Assembly: GCA_964016985.1 (NCBI GenBank)
Contig: OZ024825.1
Location: 4,892,056-4,956,055, forward strand
Length of the DNA stretch: 64,000 nt
DNA from: Anodontia alba
Taxonomy: Eukaryota > Mollusca > Bivalvia > Lucinida > Lucinidae
Direction of reading: 5' to 3'
Shown: piece by piece, positions 1 through 64,000 of the stretch
How positions within the stretch are numbered: the first letter of the stretch is position 1
How the letters are laid out: each line of letters opens with the position of its first letter
The notes under the pieces: generated by a model
Databases searched by the model: none
The model's input: only the letters and a program-made list of their open reading frames with translations
Told to the model about the DNA's origin: nothing
Made by a program: the position numbers and the translations under genes

Positions 1-180
1 AATTTTTATGGAATATGGACAGGTAGGTAAATTTAGTTGATAGATCTCTTACATAACTTTATGATTAAGCAATAAAACTCTGTATGCATTGTCTAGAAAT
101 TTTACACAAGGCTCTTGAAGATCAAGAAAAATTCTACTTTTTAACTTATAACAGTTACTTTGAATGGTTTATTAATTTTG
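1..180. other. No recognisable feature
   Basis: AT-rich sequence without an open frame, terminal repeat or tandem structure that I can identify. Confidence 0.5.
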
Positions 181-470
181 ATTGATTGATTATGTTGGGG
201 TTTAACAACATGTCAACCCTTGTGGGTCATTTTGTGTTGTCTCCCAGAGAAAGGGAGAAAAGAGATAGAAGAGATAGTTGAGGAGATGAAAGAGAGGGAC
301 AGGGAAGAAAGAGGAAAATGAATGGAAGTGAAGAAACGGAAGAAATAAAAACATTCCCCCTTTACCCTTACCTGCTACAAGGATAGCAGGCCTTGCCCAA
401 CTGTAAGCCAGTATCAGTCGGTGACTTAAGATACACACTTTCGCCACACCCAACGAGCCTCAGGCTTATT
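180..470 (+). repeat. GTTGGGG interspersed repeat, copy 1
   Basis: Roughly 290-bp repeat beginning near GATTATGTTGGGGTTTAAC. A purine-rich centre (AGAGAAAGGGAGAAAAGAGA) is followed by CATTCCCCCTTTACCC and CAAGGATAGCAGGCCTTGCC. Related copies are at 13640-13930, 14296-14570 and 54354-54643. No coding capacity and no obvious terminal inverted repeat. It is probably a SINE-like or other non-autonomous element; class undetermined. Confidence 0.75.
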
Positions 471-496
471 AATTTAACCTTGACCTTAATAACTTG

Positions 497-769
497 ATCA
501 TATCATAATCATCATAATCAGACTTTTTATTAACGTGCAGGTACAGGGGCAACATCCACATGTGGCCCCCTTCCAGATAGCTGGCTTGCTGCACGCATGG
601 CAGATCTCATACTAGATCTCCAGATATGTCTATCATGAGGGTTGATAGCTGAGAGCTTCCACTCTCTGCAATCCCTCTCTGTCAGCTGCTTCCATGTCAT
701 CTTGGGCCTCCCAGGCCCACGCTTTCCTTTCAGACGTGATATGACCTTTGATCTGGTGTTGTTCAAGTG
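497..769 (-). pseudogene. RTE-like non-LTR retrotransposon, 3' fragment
   Basis: Minus-strand 5'-truncated tail of the same family as the element at 42521-45392. It encodes the extreme C-terminus (GRPKMTWKQLTERDC, WKLSAINPHDRHIWRS, VDVAPVPAR). On its own strand it ends in short ATGAT/TATGAT repeats (497-528), the kind of simple-repeat 3' tail seen in RTE-type elements. Severe 5' truncation is normal for LINE copies. Confidence 0.8.
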
Positions 770-827
770 TGCTAAAAAGCAAAAAACAGTCCTAACCCCA
801 AGTTTCTGTGCTCATATGCAGCTAAAA

Positions 828-920
828 ATGAATTATGGACAACTCGCCCCAAGACAATTCACCCCACATAAAACTCGCCCCACACTCGCAAGACAACTCG
901 TCCCACAAGTAAAAGTAGCC
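828..920 (+). repeat. Fragment of the ACTCGCCCC terminal-repeat family
   Basis: Contains reiterated ACAACTCGCCCC, ACAATTCACCCC and ACAACTCGTCCC units spaced about 15-25 bp. Related sequence in the opposite orientation is at 7192-7336, and a short piece at 3843-3915. It looks like the end of a DNA transposon with a tandemly repeated terminal motif. Confidence 0.55.
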
Positions 921-1284
921 CCACCCCATCTAGTTGACCAAGTGCACATAAGCTTGTTAAATAGAGTAAAACCAAAGAAAAAAATGCACATTGCGCAACA
1001 GTATTCATTGTTGTAATTATTACATCAGTCAGCCAAGTATCCTCAATACTTCAGTATCTTTGATATGGTAGCAGTTTATCTTCAAAGGATACTTAAGTGA
1101 TTATCTATTTATCTATCTTATCTTACCTTATCTAATCTTATCTTATACATGTATTATCTTATCCTATCTATCTATGCAATAATGGCACTAGTTTAAGAGG
1201 GGAGAAATGAGAAAACTAATGTATAGCTCTGCAAACTCCACTTTTTCTTATATAAATCAGATGAACAGGTTCCTTACGATAACA

Positions 1285-1340
<56 letters not shown>
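1285..1340. repeat. (TATC)n microsatellite
   Basis: Fourteen perfect TATC units, with degenerate TATC/TTATC sequence upstream at about 1100-1165. Confidence 0.97.
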
Positions 1341-1800
1341 ACGTATCATTGCAATGTAATGCTATCTTTTAAGACGCTAGAAATGATTCTTTCTGCTGAT
1401 AGTCTAAGATATTTTTCTTATTTCTGCTTCATACATAGATTGTGACACTGTCACTAATTAGAAACGTCCGAGTGAGGTGAATCTAACAAGTACTAATACC
1501 GACAATCAATGCTACGGAGCAGACTGAATAGGAAAAATAATGCATATCCCCGCAAATCCCACTTTTCCCTATAAAAAATTAGCAAGTTGATTACATGGAT
1601 TTGTACTTCAATACTCCTGAACTCAGAGCCTGATTGTTACAAAAAAAGTGGCAGGTCTACTGAGCTACATGTAACATGAATGAATGAATTATTACCATAA
1701 ATAAATAGATGAATAAATAATATTGAAAGACAACAAAACAGATGAGTAAAGAAATATCTCTTTGTAGAAGACTTTGAAAAGGCAAAAATATTAAAAATTT

Positions 1801-1843
1801 ATTACTATTATTATTACTATTTTTATTATTATTATTATTATTA
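1801..1843. repeat. (TTA)n microsatellite
   Basis: Imperfect ATT trinucleotide tract with an interrupting CTATTTTT segment. Confidence 0.9.
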
Positions 1844-2041
1844 TATTTGTTTTATGTCAGTTTATAACATTTTTTTATATATTATTTTTTTAATGCACCT
1901 ATCCGTTTGACGACTGTCCACCATGCATTCAGCCATCAATTATCCATGAGGCCCTCCCAGGTGTGACGGGGAACTGGGGAATAATGTCATTTATTTCAGG
2001 GGAACAGGACAGCACATCCATAAAACTACAAGCCATGCACC

Positions 2042-2148
2042 ATGCCCCGCCACACAGGGATATATTCCCTATGCACTTCTGTAGTATAAGGGCTGAAAAC
2101 AATCTAAGTTAAACATGAAGAGAAGCAATAAACTGTTATTTCATAACT

Positions 2149-2180
<32 letters not shown>

Positions 2181-3555
2181 ACCAAAAAGTCTAAGTTAAA
2201 AATGCAATAAAAAGTGGTAAAAAATAATTTCAGGATTCTGAAAAAAAACCAAAAAATATGCATATCTTCAGACCATCCTAAAAGCATGTGTAAAGTTTCA
2301 AAAGGATCGGCCTGAAAATGTAGGAGGAGTTGCGCGTACAAGGTACATACTCCCTATACATTTCTGTAGTATTAGGGCTTGAAAAAAGTTAAAAATGAAA
2401 AAAATGTAATAAAAAATAATTTCAGGATTCTGAAAAAAAAAACAATATGCATATCTTCAGACCATCCTTAAAGCGCCTGTAAAGTTTCAAAAGGATTAGC
2501 CTAAAACTGAGGAGGAGTTGCTGGTAGAAGGTACATACTCCCTATACATTTCTGTAGTATTAGGGCTCGAAAAAAGTCTAAGTTAAAAATGAAAAAAATG
2601 TAATAAAAAATAATTTCAGGATTCTGAAAAAACAATATGCATATCTTCAGACCATCCTAAAAGCACCTGTAAAGTTTGAAAAGGATTGGCCTAAAACTGT
2701 AGGAGAAGTTGCAGGCAGGAGGTACATACTCCCTATACATTTCTGTAGTATTAAGGCTCGAAAAAAGTCTAAGTTAAAAATGAAAAAAAATGTAATAAAA
2801 AATAATTTCAGGATTCTGAAAAACTAATATGCATATCTTCAGACCATCCTAAATGCACCTGTAAAGTTTGAAAAGGATTGGCCTAAAACTGTAGGAGGAG
2901 TTGCGGGCAGAAAGTACATACCGTATTCGACCTAATTACCGCACTGTGTGCTTAGATTTTTCAAGATTACTGAAAAACTTACAGTAAAATATTCACCTAA
3001 TAAGGGCACACTTGGAAGAAAGATCAGCAGAGGACTTCATGATGAGTGTATTTAATGATGCTTATGTGATATTATTTTCTGATTTTCTTTATAAAAGCAT
3101 ATGTTGTGGCAACTTGTAGGTAATCGTTTGAATTGCCTCGACTTGTCGAGGCAATTCAAACTAGTACCAACAACATATACTTTTATAAAGAAGTAGATAA
3201 AAGTACACTAGCTGTAATCTAAAGACTACTAAATTGCTTGACTGTGCACTTATAGGAGTATGTGCGGTAATTAGGTTGATTACGGTACTCCCTATACATA
3301 TCTGTAGTATTAGGGATCGAAAAAAGTCTAAGTTAAAAATGAAAAAAATGTGATAAAAAATAATTTCAAGATTCTGATAAAACAATATGCATATCTTCAG
3401 ACCATCCTAAAAGCGCCTTTGAAGTTTGAAAAGGATTGGCCTAAAACTGTAGGAGGAGTTGCGGGCAGACGAATGGTGGGGGCACTGACGGACGGACACT
3501 CAAAATTTCAGAGGGTATAACATAATACCCCGCCACTTTTTTGGTGGCGGGGCAT
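2042..3555 (+). mobile_element. Helitron/HINE-like minisatellite element 1
   Basis: Bounded by the perfect 12-bp inverted repeat ATGCCCCGCCAC / GTGGCGGGGCAT. The interior holds about five tandem units of 170-190 bp (landmarks CCCTATACATTTCTGTAGTA, ATGCATATCTTCAGACCATC and GGAGGAGTTGC). A GACGGACGGAC microsatellite follows (3484-3497), then a terminal hairpin (CCCCGCCAC...GTGGCGGGG) and the tail ATAAAAA. This matches HINE/pearl-type non-autonomous Helitron relatives known from bivalves. The fourth unit is split by the MITE at 2921-3285. A 30-base poly(A) run sits at 2150-2179. Confidence 0.75.
2921..3285. mobile_element. Tc1/mariner-type MITE with core-B palindrome
   Basis: 365-bp MITE inserted cleanly into a tandem unit of the surrounding element. 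TA is duplicated at 2919-2920 and 3286-3287, and removing the insert restores the unit. The 24-bp terminal repeats, CCGTATTCGACCTAATTACC and its partner ending in GGTTGATTACGG, differ at three positions. The centre (about 3086-3193) is a long imperfect palindrome with GAATTGCCTCGACTTGTCGA at its axis. It resembles the cores of MITE families A, H and P despite unrelated ends. Confidence 0.88.
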
Positions 3556-3842
3556 AAAAATGAAGGAAACAGGGGAACAAATGTAATTTTTGGGAGCAGG
3601 GAACAGAGAAAATTGACTTTGGGAACAAAGGAAAATGCTGAAAAATTTAAGGGGAACAAGGGAAGAGGTATTCACCCCAACCCCCTGGGAAAGCCTCATC
3701 CATATCTATAATCTTCCATGTGAAATCAATTAACATTGAAAGTTGTCATCATCTCCAGCCACTACTGCCTATCAACAATGATCCATTATGGTCTAATTGC
3801 AAAAATTCTGGTATTATCCATCATAACGTGCTATTACCATTC

Positions 3843-3915
3843 TGGGGCGAGTTACTTTCTAAAGGGTCCATCGAATTACCCCAAACCACCCCAAACTACC
3901 CCAAACCACCATTGG
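3843..3915 (+). repeat. Fragment related to the ACTCGCCCC family
   Basis: GGGGCGAGTT, then GGTCCATCGAATTACCCC, then repeated ACCCCAAACC units. Nearly the same series (inverted) is at 7192-7260, so this is part of that element's subterminal region. Confidence 0.55.
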
Positions 3916-3987
3916 TAAAATAAAATATACAATACAGGTCAATTTAGACATATATTGTATATGTATATACATACAAAAATACATATA

Positions 3988-5520
3988 CATGGCAAAAAAA
4001 GTTAGGGATATTTTTATTCTTGAGTGAAATGTATAACAGGTATTAATCCAATCTATTATATTATGGCGTAATAATAAAGTTTATTCAATAACAATAAATT
4101 TTTTGTAGAACTGAAATCAGTTCACTCTCTTGTACAGACAAAAAAAACATGCACAATACAACAGTAGGGTTGAGTGAAGAATGTCACAAATACACAATGC
4201 TCAATTTTCACCGGTGAGCTTTGCTCATCACCTAAATTTGAGCGCTAATCTTTTCAAAAGTGAACAAATTTCTGGTTAACAAATCTATTGCTTTACTATT
4301 GACAACATCTGTTCTACTAGCGTTAAAATGCCACAACTTCGACATCTGCCAAACGACGCGCGCTTATGCGCAATTGGAATGCTAGAAGCTGGCATGAGGC
4401 AAGTCGAAGTTGCTAGACGTTTGGGTGTTTCACAGAACTCGGTTGGCACAAACCAACAGCACGTTAGATCGACGTCGAAGTGGGTGCCTGAGATCTACGT
4501 CGCAAGCCCAGGATATGTTCCTGCATATGTCAGCCTTGAAATCATGATCAGTAAGCGCCAAACAACTGCACGAACGTCTCTAAAGAACTGGAACAAGAGT
4601 GTCTATTCAAACCGTGCGGAATCAACTTCACAGCACTGGACTTAGAGCTCGGCGACCTTACGTTGGGGTGCCACTTTCCCAGAGACATAGACAAGCCAGG
4701 CTAGCATGGACAAGGCAGCATCGTCGATGGACTAACCAACAATGGGCGACAGTACTCTTTGCCGATGAGTCATGGTTTCTGCTGGATATGCTTGACAGAC
4801 GACATCGCGTTTGGCATCGCAGAGGTGAGAGGTACGCGAACTGCGCCATTGTTGAACCTGACCGGTATGGGGTAGGAAGTTTTATGATATGTGGCGGCGT
4901 ATCTGTTCATTCCCGTACAGAGCTGTTTTTACGCTTAACGGGACAGGCCAACACTACATCAATGAAGTGCTACAGCCGGTTGTTCTGCTTTTGTTCAACA
5001 ACACCACGTAGTGCTGCAGGATGACAACTCAAGACCTCATCGGGTGAGGATAGTACAGCAGTTCCTGCAGCAGAACAATGTGGATCATCTCGACTGGCCT
5101 GCTTGATCCCGACTTGTCACCAGTCGAGCATGTTTGGGACATTCTCGGCCAGCGTGTAGGACAGAGAGTTCCACGACCAAGAACGCGCCAAGCTTTGGCC
5201 GCAGCCTTGCAGGAGTGGAGGAGGATACCCCAGCTACAGATTGCCAAACTCATCAGGAGTATGCGTTGTCATTGTGTGGCCTGCATAGATGCAACAGGTG
5301 GACATATGCTATATTGACAATTTGTGAGGTTTTATTGGTGACCCTAGTGATCTTCCATACAAATTTTCTCATTCACATCTAGTGCTACAGACTCCAACGG
5401 ATGGATTTTTGTCTGCAAATGAAACGATGTAATCAAATATATCAATTTCAGATTTCAGATATGTCTTAGTTTCCTTTTATTTCACCGTACATACAAATAT
5501 CCCTAACTTCTTTTGTTACG
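3988..5520 (+). mobile_element. Tc1-type DNA transposon, both ends present
   Basis: 1533-bp element flanked by TA (3986-3987 and 5521-5522). Terminal inverted repeats of about 28 bp share AAGTTAGGGATATTT (left 4000-4014, right 5497-5511). The length fits Tc1 elements. It encloses one transposase reading region on the plus strand, damaged by frameshifts, so this copy is non-autonomous unless helped in trans. Confidence 0.92.
4328..5317 (+). pseudogene. Tc1 transposase (DD34E), frameshifted
   Basis: Inactivated cut-and-paste transposase. The N-terminal helix-turn-helix is visible as NDARLCAIGMLEAGMRQVEV and ARRLGVSQNSV. The catalytic region continues in other frames: FADESWF (first Asp, about 4760), DDNSRPH (second Asp, about 5020) and PDLSPVEHVWD (Glu, about 5130). 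Spacing from the second Asp to Glu is about 34 residues once frames are stitched. At least three frame changes and an in-frame stop break the protein. Family: Tc1/mariner, Tc1 subgroup. Confidence 0.92.
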
Positions 5521-5522
5521 TA

Positions 5523-5940
5523 TATATTGATGCATTTTTGTGGATATATATGTCTATTTGCTCGCTTGTACTGATGTAGTTTGTTTCTAAATTTATGACC
5601 TAATCTGTATAATGTTTTCTAGCATTGCACTTTTTAATAATAGTATGTGTTAAACTCACCCTATCACGTTAGCCCAAGGATAAAATTTTATCCTTAGTTT
5701 CCAGCTGGCACCACGCAATTGAGAGGTTGCTGATGACATCACAAACCAAGAGTTATGTTTCTTGCTGGGGACCCCCAGGCGTATTTTCAACAGAATTTTA
5801 ACGTACTTTGAGCATCAATATTTTCCTCGTCTCTTGGTAAATTCGGACCAAATCATATTTATTTGCTTCTTATATACCTAAAAATAATCACAGTGAAGTT
5901 TCCAGTCCCTTAGACTTTTCATCATCGAGGAATAATGACA
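5523..5940. other. No gene; one short perfect palindrome
   Basis: Non-coding. A perfect 20-bp palindrome, AAGGATAAAATTTTATCCTT, lies at 5676-5695. No other structure seen. Confidence 0.5.
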
Positions 5941-5956
5941 GTTGAATAGTATTAGG

Positions 5957-7033
5957 TGTCTCCAATGGGAACAAGACAATTCATCGACACGGTTTTTGGA
6001 GACAATTCACCAACACAAATGAAGACAACTCATCGACACTTTTTGAAGACAATTCACCGACACATTATTATGTTGAAATTATACCCAAGCTGATAAAATG
6101 AAGACAATATTTTGAAAATAAGTTGATTTATTATCACGTTTATGATCAAAATAACGAATTTAGGACATTAATTCAATATTTTTTGGCTTATTGATGACAA
6201 TTAAGAGACCATTTTAACCGCATAGGATGGCTGGCATAAATAAACTTACGCATTTTATTTTAAAAGCATGATTTAAAGGAAAATATACTTATAGGGAACT
6301 TGGTAAAATATTATTCAAAACTTTCTTAATTAAAATAAAGAAGATGGAAAGTGGAGCTGGATATTCGTTTGTATGAGTTTTGTTTTCATTTATTTCCAAA
6401 ATTTTTGTTGTTCAAATTGTGATAATAATAGGAATTTGACTGTTAATCATTAATGCATCAGTGTCATGTAGCAGAGTTGATGAGCTTGTACACGCGCATC
6501 AGTTGATTAGATACTTGACTGACATGACTACCTCGATGTTGATGAGCTTGTACAAGTCGTATTATCAATATTGCAGTTCCATAGCAATCAACATCCTAAA
6601 AGCTACATGTTAGCCTCGGTGGGACTTTGAGACAGCTCCCCGACAGTCAAAGTGTGTGACATCAACATGATCAAGTCATCAAGTCAACTTCCTATTCCGG
6701 TCTCATCCTCAGCAGCTGCATCGTAAATAATGCAGAACATCAGTCATGACTAAAATTAAAAACCTTTCCGCATTCTTAGCCCAATAATCGATTCAGAGAC
6801 TGTTCACTGACAGGCAGAACAGGAAGGCTAGTCATTCACAGGTATGATCAATCAAATACAATGTACCACTTACTTATAATTACCCTTAATTACCCATGAT
6901 TGCCAATTGCCTTCAAACAAATGTGTCGGTGATTTGTCTTCAAAAAGTGTCAATGAGTTGTCTTCAGTTGTGTCGGTGAATTGTCTCCAAAAACCGTGTC
7001 GATGAGTTGTCTTGTCGATGAATTGTCTCGATT
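5957..7033. mobile_element. DNA transposon with long, internally repetitive inverted ends
   Basis: About 110-bp inverted arms (5957-6067 and 6910-7033) built of repeated units of the type GACAATTCATCGACAC / GACAATTCACCGACAC every 20-30 bp, around about 840 bp of non-coding AT-rich sequence. No transposase frame is visible, so it is non-autonomous. Repeated subterminal motifs of this kind usually serve as transposase-binding sites (inference). Confidence 0.7.
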
Positions 7034-7191
7034 CCTCTCCAACTTGGCTGATAAAGGTGCAGTAATCTTATAAAACTCTGGCCTATGAAACCTCTTATTA
7101 CCCTTTAAGCTTTAAATGTCTTAAAATTGGATGTAAATCAAAAATACAAGAGCAGCAAAGTCAATAAATACATTTAATATATACAAATGAA

Positions 7192-7336
7192 AAGTGGTCT
7201 GGGTGGTTTGGTGTGTTTTGGGGTGGTTTGGGGTAAATCGATGGACCGCTTTCTAAATGGGGCGAGTTGTATTGTGAATCTGGGACGAGTTGGCTTGGAG
7301 CGAGTTTTATGTGGGGCGAGTTGTCTTTGGGGCGCC
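7192..7336 (-). repeat. ACTCGCCCC-family terminal segment and adjacent (CA)n
   Basis: On the minus strand it reads as repeated ACTCGCCCC / ACTCGTCCC / ACTCGCTCC units followed by ACCCCAAACCACCCC. It is a longer relative of 828-920 and 3843-3915. A (CA)n tract follows at 7342-7358. Confidence 0.6.
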
Positions 7337-7439
7337 TAAAAACACACACACACACACAGAATTTCAATCTTTTTCATTACAGTTCTGAATCCTCAAATGA
7401 TGCGTCATTTTCATTTACCTATCTGAGCCCTTCATAACC

Positions 7440-8790
7440 GACTGTGACTTGATTCTAAAAGGTTTTTTAAACATTTTTGTTTGTTTGGCAAAAGCGAAAG
7501 TTGACAAAAATGCTGTTTCCGTTTTTAGCGAGACTATTTGCTCTTTGCCCGTGCAAAGAACGCTTACTGAAGGTTTTCTTTGGCAAACGTTCATAACGCA
7601 TTCTGGTAACATGGCCTGTCCATCTTAACTGTGCCAATTTCAGAAGAGTATGTACACTCTGCATCCCTGCCCTTTTGAGGACTTCTGTGTCTGGAAGCCT
7701 GTCTTTCCATTTGATCTTTAGGAGTTTTCTAAGACAGCTTGTATGGAAGTGTTTCAGTCCTTTGGCATGCCGTTGGTAAAATGTCCAAGTTTCGGATGCG
7801 TAGAATAGTGTTAGCAGAACCATCGATCTGTATACTTCCACGTAGCCGGCCAAATGCTTCCATATAGCCGGCCAAATGCTGCACTAGCTTTGATAATCCT
7901 AGCATTGACTTCATCATCAATGTGCACAACTCTAGACAATGTGTTTCCAATGAAGGTGAACTTGTCTACCACTTGCAGTCGTTGACCTTTCACTGTCACG
8001 GTGATGGTAGGCTCCTTGTAAAGCTTTCCAGGTGCTGGCTGATCTCGGACCTAATAATACCCCGTGTATATTGGGTCCAAGGGCTGATATACTACCTCAG
8101 TCTTTTTTATGCTGATTGTGAGATCATAGCTGTCACATGAATCCGATACTTGATCCACACCTTTTTGCATTTTCTCTTCTGTTGGAGCACCCTTTGCCAT
8201 GTCATCAGCAAAGAAGAACTCATCTAGCACCTCTGTCTGCACCTTGGATTTAGCTTGCAACCTTCTTGGGTTGAAAAGTTTCCCATCAAAGCGATACCTA
8301 ATAGGTATACTATTGTCACCATCCTGGAAAGCATCTGTAAGCATGGCAGAAAACATCATGCTGAACAGTGTTGAAGCTAGTACACAGCCATGCTTAACTC
8401 CATTTGTCACAGGGAATGGATCAGAAAACTCGCCATCATTTTGGACCCTTGCAAGCATACCATCATGGAATTGCCGCACCATTGCTATGAATTTGGCAGG
8501 ACAGCCAAATTTTGCCGTAATTTTCCAAAGTCACTCACGACTGACTATGTCAAATGCTTTGGTAAGGTCGACAAAGGTCATGTAGAGGTCCACATTATGT
8601 TCCTGGCATTTTTTAAGCTGTCGTGCTGTAAAGATCATGTCTATTGTTCCTCTGTCTTTCCTGAATCAACACTGGCTTTCCGGTAGAAGCCCTGACTGTT
8701 CAAGGTGTTCGTTCAATCAACTCAGTAGGACCCTAGCAAGGATATTCCCAGCAATTGACAATAAAGAGATGCCTCGACGATTTTTAACAT
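7440..8790 (-). pseudogene. Non-LTR retrotransposon reverse transcriptase, decayed
   Basis: Minus-strand RT with motifs in order: NRRGISLLSIAGNILARVLL (about 8790-8730), GTIDMIFTARQLKKCQEH, MTFVDLTKAFD (about 8580), NGVKHGCVLASTLF (about 8400), FFADDMAKGAPTEEKMQ (the FADD catalytic box, about 8200), then LYASETWTFYQRHAKGL and LAQLRWTGHVTRM downstream. Several stops and frame changes interrupt it and no endonuclease is seen, so this is a truncated dead copy. It differs clearly from the RTE-like family at 42521-45392; clade not resolved. Confidence 0.88.
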
Positions 8791-8993
8791 ATACCCTCGT
8801 TCTGTATATGCTAAAAAGAAAGACATATATAGCTGGCGAGTCCAGTGTTGCAAATACCATTGAAATATTCCAAATACTTACAGAGTAATTGAGAGTTTAA
8901 GTTTTGTTCATTCAGTGCATTTCATTGCGGAGTCAACAAAAATAAAAAAAAAATGAAGTGACAAATGAAGATAGAGTTGATAAATTTGGAATA

Positions 8994-9042
8994 CCGTATT
9001 TACCCTAAGGTCTGTCAGCCCGAATACATATAGTAAGTACGG
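8994..9042. repeat. Minimal family D MITE (ends only)
   Basis: A 49-bp remnant with the two ends of family D almost fused: CCGTATTTACCCTAAGG joined to CCGAATACATATAGTAAGTACGG. TA is present on both sides (8992-8993, 9043-9044). It is an internally deleted copy of the element seen intact at 22485-22700. Confidence 0.7.
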
Positions 9043-9182
9043 TAATCTTATCAAATCGAACCCCCCTCGGAAATCACCTTGGATCCGACCCTGAATTCAC
9101 GCCCCTGCTTAGACGTGTCTTCTGCGTTAGATGTATGACTGTAGAGACTTTTTAGTAATCAATCAACTAGAGTACAGCTGAA

Positions 9183-9385
9183 ATGGAGAAAATTCAGAAA
9201 AGTACACTCCGATTAATCTATGATTACTTCAACTCTCCTCTTCCGCATCTCACCTGAACAAACAAGAACTTCATGTGCACGGAAAATCAAATGAAGCCTT
9301 TGGCCAGGGATGTATTCAAAGATGTTAATAAATTAGCTCCGTCTTACTTTGCAAGATTTTATGATTCTCAGAATTTATAAAAAGA
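9183..9385 (+). pseudogene. LINE reverse-transcriptase C-terminal relic
   Basis: One frame with a single stop reads MEKIQKSTLRLIYDYFNSPL and then MKPLARDVFKDVNKLAPSYF. This resembles the region after the RT domain in CR1/Jockey-like LINEs (EKIQ-RALR-IY-D, then an ALE-FK--N-L-P segment). No RT core remains. Short and degenerate, so the family is uncertain. Confidence 0.55.
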
Positions 9386-9600
9386 AGACAAATAGTAGGC
9401 TATGTGGGTCACTAATGAGGCCTAATTAGCCGAAACTAGTTAGTCTGGCCCAGAAAACTTGTCAGTTTTACTGATATCAATTTTGTGAGTGTATCCATTG
9501 ATCTCAATGGTCATTCCTTTTATAATACATTTATCTTCACCGCAGATAGTGAAAGAGCCGTGTGGTGGCCCCGTATTTCACTATAGTGTAGTGGATATTT

Positions 9601-9920
9601 TCGGCCTCGGTGGCTCAGTTGGATCATAGTGCGCCATCCGACTGGAGACCAGGAGGTCGCGGGTTCAACACCCACCGAGGTCGGCAACATTCTTTCGTGG
9701 AGATTGACCATGAAATATTTTCTACGGTCATTCTCTCCCTTCCGCTGATTCAAGAAGGGCAGTTGTCAGTTTCTGGCGAAAGAATGTGCACACTACTGGT
9801 TAACCGCTTAGAGGACTAAGCCTGGCCAGTAAATGTGTGGTTAGGTAAACTGACCGCGCTCGACATGACCCCACTGAGTTGACTGAGCCGTAAAACCTCA
9901 ACACAAACTGGTCCTTTGCA
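9601..9920 (+). mobile_element. tRNA-derived SINE, family S1
   Basis: Head with pol III promoter boxes: A box GTGGCTCAGTTGGATCA and B box GGGTTCAACACCC, ending ACCGAGGTCGGCAAC. A body of about 220 bp follows, ending CCGTAAAACCTCAACACAAAC. Three reverse-orientation copies of the family are at 20812-21032, 35530-35752 and 57430-57605. Stretches of another repeat (GGGTCACTGGTGAGGCCTAA type) flank it at 9401-9450 and 9958-10002; the second runs into a poly(A) tract. Confidence 0.85.
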
Positions 9921-10219
9921 ATCATTCAGCCCATCCCGGGATTTTTTTAATTTTATATGAGGGTCACTGGTGAGGCCTAATTGGTCGAAACTAGCTAGTA
10001 TGGCAAAAAAAAAAAAAAAAAAAACACCCAAAAAAAAAACAAAAAAAAAACCATTTCATCTGTTTTCAGTTTTTTGACATTTCCTGATTATCATGGCTTC
10101 ACTTATATTTTTGTGTTTTTATTGATCTCAAGGCCGCTAATTCCTTTTAGAATCTACTTACCGCATATGAATAATAGTAGAGTACCTTCTGGTGTAAGGC
10201 CGCTCAAACTATGGACCAG

Positions 10220-11140
10220 CTTTCCTAATGAGATCTTTTGGCATCAAATTGGCAGCGTAAAGCGAAAACGTATCTTTGAGCATCAGATCATCCTGCGCAT
10301 GCGCAAAGTGTCATCCTTTGCTCTCCATTCATACATTCTGTAGTATCCAATGGTTCTGTTAGTGGACCTGTGCGGATGCGCAGGCTGATCTGAGCTTTCG
10401 CTGTCCGCATATGACAGAAGACGCGTTTTCGCATGGAGAGGCCCAAATTTGACTGTTCTTGTTTTGCATGAGTTCTGTTTTAATTTTCCGTTTTAAGCTT
10501 AAGTTAAAATCCCAGTCCACATGCTTAAATCAATTTTTGTTGGGTTACAAAAGTTTGCCGGCTGCGGTGACTCGGACTGCAAACTAAATGCCAGCTCGAT
10601 TATAAAGGTCATTCTACTATCTGCGCTGAGTGAGAAAAACGTATCGTTTGACATGTTCGCCCAACGACGACTCAAATCAGCCTGCGCATCCGCGCAGTCT
10701 GATCAATTTTCGTTGTCTGCATGGTTGCATGATGAAACTCTGCAGCCTTGGCTATCCAAAATGCGCCAAGTGAAGATTCTGATCAGACTGGGCGAATGGC
10801 CAGGTTGATCTGAATCTTTGCTGGGCGCACATATCAGAAGGTACGTTTTCTGATGCTGTGGATCATTTTTCTCTTTCAGTCGCTCTGACTTTCAAGCTGC
10901 AGCCGTGCCTTTATCTTTTTTAGAGCTAATTAATACTTCCACGCAGAGCACTTATGTGGGCCGCGCCATGCGAAAACGTGTCTTTGGTCATATGCAGACA
11001 GCGAAGGCCCAGCTCAGCTTGCGCATTTTGCGCAGTCTGATCAGGGCCTTCACTTTCCGCCAACACAATCATCGAATACTACAACAGAATATATGAATGG
11101 AGAGCAAAGGCCCGGATGATATTTGGCGCATGCGTAGGAT
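10220..11140. repeat. Cluster of family M palindromic MITE copies
   Basis: Three degenerate units (about 10220-10440, 10620-10860, 10965-11140) share AAAACGT termini and central palindromes of the CAGCCTGCGCAT/GCGCAGGCTGATC type. Other copies are at 12690-12850 and 20600-20790. Non-coding. Confidence 0.65.
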
Positions 11141-11394
11141 GACCTGAAAGCACATTTTGCGAATGTTCGAAGGTAGTTTTTCAGCTTGCCGCGGCCCATG
11201 TGTAGATTGAATCGCATCATAACTAAGGGCGATGGTTGAGTACTGTGAAAATGTTCGAGCCCCATACCCACTTGGACGGCCGTTCCAAGGCAGAGCTTCT
11301 GCTGCGGTTTCTCTTCTTCTGATGTTCTGTTTTTGTTATGATTTTGATTTTGTTTTTATTATGAATTTGTTTGTTATTTTCTAGTTTACCATAT

Positions 11395-11585
11395 TGTATT
11401 TACCCTAAGTATTGGACACTTTAAATATTTATTATATTTGTCATAAAATTTAAACAAGTTCATTTTACTATCTTTTGCGTGTCTGAATGATTGCTGGACT
11501 AGTGCTAAATTGTGCCGACCCTGATCAGATACCGCGTTCTGTGTCATGGGACCTGGATCTGCACTGTTTGCTCAGGCCTATATGC
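11395..11585. repeat. Degenerate family D MITE with core C
   Basis: Begins TGTATTTACCCTAAGTATTG, and the degenerate core ends GGATCTGCACTGTTTGCTCA. Same layout as 22485-22700, but diverged and without a clear right end. Confidence 0.6.
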
Positions 11586-11597
11586 CCCAGTGCTTAC

Positions 11598-11877
11598 CAT
11601 TACGAAAACACGCCTATGCAAATATATTGAAAATTTTACAACCAAAAAGGATAATTTTTTAGATGAAAAATTCTGATATTTTTCATATTTTTTCTCAAAA
11701 CATAGATTGTGGGTATTCGTTAGAACCGCCTCGGCGAGCCGGTTCTAACGAGTACCCACAATCTATGTTTTTTTTAATAAAATAAGAAAAATAATGTTTA
11801 CCCATATAAACCCCAGTTTTACTATATAAAAGCGGGGTTTAAGGGGGTCAGAATTATATAGGCGTGTTTTCGTGATG
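11598..11877 (+). mobile_element. Family A MITE, copy 1
   Basis: 280 bp. Terminal inverted repeats CATTACGAAAACACGCCTAT and ATAGGCGTGTTTTCGTGATG. The arms differ: the left is AATTTTA-rich, the right carries CCCCAGTTTTACTATATAAA. The centre is a near-perfect palindrome of about 110 bp, TTTCTGCTC outward and GGGTACTCGTTAGAACCGCC inward. Ten copies occur in this window in both orientations. Confidence 0.92.
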
Positions 11878-11999
11878 GTGTATTACCGTAATCATTTTTC
11901 TGGCTTTAATGTGCGCATCTGTGATGTGATTGGCAAATAAAAATGAGTGGAGTTGTTTTCAAAAGAGTGTTTTGATGTTTTCGCTATAACCTTTACCAC

Positions 12000-12245
12000 T
12001 CTCTTGACTTATTCAGCAGACAGACAATAAATTAGTGCTATTTTTTTTTTCTTCAGACAAAAAAAGATTTGACATTTATTTATTTATTTATTTAATTATT
12101 CGGAAAATAGGATTGTCAGAATATAGGATGGAGACAATTTGCATGAAATGTTAAATCCTTTTTTTTCTGGAAAAATATATATATATAAAAAAAAAAATAT
12201 TTCAATATGTCGTGCTGAAAATTTTACCCAGAGTGCTTAGCGTTA
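12000..12245. repeat. Family L MITE copy
   Basis: Starts near ACCTTTACCACTCTC. It contains TTTGACATTT and later AATTTGCATGAAATG as opposing arms around an (ATTT)n tract, and ends with TGCTGAAAATTTTACCCAG. Other copies: 13400-13550 (half), 18028-18195, 30300-30592. Confidence 0.6.
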
Positions 12246-12249
12246 AACA

Positions 12250-12690
12250 GGTTTCAAAAACCCGTTTTTTCCTCTTGTCTTTCGGTACCTTGGGAAGGTT
12301 GTGTTCCGTAATTGTGGCTTTTTCTAGACGTCTTCATTTCTATTTTACCGAATTCTTGGAATGTTTACTTCAATAAGTAGCCTACACAATATATGATGAA
12401 CAGTGTACACCTTGATAAAGCTGGGCGTAAACTTGTCGCGTGTTTAGTCAACTGAGGAATGTCAGGGTTAAACCACATTTTGTCATTAAAACAGCTTTGC
12501 AGACAGAATTGCCTCCTTATTGCTTTAGGAATTTGCTCCATACGTTCCTCTAAGTGTCTGGGAGCAAACTCTTTTATCTTAGTGCAGCCCTAAATCAGAA
12601 GAAAGGCAAAGTTTCCCTGTCAGTTATTTCCCTTGGAGGTGTGTCCACTCCCTTTAACTTGGAAATGCTCAAATTATAAGAGTCGCAAGA
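12250..12690. other. No gene; short piece of interspersed repeat R
   Basis: Contains CTTGGGAAGGTTGTGTTCCG (about 12289-12308), part of a short repeat seen more than ten times in the window. The rest is unrecognised. Confidence 0.45.
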
Positions 12691-12850
12691 TCAGAAAAAT
12701 AACTTCGGACTTCTGTGCCCATCGAAGTTCTGATGAGCCTGCGCATTCGCGCAGGCTGATCAGAATCTTCACTGGGCGCATTTTTGGATAGCCAAGGACG
12801 CTACGTTTCTCCATGTGGATAATGAAGAGTCTAATCAGACTGCATATTTC
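12690..12850. repeat. Family M MITE copy
   Basis: Contains the palindrome GAGCCTGCGCATTCGCGCAG followed by GCTGATC, and GGATAGCCAAGGACGC shared with the copies at 10740 and 20680. Confidence 0.65.
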
Positions 12851-12900
12851 AGAATGTAAGTTTTCCCATGTTATGGTTTAGATAAAAGTTGCATGATATA

Positions 12901-13250
12901 CAGTCGAACTTCAATGGCTCGAACACGTTTAGGACCATAGAAAATTGTTCGAGCCATGGGTTGTTCGAGCCAATGAAGAATGCATGATGCCAGGTCAGGA
13001 AGCAAATATCGCTAATTCTGGGAAATCGATCTTCCACACAATAATTGTATGTTGAGTGTACTCATTAGAATCGCCTCGAAGAGGCGATTCTAATGAGTAC
13101 ACACAATATACAATTTCATAATGAAATATAAAACGTTCTTAAATATGTGTTTTCTTGATCTATTGGATAAATTTCCTAGGGACTCAAAAACGAGTTCGAA
13201 TTAGCCATGGTGAACGAGCCATCGGTGTTCGAGCTATTGAGATTCGACTG
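12901..13250. mobile_element. Family H MITE (pogo/Tigger-like ends) with core B, copy 1
   Basis: 350 bp flanked by TA (12899-12900, 13251-13252). Ends are CAGTCGAACTTCAATGGCTC and its partner GAGCTATTGAGATTCGACTG. GTTCGAGCC motifs repeat near the ends. The central perfect palindrome (about 13047-13115) contains TACTCATTAGAATCGCCTCG, a variant of the family A core. Second copy at 50288-50636. Confidence 0.9.
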
Positions 13251-13399
13251 TACATGTAGTTTTGTGTGTTCTACACTATTGATACATATCCAGTAGGAAA
13301 CCATAGGTAACTGTATTTTCATTGAACAAATATAAATTTCTCCGTAGTTTGTTTCGATCCTGAGTTCGTGGAATAACGAGTTGCGACGCCGTTTTTAGA

Positions 13400-13550
13400 C
13401 ATTTTCTTAACCTTTAACACTAACTGGGCTAATCCAGGAGACGAGAAAATCCAATTTTTCTTAATTTTTTCCAGAAAACAGGATTTGACATTTCATGCAA
13501 ATTGTCTCCAGTAGATATTTTACCTGATAAATATCTACAGAATATTTGTA
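13400..13550. repeat. Half copy of family L
   Basis: CCTTTAACACTAACTGGG start and GACATTTCATGCAAATTGTC, without the opposing arm. Confidence 0.5.
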
Positions 13551-13624
13551 ATTGCGGAAAATACTTTACACTTGATTGAAGGATACTATTGTTTTGCTTC
13601 CTGATAGGTGGCGTTGGCTCACAT

Positions 13625-13945
13625 TCCCAGCAGGGGCGGATCCATTGATAGATTGTGTTGGGGTTTAATGACACGTCAACCCTTTTGGGTCATTTTGTGT
13701 CGTCTCCGAGAGAAAGGGAGAAAAGAGATAGAAGAGACAGTAGAGGAGATGAAAGAAAAAGGACAGGGAAGAAAAAGGAACAGGAATGAAAGTGAAGAAG
13801 CAGAATAGAAACATTCCCCCTCTACCCTTACCTTCTACAAGGATAGCAGGCTTTGCTCAATTGTAAGCCAGTATCAGTTGGACGCCCGGTGACGTCAGAT
13901 ACGACACCTTCGCACCACTCGACCACCCCCACAGGGGCGGATCCA
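13625..13945 (+). repeat. GTTGGGG repeat, copy 2, flanked by a 15-bp direct duplication
   Basis: The repeat is flanked by CAGGGGCGGATCCAT at about 13630-13645 and again at about 13932-13946. This may be a target-site duplication from retroposition. The duplicated motif is also the terminal repeat of MITE family Q, so the repeat may simply have landed in a Q end. Confidence 0.65.
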
Positions 13946-14580
13946 TAAAGGGTTCGGGAGTTTAGTCCATCCCCTTTAGGATTCATAATAATTTCATTTT
14001 CATAGGAAATTTTGGTGTGTGTATGGGTGGGGGGGGGATAAATTTTGTGTACGGTACTTACCCTAATATATGCACAACACTTTAATTTCTTAATATTCAA
14101 GTCATTTTACTACCTGTTATAGTGCTGGGTGAGTGGCAAATAGTGTAGACCCTGCCTTCTGTGGTGCCTGGTCTGGGTCTACACTGTTTGCTCAGGGCTG
14201 TCTGTCCGAATACATAGTGAACGTACAGCATAATTTGATCATACTGAATCCATTGTCTCACCAGATTTTGAACCTCCTATTAAATAATCTTGGTTTGATT
14301 GTGTTAACCCTTGTGGGTCATTTTGTATCGTCTCCGAGAGAAAGGGAGAAAAGAGATAGAAGAGATAGTAGAAAAGATGAAGAGAAGGACAGGGAAGAAA
14401 GAGGAACAGGAATGAGTGTGAAGAAATAATAAAAACATCCCCCCTCTAACCTTACCTGCTACAAGGAATAGCAGGCCTTGCCCAACTGCAAGCCAATATC
14501 AGTTGGACACCCCAGTGACGTAATATACAGGACACTTTCTCAACACCCGACCACCCCAAATAATCCTGGATCCGCCCCTG
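13931..14580. mobile_element. Family Q MITE (hAT-like ends) with nested insertions
   Basis: Left end CAGGGGCGGATCCATAAAGG and right end CCTGGATCCGCCCCTG. Inside are a family D MITE (about 14051-14228, TACGGTACTTACCCTAA to CGAATACATAGTG, with a degenerate core C at 14134-14194) and a shortened GTTGGGG repeat (14296-14570). A second Q element is at 18207-18562. Confidence 0.65.
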
Positions 14581-14673
14581 TTGAGTCTGAGAATTACAAA
14601 ATTATAAGGCAAGATTACGACCCCATGCTCTCCGTCACCAGCCAAATAAAAAATAAAAAAAAAAAAAAAACAA

Positions 14674-16393
14674 CTAGAAATGTGTTTGTAAAACACTATA
14701 CCCCCAACTATACAAAATGCCAAAGTTGAAAAGGAACATAACTCTGACCAAAATTTGAACAGTTCATCTACACATTGGTTCCAAACTGCTTGCAAAATTT
14801 CATGAGTCTAAATCAAGTGGGTCATTAGATATTTTGCTTACAAGATTTTCATTGCCCTACGTTTGAAAAGGGGCATTACTCCACTATAAACCAGAAAAGA
14901 AAAACCAAAGTGACAACGGGCCATAACTCAAGAAGTATCCGGCGGTATTTATTCAAATGTTTATCAGGTCATCTACTTCTCACTTACAATCTATTCACTA
15001 GGTGTCAAGGCTCTAGCTTCAATAGTTTTATTGTGCTGAAAAGATTTCATCCATATATTTTCTGTGGGCCATGACTCAGGAAAGACACATGACCTTGACA
15101 AGAAAAAAATGTGCCAGCTATTTTTTTTTCATGAGGAATCCATATATGAAATTTCAAAACCCCAGCATGCATAGTTCAAAAGTTAGGCTATGCATCAAAG
15201 TGTGCAAAAATGCCCAAAGTGACAAAGGGCCATAACTCAAGAAGTACTTTCCAGAATTTATTCTTAAATTGATCAGGTCATCTACTCATCGCTACCAATC
15301 TATTCCTCAAATTTGAAGGCTCTAGCTTTGATAGTTTTTTGAGAAAATTTGCTGACAAGATTTCATCTATATTTTTTCAAAAAGCCATAACTCAGGAAAC
15401 TGGTATAAGAAAAGATAAGAAAAAAATATGTGTCAGCTATTATTTCACGAGGAGTCCAAATATGAAATTTCAACCCTAGCATGCACAGTTCAAAGGTTAG
15501 GCTATGCATCAACAAGATTTCATCCATATTTTTTCAAAGGCCATAACTCAGGAAATGGGCATAATCCTGACAAGAAAAAAATAATATGTCCAGCTATTGT
15601 TGTATGAGAAATCCATACATGAAATATCAAAACCCTAGCATGCACAAGTCAAAAGTTATGCTATGCATCAGAAAGTGTGCAATGTAAAATGCTCAAAATT
15701 ACAAAGGGCGATAACTCATGATGTACTTTTCAGAATTTATTCAAAAGTTAATCAGGTCATATACTCATCACTACCAATCTATTCATCAGGTTTCAAGGCT
15801 CTAGCTTCAATGGCTTTTTTTCGATAATTTGCTGACAAGATTTTATCTATATTTTACAAATGGCCATAACTCAGGAAAGGGGCATAATCTTTATGAGAAA
15901 ACAATATGTGTCAGCTATTTTTTTTCATTAGGAATTCATATATGAAATTTCAAAACACTATCCTGCACAGTTTAAAAGTTATACTATGCATAAAAAAGCA
16001 TGCAATGTAAAAATGCTAAGTTACAAAGAGCCATAACTCATGAAGTAGCTTTCAGAATTTATTCAAAAGTTAATCAGGTCATCTACTAATCACTATCAAT
16101 CTATTCCCCAGGTTTCAAAGCTCTAGCTCCAACGGTTTTTGAGATATTTTGCTGACAAGATTTCATCCAGCCATAACACAGGAAAGGGACATAATCCTGA
16201 TGAGAAAAAAATACATGTCCACTATTTTTTCATGAGGAATCCAAACATGAAATTTCAAAACCCTAGCATGCACAGTTCAGAAGTTATGCTATACATCAAA
16301 AAGCATAACGGACACACACACAGACAGACGCACAGACACAAGAATGACCCAGAAGCAATATACCCCTCCAACTTCTTAGAAGTTGGGGGAATA
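14674..16393 (+). mobile_element. Helitron/HINE-like minisatellite element 2
   Basis: Starts CTAGAAATGTGTTTGTAAAA with a GTGTTT/AAACAC hairpin, then TATACCCCCAACT, which is inverted at the end as AGTTGGGGGAATA. The interior is about six units of 150-220 bp with GGCCATAACTCAGGAAA, AGGTCATCTACTCATCACTA and CTAGCATGCACAG. An ACACACACAGACAGACGCAC tract (about 16313-16340) and a terminal hairpin CCCCTCCAACTTCTTAGAAG precede ATAAAAAAC. Confidence 0.75.
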
Positions 16394-16498
16394 AAAAACA
16401 AGCTAACAAAAGACAACAACAACAATTTCTCACACTAAATAGCTTTTATTGATTTTTGGCAAATTATTTACTTCAGCACTAGCAATTGTTAACCCTTC

Positions 16499-16708
16499 TG
16501 CTTTGTCATCTACTTGTGATTTTAAAAGTCATTTTTACAAACAGTGTGGACCCAGATCAGACTGCTCCTTTGGGAGCAGTCTGATCTGGGTCCACACTGT
16601 TTGCCTATATGCAAAATGTAAGTTTGAAAAGTTTGCAAGAAGATGCAGCAGACGACATAAGCAGACTACATTTTCAGACGCAGATTTTCTTGGCACTTTA
16701 AGGGTTAA
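16499..16708. mobile_element. Family G MITE with core C
   Basis: About 210 bp with TTAACCCTTCTGC at the left and CTTTAAGGGTTAA at the right. The perfect central palindrome (about 16535-16607) reads CAGTGTGGACCCAGATCAGA inward to CTGCTCC. The same core is found with other ends in families D, E and F. Confidence 0.8.
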
Positions 16709-16760
16709 TGAAAAATGGTATCAAACTGCGTGAAATGTCACTGAAACGTTTGTGATGCCC

Positions 16761-17888
16761 TTAACCCATTTAAGCCTAGCATCCCAAGAAAGTGACATTG
16801 GCAAACAGTGTGGACCCAGATCAGACACCACAGAACACGGCATATGATCAGGGTCTACACTGTTTGTTTTATGTTAAGAAACCTGATTATAATAACAAGA
16901 ACTGTCAGCAGACAGCATAGCTTACCTGGAATTGGGGTGATAGTGGAGTGTCAGGTTGCTCTTTAGGACCAGTCTGATCTGGGTCTGCACTGTTTCCTTA
17001 GGCCTATCTGTCCCAATACTTAGAATCATTACTGTAAGAGGAAATGTTATGGGATTTTAGCTCTTGATAGGATTTCTTGTGCTATGGTTTGGTCATTTGT
17101 TGTCATGAATTTGACATTATCAGGGATTTATTATAAAATTTCTGTGACCTTGACCTTGAGGTCATAGGCATGGGTGGGGGTGATGATGAATAAAACTTTG
17201 GACCTGTATCTATTATTATTCCAAATATGAACCAAATCTATCGTATGGTTTGGAAAATTTGAGCTCTTAAAACTAATATAAAATTTCAAAGTTCTAAGCT
17301 TTGATCTTGAGGCCATGGGCAAGAGCAGTGAGTATTGCTGAATAAAACTTTGACCTGTATCTATCATCATGTCAAATATGAACAAAATCCATTGTATGGT
17401 GGAAAATATGAACTCTTAAAAATTTTTAATATAAAACTGTTAGGTCTGTGACCTTGACCTTGAGGTCATAGGCATGATGAACAAAATCCATCATATAGTT
17501 TGGAAAATATTAGCTCAAAAAAATCTTTAACGTTAAAAATTTCCAAATACATGACCTTGACCTGCCCTTGACCTTGAGTTAATGGGCTGGGGTACTGCTG
17601 AATAAAAGTTTGGAACTATATCTATCATCATACCAAATATGAACCAAATCTATTGCATGGTCTGGAAATCTATCACAAGGTCTGGAAAATATAAGCTCTT
17701 AAAAAACTTTAACGTAAATGTAGATGCCGACGCTGACACTGACGCCGACGCCAATGCCGGGGGTAGTGCAACAGCTCTTCCTGGACTTCGTCCAGACAAG
17801 CTAAAAACCAATCATGCACCCCTTATATAGGAATTGGACCCATCCAAAGAGTAAAGGTAGAAGAGTCCACTGGGCATAAATGGGTTAA
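16761..17888. mobile_element. Family E MITE, copy 1, carrying a HINE-like insert
   Basis: Left end TTAACCCATTTAAGCCTAGC and right end GCATAAATGGGTTAA. Core C is at about 16803-16868. A HINE-like element (16896-17801) begins after TAATAA. The right arm (CTTATATAGGAATTGGACCC, AGAAGAGTCCA) matches the right arm of the E copy at 18608-20570. Confidence 0.82.
16896..17801 (+). mobile_element. HINE-like insert with GACCTTGACCTTGAGGTCAT tandem core
   Basis: Starts CAAGAACTGTCAGCAGACAG (hairpin CTGTC/GACAG). It contains about four 140-160-bp units with ACCTTGACCTTGAGGTCAT and CAAATATGAACCAAATC. A GACGCCGACGCC tract (about 17725-17757), a CTGGACTTCGTCCAG hairpin and CTAAAAA follow. About 75 bp at 16960-17030 is a piece of core C with a family D end. 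Confidence 0.72.
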
Positions 17889-18027
17889 ACTGCAACCATG
17901 AGGTCACATTTCCTAGTCCTGTACTGCAGTTCAGTGTGGACCAGTGCATCAACTAGTGGCAGGTGGGCAATCACATTCCTTTTTTTGGCCAGGAAAACTT
18001 GATAGAAGATACGTCCTCTTATGATAA

Positions 18028-18195
18028 TTAACCTTTACCACTCTCTCCACAAATTCTCTTATTTTTTCCTAGAAGATCCGCTTTGACATTTCATGTAAAT
18101 TGTCTCTTTAAGAGACAATTTGCATAAAAATGCCAAAGCCTATTTTTTTAAGAAAAAAAGAAAAAAATATTTCAAAATGCTGTCTGCTGAAATTT
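18028..18195. repeat. Family L MITE copy
   Basis: TTAACCTTTACCACTCTC start. The central palindrome runs CATTTCATGTAAATTGTCTC, TTTAA, GAGACAATTTGCATAAAAAT. The tail is GCTGAAATTTTTACCCA. Confidence 0.75.
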
Positions 18196-18206
18196 TTACC
18201 CAACCA

Positions 18207-18562
18207 CAGTGGCAGATCCAGGATGATATCTGTAGGGTGGTGGGGGTGTTAGATTTGATCAAACTACCGTACTTTCTCTTATGTACATGTAGTCAGAAAG
18301 ACAGTCCTGTCAAACAGTGTAGACTCAGATGTGTCTGATCAGGGTCTACACTGTTTGCCACTCATCCAGCAATTTTAAGCACATTCATGAATAGTAAAAT
18401 TGACTTTTTGAATAGAAGGATAAGGTAAAGAGTAAGGGATGTGAAAATTTAGGATAAATTCGGTAGCCCAAATATTTCAAAAAACTTCCTACAAAAAATG
18501 AAATTTGAGTCAAAAAGGGGTTAGACTGAACTTCCCGAACCCCTCTGAATCCGCCTCTGAAT
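18207..18562. mobile_element. Family Q MITE copy 2 with nested core C piece
   Basis: Left end CAGTGGCAGATCCAGGATG and right end ACCCCTCTGAATCCGCCTCTG compare with the 13931-14580 ends. At 18305-18353 a short core C palindrome is embedded, with family D flanking sequence on its right. Confidence 0.6.
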
Positions 18563-18607
18563 CATCTAAGTGTAACTGACCTCAGGGTCTTAATAATGAA
18601 CTACTCA

Positions 18608-20570
18608 TTAGCCCATTTATGCCTAGCATCTCATAAAAGGGACATTGGCAAACAGTGTTGACTGAGATCTGATGCCGCAGAATGCGGCATCTGATCAATG
18701 TCTACACTATTTGCATTAAATTCAGGCCTTTCTATAAAACATGGTAGTAACAAGAGCTCCGCCAAGCGGGGCATTATACGCCTGTGGCAAGTAATAAGAT
18801 GTAGCACATAAACTGGCTCCTGTATAATTCAGTGCTCCGGATATAAACTGTAAGTGGAATTACAAAAAAAAAAAAAAATAAAAAAAAATTTCATTGGGGC
18901 ATACCTCTGCTGATATTTAGTGAACTGTAACCTAAGGGTCCAAGCTGGCCCAGAAATTAAGGGAGAAGTGACTTCTCCCTCCTGGGAAAATAGGGAGAAG
19001 TTTGCTGCTTCTAGGGAGAACTGCTTTCTGATGGAGGACACACCACAAAAGCATGGCTATATTATAAGCTCATATGAGCTGAATGTTTTTCCTATACATC
19101 CATATCGGACTAAACAATAACAAAACAAAAATAAACAACCAAAAAAAAAAAAAAAAAATGCTGCAAGAAATTTTTTTGTAATCCTTTAACTTGTTTAATA
19201 CTGATTTTATTTTTGTTCTTCAAGGGAGCCAAATCAGAAGAGTATTAAAAAAAAAATAAAAATTAAAAAAGAATTATGTATTTATAAAGATTTAATAATG
19301 ACAACCTTTCCTTGCAAGTCTAATAAAAGAAAATGTTAAAAAAAAAAAAAATCAATATCTTGACCATATGACCAAAACTTTACTTATTTGCAAAAAAATA
19401 TACCTATTATATAATAAAATTTGCACACTATTACCTCTAAACAACATGCTGCGAGAAGTTTACAAAAATTTTCAAAGGGGCATAAATCTGCAAATATTTG
19501 GTGCACTGTAACCTAAAAAAAATATGTGCTGCTCCACATCATTGTGTAACTATTTATGAAGTTTCAGCTTGATCGGATGTAAACTGTAGGAGGATTTAGC
19601 CGAAAACAAAAACATTAACAGAAATTTTCAAAGGGGTATAACTCTGCTAATATTTGGTGGACTGTAACCTTGAAACAATATGTGCTGCTCCACATCATGG
19701 TCTAACTACCGATCAAGTTTCAGCTTGATCGGATGTCAACTGTAGGAGGAGTTAGCCAGAAACAAGAAGTCTACCAAAATTTTCAAAGGGGCATAACTCT
19801 GCTAATATTTGGTGAACTGTAACCTTGAAACAATATGCACTGCTCCACATCATGGTCTAACTATATATGAAGTTTCAGCTTGATCTGATGTAAACTGTAG
19901 GAGGAGTTAACCGGAAATGAAAAGTTTACAGAAATTTTCTAAGGGGCATAACTCTACAAACATTTGGTGAGCTGTAACCTCAAAACAATATGCGCTGTGC
20001 CACATCATGGTCTAACTATATAGTGCCACATCATGGATTAACTATATAGCAAGTTTCAGCTTGATCGGATGTAAACTGTAGGAGGAGTTAGCCGGAAACG
20101 AAAAGTCTACTGAAATTTTCAAAGGGGCGTAACTCTGCTAATATTTGGTGGACTGTAACCTCGAAATTTTATGCACTGCTCCACATCATGGTCTAACTAT
20201 ATATGAAGTTTCAGCTTGATCGGATGTAAAATGTAGGAGTTAATCGGAAATGAAAAGTTTACAGAAATTTTCTAAGGGGCATAACTCTGCAAACATTTAG
20301 TGGACTGTAACCTCGAAAAAATATGCTCTGCGCCACATCATGGTCTAGCTATATACCAAGTTTCAGCTTGATCGGATGTAAACTGTAGGAGGAATTAGCT
20401 GGAAACGAAAAAGTTTATGGACGGACGAACGGACGCCATACCCTGTAACATAATACGTCTCTTTTTCAAACAAATAATATAATAAAAACTAACCAGACAC
20501 TACTTATATAGGTAATGGACCCGTCCAAAGAATTAAGATAGAAGAGTCCATTCTGCATAAACGGGTTAAC
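18608..20570. mobile_element. Family E MITE, copy 2, carrying a different HINE-like insert
   Basis: Left end TTAGCCCATTTATGCCTAGC and right end GCATAAACGGGTTAA. Core C is at 18648-18714. A HINE-like element starts at 18751 after TAGTAA and ends near 20482, followed by the conserved right arm (CTTATATAGGTAATGGACCC, AGAAGAGTCCA). The frame is the same as at 16761-17888, but the interior minisatellite is unrelated. Confidence 0.82.
18751..20482 (+). mobile_element. HINE-like insert with TAACTCTGC..ATATTTGGTG tandem core
   Basis: Starts CAAGAGCTCCGCCAAGCGGG (CCGC/GCGG hairpin). About seven units of 150-170 bp carry AAAGGGGCATAACTCTGC, CTCCACATCATGGTCTAACT and AGCTTGATCGGATGTAAACT. It ends in GGACGGACGAACGGACGCC (about 20418-20436) and ACATAATACGTCTC. 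An intervening AT-rich stretch (19120-19430) has several poly(A) runs. Confidence 0.75.
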
Positions 20571-20599
20571 CTAACTGCAAATGATTACATAATTATATG

Positions 20600-20790
20600 A
20601 GTCTCAACTTCAGAAAACATACCTTCGGACATGTGCCCCAAGTAAAGATTCAGATCAGCCTGCGCATTCACATTTTGGATATAGCCAAGGATGCAAAGTT
20701 TCTGGCTCTGATCTGATTGGATATGCTGGCTGATTTGAGTCTTCATTTTGCGCACATGTCAGAAGGAAGATTTTATCACTTGGGTTGGAT
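20600..20790. repeat. Family M MITE copy
   Basis: ACATACCTTCGGACATGTGC start, CAGATCAGCCTGCGCATTC, GATATAGCCAAGGATGC and GCGCACATGTCAGAAGG. Confidence 0.65.
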
Positions 20791-20811
20791 TAGAGTTTAA
20801 TGGCTCAGTCA

Positions 20812-21032
20812 AGGTCATGTCGAGTCGGTCAGTTTACCTAACCACATTTTTCCTGGTAAGGATTGGTCCTCCAAGCGGTTAGCTAGTACTTGTACACATT
20901 CTTTCATAAAAAACTGCATGACTACTGACTCCACAAAAGAATGTTACCAGACCCAGTGGGGATTGAACCCACTACCTCCTTAAGTCCTTATCACTAGTTG
21001 GACACGTATCCGATTGAGCCACAGAGGCCGAC
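20812..21032 (-). mobile_element. tRNA-derived SINE, family S1, reverse copy
   Basis: The reverse complement begins GTCGGCCTCTGTGGCTCAAT (A box) with B box GTGGGTTCAATCCCCAC, and continues into the S1 body with GGTTAGGTAAACTGACCG-type sequence. A diverged copy of 9601-9920. Confidence 0.82.
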
Positions 21033-21111
21033 TTTCTTTCACATGAGGCTCACATAGTACACAGCTCAAGAAAAGACTAATTTTACTAACCTAAAGAATA
21101 ATATCATCACA

Positions 21112-21376
21112 AAAACATGCCTATTCAAATATATAGAAATTTCACCTCCAAAAACTAAAAATTTTCAAAATAAAAAAAAAACTGATATTTTTCATATTTC
21201 TGCTCAAAACATAGATTGTGGGTACTCTTTAGAACCACCTCAGCGAGGCAGTTCTAACAAGTACCCACAATCTATGTTTTTGAGCAAAATTAAAAAAAAA
21301 TAATGTGTACCCCTGTAAACCCCAGTTTCACTATATAAAATGGGGTTTAAGGGGGTCAAAATTATATAAGCATGTT
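21112..21376 (+). mobile_element. Family A MITE copy
   Basis: TCACAAAAACATGCCTATTC left end, central palindrome about 21206-21280 (GTACTCTTTAGAACCACCTC), right arm with ACCCCAGTTTCACTATATAA. The right terminus is degenerate. Confidence 0.88.
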
Positions 21377-21683
21377 TTCTTATTTTCTTATTTCTCCATT
21401 ACAACAGGTTGGGGACAATTCTAATGTGCAGTCACAATATAAATTTTCAAGCTGAAATAAAAATACCGTTTTCTGATGACTTTCTTACATTTCAGCTATG
21501 TATAAAAATAAACAATAATACTAATACATTTGTAATAACTATATATATCTAGCAAAATTGAAGAAAAACATGTAAACATTTAAGATACACAAGTCGAGTC
21601 TCAATTAGTTTTAGTAAAACAAATCACTAAAAGAAGATGAATGACCCCTATCTTCGAACATGCAAGCACCAGAAACAGAAGCC

Positions 21684-21922
21684 CTGGGCCCAGTTGTTCA
21701 AAGCTAACGACGTCGTTAGTTAACGTTTCGTTAAAATTTACATCGAGTGATACGCAAATATGCTGAAATTTTTTGCTGAAAAAATGTGAGTAGCTTTTGC
21801 AGTGCAAAAGCTACTCACAATTTTTCAGCAAAAATATTGTGTATTGAATCCGCTAAAACAGTTAACGAAATGACCCTTAACAAGCTTGTTAAGCTAACGA
21901 CGCTTTGAACAACTGGGCCCAG
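21684..21922. mobile_element. Family J MITE, copy 1
   Basis: Ends are CTGGGCCCAGTTGTTCAAAG and its reverse complement. A subterminal palindrome, TAACGACGTCGTTA, follows. The central palindrome is TTTTTTGCTGAAAAAATGTG, AGTAGCTTTTGCA and mirror. Other copies: 34561-34811, 51307-51554. Confidence 0.85.
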
Positions 21923-22239
21923 ATCAGAGAACAGTTGTTTTATTAAATGTGCCATCAAAGATCCAAATTATCTCAAAACTGTTTTAGTTATAATTTATAA
22001 ATTAACATTTTGCATAGTTGTAGAAAAGGTCTTATTATTGAGTAAATTTGTATTTAGTGTGGAACATCCTTCAGATAGGAGTGTTAACTTCTAGTGGGAT
22101 CTTCTACCACAACTTTGGGCCAGTCTATTACCAATAGCAAGAGATTTGGTTTGATAGAAATTCCTGTTTTTAATGCAACAGTGTAGACCCTTATCAGATG
22201 CTGCATTCTGAACTAGACACAAAGCTGTTTCAAAGTAAA

Positions 22240-22443
22240 CCCTAATCCTGCTGAACCAGGTTATGCCCTGACCTTACAAACATGTAGATCCAGATCAAGT
22301 GGCTGAAGAAGCAAACTGATCTGGAGCTATGCTGCTTGTCTCTTAGTACATAACTTTACATCAACATTCTGGATCAAGAAAACAGATTGGCTATCAGGCA
22401 GAAGTGGGCATGGCTAAATTTATTCAGTATGACAAGGGTTAAT
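22240..22443. repeat. Degenerate family F MITE, inverted
   Basis: TAATCCTGCTGAACCAGGTT at the left, core C-like GTAGATCCAGATCAAGTGGC and AACTGATCTGGAGC in the middle, and CAGTATGACAAGGGTTAAT at the right. It is the reverse of the better copies at 32356, 39797 and 40178. Confidence 0.65.
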
Positions 22444-22484
22444 AAAGAAGTTCAGGAAATGCCACAATGAGAGATTGCCATCTA

Positions 22485-22700
22485 CCGTATTTACCCTAAG
22501 TATTCGGACACCTCAACTCCTTACCATGTATGTTCTAAAATTTGAACCAGTACAATTCACTACCCGATGTTGTGTCTAAAAAATGCTGGAAGAGTGGCAA
22601 ACAGTGTAGACCCAGATCAGACGCCACATTCTGTGGCGTCTCATCTGGGTCTATACTGTTTGCTCAGGCCTGTCTGTCCGAATACATATGGTAAATACTG
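22485..22700. mobile_element. Family D MITE with core C
   Basis: 216 bp, TA on both sides (22483-22484, 22701-22702). Ends CCGTATTTACCCTAAGTATT and ATACATATGGTAAATACTG. Core C at 22594-22663 (ACAGTGTAGACCCAGATCAG, ACGCCACATTCTGTGGCGT, mirror). The conceptual translation VANSVDPDQTPHSVASHLGL is not a real protein. Confidence 0.87.
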
Positions 22701-23033
22701 TACATTTGATATCGAGCAGAACAGCAAAAGAACACAAACATACAAATCCAGAACATACAACTAAAGGACTAGCCAAGCAACCAGTTCCCACTTCCGTAAG
22801 TAAGGCAATCATAAAGCTAGATTGGGTGGAACAGATGCAAGCACAAGGCTCCAAATAAGATAGAGCAAAACTAACTCCACAGCTAGGAGCCACAAAGTAA
22901 CACTGACAATGAATAATATCAGAACTATCGCCTTATAACAATGTGTCTCCTTTTACAAGATAAAAATCTAAAAGGCTGCCTTTGGAAACAAAGAACACAC
23001 AAAAGAACAAAACTTAGAGACTCACATTTATCA

Positions 23034-23313
23034 TTACGAAAACACGCCTATTCAAATATATAGAAAATTTCACCTCCAAAAACTGAAAATTTTCAGATTA
23101 AAAAACTGATATTTTTCACATTTCTGCTCAAAACATAGATCTTGGATACTCATTAGAACCGCCTTGACAAGGCGGTTCTAACGAGTACCCACAATCTATG
23201 GTTTTGAGCAAAAATAAGAAAATAATGTCTACCCCTGTAAACCCCAGTTTTACTATATAAAAGTGGGGTTTAAGGGGGTCAACATTATATAGGCATGCTT
23301 TTCGTGATGTTAA
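23034..23313 (+). mobile_element. Family A MITE copy
   Basis: Complete copy: CATTACGAAAACACGCCTAT start, core B at about 23132-23202, ACTATATAAAAGTGGGG arm, GGCATGCTTTTCGTGATG end. Confidence 0.92.
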
Positions 23314-23390
23314 GTCTCTTGATATACAATAATGTAGTTTGCAAGGCTGCATACGGCCCTAGAACTGACTTAAGCAGTATATAATTTTCC

Positions 23391-23926
23391 ATTACGAAAT
23401 CACACTTATTCAAATATATTGAGAATTTTACCACCAAAAATTGAAAACTTTCAGATGAAAAATTTTCATAGTTTTCATATTTCTGCTAGTGGGTTTCCGT
23501 AGCCTAGTGGATAGGAGAGTTGACGCTTAATCCACTAAGTTTCTCACTGCTGTGGTTCAAGCCTCGCTCGGGTCACATGTGGGAAAGCCAAGTTCTGCTT
23601 ACGGATGGTCAGGTGGTTTTTCCCTAGGTTCTCAGGTTTTCGCCCACCTTTGATGAACGATCCGCTCAATATAAGTGAAATTTTCTTGAAAGGGCCGTAA
23701 AACACCTCCAACCGCACCCCCCCTCCCCCAAATAAAAATTATATTTCTACTCAAAACATGGGGTACTTGTTAGAACCACCTCATCAAGGCAGTTCTAACG
23801 CATACTCACAATCTATGTTTTTGAGCAGAAATAAGAAAATAAATGTATACCCCTGTAAACCCTAATTTTACTGGATAAAAGTGGGGTTTAATGGGGTCAA
23901 AACAATATAGGTGTGTTTTCATGATG
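23391..23926 (+). mobile_element. Family A MITE copy split by a SINE
   Basis: Left arm 23391-23491 and right part from 23742, with core B at about 23750-23825 (slightly eroded). A tRNA SINE separates them, flanked by an imperfect 11-bp duplication. Confidence 0.88.
23490..23742 (+). mobile_element. tRNA-derived SINE, family S2, with target-site duplication
   Basis: A box TAGCCTAGTGGATAGGAGAG, B box GGTTCAAGCCTCG, body to CCGTAAAACACCTCCAACCG, then a C/A-rich end. ATATTTCTGCT before it and ATATTTCTACT after it form an 11-bp target duplication with one mismatch inside a family A MITE. Confidence 0.85.
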
Positions 23927-24050
23927 AAAGTTACCAGAATGGGGTCAATGACCTCAAAGGAAATAATATAATCTGCACTATGAAGTATGGCTAGATGTTT
24001 ACGGCTGTCACATGGCACTTAACACCAGCTGCAGAAGAGCCTCCCTCACC

Positions 24051-24319
24051 ATCACGAAAACATGCCAATATAATTTTGACCACCTTAAACCCCACTTTTA
24101 TATAGTAAAACTGAGGTTTACAGGGAATACATTATTTCTGCTCAAAAACATAGACTGTGGGTACTCGTTAGAACTGCCTCAGCAAGGCACTTCTAACGAG
24201 TACCCACAATATATATTTGAGCAGAAATATGAAAAATATCAGAATTTTTTTTTTTTATCTGAAAATTTTCAGTTTTTGGAGGTAAAATTTTCTATATATT
24301 TGAATAGGCATGTTTTCGT
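24051..24319 (-). mobile_element. Family A MITE copy, reverse
   Basis: Starts CATCACGAAAACATGCCAAT with the CCCCACTTTTATATAGTAAA arm first, core B about 24147-24220, then TGGAGGTAAAATTTTCTATA and GGCATGTTTTCG. Confidence 0.9.
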
Positions 24320-24440
24320 TTCGGATTAGTTCATGACCTTCTGTACTATACAGCTCACTCTGACCTAAAACCAGCCTTCTTTCTTCTGTATAAAAACATG
24401 GAAACAGCTTATGTGCAAAAAAAAAAAAAAAAAAAAAAAT

Positions 24441-24682
24441 AGCTGTGTTTCCGCTAGCCTGCCTGACCAACCCTGTTTCAAACACCCCACTCTGATATTT
24501 TTTATTAGTAAAAATGCAAAATAAAAAAGTAAAGCACCGACCCTCAACAAAATACCTGTAATTTAATAAAATTACAGGCCTGACCCTGTTCGTTTCTGGT
24601 GAAAAAATAGAAATATAAAAAAAAAAAAGTTCTCCTACCTACCGACCAAATTTTTTCTCAGCATGTTAGTGGAAACACAGCT
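24441..24682. mobile_element. MITE with AGCTGTGTTTCC ends
   Basis: 242 bp: AGCTGTGTTTCCGCTAGCC and GTTAGTGGAAACACAGCT. A short central palindrome is CCTGTAATTT AATA AAATTACAGG. Poly(A) and poly(T) runs abut the two ends. Confidence 0.75.
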
Positions 24683-25249
24683 TTTTTTTTTTCACCTTAC
24701 CTCAAACACAGAACATGAAAAATGAAATACAAAGCAAATACACAAGGTGATAACAAATGACAATTCACATTTAATGCTGTTACTGTTTAAAGATTCAATA
24801 GAAAAATAAATATCTTAGATTTATGAAAGACTGGCAAGTTACAAAACATATTGTTGAAAGACACTGTGACTGGACAAGTTAAGAAAATCATCAAAGAGTG
24901 CCACTGTTGCTAGCAACACCACACTAGTACATTAACTCATAAAGCACCAAGCCAAATTGTAGCCGTTGAAATTCTATATTGTATTACTATTATCATTTTT
25001 TCAAAAAAAAAAATAAATAAATAAATAAATAACACTTGGCATTTCAGGCAGACAATTCACTCGCAATGCCAAGCTTTATTTAAAAAAAAAAATACATATA
25101 AAGAAAGAAAAAAATCAAAATGCTGTCTGTCACGATTGTGAATAGCACTTAAAGTGTTAATATTTGTCTAGTTTTAAACTCCTCATGCCTGGTACCAAGA
25201 CTAGTGCTCTACCAGCCATATCAAATGGAAAGAAGTCTTTGAGCATATC

Positions 25250-25538
25250 CATTACGAAAACACACCTATTCAAATACACTGAAAATTTTACCACCAAAAA
25301 CTGGCAATTTTTCAGATAAAAAATTCTGATTTTTTTCATATTTCTGCTCAAAACATAGATTGTGGGTACTCGTTAGAACCGCCTCGTCGAGGCAGTTCTA
25401 ACGAGTACCCACAATCTATGTTTTTGAGCAGAAATAAGAAAAGTAATGTATACCCCTGTAAACCCCAGTTTTACTATATAAAAGTGGGGTTTAAGGGGGT
25501 CAAAATCATATAGGTATATTTTCGTGATGCAGAAATGG
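25250..25538 (+). mobile_element. Family A MITE copy
   Basis: CATTACGAAAACACACCTAT start, core B at about 25350-25425 with GTTAGAACCGCCTCGTCGAG at the axis, TATATTTTCGTGATG end. It lies just downstream of the eIF2D stop codon. Confidence 0.92.
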
Positions 25539-25849
25539 GTACGCAGATTCATATATCTTACACATCAGCAGTAGTCTCATAAGGATCCTTGGTGAACACT
25601 TGTATGTTCTACACTGTTCCATGTCCCCTTTATATTCAAAGACACCTTTTTGTATGATGTGGTCTGTTTATAAAGGCCACTGATGAAAAATCAAAGAAAA
25701 GTCAGACTAGCGATTTCTATGAAATAGTTTGTGGATATGTTCTGTATATAGTGTAGTTATGCAGAATGAGGCAGCTGGATACTTTAGCTCATGTGATGAC
25801 TAGCAATTTCTGTTAAATAGTTTGTGGACATGTCATGTATTTTAATGGC

Positions 25850-26439
25850 TTAGCTCGTGGAAAGTGTACCAAATGCATTTAGATCTTCAGGTACAGTAAT
25901 GAGGTATCTTTTGTTGGTTTCATCTACAACGTAAATTTTTCCATCACAAGAATATGCAGATTTCAGCAGTCGGTTGCGAACATACTGCCTTGCATTATAT
26001 AGAAGCTTATTTCTATGTGCTGTAAGCACATCATTTATATAAACACCATTCCATCTGCTATTCTTATGAAGATCCTTTTTTATCATATACAGACTTTGGC
26101 GTGCTTTATGCGTAGTGAATGTGACTCTGATTTCTCTGTGGCGACCAACACAAACTTTTCCATCACGGCATGATGAGCTGATATCAGTTCGGCAAATATC
26201 AACATTTAGGTCACGGGCAAGGTCCACAACAAGCCGATCTGTGTCTTCATCTGATGTTTCTGGTATTCCTGAGATACGTAAACACTTTCTAAGACTATAC
26301 TGTAATTTATTGTCCTCCAGTGCTTCGCGCTTAGAAACTACTCTTGGTTCTATTTCTTCATCTTCTTCTTCAGAAACACTCGGTAAACGTGCAAATACGA
26401 CGCCAGATATGATGTACTTCCTTGGTATCTTGTAAACAC
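25850..26439 (-). CDS. EIF2D: eIF2D terminal exon k: SUI1 tail fused to an L1 ORF1p-like RNA-binding module
   Basis: 590-nt exon, acceptor CTCCATTGTTTCTTAG, TAA stop at 25850-25852, 195 residues after the split codon. Residues 1-9 (VYKIPRKYI) are the conserved end of eIF2D, which in vertebrates is followed by about 12 basic residues and a stop. Here the frame stays open. An acidic linker at about 22-30 (SEEEDEEIE) is followed by CLRISGIPE at about 52-60, EDTDRLVVDLARDLNVDI, REIRVTFTTH at about 101-110 and VYINDVLTAHRNKLLYNARQ at about 132-151, ending KIYVVDETNKRY. This is the layout of LINE-1 ORF1p RRM-CTD or FP25K-like proteins. Whether it retains RNA binding is inference. No stop or frameshift interrupts it, unlike the other transposon-derived ORFs here. 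Confidence 0.82.
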
Positions 26440-29400
26440 CTAAGAAACAATGGAGAAATATATCATATTGTCATAGGTCGGGTTTTGCACAATAAAATAA
26501 ATTTTTCATAAATATCTTATTTCATAAATATCATACATGTTTTCGTCTAGTCATTTCTTACAAACAGTATTCTTTTACATATGAATCATATTCATTATTA
26601 TTATTGCAGGCATTCGCCATACAGACATACTCTAATAAAGTTTATACTTTGCTATGTTGATGCTGTGTGATAGTAAATGTATTTTATATATATTTACAGA
26701 TGTACCAGTGATCATCAACAACATCATCATCATTAAAATCATCATCATCTAATTATGCCTTGTGTATTGTCTGTTGTCCAGAATAGAACCCCCATCGGGT
26801 GACAATATTGTACAACTGTACACACTGTTAAGATATTACAATTACTATCTGTGATTTATTATAAAAGATACTGCATACACATCTGCTTTTCAGTCATTTG
26901 AGCTTTTTACTACTAAAAAAAATCCTGTGTGGGTCTTAGTCCTACTTTTGCCCTTACTTACCTGCGCAGCTGCCTTTAGTAATTTGAGATTAAATGCTTT
27001 CTGAAATCTGTGTTTTTAGAATGTAAAAGGAATACACAACCTGTCCAATTTCAGGTAATTTGATTAAAGCTGGAACTTAGGGTGACAATTAGGAGTCTGT
27101 AAACTTAGTGGAACCACCGCCCTGCCTCATCACCCCTCCCCCTCTCTGAATTATTTTTTTTTAAACTGCTGACCGTTGTAAGGTAGTGATTCTGTGCCAA
27201 ATGAAACTACTAAACATACATTACATACACATTTTGTAATTTCGGCCTTGTTTGTTCTGCTCAATACATGGCAGACAACGAATATCAGAAATAAATAACT
27301 TACTAAATAACAGTATCGGGAACAGCTTTTGGGGAATATTAAAGTCTATTGTCTCGCCTAACTGTTCAACTTAAATGCAATTTATTTCCAAGTTCACACT
27401 AAATACTGAGTGTATGCTGGCATGTAAAAATATGGATAACATTTAACATCCTTAAAATTATATAAAAGAGAAATGCACAAATATAAGTGTGGTTTTATCA
27501 ATACAATGAATACATTCCGAGAAGATGGATGATGTTTTTGCAATGCATGCATGAAAGTACTGGCAGAGACAGTAATATAAAACTTATTACGAAAACGTAC
27601 TTATATAATTTTGACCCCCTTGAACCCCACTTTTATATAATAAAACTGGGGTTTACAGGGGGTATAATACGTTATTTTTCTTATTTCTGCTCAAAAACAT
27701 AGATTGTGGGTACTCATTAGAACTGCCTCAGTGAGGCAGTTCTAACGAGTACCCATAATCTATGTTTTGAGCAGAAATATGAAAAATATCAAAATTTTTA
27801 TATCTGAAAATTTTCATTTTTTGGTGGTAAAGTTTTCAGTATATTTGAATAGGCGTGTTTTCATAATGTGATGGAAAAAGTAAGCTTTACTGCGATCTAG
27901 TCAAAGCAAATACTACTCACTCAACAATAAGTCTCTAATGCAGTTAATTTGGTTTCCTTGTACAATAACTTGTGGACCATTGTCACTTTGCTGCAAGGTC
28001 ACAGTTGAACTACCAGCACACCTAACTCGAACACTATGCATGAGCTCTTCTGGATCCAAACAATAATGGTGAAAATTCTGTATAGCTGTGGTCTGAAACA
28101 ATGCAGAAACACAGGTTAACAAACCAGTGTATCTGTGTCTACCAGTGTGATTAACTGTGTCAATATGTGCGTAGATATATGTGCATAGACATTAGCAACA
28201 AGAAAAATAAAGGCACATTATGCATATACGATCAAGATCAGTCTACGTGGTCTAATGAGAATTTGCATATTTTCACACACAACCACTGAAGCTACATTAG
28301 ACGGCATAATCCTTGACTGGACTGTTTGCTTGCGCCTGCATGCTTACGAAGTGTATGTTTTCTGTGATTTATGCTATATGCATAATGGAGAAAACTACAA
28401 TAATTGGGGAGATATGTAAATAGCAGATCATCACTGTTTATCGATTCAATGCTGCTTAATTAGTGTCTGTATTGCTCACTTGTGCATACACAGCATGCCC
28501 TCTCCTAAGTAGTGACAATCAGGACTATCTAATTTGTTTTGCCTAATAAAGTTAGCGTACTGTCTTCATTTAGAGAATCTCTTAATATGTTTTAACTCTG
28601 ATTCTTTTTCTTTTATGCAGTTTTATATTTTACTTGGGATAATTAAGCTTATTGTGGAAAGCCTATTCTTGGAAAATTGCGCTGGTGCTCTGCAAACAAC
28701 AACAGTGTAATATGTAGAATCTCATTATTGCATAAAAAGCAGTGTCGCACGTTATTAACAGCCGTGCATTAACTGGTGAAAAGCCGTGTATTAACAAGGC
28801 AATTCACGCACTGTTAATGCATGGCTACGCAACATTCAATATGATCATACCGGGGCCACAGATATGCTGCCGTTACGAGATGTGTACTGCCCGGCCCTAG
28901 AATGAGCATAGTCCGTGGAAATTACGTTCGCGAGACATCTGTGAAAAGGTGAAACAAAATAATGCAAGAAATAAAGCGAAATGTAGCAAATGTTTTCAGT
29001 TTTTATGCAATAATAGCGATCGAACATGATTTTTCAATGCATTAACATTTGCCAGGTCCCTTGGGGGTGTTGAAAACAGCGGCCTTTGGTCTCGGTTTTC
29101 AACACCTCCCACGGGACCTGGCGAATGTTAATGTATGAAAAACCATGTTTGATCCCTATAATGAAACCCAAGATTCCAATTTTCATTATTTTATGTGTTC
29201 TTTGTTTCCAAGGACAACACTGATAGATTTCATTTAACAGAAGCGATTGTAAGTGATCCTATAAACAAACTAGAGGACTGTTTCAGACTGATCTGGATGA
29301 TTCTTTTAGCAAATACCATCCTAACAAGGTATCCATTTTGATGATGTGGCTAAAATATGCATAGTATTCATATCTTCATGAATGTAGCAAAGCAGAATTT

Positions 29401-32400
29401 GTAAATACGATGAACAGGTAAAAGTACTGACATACACCACAACCTCTGTATAACACTATTGTTGGGGTCCATAGCATAAACCATGTTAGTTAAACAACCG
29501 TGTTATATCCAAACAAACACACAAATGGTCATTTTTCAATATAATCTATATATTTTTGGGATCCATCTTTGAACCGTGTTATATCCAAAACTGTGTTATA
29601 ATGAACTGTGTTATACAGAGGTTGTAGTGTATATGATCTAAAATACTTATCCAAGACTAGAGATGACTAGCTAAACACTCGTACATTGAAAGGCAAAACT
29701 TAAAAATAATTAGAATACTTGGTGCTTTAAAATAACCATCTTTCAAATATTTATCAAAATCATTTACCAACCTCATTTGCAAATTCTCCCTCCACTACAT
29801 CAATTACAACAGGTTCAACATCTTTCTTCAAAATTGGTGGTTGTTCGTCAAGTCTGATTTCACAAACTGATGACATTTTGTTCAGCAATCTAAATACATA
29901 AAATATGTTTGTTTGTTTTTTCTTATTTTTATGAAAGTAAAACAAACTACATACAATAGTTTCAGAATAAGAAGCATCAGACTATCAACTATCATACCAA
30001 ATATTAATTCACATGCAGTCTGAGAAAATCTACAGAAAGAGAAATGCAAATCTTACAAGTTGCTTTCCTGTCTTCTCAAGTTTTCAATTACAGTCTATTT
30101 GTGCCTTGGGGATTTCATATGCGGTATTGGGTTTCTGATGATGTGTTCCTCATCTCTTCTTCTGTCAGTACCTTAGAAAGACTGTGCTGTAAGACTGTGG
30201 CATTTCCTGGTTATCTTAACATATGTCTTTAGTGTGAAATACATTCTTCTTGTTCCTTTGTTCATTTTATGCTCATTATTGTTTTGTCCAATTATTTAGA
30301 GTTTAGTGCTGCCGAAATTTTACAGAAATGTGCTTTTATCAAAACACTAAATTTGGAATGGTTATGTTTATATATTAACGTTCTGCAAGCTGGGTAAAAA
30401 AATCAGCCTGCGACATTTTGAACTATATTTTCTTATTTTTTTCTTCCAAAAATATTCTTTGACATTTCATGCAAATTGTCTCCTGAGAAAACAATTTGCA
30501 TGGAATGGCAAAGCGTATTTTCTGGGAAACACAAGAAAACCAATCGTCAATTTGTCATGTGCTGAATTTACCAGAGAGTGGTAATGGTTAAGGACAAAAG
30601 TACACACTGAAGATTTAACTGAAATGTGTGGAAAGGTATACTGGGCTGGGCATTTTCACATAATATTATGCCAAATACATGTTTCCTAATCCCCCCACTC
30701 CTTCCCCCCCATCCCCCCCAATAGTTTTCATATTTACCCATTCCAAGGCATTTCCACTGGTGCAGTTGTTCTTTGTTTGTACGTCTGTGTTTTTTCATAT
30801 ATGGCGTTTGTGGTGTCCTTATTCATTCCTCATCTCTCCTTCCTTTAGTGCCTCGGGAAGGTTGTGCTTCATGATTCAGGCATTTCCTGGGTTATTTTCA
30901 CTTATAGTTTTTCTAATGCATTATTATCAGAATTACCTTGAGAAAACTTCACCCAATGTCAGTGTGGCCATGGAATTTGATTTGTGATGAAGAACTTCTG
31001 TCAAAATATCGTCTAGAATGAGTTCACTGAAATATTAAAGCATTCCTTTAATGGTTGATATATTGCAAATAAAATCTATTGACGTTGCCCTAGGCAACAA
31101 AAACACAAAAAAAGGATGACAATCTGAGTCTCGATTTTACTGTGATTCTTCAAATGACAGTATTGCAAATAACTTATATGGGAACCTGCCTTTTTTTCAG
31201 CAAGCGGAATGCTGTGTGGCAGCAGTAGAATGTTTCTTCGTATTTCATTGTAGTGTTGCTTATAATAGTCATTGAGGTCATTTGGATTTATTTTAGAACA
31301 AAAAAATCTCTTCCCCATAGACCAAGAAGAAAAACATTAAGTGATACAGATTTGAGTTGTGTCTGGTGCTAATAACAAGAGGCCCATGGGCCATGATTCG
31401 CTCAGCTGAGTAAAAGAGCCATTGCATAGCTACAGATGCCATGCAACATTCTTCCAGCATTGCCACAGCAACTAGGACAGAAATTTAACCATGCTGTAAA
31501 AAGGTCATAAGTTATCTAGGATCATCATTTGAACAAACTTGGTAGGCCTTGTGTCACTCTTGCAAAATACCAAGATTTAGGCTTAAAGCTTTCTTGTTCT
31601 AGAAAAGATTTTGAAGTGATTTTTTTTACTATATATGGGCATGGCGACAATTTTGTTCTGTAGTGCAGAACAATTTGAACAAACTGATAATACCCTTTCA
31701 ACAGAAGGCCCCATGTGAAATCTGTTGACAATTGGTCTAGCGGTTTCAGAGAAGAAGACATTTGAAATTACACAATTTTATACACGTATATAGCCCAAGG
31801 GCATGGGCAGATATACCCAAGGGGATAAAATTTTGATTGTAACAAAAACATTTTACTATTTTAATCATACATTGTAAATTTCAACAATAAATCTTTAAAA
31901 CATTTTGAGAAAATGATTTTTCATTATTTTGTATAGGGACGTAAATTTGACTTTGCTATAAAAAGATCAAATGTCAACCCAAGGTCATCATTTCAATAAA
32001 CTTGGTAAACCTTGAGTACCCGATACTGTATACGAAGATTTAACCTTAAAGCTTGCTTGGCTCTGGGTAGAAGCTTCCTAAGTGTTTTTCACCATATATG
32101 GGCATGGCGGCCATCTTGTTCTATGGTATGGAACCATTTGAATAAATTGTCAATATCTGTTCGACAGAAAGCCCCACGTGAAATCTGGTGAAAATTGGTC
32201 AAGGGATTTCACAGAAAGGATGTTTAAAAGTTTACATGATTTTATACATATATATAGTACAGGTCAAGAGTGTATAACTCACGGAGACAGATTTTGACTG
32301 TAACTAAAAAGTTTTATGACTTTAATCATACATTGTAAATTTCAGTCATTAGTCTTTAACCCTTGTCCTGCTGAATAAATTAAGAAGCCACACCCACTTG

Positions 32401-35400
32401 TAATTTTCAGCCAATCAGATTACTTGATCCAGATAGTTGCTATAAATTTTCATACTTGCTGGCAAACAGTGCAGATCCAGATCAGTGGCTTCTTCAGAAG
32501 CCAACTGATCTGGATCTACACTGTTTGCAAAATAGGGTATATCCGGGTTCAGCAGGACAAGGGTTAATACATTTTTAGAAAATGATTTTTCAACATTTTT
32601 TCCAATCAAAAGTATGGGTACGCAAATCTGACCTTGCCCTAAAAAGGTCAAAGGTCATCCAAGGATCATCATTTGAACAAACTCTGTAGATATGTGCCAA
32701 GATTCAGTCTCATAGCTTCCTTGGTTCTGGAGTAGAAGATTTTTAAGTGTGTTTTTTTTTTACCATATATGGGCATGGCAGCCATGTTGCTCAATGGTGC
32801 AAAACCATTTGAACAAACTGATGAAACCCTTTCAACAGAAGGCCCCATGTAAAATCTGGTGAAAATTGATCGAGCTGTTTCCGTGAAGATGGCATTTAAA
32901 TATTACACAATTTTATACATGTATGTAGCCCAGAAGCAAGGGCAGATTACATAAGGGGACAAAATTTTGATTGTAACTAAAAGGGTTTGCTACTTTGATC
33001 ATACATTGTAAGTTTCAATCATTAGTGTGTCATACATTTTTGGAAAATGATTTTTCAAGATTTTCCTCATACAAATACATACGGATGGTAAATCTGACCT
33101 TGTCGTAAAAAGGTCAAATGTCAACATAGGTTCATCATTTGCACAGACTATGCAGACCTTGAATCCTTGATGCTATATACTAAGGTTTAGCCTCAAAGCG
33201 TTCTTGGTTCTGGAGAAGAAAATTTAAAGTTTTTTTTTTTTTACTATATATGGGCATGGCAGCCATCTTATTAAATGGACCGTGACCATCATATCATATC
33301 ATAATCAGATTTATTAAATGGACTGTGACCATCATATCATATCATAATCGGATTTTTGATTTACACGCAGGTACAGGGGCAACATCCACATCAGTGGGCC
33401 CCCTTCCAGATAGCTGGTTTGCTGCATGCATGGCAGATTTCACACCAGATCTCCATATATTTCTATCATGAGGGTCGATAGCCGAGAGTGCTCTTTGCAA
33501 TCCCTCTCTATCAGCTGCTTCCATGTCATCTTAGTCCTCCGAGGCCCACCCTTTCCATCAACCTGTATGTCAAAGGCTGTCTTTACTGCACCATTGGAGC
33601 TTTCCACATGTCCATACCAGCGGTTCCTTCTCTCCTTCAGAGTGAGGTCCAGTTCCTCAATGCCAAGCCACGCAAGTAGTTCATTGGGCCTGGTGGTGAC
33701 AACGTCTTGTGGCCTGACATTGCAGATCTGTCTGATCATTGCCCTGTCATTCCACTGCAGACGCTGGAGGTTTGGTTTTGTCAATGGCCAAGTCTCACTG
33801 GCATGGAGCATTGCCCTCCCCACACAAGAGCTGTACACTCGGCCACATGTTTTGAAAGAGAGGTGGCGTGAAGACAGAACTGGTAGCAGCTCCTTGAACT
33901 TCTTCCCATTTGTATAAATTTTCAATTTCCCTTTGACAGAAGGCTCCAAAAGAATTTTGAAGAAAATTCGCCCAGGAGTTTCAGAGGCAAATTCATTCAA
34001 AGGTTTGAACGGACAATCGCAGACGACAAACAACTGACGGGGAGTATCACAATAGTCATCCTGAGCCTTTGACTCCCTTGAGCTAAATATCAAATATTTT
34101 CAAAATCCATTTACAATCAGACTGTAAAAGCAATGACAAATTTATCAGTTGCAATTTATCATTCTGCCTTGGTCATAATTTTTTCCAGAGTATTCAACAA
34201 GCAACCCCTTCCATTTTCTACATCAATTATATGAAAGCCAACAAATTAGCCTGGTGCTTTGCCTTTTTATAGGCCTGGTAAATTGTCTGTTTTATGCTGG
34301 TATTTTTGCCTTTTGTATGCCTGGTATTTTGTAAGGTATACGGGGCAATAACTACCCAGGGAATCATTTTGATTGTAACTGAAAGGTTTGTACAGTCAAT
34401 AAAAGTAAAAAAGGATTGCCTTTGGAAACAAAGAACACACAAAATCACGAAAATTAGAGACTCGGTTTGACTGAGTCTCTTCATATGCAACACAGCAGTT
34501 TGTGAGGCTGCATACGCCCCCTTGCATCAGCTAAACAAGGTATTGGATTTTCAAAATAACCAGGGCCCAGTTGTTCAAAGCTAACGACGTCGTTAGTTAA
34601 CGATTCGTTAAAATTTACATCGAGTGATATGCAAATATGCTGAAATTTTTTGCTGAAAAAATGTGAGTAGCTTTTGCAGTGCAAAAGCTACTCACATTTT
34701 TTCAGCAAAAAATATCTGAATATTGTATATTGAATCCGCTAAAACAGTTAACGAAATGACCCTTAACGAGCTCGTTAAGCTAACGACCCTTTGAACAACT
34801 GGGCCCAGGATGGGCTCAATGATCCCAAAAGAAATAAAATATAACCTGCACTATGATGATGTACGCAGAGACCTAGTTCACTCTTTGGTTGCAGGCCCGT
34901 GGGTCAGGCCTCTGACTCTATGACGGCTCTGGTCTAAAGACTTTTAAGTAAGTCGGTTGGTACCTGATGCTCTGGTTCTGGTCAGGCCCACCGGTCCATC
35001 TGTTGGTTTTCTTTAGCTTCAGCATTTCATTTATTTCTTGCTGTCGACTCATCATTGTTTCATTTCTGTATTCGTGTGATTCTTATGTTTTCAGAGATAT
35101 TGCACTGATGAGTTAGAAATCTTTCACGTGGACTGAATACGTCTTCTGTATACCACGGCAGAACTAAAGGTGAGGATTGTCGCCATGTAAAATCAATTTA
35201 AGCCACCCAGTAAGTTTTTACTGAATATTCCAAGGCTGTGCTTCTGTTGTGGTTTATTATTTCTGTCATTGTATGTCTTTGCATATATGTCCTGGTGAAA
35301 TTTTTATTTTGGATAGCTGTTTGGCCATTTTTTTTTTTTTTGGAAAAAAAACTGTCCTTTTGGCTTTCTGCTTTTAGTATTTTGATTGTGGTGCCATTGC

Positions 35401-38400
35401 TTTAAGTGCATTTTTCTTTCCTTTTTTGTCTTGGAACGGAAGATTCAGTCTCAAAGCTTTCATCATTCTGGAGATTTTTAAGTGTTTTACCATATATGGG
35501 CATGGCAGCCATCTTCTTTACTGATTTGTTTGTGTTGAGGTTTTACGGTCCAGTCAACCAAATGGAGTCATCTCAAGCGCGGTCAGTTTACCTAACCACA
35601 CTTTTACTGGGCAGGCTTAGTCCTCAAAGCGGTTTACCAGTATTTTGCACATTCTTTTGCCAGAAACTAACAACTGCCCTTCTTGAAGCAACAGAAGGGA
35701 GAGAATGACAGTAGAAAATATTTCATGATCAATCTCCATGAAACTGGAACAGAACCGTTTGAACAAATTGTAAATAACCCTTTGACAGAAGGCATGTGAA
35801 TTCTGGTGAAAATTGATCAAGCAGTTTCAGAGAAGAAGACATTTAAAGATTATATGATTTTAAACTTGTACATAACCCAGGGGCAAGGATAGATAACCCC
35901 CGGAGTGACAAATGTTTGCTTGTAACTGAAAAGTATTACTACTTTTATCATACATTGTAAGTTTCAGATATAAGTCTTTAATACATTTTGAGAAAATAAT
36001 TTTTTAACATTTTCCCCATACAATGTACTGGGATGCAAATTTGACCTTGCCTTAAAAACGCCAAAAGTCAACCTAGGATCATAATTTGAATAAATTTGGT
36101 AGACCTTGAGTCCCCGATGCTATATACATGTACTAAGATTCAGCCTTAAAGCTTTTTTAGTTCTGTTGAGAAAGATTTTAAGTGCATGACAGCCAGCTTG
36201 TTCAATGGTGCAAAACCATTTGAATAAATTGTCAATAATCCTTTAACAGAAGGCCCCATGTGAAATCTGGTAAACACTGGTCAAGTGGTTTCAAAAAATA
36301 CAGATCGAATTACGGTGAAAGTGATGTCGCACCTGCCCAACACCACCCCAAACCCCAACCCCCAAAAAAGTAATGTTTGTTTCAGGTAAAATAATTGATA
36401 TAAGAATTTCATTGAAAGCACATGTATATTCTCATATGATGCATGAGAACTTGAGCTCAAAAGGTACTCACAGTCTATACACTTTCATAAAATCTGAGGT
36501 AAGAAAATGGCAAAATTAAAGTGGAAAAAGTGACAAAAGTAAATTTAAAAATTATATCCAAACCACATATACTTTTGCAGACCCTGGAGAAAACATATGC
36601 AAAGTTTCAAAGAGATTGGTATTGTTTTGAGAAGTTGCAATCACAAGGTACCCACTGTCTATACATCTGAGGTCAGAAAATGACAAAATTCATAAATTTA
36701 AGTAGAAATAAAAACGTTAAACTATAATACCCCGCAATTATCGTGTAGTGGGCAGATAATTCCATAAAAATTTGACGAAATTTGCCCATTAGCAATCCCA
36801 AACCAGATCTCCATAATATCAATGCACATAGCATGTTTGGTGAAAATCCATTTATGTTTACTCAAGTTATCATTCGGAAATGAAAAACGGACGGGCGGCC
36901 GAATGATGGACGGAGGGATAGACAGACGGACGTCCAAAGTGAAACCATAATACCCCGCCACTATCGTGTGGCGGGTTATAAAAAGTGACAAAAATTAATG
37001 CAAGGATTATATCAAAAGCACATGCACAAGTTCAGACTGTGGAGAAACATGTGCAAAGTTTCAAAAAGATTGGTATAAAATTGTATGAGGAGTTGTGCTC
37101 ACAAGGTACCCACTGTCTATATATTGAGGGTGAAAAAAGACTAAGTTCACAATGTGGAAAAAGTGACAAAAAATGATCTAACAATTATATCCAAACCACA
37201 TGCACAACCTCAAACCATGGAGAAAACACGTGCAAAGTTTCATAATGATTGGTACAAAACTGTAAGAGGAGTTGCGCTCACAAGAGGTACCTACTGTCCA
37301 TATACTGAGGGCGAAAAATGACTTAGCTGAAAATGTGGAAAAAAGTGACAAAAATGACCTAACAATTATATCCAAACCACATGCACATCCTCATACCATG
37401 AAAAAAAAAACACATGCAAAGTTTCAAAACAATCAGTTCAAAACTGTAAGAGGAGTTGCGCTCACAAGACACCTAGGGTAAATGTTGATGGATGGACAAA
37501 CGGATGGATGGAAACTTGCACGCCTAAGTTGCCCTGCTAAAGCAGGTGCAACAAAAAGAGGGCATTTAATGATTACACAATTTTATACATGTATATAGCC
37601 CAGGGGAGCGGGGAGGGGGATGGGGGACAAAATTTTAACTGTAACTAAACAGTTTTAATACTTTAATCATACATTGTAAGTTTCAGTCATAGGTCTTTAC
37701 AACCTTTTGAGAAATACTTTTTCAATGATTTTTCCATACAAATGCATGGTGACGGAAATCTGACCTTGCCGTAAAAAGGCCAACGGTCAATCTATTATCA
37801 TCATTTGAACAAATTTGGTAGACCTTGAGTCTGAAATGCTATATATCATGATTCAATTTCAAAGCGTTCTTAGTTCTAGAGAAGGAATTTTTTAAAAATA
37901 CATATTTATAATTTTTTTTTTCCATCTTAATTAATGGACCATGACCAGTTGTATGTTTTCAACCCCACTTTGACAGAAGGCTCCACATAATTTGAAGAAA
38001 ATTAGCCCAGGGATTTCAGAAGAGAAGCCGTTCAAAGATGTGGACGGATAGACTATTGACGGATGACAGACGACAAATGGCAAGTGATCATAATAGCTCA
38101 TCCTGAGCTAAAAATCATGTACATGCATATAATGGAACATGTGAATATATACTTCGCAAACTTGTTAACAAAATGAAATACAGTCGACTCTCGTTATCTC
38201 GAACTCGCTTATCTCGAATAACCGCTTATCTCGAAGTGAAAATCTGGTCCCTGCTTTAACACAGACATTTACCAACAGGCAACAAAATATTGTGGAAAAG
38301 AGAAGAAATTGCTCCTTAGGAGCAATTTCTCCTCTTTTCCACAATATTTTCAATATATCTCTAACTTAGGAGTCAAATTACATATTCATTCTGTTAAAAG

Positions 38401-41400
38401 TGGTTGTTCGATTAATTGTTTTCCTCATTTCCGCAAATCTGATATGTCGAAGTACGGATATCTCGAAGTATTTCACAGAGCCCCTTGGAGTTCGAGATAA
38501 CGAGAGTCGACTGTACTTGCAAATCTTTCTTCATTTTGCAGAAATGGTTAGATGTTTGGGAAAAAAAAAAAACGCTACAAGTTACCGTTCAGAATCCTCA
38601 CACTGCAGATTATTGGCTTTGATGTAATCTACTACCATTCTTCTTACATCAGCTCCCTTTAAAAGATCTCCTTTACTGAAAAAAAAGATTCAAAAGAATG
38701 AAAGTCCTCAGAGAAGAAATATAAGAATAGAATATTAGAAACACAACAATGGGCATACAGTCCTGTCGTTCCAAACATGAAATAACAAGTTGGTATTCAG
38801 ACATGTTTACATTCACAAGCAGTTTGAGTCATAGCTTGGACACAATATACACTGGACTAGTAACTACGGTACAGGTATTGTATTTATTGGAAATATGTTG
38901 TCGTGGCTGAGTTTTCATAATTTTGTATGGTGAAGTTTAAATGCTTATATTTCATTTATTTCTCCAAATATCTGAGATTTGTTTTCAAAAAGCAATAGTT
39001 CAATATATTACCTTTAATACTGCAGCATTATATTTAAGGAAAATCAAACAATTTTTGTAAACATCAGCAAGAAACCTAGGTACCCATTTTTGCTATTTTC
39101 GGCACTTTTTGCAGAAAATCATCAGAAATTCAACAAAAATGATGGTATAACTTCAATTTTATTAATTGTGACTTAACACTTTTCAACCAAATCTATTACA
39201 ATCAATTTATTACAACTTCAGTAATTATCCAAAACGATTTTTAATGACCATTGTGCTGTTAAATAGCACTAAAATCAAGCCACGACAACATATTTTGGCA
39301 TTTCCATTAGTGACAAGTCCGGGTATTATTAGGTCCGAGGTCATAGGTATGCTGTTTATTATACAGATGCTGTCATAACAACATGCTTCTAATGTATATT
39401 TCCTTTCCAATGGATCGTCACAGCAAATGGAAAATAAAGGCACTAAAATGCAACGTCATAAATTATATGATTAACCAATCAACTACATTATTTCAAAATC
39501 ATAAACCGTTTTCATAACTCTTAAATGCTTTCAATTTAAACCAATGAAATGTTTGTTTCAAAGCAATGTGAGAAGACAATTTCTTTTTTAGAAATACAGG
39601 TAACTAAATGCGAAATTAATACATTTGATTTGTCTATTCTTGTGGGATAATGAAACCAATGTAATTCATTTGACACCACACCTCCACTTGAAATAGTAAA
39701 GAAGATGTCTAGGAAGATAAGAATCACAATCACAGGACACAGCTTACCAATGTCACCAAGAGGAAGTGTAAACAAAGTACAACCGACAGCACACACTTAA
39801 CCCTTGTCCTGCTGAAAAAATTAAGAAGCCACACCCATTTCTAATTTTCAGCCAATCAGATTACTTGCTCAAGGTAGCTGATATAGATTCACATACTTAA
39901 TGGCAGACAGTGCGGATCCAGATCAGTTGGCTTCTTTGGAAGCCAACTGATCTGGATCTACACTGTTTGCAAAGGCAAGGTATATCAGGATTCAGCAGGA
40001 CAAGGATTAACAAACCAATGAAATGCAAAGCAACCAGATGCTTCTTCTCAAATGAGGTGATCACAATGCCAGACATCAGCACTAGCATCAGAACAGGAAA
40101 ACATGACACATAGAAACTACACAGAAGGCAAAGTGGAACATGGACAATATATATTTTCACTACTGAACATTTTATATTTAACCCTTGTCATGCTGATTAA
40201 GTTTAGAGGCCACACCCACTTCTAATTTTCAGCCAATCAGATTACTTGACCCAGGTTATTGGTACAAATTCGCATACCTAATGACAAACAGTGCAGATGC
40301 AGATCAGTTGGCTTCTAAGAAGCCAACTGATCTGGATCTACACTGTTTGCAAAGACAGGACATAGCTGGGTTCAGCAGAACAAGGGTTAAGAAAATTAAG
40401 CTTACCTGTAGCCAAGGATTTTAAACAATGGCATCACATCATCAGTTACTTCAAATGCCTCCGTTATTACAGGACGTTTAAACCTCTGACCACTGGATGA
40501 CTTTGAGTCTTTCACTGCCACTGGTACTATGAAGTTTCGAAGACTGAATAATTCAAACAATGTATTAACATTTAGTATTCTGAATTTGTTTTTGCTTCAC
40601 AAATGCTAATTAACATTTAAAATGGAGTTTTTAAAAAGTTTTCTGAAAACAAAGTATTACACTTTGTTCAGTTGATTGGGTGATCTGTATGAAACATAAA
40701 GCCATTTATTGTACTTTTCATCTACTGACTTTATCATTAGCAATATTGTTCCCCAAAGTTTGTGGAAAAAAATTTATTAAATTGCATTCATCTGTTGTTG
40801 CTTTTTCGTCCATCTGCAAATTGCATTCCTCTATAAACATAACATTGTGGGATCTTTAAGCGATGATAACTGATAGAAATGTGGTTTGTGTCAAGTAGGC
40901 ATGTCACAAAAAGAAATGACAACACTAGTTTTCCTTTGTTATTATCTCCTCTCCTATTCATTAGCCCTTAAACATTTTGCTCTCTATAACTCATGGATAT
41001 ATTCTGACAACATTCTGTGGAAATAATATTTGGTAGAAACATGGATTCCTTCACCACATAGGTGACACACCTATAAAAGAGAAGACAACAATCACTTCCT
41101 TATTTTTGGATTATCGTCCTTCCTAGTATTTGATCAATAAGCTTTGTAAGTTCTATCAAGTCTTATGCCCTGTATATATTTAATGACAGCTGGTAGAAAT
41201 ATGGACTAAGTTATGTAGCTGTGTCATATAAACAAAAGACCATTCTTGCTTCTTGATATTTTATCACCCCCTTCAAATATTGGGTCAATAAACATTGTGA
41301 GCTCTATGTTTGATAGTGCTTGTTAGATACTTAGGCTGAGTAAAGCAGATCTATCGCATATATTTTCAGAGTATACCCTCTTCTAGTATGTCATTGCAAA

Positions 41401-44400
41401 TTGTTGTGCCTCTACAACTCCTATGCCTCTGGATATATTTTGATGCAACTTGATAGAAATCTTGGAAGGGCTGAGTTGTATCATATACAGGAATGATAAC
41501 TCTTGTTTCCTTACATGTCAGGATTTCCTCTTTTAATATTAGATCATATACATATGGAGATACCCAGGGAAGGCCACAACAATCGCCAAACACATTCCCC
41601 AACAAGGAAACAAATAAGATTAGAATGATACGAAAAGACATACATAGAACATTATCATTTGAGATAACAGTAAGTTTGAAATAAAAGGAGTTGAAATATA
41701 AGGAACGTATAGAAAACTAAAACAATAATTCCATTTCTTTAGTTTGACTTAAGCAGTAGTTTGAGTTATCAGTATCTGAGAAAATGAAAGTCAACTGTAA
41801 TTGTCAACTGTAATTGAGTTATGGCACTTTACCTGTCTGCCCACATCAATCAGTATTGTATAAGTATCCATACAGGCTGGGGTCCCAAACTGCTAGTTCA
41901 TCCAAATATCATTTTGGTAATACGCAGTGTATTAAAGTAACTTTGCAGCGTTATTCTATCAATGGTATGAACTCTCATCACGTGATACATTTTTACTTGT
42001 GACATATCCTAATATATTTAATCTAGGCAAATTTGGTGAAACACCTTTGAAATGTTTAAAGATCAGGTTTTTATTCTGATCATGGATTTTGCATTAAGTG
42101 CTATAATTCTTGAAACATTGCACCACAAGATTCGTTTTATTTGTTTACTTATTATTATTTTATTATTACTATTGATATTTCAGTATTATGTGTATTTTGT
42201 TTTATGTGTATTTCAATTACATTCGCCCTAATCAGTATTGAAGGAATCAGCCCATGCTATTCGATTTAGGTTGGGTCACAGACTGAATGTCAAGAACCAT
42301 TCTTATGATATTGGGCCATGTAGCAGTGATTCCCCCTTATATTGACACAGCATCAAAGGCCAAAATTCTGGAAATTCTGCATAGATTGGGAAACATTATA
42401 GTTACATAGCAAAATATCTAATATAAATTACTACAAAATATAATATCATACTCTGTCCAACATTGGCACTGTCATGCTTTTGTTATGGGACACTATTTTG
42501 CATAGAGCAAAATAACTATTTGTAATCATCATCATATCATAATCGGATTTTTGATTAACGTGCAGGGACAGGGGCAACATCCACATCAGTGAGCCCCCTT
42601 CCAGATAGCTGGCTTGCTGCATGCATGGCAGATCTCACACCAGATCTCCAAGTATGTCTATCATGAGGGTTGATAGCCGAGAGCTTCCACTCTCTGCAAT
42701 CCATCTCTATCAGCTGCTTCTATGTCATCTTGGGCCTCCAGGCCCACGTTTTCCCTCAACCTGTATGTGAAAGGCTGTCTTTACTGCACCACTGGAGCAT
42801 TCCACATGTCCATACCAGCGGAGCCTTCTCTCCTTCAGAATGAGATCCAGATCCTCAATGCCAAGCCGCACAAGTAGCTCATTGGACCTGGTGGTGACAA
42901 TGTCTTGCAGCCTGATATTGCAGATCTGTCTGATCATTGCCCTATCATTTCGCTGCAGACGCTGGAGGTTTGGCTTTGTACATGGCCAAGTCTCACTGGC
43001 GTGGAGCATTGCGCTCCACTGGAGCACTGCGCTACACACAAGAGCTGTACACACGGCCACATGTCTTGAAAGAGAGGTGGCGTGAAGACAGAACTGGTAG
43101 CAGATCCTTGAACTTCTTCCAGGTTGTTTTCACACATGTTGTGGTTGAAAGTTCACAGCCACCTGCTGCTGAGAGCATGTCTCCTAGGTAGCAAAAGGAA
43201 GCTACCACCTCCTGCTTGTCAGGTCTGGCCTGGACTTCCTTCTGTGGTCTGCTGTCCAAAGGGCATGCAGTTCCCTAGCACCGTGTACATCTGTAGTCAG
43301 GCTCCTTTGTCAAGCGCTTGAGCCCACTGCATTTCTTGTGCACCCAGTGCTTGCAGCCATTGCAGAAGATGCTAGATGCTCCAGTGCAACAGACAGTGCA
43401 TGGAATCTCTCCTGAACTCTGCAGGAGGTTCAGGCCCATACCGCAGATCATGATCTTCATCTTTCCTGCATTTACTCTCAGTCCTTTCTTCTCCATTTTT
43501 TCTTTCCAAGTCAAGAGCCTCCTGACACATTCCTCGAGTGATTCAGTGATGATAAGAAGGTCATCTGCATAGAGGTCCTCCCAGGGGACCCCAGAGCGGA
43601 ACTCGCATGATAAGGCTTCAACCACAATGATGAAGAGCAGTGGGCTGAGTACTAAGCCTTGGTGAACACCGACCTTCACTTCAAATTCTTCACTGTACCC
43701 CTCACCAACATGGACACGGCTCAGCGCATTTGCATACATCCCCTGCACCAGTGGCATAATCCACTCCTCCACACCAAGTTTTCTCAGCGCCCACCAGATG
43801 ACCTTCTGAGGTACTCGATCAAACGCCTTCTCCAGGTCTACGAAAGCCATGTAAAGTTTCTTGTTGAAAGCTAGATACTTCTCTTGCAGCTGCCTGACAA
43901 CAAAGATTGCATCCGTTGTGCCTCTGCCTGGGACAAAGCCAAACTGGGAATCGTCGATTGACACCATCTGTCTAATGGGGCCATCCACAATCCTCTCCAG
44001 GACTTTCATGACCTGCTCTGTCATCTTGAGACCAGTCAAACTCAACTTTGAGAAGCCTTTGGTAGTGCTCTAACCAGGCCTTCTGCTTTGAGTCTTTGCT
44101 CATTGACATCTCTCCTGCATCATTCTTCACTGTTTGTCACCAACAACATCAGCATTCTCTCTTCTAAACTGGTTAGCAAGGCAGTAGATTTCTGAAGACT
44201 TTGGGTCAATATTCTCATAGACCTTGTCGGCTTCTTGACAAGCATGGTGCACTGCATGTCTGGCATTTTGTTTGGCTGCATCGTATGATGCCCTAGTGCC
44301 TTTACCAGTTTTCCAGGCCTTGAAAACTTTCCGCTTGGCAGCAATGGCCTTTTCCGCATGTTCATTCCACCACCAGGTTTCATGACGCCACGTGTGGCCG

Positions 44401-47400
44401 AGTTGTGCCACACACCACCTCAGATGTCTTGAGCAGTCCAGTCTTGATGTTGTTCCAGATATCCTCAGTGGACCCATCAGCTACACCTGCAGACGTGCTC
44501 AGATGCAAGTTGAAGACCTCCTGGAAATGGTTGCTCGTCTGAGGGTCTTTAAGCTTCCAAACTGAGATGAGGGGTGAACTTGCACTTGGATTTTGGTGGC
44601 ACATCAATCCTCATTGAGCATACAAGAAGCTGATGTTGCAGGGCTACTTCCTCGCCAGGGATCACTTTTACATCTGTGACAAGTTTGCGCATCGTCCTAC
44701 GGAAAAGGATGAAGTCTATCTGCCTGGCTAGGTTTCCCAACTTGTATATGATGAGATGGCTGTCACGTTTCTTGAAACATGTATTCCCAAGAAGCAGGTT
44801 GAATGCTAAGGCATACTCTAGGATTCTCTCACCCTCAACATCTGGTTCCAGCCTGCCATACCCCATCCCACCGTGCACTACCCTGTATCTAGTGCCTACA
44901 TGGCCTACACAGCCATTCCAGTCTCCACATGGGATCAGAAATTCTGATGCTGGGATCCTGGCAGTCACAGCATGCAGCTGATCAAAGAACAGGTCCTTAA
45001 CCTCATCACTTAGACCACTCTGTGGGGCATACACAGACAAAACCACATGCTGGCTGACTATAAGCTTCACTAAGATGATTCTGTCAGAGACTCTCTGCAC
45101 CTCAAAAACTTTCTCTATCCACTCTTCTGCCACAAACACTCCTACAACAGCAGTGCCTTTGTCATTTCCAAACCAGTAGAGCTTGTACCTGGTGTCCTTG
45201 CCCTTGATTGTGCGGCAGTTGCCACCATGGTATCTGGTCTCCTGAATGCAGCAGACATCCACTTTCCTGCGGGATAGTGTTTCCACTACCTCGCAAACTC
45301 TTTCTCTCAGAGTGTTCACATTCACTGTTCCCACCCTGAATTTCCTCAGGTGCTTGCTTGATTCGCCACAATGGCCCGACCCTGCCTCCCACACCTAAGC
45401 CCCAGTGTGACCTTGAAAATCTAATCAGTTCTTCTTTCCATGTCACAACAAAATAGATGTACAAGCTAGGTCAAAATCAATCCATTCCTTTAGGAGATAG
45501 TGTGCAGACAAGCCATTTACCAACAATCTAAGCCCTAGTCTGACCTTGAAAATGGGGTGAAGGTCAACAAAAAATAAACAGTTCCGATGCATGTCCCAAA
45601 TATTTAGCTGTGCAAGTCTGGTCGAAATCTACTCATTCCTTCAGGAGACAAGGTGCAGACAAGCCATTTTCCATCAATCTATGCCTTAGTGTGACCTTGA
45701 AAATGGGGTCAAGGCCATCAAAATCTAAACAGTTCTTTTCCATGTCTCAACAATTAAGATGTACAAGTTTGGTCAAAATCCATCCATTCATTCAGGAAAC
45801 AGGGTGCAGACAAGCAATGTTCCAACAATTTAAGCCTTACTGTTACCTTGAAAATGGGTCAAAGTCACCAAACTCTAAACAGTTCTTTTCCATGTCTCAA
45901 CAATATAGCTGTACAAGTTTGGTCAAAATCCATTTATTCATTCAGGAGATACTGTGCATAAAAACCATTTTCCAACAATCTAAGCCCTCCTGTGACCTTG
46001 AAAATGGGGTCAAGGTCACCAAAATCTAATCAGTTCTTTCACATGTCCCAGCAATATAGATGTGCAAGTTTGGTCAAAATCTATTTATTCCTTCAAGAGA
46101 CAGGATGCAGACAAGCCATTTTCCAACAATCTAAGCCCTCTAAGTCCAACAATCTAAGCCTTGAAAATGGGGTCAAGGTCACCAAAATCTAATAAGCATT
46201 TTACCCCTCCCAATGATATATTTGTGTAAGTTTGGCTAAAATCTGTCCATTCAATAAGGATACAGAGTGCACACAAGAGGCTACATCCCATTTTCCAACA
46301 ATCTAAGCCCTCCTGTGACCTTGAAAATGGGGACAAGGTCACCAAAATCTGATCAGCATTTTCCCCCTCCCAATGATATATTTGTGTAAATTTGGCTAAA
46401 ATCTGTTGATTCAATAAGGATGTAGAGTGCAGACAAGAGGCTACGCCGACGCCAACGCCAACAGGATCCGCACTAAAAACAATATGTCCCTCCCCCCAAC
46501 CCCCATCCCCACCCCATGTGGGGGAACATAATGATCTCACCAACATTGGTGATTGTCGTTTCTAAACTAGTACATGGAAAAAGCCACAACAGACAGAAAG
46601 AAAGATGGTTGGACTGAGGACAAAGAACAATACCAATGAATAGGGTATAGTTTTAACTGTCAGAGAATCTGAATAAACAATTTTGTGTAAAACAATCAGT
46701 TTTCTGACTTAAACTGAGGTCCTCCATCTTGCACAGTCCTTGGGAGGTCCTTGATGATAAAATGTTATAAAAGGTATACATGTTTAAGTCAGAAAAAATG
46801 GAAAAAAAAAAATAGGAATAAAATAAGACGTGCAAGTTCACTGTCTCTGACCTTGCAGGGAGTCATATTGTATAATATGTAAAGAAGAAAGGTAAGAGAA
46901 AAGTCCAGAGAGTGCCACAATCACAAACCGCAGCCCTTCCCAGACACCAAGAGGAAGAGGCAACAGACAAAATCGAACTAGCACAAACCGAACTAATGCA
47001 CGAAAACTGGACTTATTTCATTCAGTGTTATAATAGGTATAAATGTGCAGTGGATACATTTAAGCAATGCAGGTCCATAACGAGTAAATAGGTTTTCATA
47101 CCAAAAGAAGTGACTAAAACTGCTTCCTAAAATGTGTAAATGACACTGAACTCAAATTCATTTTTCTGAGACATTTTTATATTGCTCAGATCCTATAAAT
47201 TGGTCTCTGGCAAGGCGATCCATTCAGACTCTTGTTATTATACAAAATACAGGTATTTGTTCTTTACTTTTGCATTTCCAATACAATATTCTATAAGAAA
47301 ATAGTAACTTAGTGTTCATAACTGTTCATGCTGTTAAGAAAATGCAGAGATATGTTTAAGGTTGTGACAAATATGTTAAAATCATATCCAGCCTTTACAA

Positions 47401-50400
47401 GTGCTGAGAAGCTGCCTCAAGATTTAAAATCAATTCATAATTGTTCAAAAATATTCAAAGCACTTGTATAAATGCCCGGTAAATTTTACATTTCACTTAT
47501 TTACTCAAAATTATCCAAGTAGTTTATCAAAATTAAGTACCCTATCGAAAAAGCATTTAACCTCAGCAACACAATGGTGATTTGCCTGCTACTATAAATA
47601 TTTTCAGCTGGCCTATTACATAATCTTGTATTGCAAATATGGCTTTCATGCTTAGAATGTCATATTTGTGACTTTCACATATTGCCACAAAAACTAGAGA
47701 CCAAAAACTGATACAGAAGCTTTTTGAAGCTATAATTGTGCGTTTTCAATTAAAATTATTTCCCCTGTGCAGTAATGCTACTGACTCAGACCTGGCAACT
47801 GGGCAAAATATGTGGAGATAATTTCTGACCTTATACTCTTGAGAAATACCAGTAAGTATCCACAATGTATGCTTCAGTGCAACAAAATTGTTGAAATAAC
47901 CACGATCGTCATCTTATCTGAAAATCTGTCTGGTACTTACTCTTCATGAGATTTATCGATTTCTACAATGGTATCGACTCCTTTTGACTGTTTTATTTTT
48001 ATAATACCAGTTTTCTCTTGTTTCTGTAGGAACTTGGAAAGCTGAAAAAAAACATGGAAAATATGTGGTGGATTTGATTTTTTATTGTAACTGTAATATG
48101 ATATGGTCTTGTTTTCTTGAACATATACTGCTGGTAAAAGCAGGGCTGAGAATAGTCACTAATAATCAATCCTGAAATCTAAAAATTTAGTCCAAAAAAC
48201 GACTCATAGTTTTCTTAATTCTCAATAAAAAACATATGTTGTGGGTACTCATTAGAAATGCCTCAGGGAGGCATTTCTAATGAGTACCCACAACATATGT
48301 TTTTATTGAGAAATAAGAAAACTATTTTGTGGATACGCCCTCTTATCTGGAGCTATACAACTAATAATTAGCTTAATAATTAGTATTTAAAGTTTTTTTC
48401 AGGCATATATCAACCCAAATAACTACTTTTGACATTAAAAGGATGGTCTTGTGAACAAGTGTAAAAGTGATATTTCATGCTTAAAATGGAAGTTTTCAAT
48501 CCTGAAATCAGGATTAATCCTGAAGTTTCCCATCCCTGCAAAAGATAAAGCATATAAAACTGTGCCAACTTGTTATGTCAGAATGCTCGTCAAAATTATT
48601 ACAGTCGACTCTCATTATCTCGAACTCCAAGGGACTCTATGAAACAGTTCGAGATATCCGTACTTCGACATATCAGATTTGCGGACTCAGGAAAACAATT
48701 AATCGAACAACCACCTTTAACAGAATGAATATGTAGTCTGACTCCTAAGTTAGAGACATTTTGAAAATATTGTGGAAAAGAGGAGAAATTGCTCCTAAGG
48801 AGCAATTTCTCCTCTTTTCCACAATATTTTATTGCCTGTTGGTAGATCTCTGTATTAAAACAGGGACCAGATTTTCACTTCGAGATAAGCGGTTATTCGA
48901 GATAAGCGAGTTCGAGATAACGGGAGTCGACTGTACTTAATTACTAGAATACAGAAAAAAAAAAAAAAAACATAAAAGAAGATACCCAGGAAATGCCGCA
49001 ATCATGTGGTGCAGTGGTAAAGCATCGGACTAGAGATCGAGAGGTACCGGGTTCGATCCCCACTAACAGCAAGTGTTGTTTCCTTGAGCAAGAGACTTTA
49101 TCCACATTGCTTAGTACTGGTTTCTACCCAGGAAAAAAGAGGGCCACATGGAAGATTAGTACCAAATTACTAAATGTGTTACCCTCTATAAATAAAGTCG
49201 ATTATTATTACTATTATTATTATTATGAAGCACAGCCCTCTGTTCGCATCACAGGACGGAGAGATAAGGAACAAATAAGGACACCAACAAATGCCACACA
49301 TGAAATTAGACAACAAAGAAGAACAGTTACTGCATCAGAGGAACTGCCTTGTCATTATGAAAACACGCCTATTCAAATATATAGAACATTTCACCTGCAA
49401 AAACTGAAAATTTCAGATAAACTCTATTTTTCATATCTGCTCAAAACATAGATTGTGGGTACTCATTAGAACTGCCTCATCAAGGTGCAAAAAATAACTG
49501 CCTCATCAAGGTACAAAAAATAACCAATCTGACAAAAAGTGAATCAGCAAGGCATGAATATCACTTTATGAGGTTGCCTTATAATACACCCTAAAATGAG
49601 TATATTCATTTTACCTTGTCTTGTAATGTAAAATATTTGCTTTAGTAGGCTAGGTTCTGTGATTGTGGCAATTCCTGGACATCTTGACTATTTTTTCACT
49701 TCAGAGGATTAAACCCATTATATCCTGTGGTCACTCAAAAGGGTTGAGATGATAATTTAGAGTTTCAACTCTTTATATGATTAGTCTCTTTCAACTCTTT
49801 TATATGATTTAGAGATGATCAAGGGGGTGGCACGAAAGGCTCTGTGCAATAAAAAGCCACAGAACTCCAGCAGGACTTGAACCCAGAATTCCTGATCTGA
49901 AGTCAGAAGCACTAACCACTTGGCCACCCAGTTGTCATGTATTTACCTTTCTTCTCAATAATAACATTATTAGATTTAGTACCACATTATATAGGCAAAT
50001 CTTATGTATTCCAATGGAAGCTAATTATGCACCTAATAAAGCCTCCAAGGGTTCACTGTTGAATGCTCCAAAGTGATATGCCTGTTGCAATTCCTCTTCA
50101 TTTGTTCACTTTTCGTTCATTGAAATACTGTTTTGTAATGTCATTTTAAGTAATTCAACCTTTATATTAGCTTTCTTGGAAAGGCTGTGTTCTGTCGTTT
50201 TATTTTCAGTTTAGACAAAGGAAAAAACACACTGGACCAAAGCGAGTCTGCAATTTCCTACTATTCTATCCCTAGTAGTCTTTACTATAGTCGAACCTCA
50301 ATAGCTCGAACACCGATGGCTCGTTTACCGTGGCTAATTCAATCTCGTTTTTGAGACCCTACGAAATTCTTCCGATACCTTAAGAAAATAAATATTTAGG

Positions 50401-53400
50401 GACATTTTATTATGAATTTGTATGTTGTGTGTAATCATTAGAATCACCTCATTGAGGCTATTCTAATGAGTACACTCAACATACAACATTGTGCAGAAAA
50501 TTGAAAAGATTTCCCTAAATTATCGTTATTTGCTTCCTGAACTGGCACCATGATTAAACCTCAGTGGCTCCAACTACCCATATCTCGAATCAATTTCCAT
50601 GGTCCCAAGGACGTTCTGGCCATTTAATCTCGACTGTACTAACCGTTGTTAGGTGGTGGTTTTGGTGTTTTTTCGTTCTTTGTGGGTCCTTGCTGCAAGG
50701 CATTTGTTCGTGTTTTGCCATTTGATCAGGAAAACATGCCTATTTAATTTTGACCGACTTAAACCTCACTTTTATATAGTAAAACTGGGGTTTACAGGGG
50801 TATGCTTTATTTTTTTTTATTTCTGCTCAACAACATAGATTGAGGGTGCTTGTTAGAACTGCCTCATTGAGGCAGTTCTAATGAGTACCCACAATCTATG
50901 TTTTGAGCCAAAATAAGAAAAATATCAGAATTTTTTATCTGAACATTTTTATTTTTGGTAGTAAAATTTCAGTATATTTGAATAGGCATGTTTTCATAAC
51001 AGGTGTCTTGTTGTGTTTGGTAGGTCCTGCATGGCATTTTGATCACACTGTTGGGAAAGAGGAAGCTAGTTGCTTTGCTCTTTCCTGGTTTGTAACGTGT
51101 GTGCTGACCATCATAGTTTGTTTACATTTCAATTTGGTGTAGTTGGTAGACTCCCTTCTGTGAGTGTGGCACTGCCAGATCATCTTCTTCAATATTTTGT
51201 ACTACATTCCAAAGGCTCCCTCATATTTCTTGGTAACTTTATCGTAAAGCATATCATGTGGTTAGAAATAATAATTTTGGAGATGACATACTTTGGACAT
51301 ATATGACTGGGCCCAGTTGTTAAAAGCGTCGTTAGCTTAACGAGCTCGTTAAGAGTAATTTCGTTAACTGTTTTAGCGGATTCAATATACAATATTGTGA
51401 TATTTTTTGCTGAAAAAATGTGAGTAGCTTTTGCACTGCTGCAAAAGCTACTCACATTTTTTCAGCAAAAAATTTCAGCATATATGTGTATCACTTGATT
51501 AAAATTTTAACGAATCGTTAACTAACGACATCGTTAGTTTTGAACAACGGCCCAGATTGCCAGCTGTATGCATGTGAACATTACAGAACTGAATCTGTTA
51601 AAAAAATTATATTTTACTTAATTACATGTATGTTATTTAAATCCAATAATGTTTGCCTTTTACTGGAAAACTGTTCATTGTAAGACATATTGAAAGAATT
51701 CTGATCACTAGTTTGAGGGTGTGATTCTGACAGAAAAACTGGTTTAAGCACCACTGTAGTTTTTCTGGTGCCCATTTCAAAAGGTTCCTCTGTTGCAGTT
51801 CTTCCTTGTTCGTATATCGGTTACTATCAGTACAGTTTGTTTTGACAGTTTTCTTTCGACGCCTCATGAAGGCTGTACTTCATTATTATGGAAAACCCCA
51901 TTTATATTTTTGTAAATCAAAATACGCAAATTTCAGGATTTTTGATGGTAAAATTATTTTTCTCCTTGAAGATAAATATTTACTGATATTCCAGTCAGGA
52001 TAATATATAACTGATGATGAGAATTAGTGATGACCAAGAATCGTCACAATCACAGAGCACAGCCTACAAATTACGCCATGAGGAAGAATAAAACTTTTAC
52101 AGATAGTACGTACGTAACAAAACAACAAGAAGCAAAGCAACCAGAGGTATATTCAACAATGAGAGTGCTTACTTAGTGACTGCTTGTTTTTTGGGGGTTT
52201 TTTGGGTTTTTTTCCCATAAAACGAGCAGCTTTCCAATATGAAAGCTGTACTTGATTGGCTAGTTACGGGGCACAGCCATTTTCTTTTAATTTCCTGTGA
52301 TTGTAGCATTAAATTTCAAATGAAATGACCAAACAAAGTACTTTGTAATATTCATTCTCAGAATAATCAATGAAAATTAGAAATAAAAAGAAATAAAAAT
52401 TACGTATTGACCAATCGCACAGTCATTCAACAACATGATTTTTAACCATCTGAGCCCTTGAGAGAAGGCTTACTTTGTTAGTTTAAACATATTTTAGTTC
52501 AACACTTTCATGAAAACATACAATAAATAACATATTTTATAGGATTAGAACAAAAAAAAGTCTGCTTGTTTGGTTCCTCTCCTTTTGTTGAACACACCTC
52601 TGTTCTCTCTCTTCCCCAATGAGGTGATCACAATACCAAACAGGATCCACAAAACACAACAAAAAGACATTAAACAAGACCAAACACAAAACACAGTATC
52701 ACCGCAAAGAGCATTTGCAAAGAACAAACAACACAACAAACATTTTTTTTTTAGAAAATTAAGAAAAATGCCAACTGTTGCCTTTTCATGATATGACAAA
52801 CGATAGGGTTGAATGAAAATATTCAGTACAGGCATTGGACTTGCTTTCAGATATTTCATAATATAAATGCATACATGATATAGAACAAAACAAACATGTG
52901 CAATTAGGACACATTAATATTAGAATATAATGCAGTAAATACAAAGAAACAAAATATAGTATATGCATGCCAACAGAAACTAACAAACTTGATCACAGTA
53001 AATACATGCATAGGAATGTATTTAGTATGTGCAGACAGGAAATGATAAAGATGCCAAACCTGAAACATTTACCAATTTAAGTCTACTGACCAATAAAAGC
53101 ACTGCAAGCATAATACCCCGCCATAGCAAGTATTTGTTTATGTATTAAAATTATCATTGCGAAAATGTCTGGAAAGAAAATGATGGAGAGACAGATAACA
53201 ATCCTAAACCAGATCTTGATAATATCAATGGACAGATAACAATCCTAAAGCAGATCTTGATAATATCAATGCATATAGCAAGTTTGGTTAAAAGGCCTTG
53301 TTATTTACTCAAGTTATCATCCAGAAATGAAAATATGGACGTGTCTCTGGCAGATAACTCCGTAAAAATTTGACAAAATTTGCCAATTAGCAATTCCAAA

Positions 53401-56400
53401 CCTGATCTCCTTACTGTCAATACATACAGGAAGTTTGGTTAAAATCCCTTGTTATTTACTAAAGTTATCATCCGGAAACGAAAATATGGGCTTATCTCGG
53501 GCAGACACCTCTTTAAACATTTTACGAAATTTGCCCATTAGCAATCGCAAATCAGATCTCCTTAATGTCAATACATATAGCAAGTTTGATGAAAATCCCT
53601 TGTTATTTACTGAAGTTATCATCCGGAAACGAAAATATGGCCGTGTCTCGGGCAGGTAACTCCGTAAAAATTTGACGAAATTTGCCCATTAGCAATCCCA
53701 AACCAGATCTCCTTAATGTCAATGCATATAGTAAGTTTGGTGAAAATCCCTTGTTATTTACTCAAGTTATAGTCAGGAAACGAAAATATGGGCGTGTCTC
53801 GGGCAGATAACACCATCAAAAATTGACGAAATTTGCCTATTAGCAATCCCAAATCAGATCTCCACAATATCAATGCACATATCAAGTTTGGTGAAAATCC
53901 ATTGATGTTTACTCAAGTTATCATCCAGAAACGAAAAACGGATGGATGGACGGACGGACGACTGACAGACGGACAGACAGACGGACTCACCGACGACCAA
54001 CGTGAAACCATAATACCCCACCACTATTGTATGGCGGGTATAAAAAGTAAATTCTAGTAATCAGCCTAGACCTTGATCATATGTTCAATGAAGGTCAACA
54101 CTCTTTGCTAATGACCTACCCATGAACCTGCAGTATCATGAAAACATCCCATATGAATTAGCCCAACTCTCAATATAAAAAATTGTATTAGGCATAAATG
54201 GTTCATCATAGAAAAATATAATACTATATATATACAGTTGACTCTCATTATCTCGACCTCACTTCTCGAATAACCGCTTATCTCGAAGTGAAAATCTGGT
54301 CCCTGCCTAAAGATGAAAATCTAACAACAGGTAACAAAATTTTGTGGAAAAGATTGATTGTGTTGGGGTTTAACGACACGTCAACCCTTGAGGGTCATTT
54401 TGTGTCGTCTCCCAGAGAAAGGGAGAAAAGAGATAGAAGAGAGAGTAGAGGAGATGAAAGAGAGGGACAGGGAAGAAAGAGGAACAGGAATGAAAGTGAA
54501 GAAACAGAAGAAATAAAAACATTCCCCCTCTACCCTTACCCACTACAAGGATAGCAGGCCTTGCCCAACTGTAAGCCAATATCAGTTGGACGCCCCAGTG
54601 ATGTAAGATACACAGCACCTTCGCACCACCCGACCACTCCCCAGGAGAAATTGCTCCAAAGGAGCAATTTCTCCTCTTTTCCACAATATTTTCAATATAT
54701 CTCGAATTTCAAGAGTCCAATTATATATACACTTGTCAAATGTGGTTGTTCGATTTATTTTCTCCTTAATTCTGCAATTCTGATATGTCAAGGTATGGAT
54801 ATCTCGAAGTATTTCCCTTGAAATTCGAGATAACGAGTGTCGACTGTAGTACTGAATAAGCATACTGTAAGCAGAATTTAGAAATGCTAAAAAAACAATG
54901 ATGGGTGTTAAATAAAGCCAACAACACAAGCAAACAAATTAAATACAAGCAAACAGAACATGCCAAATATAAATATAATACAAGATGCACTAGCAAGCAA
55001 AGTATAATAAATACAACCAAGCATATCTTCTATAAACTGATTTTTTAAGATCGGGCAGCAGTTACATATAAATATAGTTGTTTATTGCGTTTTAAAATCT
55101 TGAAACCAACCAGTTACTTTTGAGTTCTGAATTAACTTGCATGGTGTTTTAGAACCTTCAAAGTAAAATCATTGAATTCTGGGATCTCCCTTCCCATAAA
55201 TTAATCTCAGTCTAAGCTCTGAATGTAAAATCAAACAGTAAAAAGGTTTCCATTTTGTCAAACATGGTACGTTTAAGTCCTTTATTAGTTTCTAAGCAAA
55301 GTCAGTGGACATCAAGTGTTGACATTTTAATTTTCTTCTAAAAATAGGATTTCGTAAAACATATTTTCCTTCAAAAACAGTCCATTTGAACGCAAACCCG
55401 TGTTTTCTGGGAAATAGAAGACATATACTGGAAATGCCATCTGCAACTATTTAACACCAGCAGAAAAATGGTTACGAGTTTACTGTCAGAAAATGCTATA
55501 ACTGCCTATTATTGCATAAAAAGCAGTGTCGCAAGTTATTAACAGCCTTGCATTAACCGGCAAAAAGCCGTGAACTAACAAGGCAATTCACGCACTGTTA
55601 ATGCATGGCTACGCAACATTCAATATGTCTTTACCGGGGCCACAGAATTGCTGCCGTCACAAGATGTGTACTGCCCGGCCCTACAACGAGCATAGTCCAT
55701 GGAAATTACGTTCACAAGACATCGGTGAAATAGCAAAACAAAATAGTGCAAGAAATAACGTGAAATGTAGCAAATGTTTTTAGTTTGTATGCAATAATAG
55801 CGATCGAACATGGTTTTTCAATGCATTAACATTCGCCAGGTCCCTTGGGACCATGTTTGATCCCTATATTGTAGTAGCGGCTTCTTTTTCAAAAATAAAT
55901 ATGAAGACACCAAGGAAAGACTAATCTAGTGTGCATGCATATGCTTACTTTTTTAAAACTCGAGCTTTTAACTGATAGTTGTTGACCAGGTCTGCTGAAA
56001 AGTTATAAGACAACACAACAATCAGAATGAATTCTTTTAGGAAGCATTTTTAGTATTGCATGACAGGATGAATTTCTTTGAGAAAAAGCATGCGATTTAA
56101 AGGAAAAATAAAACAAAGTTAAGAAAAAGCTATTGATGCTGGTAGATATCTGAAGAAAAAAATACTCTATCTTTATCAGACCATTCAACTGGCTAGTACA
56201 GTGAACCCTCATTACAACGACATCATTTGTTCCTAAAGAAGTTGGCATTAAAATGAATTTACTGTTGTACAGAATACTTCATGAGCAGATTGATATGTAA
56301 GAACGGTCTTGTTTTGTTCTTATTTTGTCATAGAACATATGTTTTGGATATTTGTTAAAACTGCCTCAGTGAATTCTAACAAATATCCAAAACATATGTT

Positions 56401-59400
56401 TCTTTAAAGTATTAAATACAATATTCTTGCATAATTTGTGACTTATTGTTACCTCTTAAGCGAAGATTTGTGACAGTCAAATTGTTATTATAATGAATTT
56501 TGTCGTTGTATTGAGTGTCGGTATAAAGATGATTGTCTGTATATTTGTCATAAAACTAAAACATATAAGTGGAGGTACCCAGGAAACACTATTAAACTAC
56601 CATTCAATTCTGAACCCCCCCACCTGCGCCCCCCACCCTCTCTCTCTCTCTTTCTCTCTCTCTCTATCTTTCATGCAAAAAATACTATTAACCATCGATC
56701 GAATGCCTTAAAACAAAAAGAGGACCATGGTGGTCCTTACCTACAACGTTCATTAATCTGGAGGACATAACTCTTAACATATTCATTACTATATCAAAAT
56801 TTGGTGTACTTTAACCTCAAAACAATATGCGCTATATCACCTCAGGGGTGCTGTATCACCTCAGGGCTAACTGTCCACCAAGTTTCAACCCCATCTTATA
56901 TGTAAGGTTCAGGAAGATCTGATCAAAACTGAAGGAGTTGTATGGATGACAAGATCAAACAAGCATTTTAAGCAATCAAGTGGACGTAACTCTAAAATAA
57001 ATAAGTTGATCTGGACAGTTTTTAAATTTGTCCAAGACTTCAGCCATGTCTGCAAGATGCAGGATGATCCAATCAAAACTGAATGAGTTATGCTGACGAT
57101 AAAAGCAAATATAGGCCTTTTAACAATCAACCGGGCAGGACTCTAAGATAAATGGTCTGATCTGGCCAGGTTTTGAACTCATCCGAGATTCCATCCATGT
57201 CCATCCTATCTGCAAGCATCAGGAAGAGCCAATCAAAACTGAATGAGTTATGCTCATGCCAAAGTCAAACAGCGGCTTTTTCAGCAATCAAGTGGACGTA
57301 ACTCTAAGATTAATGATTCCATCTGGCCAGGTTTTCAGCTCAACTGAGTTTTCATCCATGCAACTTTCAGGAAAATCCAATCAAAACTAATGAGTTATGC
57401 TGATGACAAAGTCAAACAGAGTTGTTTTGTTCTTTTGTGTTGAGGTTTTACGGCCAAGTCAATCCAATGGGGTCATGTCGAGCACGGTCAGTTTACCTAA
57501 ACACACGTTTACTGGACAGGCTTAGTCCTCTAAGAGGTTAACCAGTATTGTGCACATTTTTTCGCCAGAAACTGATAACTGCCCTTCTTGAATCAGGGGA
57601 AGGGAGTTTGTCTTGGCAATCAAAGATGTGTAACTCAAGTTTAATGGGCGATCTGGTCAGTTTTCTATTTTGTCCCAGATTTCATCCATTTCCATCTTAT
57701 CTGCAAGTTTCAGAAAGTTCCAATCAAAACTGAATGATTTCTGCTGATGACAAAGTCAAACAAAGGCTTTTCAGCAAACAAGGGGAATTAACTCTTAAGA
57801 TAAATGACCCAATCTGGGCAGGTTTAGAATTCATCTGAGAATTCAACCATGTCCGCCTTATCTGCAAGTTTCAGGAAGATCCAATCAAAACTGAACAAGT
57901 TATGCTGATAACAAAGTCAAACAGAGGCTTTTTCAGCATCAAGGGGATGTAATTCTATGATTAATCATCCAATCTGGCCAGTTTTCGAACTCATCCAAGA
58001 TTTCATCTCTGTCCACCTTATCTGCAAGTTTCAGGGAGATCTGATCAAAACTGAATGAGTTATACTGATGACAGTCAAACAGAGGCTTTTTTCAGCAATC
58101 AAGGGGAAGTAACTCTAAGATTAATGATCTAATCTGGCCAGTTTTCTAACTTGTCAGAGATTACATCTATGTCCACCTCATCTGCAAGTTTCAGGAAGAT
58201 CAAGTCAAAAATGGATGAGTTACACTGATGACAAAGTCAAACAGAGGCTTTTTTCAGCAACAAGGGGACGTTACAAAGATCTAGCCAGTTTTTTAACTTG
58301 TCTGAGATTTCATCCATGTCCACCTTATCTGCAAATTTCAGGAACGTCGGAGTAAAACTGAAAGAGTTATGGTGATGACAAGCATTTTCCCATTGTAAGT
58401 CTGTGGGACATTGTGGCTGCCATCGCAACCAAGGTTTTCATTGGCTTTCCACGAAAAGCTTACGTCATCGATGCCCCACCATAGGCATGCTATAGATGAG
58501 AAATGATTATCAGCCTTCAGACCTCAGAGATATAACTGGTCAAAGATGTTGACGGACGATAGATGAACTGATGGACTGATGATGGATGGACTACTATCCT
58601 GTAGCCTTTGGCCCAGGTGAGATAAAAAATGCAGCCTACCCGACCTTCTCTCTGTCTCTGTGACAGTATTACAAAATAAACCTTCTTTATAAATCTTACC
58701 AATATTTCATCATATGAGCTTTGTAGAATGTACTCGTCAACAGAGGCAGATCATTCTTCTTTACAGACTTTTTGATGGCACATCGGAAACAAAACTCCAA
58801 CAATGCATCTGTTCCATCTATCAAATAAAACAGGATATAGCTGCAGTATCTTGACAAGCTTTAAATTTAAACAATATTGTGGCATATCTTCAATACCTGT
58901 GGAAATTAACATGTAGCAGTACATCAATATTGCTTCTAGGATTTTGAGCAAGACCGATTTCACCCAGACCAATCTTTCACATTCACTTACATTTTAGATT
59001 ATAAATCAAGTGTTGCAAACAACCTGAAATAAATGTTATCTGATCTAACAAGAGATCTGATTCTTCAAATGTCTATTTTACAGAAAAAATTAAAAATCAA
59101 TATCATAACAAGAAACATTGCATCATTTAAAGTACTGAATTGGTTAAAAGCATTACCTGCTGTAACTGTTGTAGTTTCAGATGCTGATGGTAAGCCTTCG
59201 GTGTTAGGTTGATGAAACTGATCCAAGGTCCCCAACTGGTCGCCGTGATAATGTGACTGATCTGATGACCATTCCTGACTGTCCCCCCGAGTGCCATTGT
59301 CCTCAAATTCCATGCCTGCAGCATGCTGGAAAGTACTATGATATATGTAAAAAAACACAATGCAATGATTCCTAAATACCTGAATTATTGCAAGAAAGTA

Positions 59401-62400
59401 AAAATGGAGATTGCCAGGGAAGGTCACAATCATGGAACACAGCCCTTCCAAGGTATTGGATAATGGCTGATTGACATAAAGCAACATCACAAAACAGCCC
59501 TTCATCGGAAACAGAAAGAACAAATGAAAACTAAACAAAACAAAAGGGCCAGTATGGCCCTGTACCGCACACTTGAGTACTTGACAAGTTTGGCCTTTCA
59601 GTTCAGAAACAGCCATTCAAATTACATTTTCAAGATGATGGCTGTGGTGACCATCTTGGATCCCAATCCAAGTAACGAAAGTTATCAATCTCAAAAACAA
59701 AATCATGACGTTTATCATAAGTTTTGCATGAAATAAACCCATCTAAAATAGACAAATGTAAATCCAAAAACAGGCTTCTGTTTCAGAAGAATTTGCTTTA
59801 ATTGAAGCTCTGAAGGATAAATTTTGACTGATCAAACCATCGAAGTAGTTATTGTCAATATTTAACAAGAATTCCGCGGAAGGCGTCATCGCACCTGCTG
59901 GAGCAAAAGTCACAGGAGCCACAATCAGAATGTGGTTATTAAATAAGTTTATTTCATTCTTAGCAGTGCTTACTTGGAAAACTGGGTTGAAAAAAAATGT
60001 AGACAAAGTGCCTAGTGGGGCATATATATTCCAGGCCAGTCCCATTCCCTCTAATGGCTATATCTTCATATATATATGACTTTTCGTATCATACAGCCCA
60101 ATGATAATGGAACATTGACGTAAAATGTGTAAAAGTCACTGGAGCATGAAATATAGGTCAAGGTCACGAGTCAAGGTACCTGCTAATTCAGTACATCAAG
60201 GAGAAGCACAATGCAAGGTATGGTGGTTGAAGGCCTTATAGTTGAGGAGTTATCAAACATCAATGTAAAATGTGTCAAATATAGGTCAAGGTCACTGGGT
60301 CAAGGTACCTGCCAAGCCAGTGCAATGAGGTGAAGCACTATGCAAGGTTTAGTGGTTGTAGGTCTTATATTTGAGGAGATACTGAACATCAATATAAAAT
60401 GTGTCAAAGTCACTGGAGTGCACAATATGGGTCAAGGTCACCAGGTCAAGGTACCCGTCGAGTCAGTACATTGAGAAGAAGTGCTATATAAGGTTTGGTG
60501 GTTGAAGGCCTTACAGTTGAGGACATCTGGAAGGGTGACGTAAAAGGTGTAAAAGTCAATGGAGCATGAAATATAGGTCAAGGTCACCCAGTCAAGGTAT
60601 CTGCAGAGTCCGTACATTGAGGAGAAGCACTATGCAAGGTTTGATCGTTGTAGGCCTTATAGTTGAGGAAATATTGAACATTGACGTAAAATGTGTAAAA
60701 GGCACTGGAGCGCAAAAAATAGGTCAAGGTCACCGGGTCAAGATACCTGCCAAGTCAGTACATATAGGAGAAGCACTATGCAAGGTTTGGTGGCTAGAGG
60801 TCTTACACTTGAGGAGATCTGGAACGTTGACGTAAATTATGTCAAAGTCACTGCAGCCAAAATATAGGTCAAGGTCACCAGGTCAAGGTATCTGCTAAGT
60901 CAGTACATTGAGGAGAAGCACTTTGCAAGGTTTGATGGTTGTAGGCCTTATAGTTGAGGAGATATCGAACGTCGACGCAGAATATGTCAGTCACTGGAGC
61001 GCAAAATATAGGTCAAGGTCACCAGGTCAAGGTACCTGCCAAGTCTGTACATCTAGGAGAAGCACTATGCAAGGTTTGGTAGTTGTACGCCTTATAGTTG
61101 AGAAGATCTGGAACGTCAACGTAAATTGTGTCAAAGTCAATGGAGCGCAAAATATAGGTCAAGGTCACTGGGTCAACATATCTGCCAAGTCAGGAGGTCA
61201 GGAGATGTGTCATGCAAGGTATGATGGTTGTTGTAGAATTGTAGTTGATTAGAATACTAACTTTGACGTAAATGTCGAACTTCGACATAACAGAACTGTT
61301 AAGAGACAGACGGACGGACGAACGGACAGACAAATGGAAAAGCGGGCACCTATGTCGCAAAGTCAGGAGGTCAGGGAGATATTTCATACAAGGTTTGATG
61401 GTTGTTTAGTCTTGTAGTTGATTAGAATACTAACTTTGACATAAATGTCGAACTTCGACAACAGAACTGTTAAGAGACAGACAGACGGACAGACGAACAG
61501 ACAGACAAATGGAAAAATGGGCACCTACGTCGCAAAGTCGGGAGGTCAGGGAGATGTTTCATGCAAGGTTTGATGGTTGTTTAGTCTTGTAGTTGATTAA
61601 AGTACTAACTTTGACATAAATGTCGAACTTCGACATAAATATTGACAGACGGACGGACGAATGGACAGACATACGGAAAAGCGGACGCCTATGTTGCAAA
61701 GTCAGGAGGTCAGGGAGATGTTTCATGCAAGGTTTGATGGTTGTTTAGTCTTGTAGTTGATTAGAATACTAACTTTGACATAAATGTCGAACGTCGAAAT
61801 AAATGTTGACAGACGGACGGACGGACAGACAGAAAATCGGACGCCTATATCGCACCCTGCTACAAGCAGGTGCGATAATAAATCATCCAAATATCTAGAT
61901 GTTGAGCTGAAAACTTCAATAACCAGATTGCTTTTCTTCAGAAAGAGACTTCATGAAGTCTCTTACATAACAGGACAAGAACAAATCAGCCACAAGCGGC
62001 GTGCAATTTGTACCCATCGGAATACCCACAATTTGTCTAAATAGCTTAATACCAAATCTTGTATAAATACTGTCAAGCAGAAAGGTGAGAGATTCATTTT
62101 CTGTATAGTTTGTAGGTATTGCTGCCATGAAGGGAATCTAGGAAGAACATTTTACCTAAAATATTCTGACTTAAGACACATGAACACGGGATTAAGGTGT
62201 TCATATTTAAGCTAAGTAAAATACTCACATCTTACAAATCGAGGGTTGATCGCAAGACTGGTGTAAGTCAGATGGTTGTTTTTCCCCAAACCTAATCTCC
62301 TCACCATGAATGCGTTATGAAGATTACAACATTTCTTTCTGTAAACAATGAAAATTTAGGTGCCATTGCTCGTATGAGCAATGGCACCTAAATTTGCATT

Positions 62401-62702
62401 GTTTACAAAGGGGTCCAAGTTGCCCCTAAACAAGGGTTTCAAAAATATGTTTGAGTTACCATAGTCTTGCGCTCAACCCTCGAATTACCCCTTTTACATG
62501 GCACTTTGGACTTACATTTTCAGTAATATTCAGATCTTCAAACTCCTTAACAAAGCTGGCAACATCTGAGCCACCTGCAGCACCTTCTTCAACATTTATG
62601 TCCACTTGAGCCTTCTTATTGTGATCCATATCACTTCTGAGTCCCCTTGATAACTCAAGTTCTTTTCCAAGATCAGGAGGTTTAGATTTGTCCCCAAAAG
62701 AC
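25850..62702 (-). CDS. EIF2D: eIF2D (ligatin) gene, 5'-incomplete, 11 exons, C-terminal L1-ORF1p-like extension
   Basis: Non-canonical translation initiation/recycling factor that places tRNA in the P site of the 40S subunit and acts in recycling (family knowledge). Exons in transcript order: 62516-62702, 59157-59325, 58700-58817, 55949-55994, 47941-48041, 40406-40543, 38586-38675, 30937-31026, 29772-29889, 27921-28092, 25850-26439. Exon ends have AG acceptors and GT donors, and the phases fit at all ten junctions (0, 1, 2, 0, 2, 2, 2, 2, 0, 1). Landmarks follow vertebrate eIF2D order: DLPLLTSTF, LSKFLQKQE, KGDLLKGADVRR, LGEVFSR, PPILKKDV, VIVQGNQIN and YKIPRKYI. The N-terminal PUA exons are not seen and should lie beyond 64000. 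Introns are 0.8-8 kb and packed with transposons. The last exon extends past the usual C-terminus. No promoter or poly(A) signal was identified. Confidence 0.9.
26440..27588. other. eIF2D intron between exons j and k, no recognised element
   Basis: Intronic AT-rich sequence up to the family A MITE at 27589. It contains short ATT/CAT-rich tracts around 26600-26760. I see no exon-like open stretch or clear repeat boundary. Confidence 0.5.
27589..27869 (-). mobile_element. Family A MITE copy, reverse, in an eIF2D intron
   Basis: ATTACGAAAACGTACTTATA, CCCCACTTTTATATAATAAA, core B about 27692-27768, TGGTGGTAAAGTTTTCAGTA, GGCGTGTTTTCATAATG. It lies about 50 bp downstream of exon j's donor. Confidence 0.9.
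27921..28092 (-). CDS. EIF2D: eIF2D exon j (SUI1 domain)
   Basis: 172-nt exon, acceptor CTGCATTGTTTCAG, consensus donor TTGA then GTGAGT. It encodes TTAIQNFHHYCLDPEELM and then GPQVIVQGNQINCIRDLLL. This is the eIF1/SUI1-type domain (vertebrate TVVRNLEAYGLDP...VQIQGNQIHHLGWLLLEEY). The run GNQI is invariant with vertebrate eIF2D. Phase 0 at the start and phase 1 at the end; the last A joins GT of exon k to give Ser. Confidence 0.93.
28216..28387. mobile_element. Small MITE with CATTATGCATATA ends
   Basis: 172 bp bounded by perfect 13-bp inverted repeats CATTATGCATATA and TATATGCATAATG. No second copy noticed in the window. Confidence 0.6.
28724..29163. mobile_element. Family K element, copy 1, with two stacked inverted repeats
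   Basis: First part bounded by TATTGCATAAAAA (about 28727) and TTTTTATGCAATA (about 29003). Second part is a hairpin, AACATGATTTTTCAATGCAT ... ATGTATGAAAAACCATGTT, with CCAGGTCCC/GGGACCTGG and GGTGTTGAAAAC/GTTTTCAACACC inside. Copy 2 at 55500-55865 lacks one arm of the second hairpin. Confidence 0.72.
29445..29629. mobile_element. Tc1/mariner-type MITE N
   Basis: 185 bp between TA dinucleotides (29443-29444, 29630-29631). Ends CACCACAACCTCTGTATAAC and GTTATACAGAGGTTGTAGTG. Internal CCGTGTTATATCCAAA motifs are repeated, as in pogo/Tigger-like MITEs. Confidence 0.85.
29772..29889 (-). CDS. EIF2D: eIF2D exon i (linker into the SUI1 domain)
   Basis: 118-nt exon, acceptor TTTATGTATTTAG. After one base it encodes LLNKMSSVCEIRLDEQPPIL and then KKDVEPVVIDVVEGEFANE, collinear with vertebrate CLEKLQPAYQVTLPGQEPIVKKGRICPIDITL. 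The in-frame end requires the weak donor GAG then GTTGGT. The better-looking GTAAAT four bases downstream would put the next exon out of frame with an early stop. Confidence 0.82.
30300..30592. repeat. Family L MITE copy in an eIF2D intron
   Basis: Central palindrome GACATTTCATGCAAATTGTC TCCTGAGAAA ACAATTTGCATGGAATGGC. The right end is ACCAGAGAGTGGTAATGGTTAA, which matches inverted TTAACC-TTACCACTCTC. Confidence 0.75.
30937..31026 (-). CDS. EIF2D: eIF2D exon h (SWIB-like domain, second part)
   Basis: 90-nt exon, acceptor TTTAATATTTCAG, donor TCAAG then GTAATT. With CG from exon g it reads RELILDDILTEVLHHKS and then MATLTLGEVFS, matching vertebrate VRLDPILCDCILEKNEQHTVMKLPWDSLLTR in order and length. 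The end AG joins A of exon i to give Arg. A diverged interspersed repeat (30820-30900) lies just downstream of its donor. Confidence 0.85.
32356..32567. mobile_element. Family F MITE with core C, copy 1
   Basis: TTAACCCTTGTCCTGCTGAA at the left and TTCAGCAGGACAAGGGTTAA at the right, a 20-bp perfect inverted repeat. Core C variant (32461-32530) with AAGCCAACTGATCTGGATCT. Two more good copies lie at 39797-40010 and 40178-40390. Confidence 0.9.
33288..33911 (-). pseudogene. RTE-like non-LTR retrotransposon, 5'-truncated copy
   Basis: Minus strand: LHASETWPLTKPNLQRLQ, DRAMIRQICNVRPQDVVTTR, LAWLGIEELDLTLKERRNRW, then a C-terminal WKQLIERDC block; the tail is ATCATATCATATCATAATC. TTAAATGGAC[CT]GTGACC plus the tail occurs twice in a row (about 33270-33345), probably a duplicated insertion junction. 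Same family as 42521-45392. Confidence 0.85.
34405..34860 (+). repeat. Repeat S copy 2 with a nested family J MITE
   Basis: TTGCCTTTGGAAACAAAGAA, AGTTTGTGAGGCTGCATACG and GATGGGCTCAATGATCCCAA are collinear with 22975-24000. This copy lacks the two family A insertions, so it gives an approximate empty site for them. Confidence 0.7.
34561..34811. mobile_element. Family J MITE, copy 2
   Basis: CAGGGCCCAGTTGTTCAAAG and AACTGGGCCCAGG ends, subterminal TAACGACGTCGTTA, and central GTGAGTAGCTTTTGCAGTGC with mirror. Confidence 0.88.
34862..35400. other. Intronic sequence without recognised feature
   Basis: Contains a CAAGGCTGTGCTTCTGTTGT piece of repeat R (about 35232) and a T-rich run (35330-35341). 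No coding or terminal-repeat structure identified. Confidence 0.4.
35530..35752 (-). mobile_element. SINE S1, 5'-truncated reverse copy
   Basis: Reverse-strand S1 body: GTTGAGGTTTTACGGTCCAG, GCGGTCAGTTTACCTAACCA, AGAAACTAACAACTGCCCTT. The tRNA-like head is missing. Confidence 0.8.
35755..38110 (+). mobile_element. HINE-like array remnants interrupted by another HINE-like element
   Basis: Units like those of 31376-34090 (ACCATTTGAATAAATTGTCA, ACAGAAGGCCCCATGTGAAA) occur at 35755-36300 and again at 37555-38110, ending ATCCTGAGCTAAAAAT. Between them (36320-37555) lies a different element, so the host array appears split. Confidence 0.65.
36320..37555 (+). mobile_element. HINE-like element with GTCGCACCTGC head and nested smaller element
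   Basis: GTCGCACCTGCCC at the left, CCCTGCTAAAGCAGGTGCAAC hairpin at the right after a GGATGGACAAACGGATGGAT tract. Tandem units of about 150-160 bp carry AAAAGTGACAAAAATGACC, CCAAACCACATGCACA and AGAGGAGTTGCGCTCACAAG. Nested at 36722-36985 is a short element bounded by ATAATACCCCGCAATTATCG and CCGCCACTATCGTGTGGCGG, with its own GGACGG tract. Confidence 0.65.
38181..38513. mobile_element. Family I MITE (pogo/Tigger-like ends), copy 1
   Basis: 333 bp with TA duplications (38179-38180, 38514-38515). Ends CAGTCGACTCTCGTTATCTC and inverse. TTATCTCGAA motifs are reiterated. The central palindrome is GGAAAAGAGAAGAAATTGCT, CCTTAGG, mirror. Confidence 0.92.
38586..38675 (-). CDS. EIF2D: eIF2D exon g (SWIB-like domain, first part)
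   Basis: 90-nt exon, acceptor TTTTTTTTCAG, donor GAACG then GTAACT. It encodes KGDLLKGADVRRMVVDYIKA followed by NNLQCEDSE, matching vertebrate KGSFLEGSEVRTIVINYAKKNDL, the SWIB/MDM2-like fold. It ends with CG, completed to Arg by exon h. Confidence 0.92.
39797..40010. mobile_element. Family F MITE, copy 2
   Basis: TTAACCCTTGTCCTGCTGAA to CAGCAGGACAAGGATTAA, core C variant 39901-39973 with TTGGCTTCTTTGGAAGCCAA at the axis. Confidence 0.9.
40178..40390. mobile_element. Family F MITE, copy 3
   Basis: TTAACCCTTGTCATGCTGAT to CAGCAGAACAAGGGTTAA, core 40286-40350. It ends 10 bp from the GTAAGC donor of eIF2D exon f (40400-40405), which it has not disrupted. Confidence 0.9.
40406..40543 (-). CDS. 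EIF2D: eIF2D exon f (linker to the SWIB domain)
   Basis: 138-nt exon, acceptor GAATTATTCAG, donor CTACAG then GTAAGC. It encodes LRNFIVPVAVKDSKSS and then VITEAFEVTDDVMPLFKILGY. This corresponds to the vertebrate segment with a SFVIP block and a short hydrophobic stretch before the SWIB domain. The last two bases plus T of exon g make Ser, giving GYSKGDLLKG across the junction. Confidence 0.88.
40730..41560. repeat. Degenerate tandem repeat in an eIF2D intron
   Basis: About four strongly diverged units of about 180 bp, with landmarks ATGGATATATTCTG / CTGTATATATTTAATG / CTGGATATATTTTGATG and GGTAGAAA(CA/TA)TGGA. The open frame at 41366-41641 falls in this repeat and is not called as a gene. 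Confidence 0.6.
41640..42515. other. Intronic sequence without recognised feature
   Basis: AT-rich, with a short ATT-rich tract around 42148-42180. No coding similarity or terminal repeats noticed. Confidence 0.45.
42570..43259 (-). pseudogene. Retrotransposon C-terminal domain
   Basis: Split over two frames: KQEVVASFCYLGDMLSAAGG, LPVLSSRHLSFKTCGRVYSS, then LHASETWPCTKPNLQRLQRN, LVRLGIEDLDLILKERRLRW and YGHVECSSGAVKTAFHIQVE. Same block as 33288-33911 and 497-769. This conserved post-RT region is typical of the family; function uncertain. Confidence 0.85.
43275..44045 (-). pseudogene. Retrotransposon reverse transcriptase with C-terminal PHD-like finger
   Basis: 256 residues: QFGFVPGRGTTDAIFVVRQL, MAFVDLEKAFDRVPQKVIWW, GVHQGLVLSPLLF and YADDLLIITES (catalytic YADD). 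After the RT comes CTVCCTGASSIFCNGCKHWV and HKKC...YRCTRC, a Cys4-His-Cys3 arrangement as in PHD/RING fingers. The RT N-terminus is in another frame upstream. Confidence 0.9.
44549..45394 (-). pseudogene. Retrotransposon AP-like endonuclease domain
   Basis: 281-residue open frame with endonuclease/exonuclease/phosphatase motifs: TVNVNTLRERVCEVVETL, KVDVCCIQETRYHG (catalytic Glu), VVLSVYAPQSGLSDEV, IPCGDWNGCVG (Asp/Asn), RQIDFILFRR (Asp) and ALQHQLLV (His; the usual preceding SD pair is missing). Such a domain nicks target DNA to prime reverse transcription. The loss at the last motif and the frameshift to the RT indicate an inactive copy. Confidence 0.88.
45393..46520 (+). mobile_element. HINE-like element, 3' part, AATCTAAGCCCTCCTGTGAC core
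   Basis: About seven units of 140-160 bp (CAATCTAAGCCCTCCTGTGA, CTTGAAAATGGGGTCAAGGT, AGTTTGGTCAAAATC, GGTGCAGACAAGCCATTTT). It ends with a GCCGACGCCAACGCCAAC tract (about 46444-46461) and a hairpin, CCCCACCCCATGTGGGGG. The 5' head is not seen and was probably lost at the retrotransposon junction. Confidence 0.7.
46530..47935. other. eIF2D intron, mostly unrecognised
   Basis: Contains a repeat R piece (GCCACAATCACAAACCGCAG, about 46915). No open frames of interest or inverted repeats noticed. Confidence 0.45.
47941..48041 (-). CDS. EIF2D: eIF2D exon e (LSKFL motif)
   Basis: 101-nt exon, acceptor TTTTTTTTCAG, donor GAAGA then GTAAGT. It encodes LSKFLQKQEKTGIIKIKQ followed by SKGVDTIVEIDKSHE, collinear with vertebrate LSKFLQQ...IIQVKELSKGVESIVAVDWKH. 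It starts in phase 0 and ends with two bases of a codon completed by T of exon f. Confidence 0.92.
48141..48538. mobile_element. Family P MITE (hAT-like CAGGG ends) with core B
   Basis: 398 bp: CAGGGCTGAGAA at the left, TTCCCATCCCTG at the right, with AATCCTGAAAT motifs near both ends. The centre is an approximately 80-bp perfect palindrome (48226-48306), AAAACATATGTTGTGGGTAC inward to TCATTAGAAATGCCTC, clearly the family A core in a different frame. Confidence 0.85.
48602..48933. mobile_element. Family I MITE, copy 2
   Basis: CAGTCGACTCTCATTATCTC to CGGGAGTCGACTG with TA on both sides, central GGAAAAGAGGAGAAATTGCT, CCTAAGG, mirror. Inverted relative to copy 1. Confidence 0.92.
49003..49228 (+). 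mobile_element. tRNA-derived SINE, family S3
   Basis: A box GTGGTGCAGTGGTAAAGCAT, B box GGTACCGGGTTCGATCCCCA, unrelated body with GTTTCTACCCAGGAAAAAAG, and a 3' tail of ATTATT repeats after TAAATAAAGTCG. The tail type suggests mobilisation by a LINE with simple-repeat ends. Confidence 0.85.
49353..49518 (+). repeat. Family A MITE, truncated
   Basis: Left end CATTATGAAAACACGCCTAT and left arm, then core B breaks off after GTACTCATTAGAACTGCCTC. A short ACTGCCTCATCAAGGT unit is then repeated twice. The right half is absent. Confidence 0.82.
49730..49940 (-). mobile_element. tRNA-derived SINE, family S4, reverse
   Basis: The reverse complement has A box GGTGGCCAAGTGGTTAGTGC and B box GGGTTCAAGTCCTGC, so its head resembles a tRNA-Ser/Leu type. 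The remainder, with TTTTATTGCACAGAGCC, is AT-rich. Confidence 0.7.
50288..50636. mobile_element. Family H MITE, copy 2
   Basis: TAGTCGAACCTCAATAGCTC to TAATCTCGACTG with TA on each side. Core B variant at 50418-50486 (GTGTAATCATTAGAATCACC). It is inverted relative to copy 1. Confidence 0.88.
50727..51000 (-). mobile_element. Family A MITE copy, reverse
   Basis: GGAAAACATGCCTATTTAAT, CACTTTTATATAGTAAAACT, core B about 50830-50903, TTTTTGGTAGTAAAATTTCA, GGCATGTTTTCATAAC. Confidence 0.9.
51307..51554. mobile_element. Family J MITE, copy 3
   Basis: CTGGGCCCAGTTGTTAAAAG to AACAACGGCCCAG, central GTGAGTAGCTTTTGCACTGC and mirror. Confidence 0.86.
51560..53095. other. eIF2D intron, repeat R pieces only
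   Basis: Repeat R fragments near 51840-51880 and 52040-52090 (CGTCACAATCACAGAGCACA). GAGGTGATCACAATACCAAA at 52621 resembles GAGGTGATCACAATGCCAGA at 40055. No gene seen. Confidence 0.45.
53111..54047 (+). mobile_element. HINE-like element with ATACCCCGCCA ends
   Basis: Starts ATAATACCCCGCCATAGC and ends CACCACTATTGTATGGCGGG TATAAAAAG, the outer ATACCCCGCCA / TGGCGGGTAT being inverted. Five units of about 160-170 bp: TTTGACGAAATTTGCCCATT, AGCAATCCCAAACCAGATCT, CTCAAGTTATCATCCGGAAA. GGACGGACGGACG and GACAGACGGACAG tracts at 53945-53990. The element at 36722-36985 is a single-unit relative. Confidence 0.78.
54235..54846. mobile_element. Family I MITE, copy 3, split by a GTTGGGG repeat
   Basis: CAGTTGACTCTCATTATCTC to AACGAGTGTCGACTG with TA on both sides. 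The core GGAAAAGA | GGAGAAATTGCTCC is interrupted exactly by 54354-54643. Confidence 0.9.
54354..54643 (+). repeat. GTTGGGG repeat, copy 4, precise insertion
   Basis: Comparison with the uninterrupted family I copies fixes the ends: TTGATTGTGTTGGGGTTTAA at the left, ACCCGACCACTCCCCA at the right, 290 bp. No target-site duplication of more than 1-2 bp is visible. Confidence 0.85.
54850..55495. other. eIF2D intron without recognised feature
   Basis: AT-rich. A weak piece of family L (ACATATTTTCCTTC, GGAAATGCCATCTGC) may lie at 55330-55450. Nothing else noted. Confidence 0.4.
55500..55865. mobile_element. Family K element, copy 2, lacking one hairpin arm
   Basis: TATTGCATAAAAAGCAGTGT, CACGCACTGTTAATGCATGG, GTATGCAATAATAGCGATCG, then ACATGGTTTTTCAATGCATT and CCAGGTCCCTTGGGACCATG. 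Relative to 28724-29163 the second arm and loop of the hairpin are missing. Confidence 0.75.
55949..55994 (-). CDS. EIF2D: eIF2D exon d (46-nt small exon)
   Basis: Very short exon, acceptor TATAACTTTTCAG, donor AAAAAA then GTAAGC. With the two bases carried from exon c it reads CRPGQQLSVKSSSFKK, matching the vertebrate C-PEGRQLDIKKSSYKK region, and it ends in phase 0 immediately before LSKFL of exon e. It is too short for ordinary ORF detection; phase and homology support it. Confidence 0.85.
56209..56521. mobile_element. Pogo/Tigger-like MITE with core B variant
   Basis: CAGTGAACCCTCATTACAAC at the left and TTTGTCGTTGTATTGAGTGT at the right, TA on both sides. Central palindrome 56336-56402: ACATATGTTTTGGATATTTG inward to TTAAAACTGCCTCAGTGAAT. 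Confidence 0.78.
56637..56663. repeat. (TC)n microsatellite
   Basis: CT-rich dinucleotide tract with one TTTC interruption. Confidence 0.9.
56717..58630 (+). mobile_element. HINE-like element with AGGACCATGGTGGTCCT head
   Basis: AGAGGACCATGGTGGTCCTT hairpin head. About eleven units of 120-140 bp: CAAGTTTCAGGAAGATCCAA, TCAAAACTGAATGAGTTATG, AGTCAAACAGAGGCTTTTTC. A GACGGACG/GATGGA tract (58550-58592), a GTAGCCTTTGGCCCAGGTGA hairpin and GATAAAAAAT end it. A reverse SINE S1 fragment is nested at 57430-57605. Confidence 0.75.
57430..57605 (-). mobile_element. SINE S1 body fragment, reverse, nested
   Basis: TGTTGAGGTTTTACGGCCAA, GCACGGTCAGTTTACCTAAA, AACTGATAACTGCCCTTCTT. The head is lost. Confidence 0.8.
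58700..58817 (-). CDS. EIF2D: eIF2D exon c (start of the central winged-helix region)
   Basis: 118-nt exon, acceptor TTTGATAG, donor TATTG then GTAAGA. It encodes GTDALLEFCFRCAIKK followed by VKKNDLPLLTSTFYKAHM. The DLPLLTSTF block is essentially identical to vertebrate eIF2D and is the best single identifier of the gene. It starts after one base of a codon from exon b and ends with TG, completed to Cys by exon d. Confidence 0.92.
59157..59325 (-). CDS. EIF2D: eIF2D exon b (low-complexity linker)
   Basis: 169-nt exon starting at the acceptor TTTCCAG. That acceptor, rather than the CTGCAG 8 bases downstream, was chosen because it gives the phase-0 start required by exon a. It encodes HAAGMEFEDNGTRGDSQEW and a Gln/His/Ser/Thr-rich stretch ending TTTVTA. 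The donor is GCAG then GTAATG. The last base joins AT of exon c to make Asp, as in the vertebrate MDELL segment. Little sequence conservation is expected here, so the call rests on splice sites and phase. Confidence 0.75.
59405..59465. repeat. Interspersed repeat R (representative copy)
   Basis: GTCACAATCATGGAACACAG followed by CCCTTCCAAGGTATTGG. Related short stretches, both orientations, near 12289, 30180, 30850, 39728, 46915, 49650, 50185, 52045, 63210 and 63490. It is always short and diverged, so it is an old family. Confidence 0.6.
59541..59620 (+). repeat. Solo HINE-like head
   Basis: AAAAGGGCCAGTATGGCCCT (GGGCC/GGCCC hairpin) and CTGTACCGCACACTTGAGT, the kind of head seen on the other minisatellite elements, but with no tandem core or tail attached. 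Confidence 0.5.
59745..59865 (-). pseudogene. Penelope-like reverse transcriptase, C-terminal half
   Basis: Minus strand: NIDNNYFDGLISQNL and IKANSSETEACFW, the block that directly follows the YLDD box in Penelope-like RTs. It is separated from its other half (61879-62130) by a 2013-bp HINE-like insert. Confidence 0.8.
59866..61878 (+). mobile_element. HINE-like element inserted in a Penelope-like RT
   Basis: Starts CAAGAATTCCGCGGAAGGCG, then ATCGCACCTGCT, which is inverted perfectly at the end (AGCAGGTGCGAT). Two successive tandem domains. Units of about 120-130 bp span 60100-61190 (AGGAGAAGCACTATGCAAGG, AATATAGGTCAAGGTCAC, AGTTGAGGAGATCTGGAAC). Units of about 150-185 bp span 61190-61850 and contain AGACAGACGGACGGACGAAC microsatellites within each unit. 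The RT halves give exact insertion boundaries; the target is about TTTAA|TAAATC, with no duplication visible. Confidence 0.82.
61879..62130 (-). pseudogene. Penelope-like reverse transcriptase, N-terminal half
   Basis: Minus strand: FLLDSIYTRFGIKLFRQIVG and IPMGTNCTPLVADLFLSCYV, then after a frameshift VFSSTSRYLDDLL (catalytic DD). IPMGTNC-P--ADLFL is diagnostic of Penelope-like elements. No GIY-YIG endonuclease seen. Confidence 0.88.
62238..62484. mobile_element. MITE with CGAGGGTTGA.CGCAAGAC ends
   Basis: TCGAGGGTTGATCGCAAGAC at the left and GTCTTGCGCTCAACCCTCGA at the right (one mismatch). The central perfect palindrome (62344-62406) is AATTTAGGTGCCATTGCTC, GTAT, mirror. It lies just 3' of eIF2D exon a's donor. 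Confidence 0.82.
62516..62702 (-). CDS. EIF2D: eIF2D exon a (linker after the PUA region)
   Basis: 187-nt exon behind a pyrimidine-rich acceptor (TTTGTGTTTTAG) and ending at a strong donor (GAAAAT then GTAAGT). The first base completes a codon from the unseen upstream exon. The peptide begins SFGDKSKPPDLGKELEL, which matches the point after the PUA region where vertebrate eIF2D has a G-KS-PP segment. The rest is polar and acidic (VDINVEEGAAGGSDVASF), as expected for the poorly conserved linker. It ends in phase 0, compatible with the next exon. Confidence 0.8.
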
Positions 62703-62813
62703 CTAAAACACAAATATGGTGAATGTCCTAAAATTTCAAACACTTTATTCTATCCTTCCTTGGCCTTATTTTTGCTTTTTGTGCAGTTGATTCTTAAAAT
62801 ACTTAGTGGAACA

Positions 62814-62882
62814 GCAAACAGTGTAGACTGTGATCAGACTGTTACTTCAGGAGCAGTCTGATCTGGGTCTACACTGTTTGCA
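62814..62882. repeat. Core C palindrome with eroded flanks
   Basis: GCAAACAGTGTAGACTGTGA, GGAGCAGTCTGATCTGGGTC, ACACTGTTTGC. On the right, CAGTAGGGTAAATAAG recalls the family D end. The left end is not recognised. Confidence 0.7.
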
Positions 62883-62889
62883 ACTGCAA

Positions 62890-63520
62890 TTCTTGTCATT
62901 TTGGTGTACAAAATTTTAGGACATTTACAGTAGGGTAAATAAGATGTAGCGGATAAAATTTGTGGGAAAATGTATGTCCTCTAATAGATGACCTTGCACT
63001 GATGTGACCTATGGAAACAAGATGGAGATTACTACAAAGGCCAAAGACATTTATTTTCCCTAGACACCTGTCACTTTCAGATAAGATGGTTCATGTTTTC
63101 AGTGTGTTTGTTTACTAATTTCTTTTTGTTATTGATTTATTTTGTCATTGTTTTGTTTTGACATAATTCGCTCCTCACCTTTCCTTCATTTGCTTCCTTG
63201 GGAAGCGCTTTGCTTTGTGATTGTGACGTTTCCGAAGTATCTTCATTTATATCTTTATATCATAGACATATACCTTTGGAACATTGGATGTTGGTACATC
63301 TTTTCACTGATTTATGTTCAGACTTGGTGACAATAAGCAAATATGTTCTGAAAGGAATGATCATTTCAGAACAAGAATCACTTCAAAAACGTTAGTGAAC
63401 TCAGTTCCTCTTTTGCAGTGCTTCTTTGTTTGATGTCAGCTATTGCAGTTGTTGTGTTGTATCTTGTCACTGCTTTCTTACCTCTGCTCCTCAGGAAGTG
63501 CTTCATGATGATTGTGGCAT
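62890..63520. other. No eIF2D exon or other gene recognised
   Basis: Contains repeat R fragments (CTTGGGAAGCGCTTTGCTTT at about 63196, CTCAGGAAGTGCTTCATGAT at about 63490). The next upstream eIF2D exon (PUA end) was looked for and not found here. Confidence 0.5.
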
Positions 63521-63522
63521 TA

Positions 63523-63791
63523 TGAAAACATGCCTATTGAAATATACTGAAAATTTTACCACCAAAAAATGAAAATTTTCAGATAAAAAATTCTGATATT
63601 TTTCATATTTCTGCTCAAAACATAGATTGTGGGTACTCGTTTGAACCGCCTTGCCGAGGCAGTTCTAATGAGTACCCACAATCTATGTTTTTGAGCAGAA
63701 ATAAGAAAAATAATTATACCCCTGTAAACCTGTTTTACTATATAAAAGTGGGGTTAAAGAGGGTCAACATTATATAGGCATGTTTTCATAA
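63523..63791 (+). mobile_element. Family A MITE copy
   Basis: CATTATGAAAACATGCCTAT, ATTTTACCACCAAAAAATG, core B about 63617-63693 (GTACTCGTTTGAACCGCCTT), GGCATGTTTTCATAATG. It lies in the unseen-exon side of the eIF2D gene. Confidence 0.9.
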
Positions 63792-64000
63792 TGTGTCTGT
63801 TCATGAACAGTTATGTATTGCTAATTTCAAATAAAACCAAACTACATCAAAGATCCCAACGTCAGCTTATAAACGACACATATAATAAATAATAAATTCT
63901 GAACCTCCATTTGAATGTAACATGAAAGTCTTTCACAATAAAGGATCAACACCTATTATGTATTTAGACAAGACATGCACTTCACTGCAGCTGGTGTTAG

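Follow-up and report, generated by a model that had tools for sequence, protein, structure and literature searches.

The window analyzed here, a 64,000-nucleotide stretch of the Anodontia alba genome (C5:4892056-4956055), carries the 3' part of a predicted gene that joins a translation factor to a piece of a retrotransposon. By gene prediction, the locus holds two tandem eIF2D genes: copy A, in which 186 codons derived from a LINE ORF1 stand in place of the short canonical tail that follows PRK[HY]I, and, immediately downstream, the canonical copy B, in which that tail is present. Since a canonical copy sits next door, the fusion does not affect the only eIF2D of the cell, and a fusion located in a sole eIF2D gene was rejected. 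The preliminary description of this DNA had proposed a translation factor with an extra module; the in-frame fusion holds up, but its host part is a diverged tandem paralog instead of the canonical eIF2D.

Gene structure of the two eIF2D copies

The genome searched comprises 1.86 Gb in 317 contigs; the human eIF2D query agrees with PDB chain 5oa3_0 where the two align. With flanks of 60 kb added on each side of the window, copy A was modeled on the minus strand between window coordinates 89874 and 25850: its 16 exons (788 codons, 2367 nt) contain neither stops nor frameshifts, and the introns are GT-AG. The features are as follows.

7419..7474, minus strand: exon 1 of the canonical tandem copy B; the remainder of the gene lies left of the window
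25850..26439, minus strand: last exon of copy A (exon k, e13), 590 nt, with the ancestral acceptor, 9 tail codons, the extension and the stop
25853..26410, minus strand: LINE ORF1-derived extension, 186 codons, from genome ORF1 matches
25853..26308, minus strand: RRM+CTD-like part of the extension, 152 codons, pI 9.5, from the ORF1 alignment and a low-confidence structure model
26309..26410, minus strand: acidic linker of the extension, 34 codons, pI 4.2, from composition
27921..28092, minus strand: exon j (e12) of copy A, 172 nt, SUI1 with GNQI, basic loop lost
29772..29889, minus strand: exon e11b of copy A, weak donor GAG/GTTGGT with a rival donor 4 nt on
30937..31026, minus strand: exon e11a of copy A, gene model
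38586..38675, minus strand: exon e10b of copy A, SWIB region, gene model
40406..40543, minus strand: exon e10a of copy A, gene model
47941..48041, minus strand: exon e9 of copy A, winged helix, gene model
55949..55994, minus strand: exon e8 of copy A, gene model
58700..58817, minus strand: exon e7 of copy A, winged helix, gene model
59157..59325, minus strand: exon e6b of copy A, linker, counterpart in B not located, gene model
62516..62702, minus strand: exon e6a of copy A, gene model
Right of the window, up to coordinate 89874, minus strand: exons e5-e1 of copy A (five), in the flank

The predicted protein keeps the eIF2D domain order, with Pfam matches over the cut-off to Pre-PUA (4.1e-24), WH_eIF2D (5.6e-31) and SUI1 (7.6e-11); exon j alone matches SUI1 at E 1.2e-11 when positions 27913-28095 of the window are searched. 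SWIB, at E 4.1e-5 and 23.7 bits, falls just under the cut-off of 25, and PUA gives no separate match at E 0.1. Human eIF2D (5oa3_0) aligns to copy A over residues 1-605 in two stretches (E 4e-95) that cover the PUA and SWIB regions.

Two intronic stretches of copy A (42555-45394 and 33440-34099, minus strand) hold fragments of reverse transcriptase and endonuclease frames, another LINE by appearance, and at about 60100-61900 the gene contains repeating translated units of the QVSTLRRSTMQGLVVVGLIVEEI type that suggest a minisatellite.

Copy B spans window coordinates 7474 down to -35478; its last exon, at -35411 to -35478, ends in the canonical eIF2D tail SGYKIPRKYIKGLEKAPKSKKR. A genome search with the SUI1 exon and tail of B returned three matches among four candidates: the SUI1 exons of B and A, and the tail of B.

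The junction

Exon j joins exon k by an in-phase splice (donor A/GTGAGT, acceptor TTCTTAG/GTG, phase 1), as the preliminary description had it, and its account of an eIF2D-tail start followed by a long open frame is borne out: exon k reads (S)VYKIPRKYI / ISGVVF..., with nine tail codons at 26437-26411, 186 extension codons and a stop at 25852-25850. The human chain stops about a dozen residues past PRKHI, in agreement with the earlier statement that vertebrate eIF2D ends soon after the equivalent site. Where human eIF2D has the tail GLEKALKPGK and copy B GLEKAPKSKKR, copy A has 186 LINE-derived residues, and the SNKK of its SUI1 domain has become FANE. Against the last exon of B, the first 30 nt of exon k are identical at 25/30 positions and the next 30 nt at 10/30, which places the junction right after PRKYI.

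Since the acceptor and the first nine codons are ancestral, exonization through a new acceptor was rejected; an ancestral acceptor with a break after PRKYI points to insertion or end-joining within the last coding exon, no new splice site being required. The idea that a LINE ORF1 replaced the original stop fits what is found: an ORF1-derived segment lies in frame within the last coding exon, whose end and stop have been exchanged. The canonical eIF2D tail was not found between 7500 and 27900; a candidate second tail near 13150-13207 was rejected, its in-frame stops marking it as a chance match.

Two copies of a hairpin-type repeat (ACATAGATTGTGGGTACTCGTTAGAAC...) flank exon k in opposite orientation (25306-25529 and 27586-27819); similar repeats are common nearby (24050-24319, 50725-50999, 63567-63839), so this flanking may be chance.

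Parts and fold of the extension

The extension consists of the acidic linker and the basic RRM-CTD part, 152 residues whose pI of 9.5 compares with 9.2-10.3 measured in ten relatives. It includes the peptide WNGVYINDVLTAHR, and the ORF1 motifs named in the preliminary description are present in it. By alignment, the heptad-like stretch that precedes the RRM in its relatives, the putative coiled coil, is absent.

A single-sequence structure model of the extension has a mean pLDDT of 51, and its order of strands and helices suits an RRM plus CTD. With this poor model Foldseek gives zero matches at E 0.001; 2yko, human L1 ORF1p, comes third at E 8e-3, behind aspartokinases. Exon k yields nothing informative against PHROGs or PDB sequences, and its Pfam matches to Baculo_FP (0.056) and Baculo_FP_2nd (0.066) are both below the cut-off. 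The profile search that had been proposed with L1 ORF1p and FP25K models thus leaves the extension below every cut-off. These models also miss the LINE family itself: the intact family ORF1s L043 and L048 match none of the Pfam ORF1/FP25K models at E 0.1, and the PF02994 profile is silent over the whole genome, controls included.

The donor LINE family

Searched against the same genome, exon k gives 150 scored matches of 432 candidates, its own locus included, so its resemblance to ORF1 does not arise by chance. The best other ORF1 matches at E 5.0e-34 with 47% identity, and the RRM+CTD part is about 35-50% identical to 19 representative genomic ORF1s; among the scored genome matches no close donor copy, above about 50% identity, was found. 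Neither a LINE ORF2 nor a further ORF1 match was found adjoining exon k: the extension stands as one locus from which the remainder of the element is missing. Both findings led to rejection of a recent insertion from an element still similar in sequence.

In intact relatives ORF1 is roughly 300-400 aa long; it opens with low-complexity sequence, followed by a heptad-like stretch and then by conserved motifs in the order QYSRRN..LRISGIPE..DIDRSHRVG..RDIIVKF..INEDLT..SDGKIFV. Of eight elements read with extended flanks, six (L043, L045, L046, L048, L049 and L050) carry, downstream of ORF1, a GD.xxNPGP motif of 2A type and an endonuclease/RT frame; L047 has a fragment 3.3 kb past ORF1, and L044 has no ORF2 within the 4 kb read. 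The gap between ORF1 and ORF2 is unusual, 2.3-3.1 kb in L043, L045, L048, L049 and L050, which have no masked stretches there. In two ORF2s, Pfam detects Exo_endo_phos (2.3e-13 and 1.5e-13) and RVT_1, the latter at 4.5e-18 in one and, in an incomplete ORF2, at 1.9e-6, just under the threshold.

As read from these genomic copies, the donor is a multicopy APE-endonuclease LINE family with a 2A-like motif at the ORF2 start, and we infer that it is probably CR1/L2-like, not L1. The type II ORF1 layout is reported from the L1, CR1 and L2 clades (PMC4120745). Of the L1 ORF1p-like RRM plus CTD described earlier, the domain order is retained on the strength of ORF1 homology, and an L1 origin is improbable.

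Probable selection on the extension

The intact frame had been taken as a hint of selection. Openness itself is uninformative: by manual count, 130/150 family matches have no internal stop over the matched stretch, so that an open frame alone is weak evidence and was rejected as proof. What does suggest selection is codon composition together with residue loss.

A rather unlikely alternative is that copy A is functional and its ORF1 piece a tolerated C-terminal extension that does nothing by itself, still open because the capture is recent relative to decay. The general openness of the family suits such a neutral extension, as does the alteration of two conserved motifs of nucleic-acid type, QYSRRN to QYSLRK and DRSHRVG to SSSCRDG. 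Yet there is no close genomic copy, the best being about 50% identical, and no LINE remnants were found beside the extension. Its amino acid sequence has also diverged without a stop. From 39 aligned LINE ORF1 copies, 19 representatives were taken that cover at least 125 columns, have no stop and share less than 75% mutual identity. Of the 18 columns invariant among them, the extension keeps 12 and has lost six; left out one at a time, each representative matches 18 of the 18-21 columns that do not vary in the remaining ones. Twelve broken copies, taken from 20 stop-bearing matches, keep 15-18 of the 18, and 9/12 have one to three stops in the compared columns, a count biased by their having been picked for stops. 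The extension is therefore more diverged than decayed copies, yet stop-free.

Composition also speaks against neutral drift, since the drift is confined to third codon positions. Relative to 38 of the 39 aligned copies (those with at least 100 codons), GC1 and GC2 of the extension sit at the LINE average (z -0.3 and -0.2); its GC3 of 0.276 against 0.428 (z -3.1) is below all 38. Fourfold-site GC is 0.24-0.25 (0.239) in the extension, 0.265 in the eIF2D part of copy A and 0.271 in one LINE representative.

How improbable a neutral open frame would be depends on the loss rate assumed. The invariant-residue loss amounts to one third, with a confidence interval of 13-59% when the six losses are taken as post-capture. 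On that footing a neutral 186-codon frame stays stop-free with P about 0.04; if it must escape frameshifts as well, P falls to about 6e-4 or less under assumed indel rates. At the lower bound of residue loss the corresponding values are about 0.2-0.4 and 0.01-0.13, so that an open frame under neutrality would be no great surprise there. The branch codon model (16/19 representatives, with L055, L060 and L061 left out; 145 codons) says little, because synonymous sites are saturated: omega fixed at 1 on the extension branch against a free ratio gives p 0.056, a value that leaves room for neutrality, and one against two ratios p 0.39. Low GC3 with GC1 and GC2 at the family level, combined with residue loss without stops, suggests that the extension has long been retained under selection. 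Part of this signal could be older: the residue losses and low GC3 may predate capture, in an unsampled LINE lineage.

Divergence and splicing of copy A

Copies A and B are 61% identical over 473 aligned codons (e6a and e6b excluded, the latter not located in B), with dS 1.50, dN 0.245 and omega 0.16 (bootstrap 0.10-0.23; 996/1000 replicates usable). With human as outgroup, 68 changes in 467 columns fall on A alone and 26 on B alone (p 1.5e-5). From these comparisons, copy A is an old tandem paralog that evolves faster than B, yet its eIF2D part is under purifying selection. Where B and human have RASNKKVT as the basic SUI1 loop, A has EFANETT. The counterpart of this loop in archaeal aIF1 contributes residues that bind the small subunit, and the loop is noted to vary in eIF2D and DENR (PMC6237735). 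Its loss may weaken a P-site role of copy A.

Faster evolution and the lost loop would also be expected of a dying gene, one whose role is gone, whose transcript is mis-spliced at weak donors and whose extension was never translated in quantity. The splice sites lend themselves to this improbable reading: scored with a hand-written donor weight matrix, donors average 3.1 in copy A and 4.9 in copy B, and the e11b donor scores 1.0 against 1.1 for a competitor 4 nt on that would truncate the protein at residue 555. A dying gene, however, would hardly preserve 2367 nt free of stops and frameshifts at dS 1.5 and omega 0.16, nor C-terminal exons as constrained as the rest: dN between A and B is 0.23 in the last 110 aligned codons and 0.24 in the first 300. 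Constraint beside the extension equal to that at the N-terminus argues that translation normally reaches exon k.

As an observation on e11b itself, its two near-equal donors lie at 29766-29772; use of the second would shift the frame, and splicing could toggle the SUI1 domain together with the LINE tail. Downstream, a further weak point of copy A is that a single ATTAAA/AATAAA signal occurs within 770 nt past its stop, beginning 4 nt after it.

That most messages of copy A end in intron 12, at the LLLSE stop past the exon j donor, with the fused isoform a minor one, is likewise improbable: read-through of that donor does meet a stop two codons on, and the e12 donor scores 1.3 in A against 3.5 in B, but B conserves the acceptor and the nine opening codons of exon k (25/30 nt), and no canonical tail was found at 7500-27900.

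Proposed origin and function

We lean slightly toward the explanation that the extension is a domesticated RNA-binding LINE tail on a specialized eIF2D paralog, copy A, which has lost the basic SUI1 loop. As reconstructed from sequence, an old tandem duplication produced two eIF2D genes, and copy B has stayed ordinary in both sequence and tail. In A, a 3' segment of a LINE ORF1, comprising RRM and CTD and lacking the coiled coil and ORF2, was joined on after PRKYI in the last coding exon; the ancestral acceptor would still serve, with predicted translation running 186 codons on to the new stop. Copy A has been under purifying selection in its eIF2D part while evolving faster than B, and the extension is probably kept open by selection too.

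The resulting eIF2D-A would keep the pre-PUA, winged-helix and SWIB regions and, after the change of SNKK to FANE, perform poorly in the 40S P site. Its basic RRM-CTD tail may act as an RNA-binding arm, as type II ORF1 modules bind RNA; in the absence of a coiled coil it would not form ORF1-type trimers. While copy B does the ordinary job, eIF2D-A may serve as an RNA adaptor linked to translation, or may compete with LINE ribonucleoproteins, instead of acting as a standard factor of initiation or recycling. Bolder, and offered only tentatively, is the proposal that eIF2D-A has traded its SUI1 loop and native tail for a LINE RNA-binding module and become a new translation-linked RNA-binding protein, possibly intercepting LINE messages at the ribosome, and that it is fixed and conserved in related clams.

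Relation to known systems and significance

Host-transposase fusion genes join host domains in frame to a transposon-encoded domain, and usually gain a DNA-transposon domain by a new splice. Here, by contrast, the captured segment is a LINE ORF1, the ancestral acceptor is kept and the break lies inside an exon. Host-transposon gene fusion is thus already known as a kind; an eIF2D-LINE ORF1 pairing did not turn up in the literature searched, including the titles and abstract openings of the papers listed on LINE and bivalve fusion genes.

Copy A shares the Pre-PUA, WH_eIF2D and SUI1 domains with eIF2D (human 5oa3_0; C-terminal structures 5w2f and 5oa9). Its extension is homologous in RRM and CTD to the type II LINE ORF1p that PMC4120745 describes for the L1, CR1 and L2 clades, but differs in lacking a coiled coil and ORF2, in occupying one locus and in having six representative-invariant residues changed. 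The closest parallel in fate is L1TD1, a domesticated mammalian L1 ORF1 gene and likewise a host-kept LINE ORF1 without ORF2, described in 2014 as the one domesticated gene then known to stem almost wholly from L1 (PMC4161310). Nearly all of L1TD1 is ORF1-derived, whereas here the ORF1 segment forms the end of a duplicated translation factor and comes from a LINE that is probably CR1/L2-like.

The ORF1 proteins of LINEs bind RNA and are abundant, and the eIF2D-A fusion would illustrate the taming of such an RNA-binding domain. The canonical copy B beside the fusion provides a built-in control, and a graft of the ORF1 RRM-CTD onto eIF2D would make host coupling of LINE RNA recognition to the ribosome testable.
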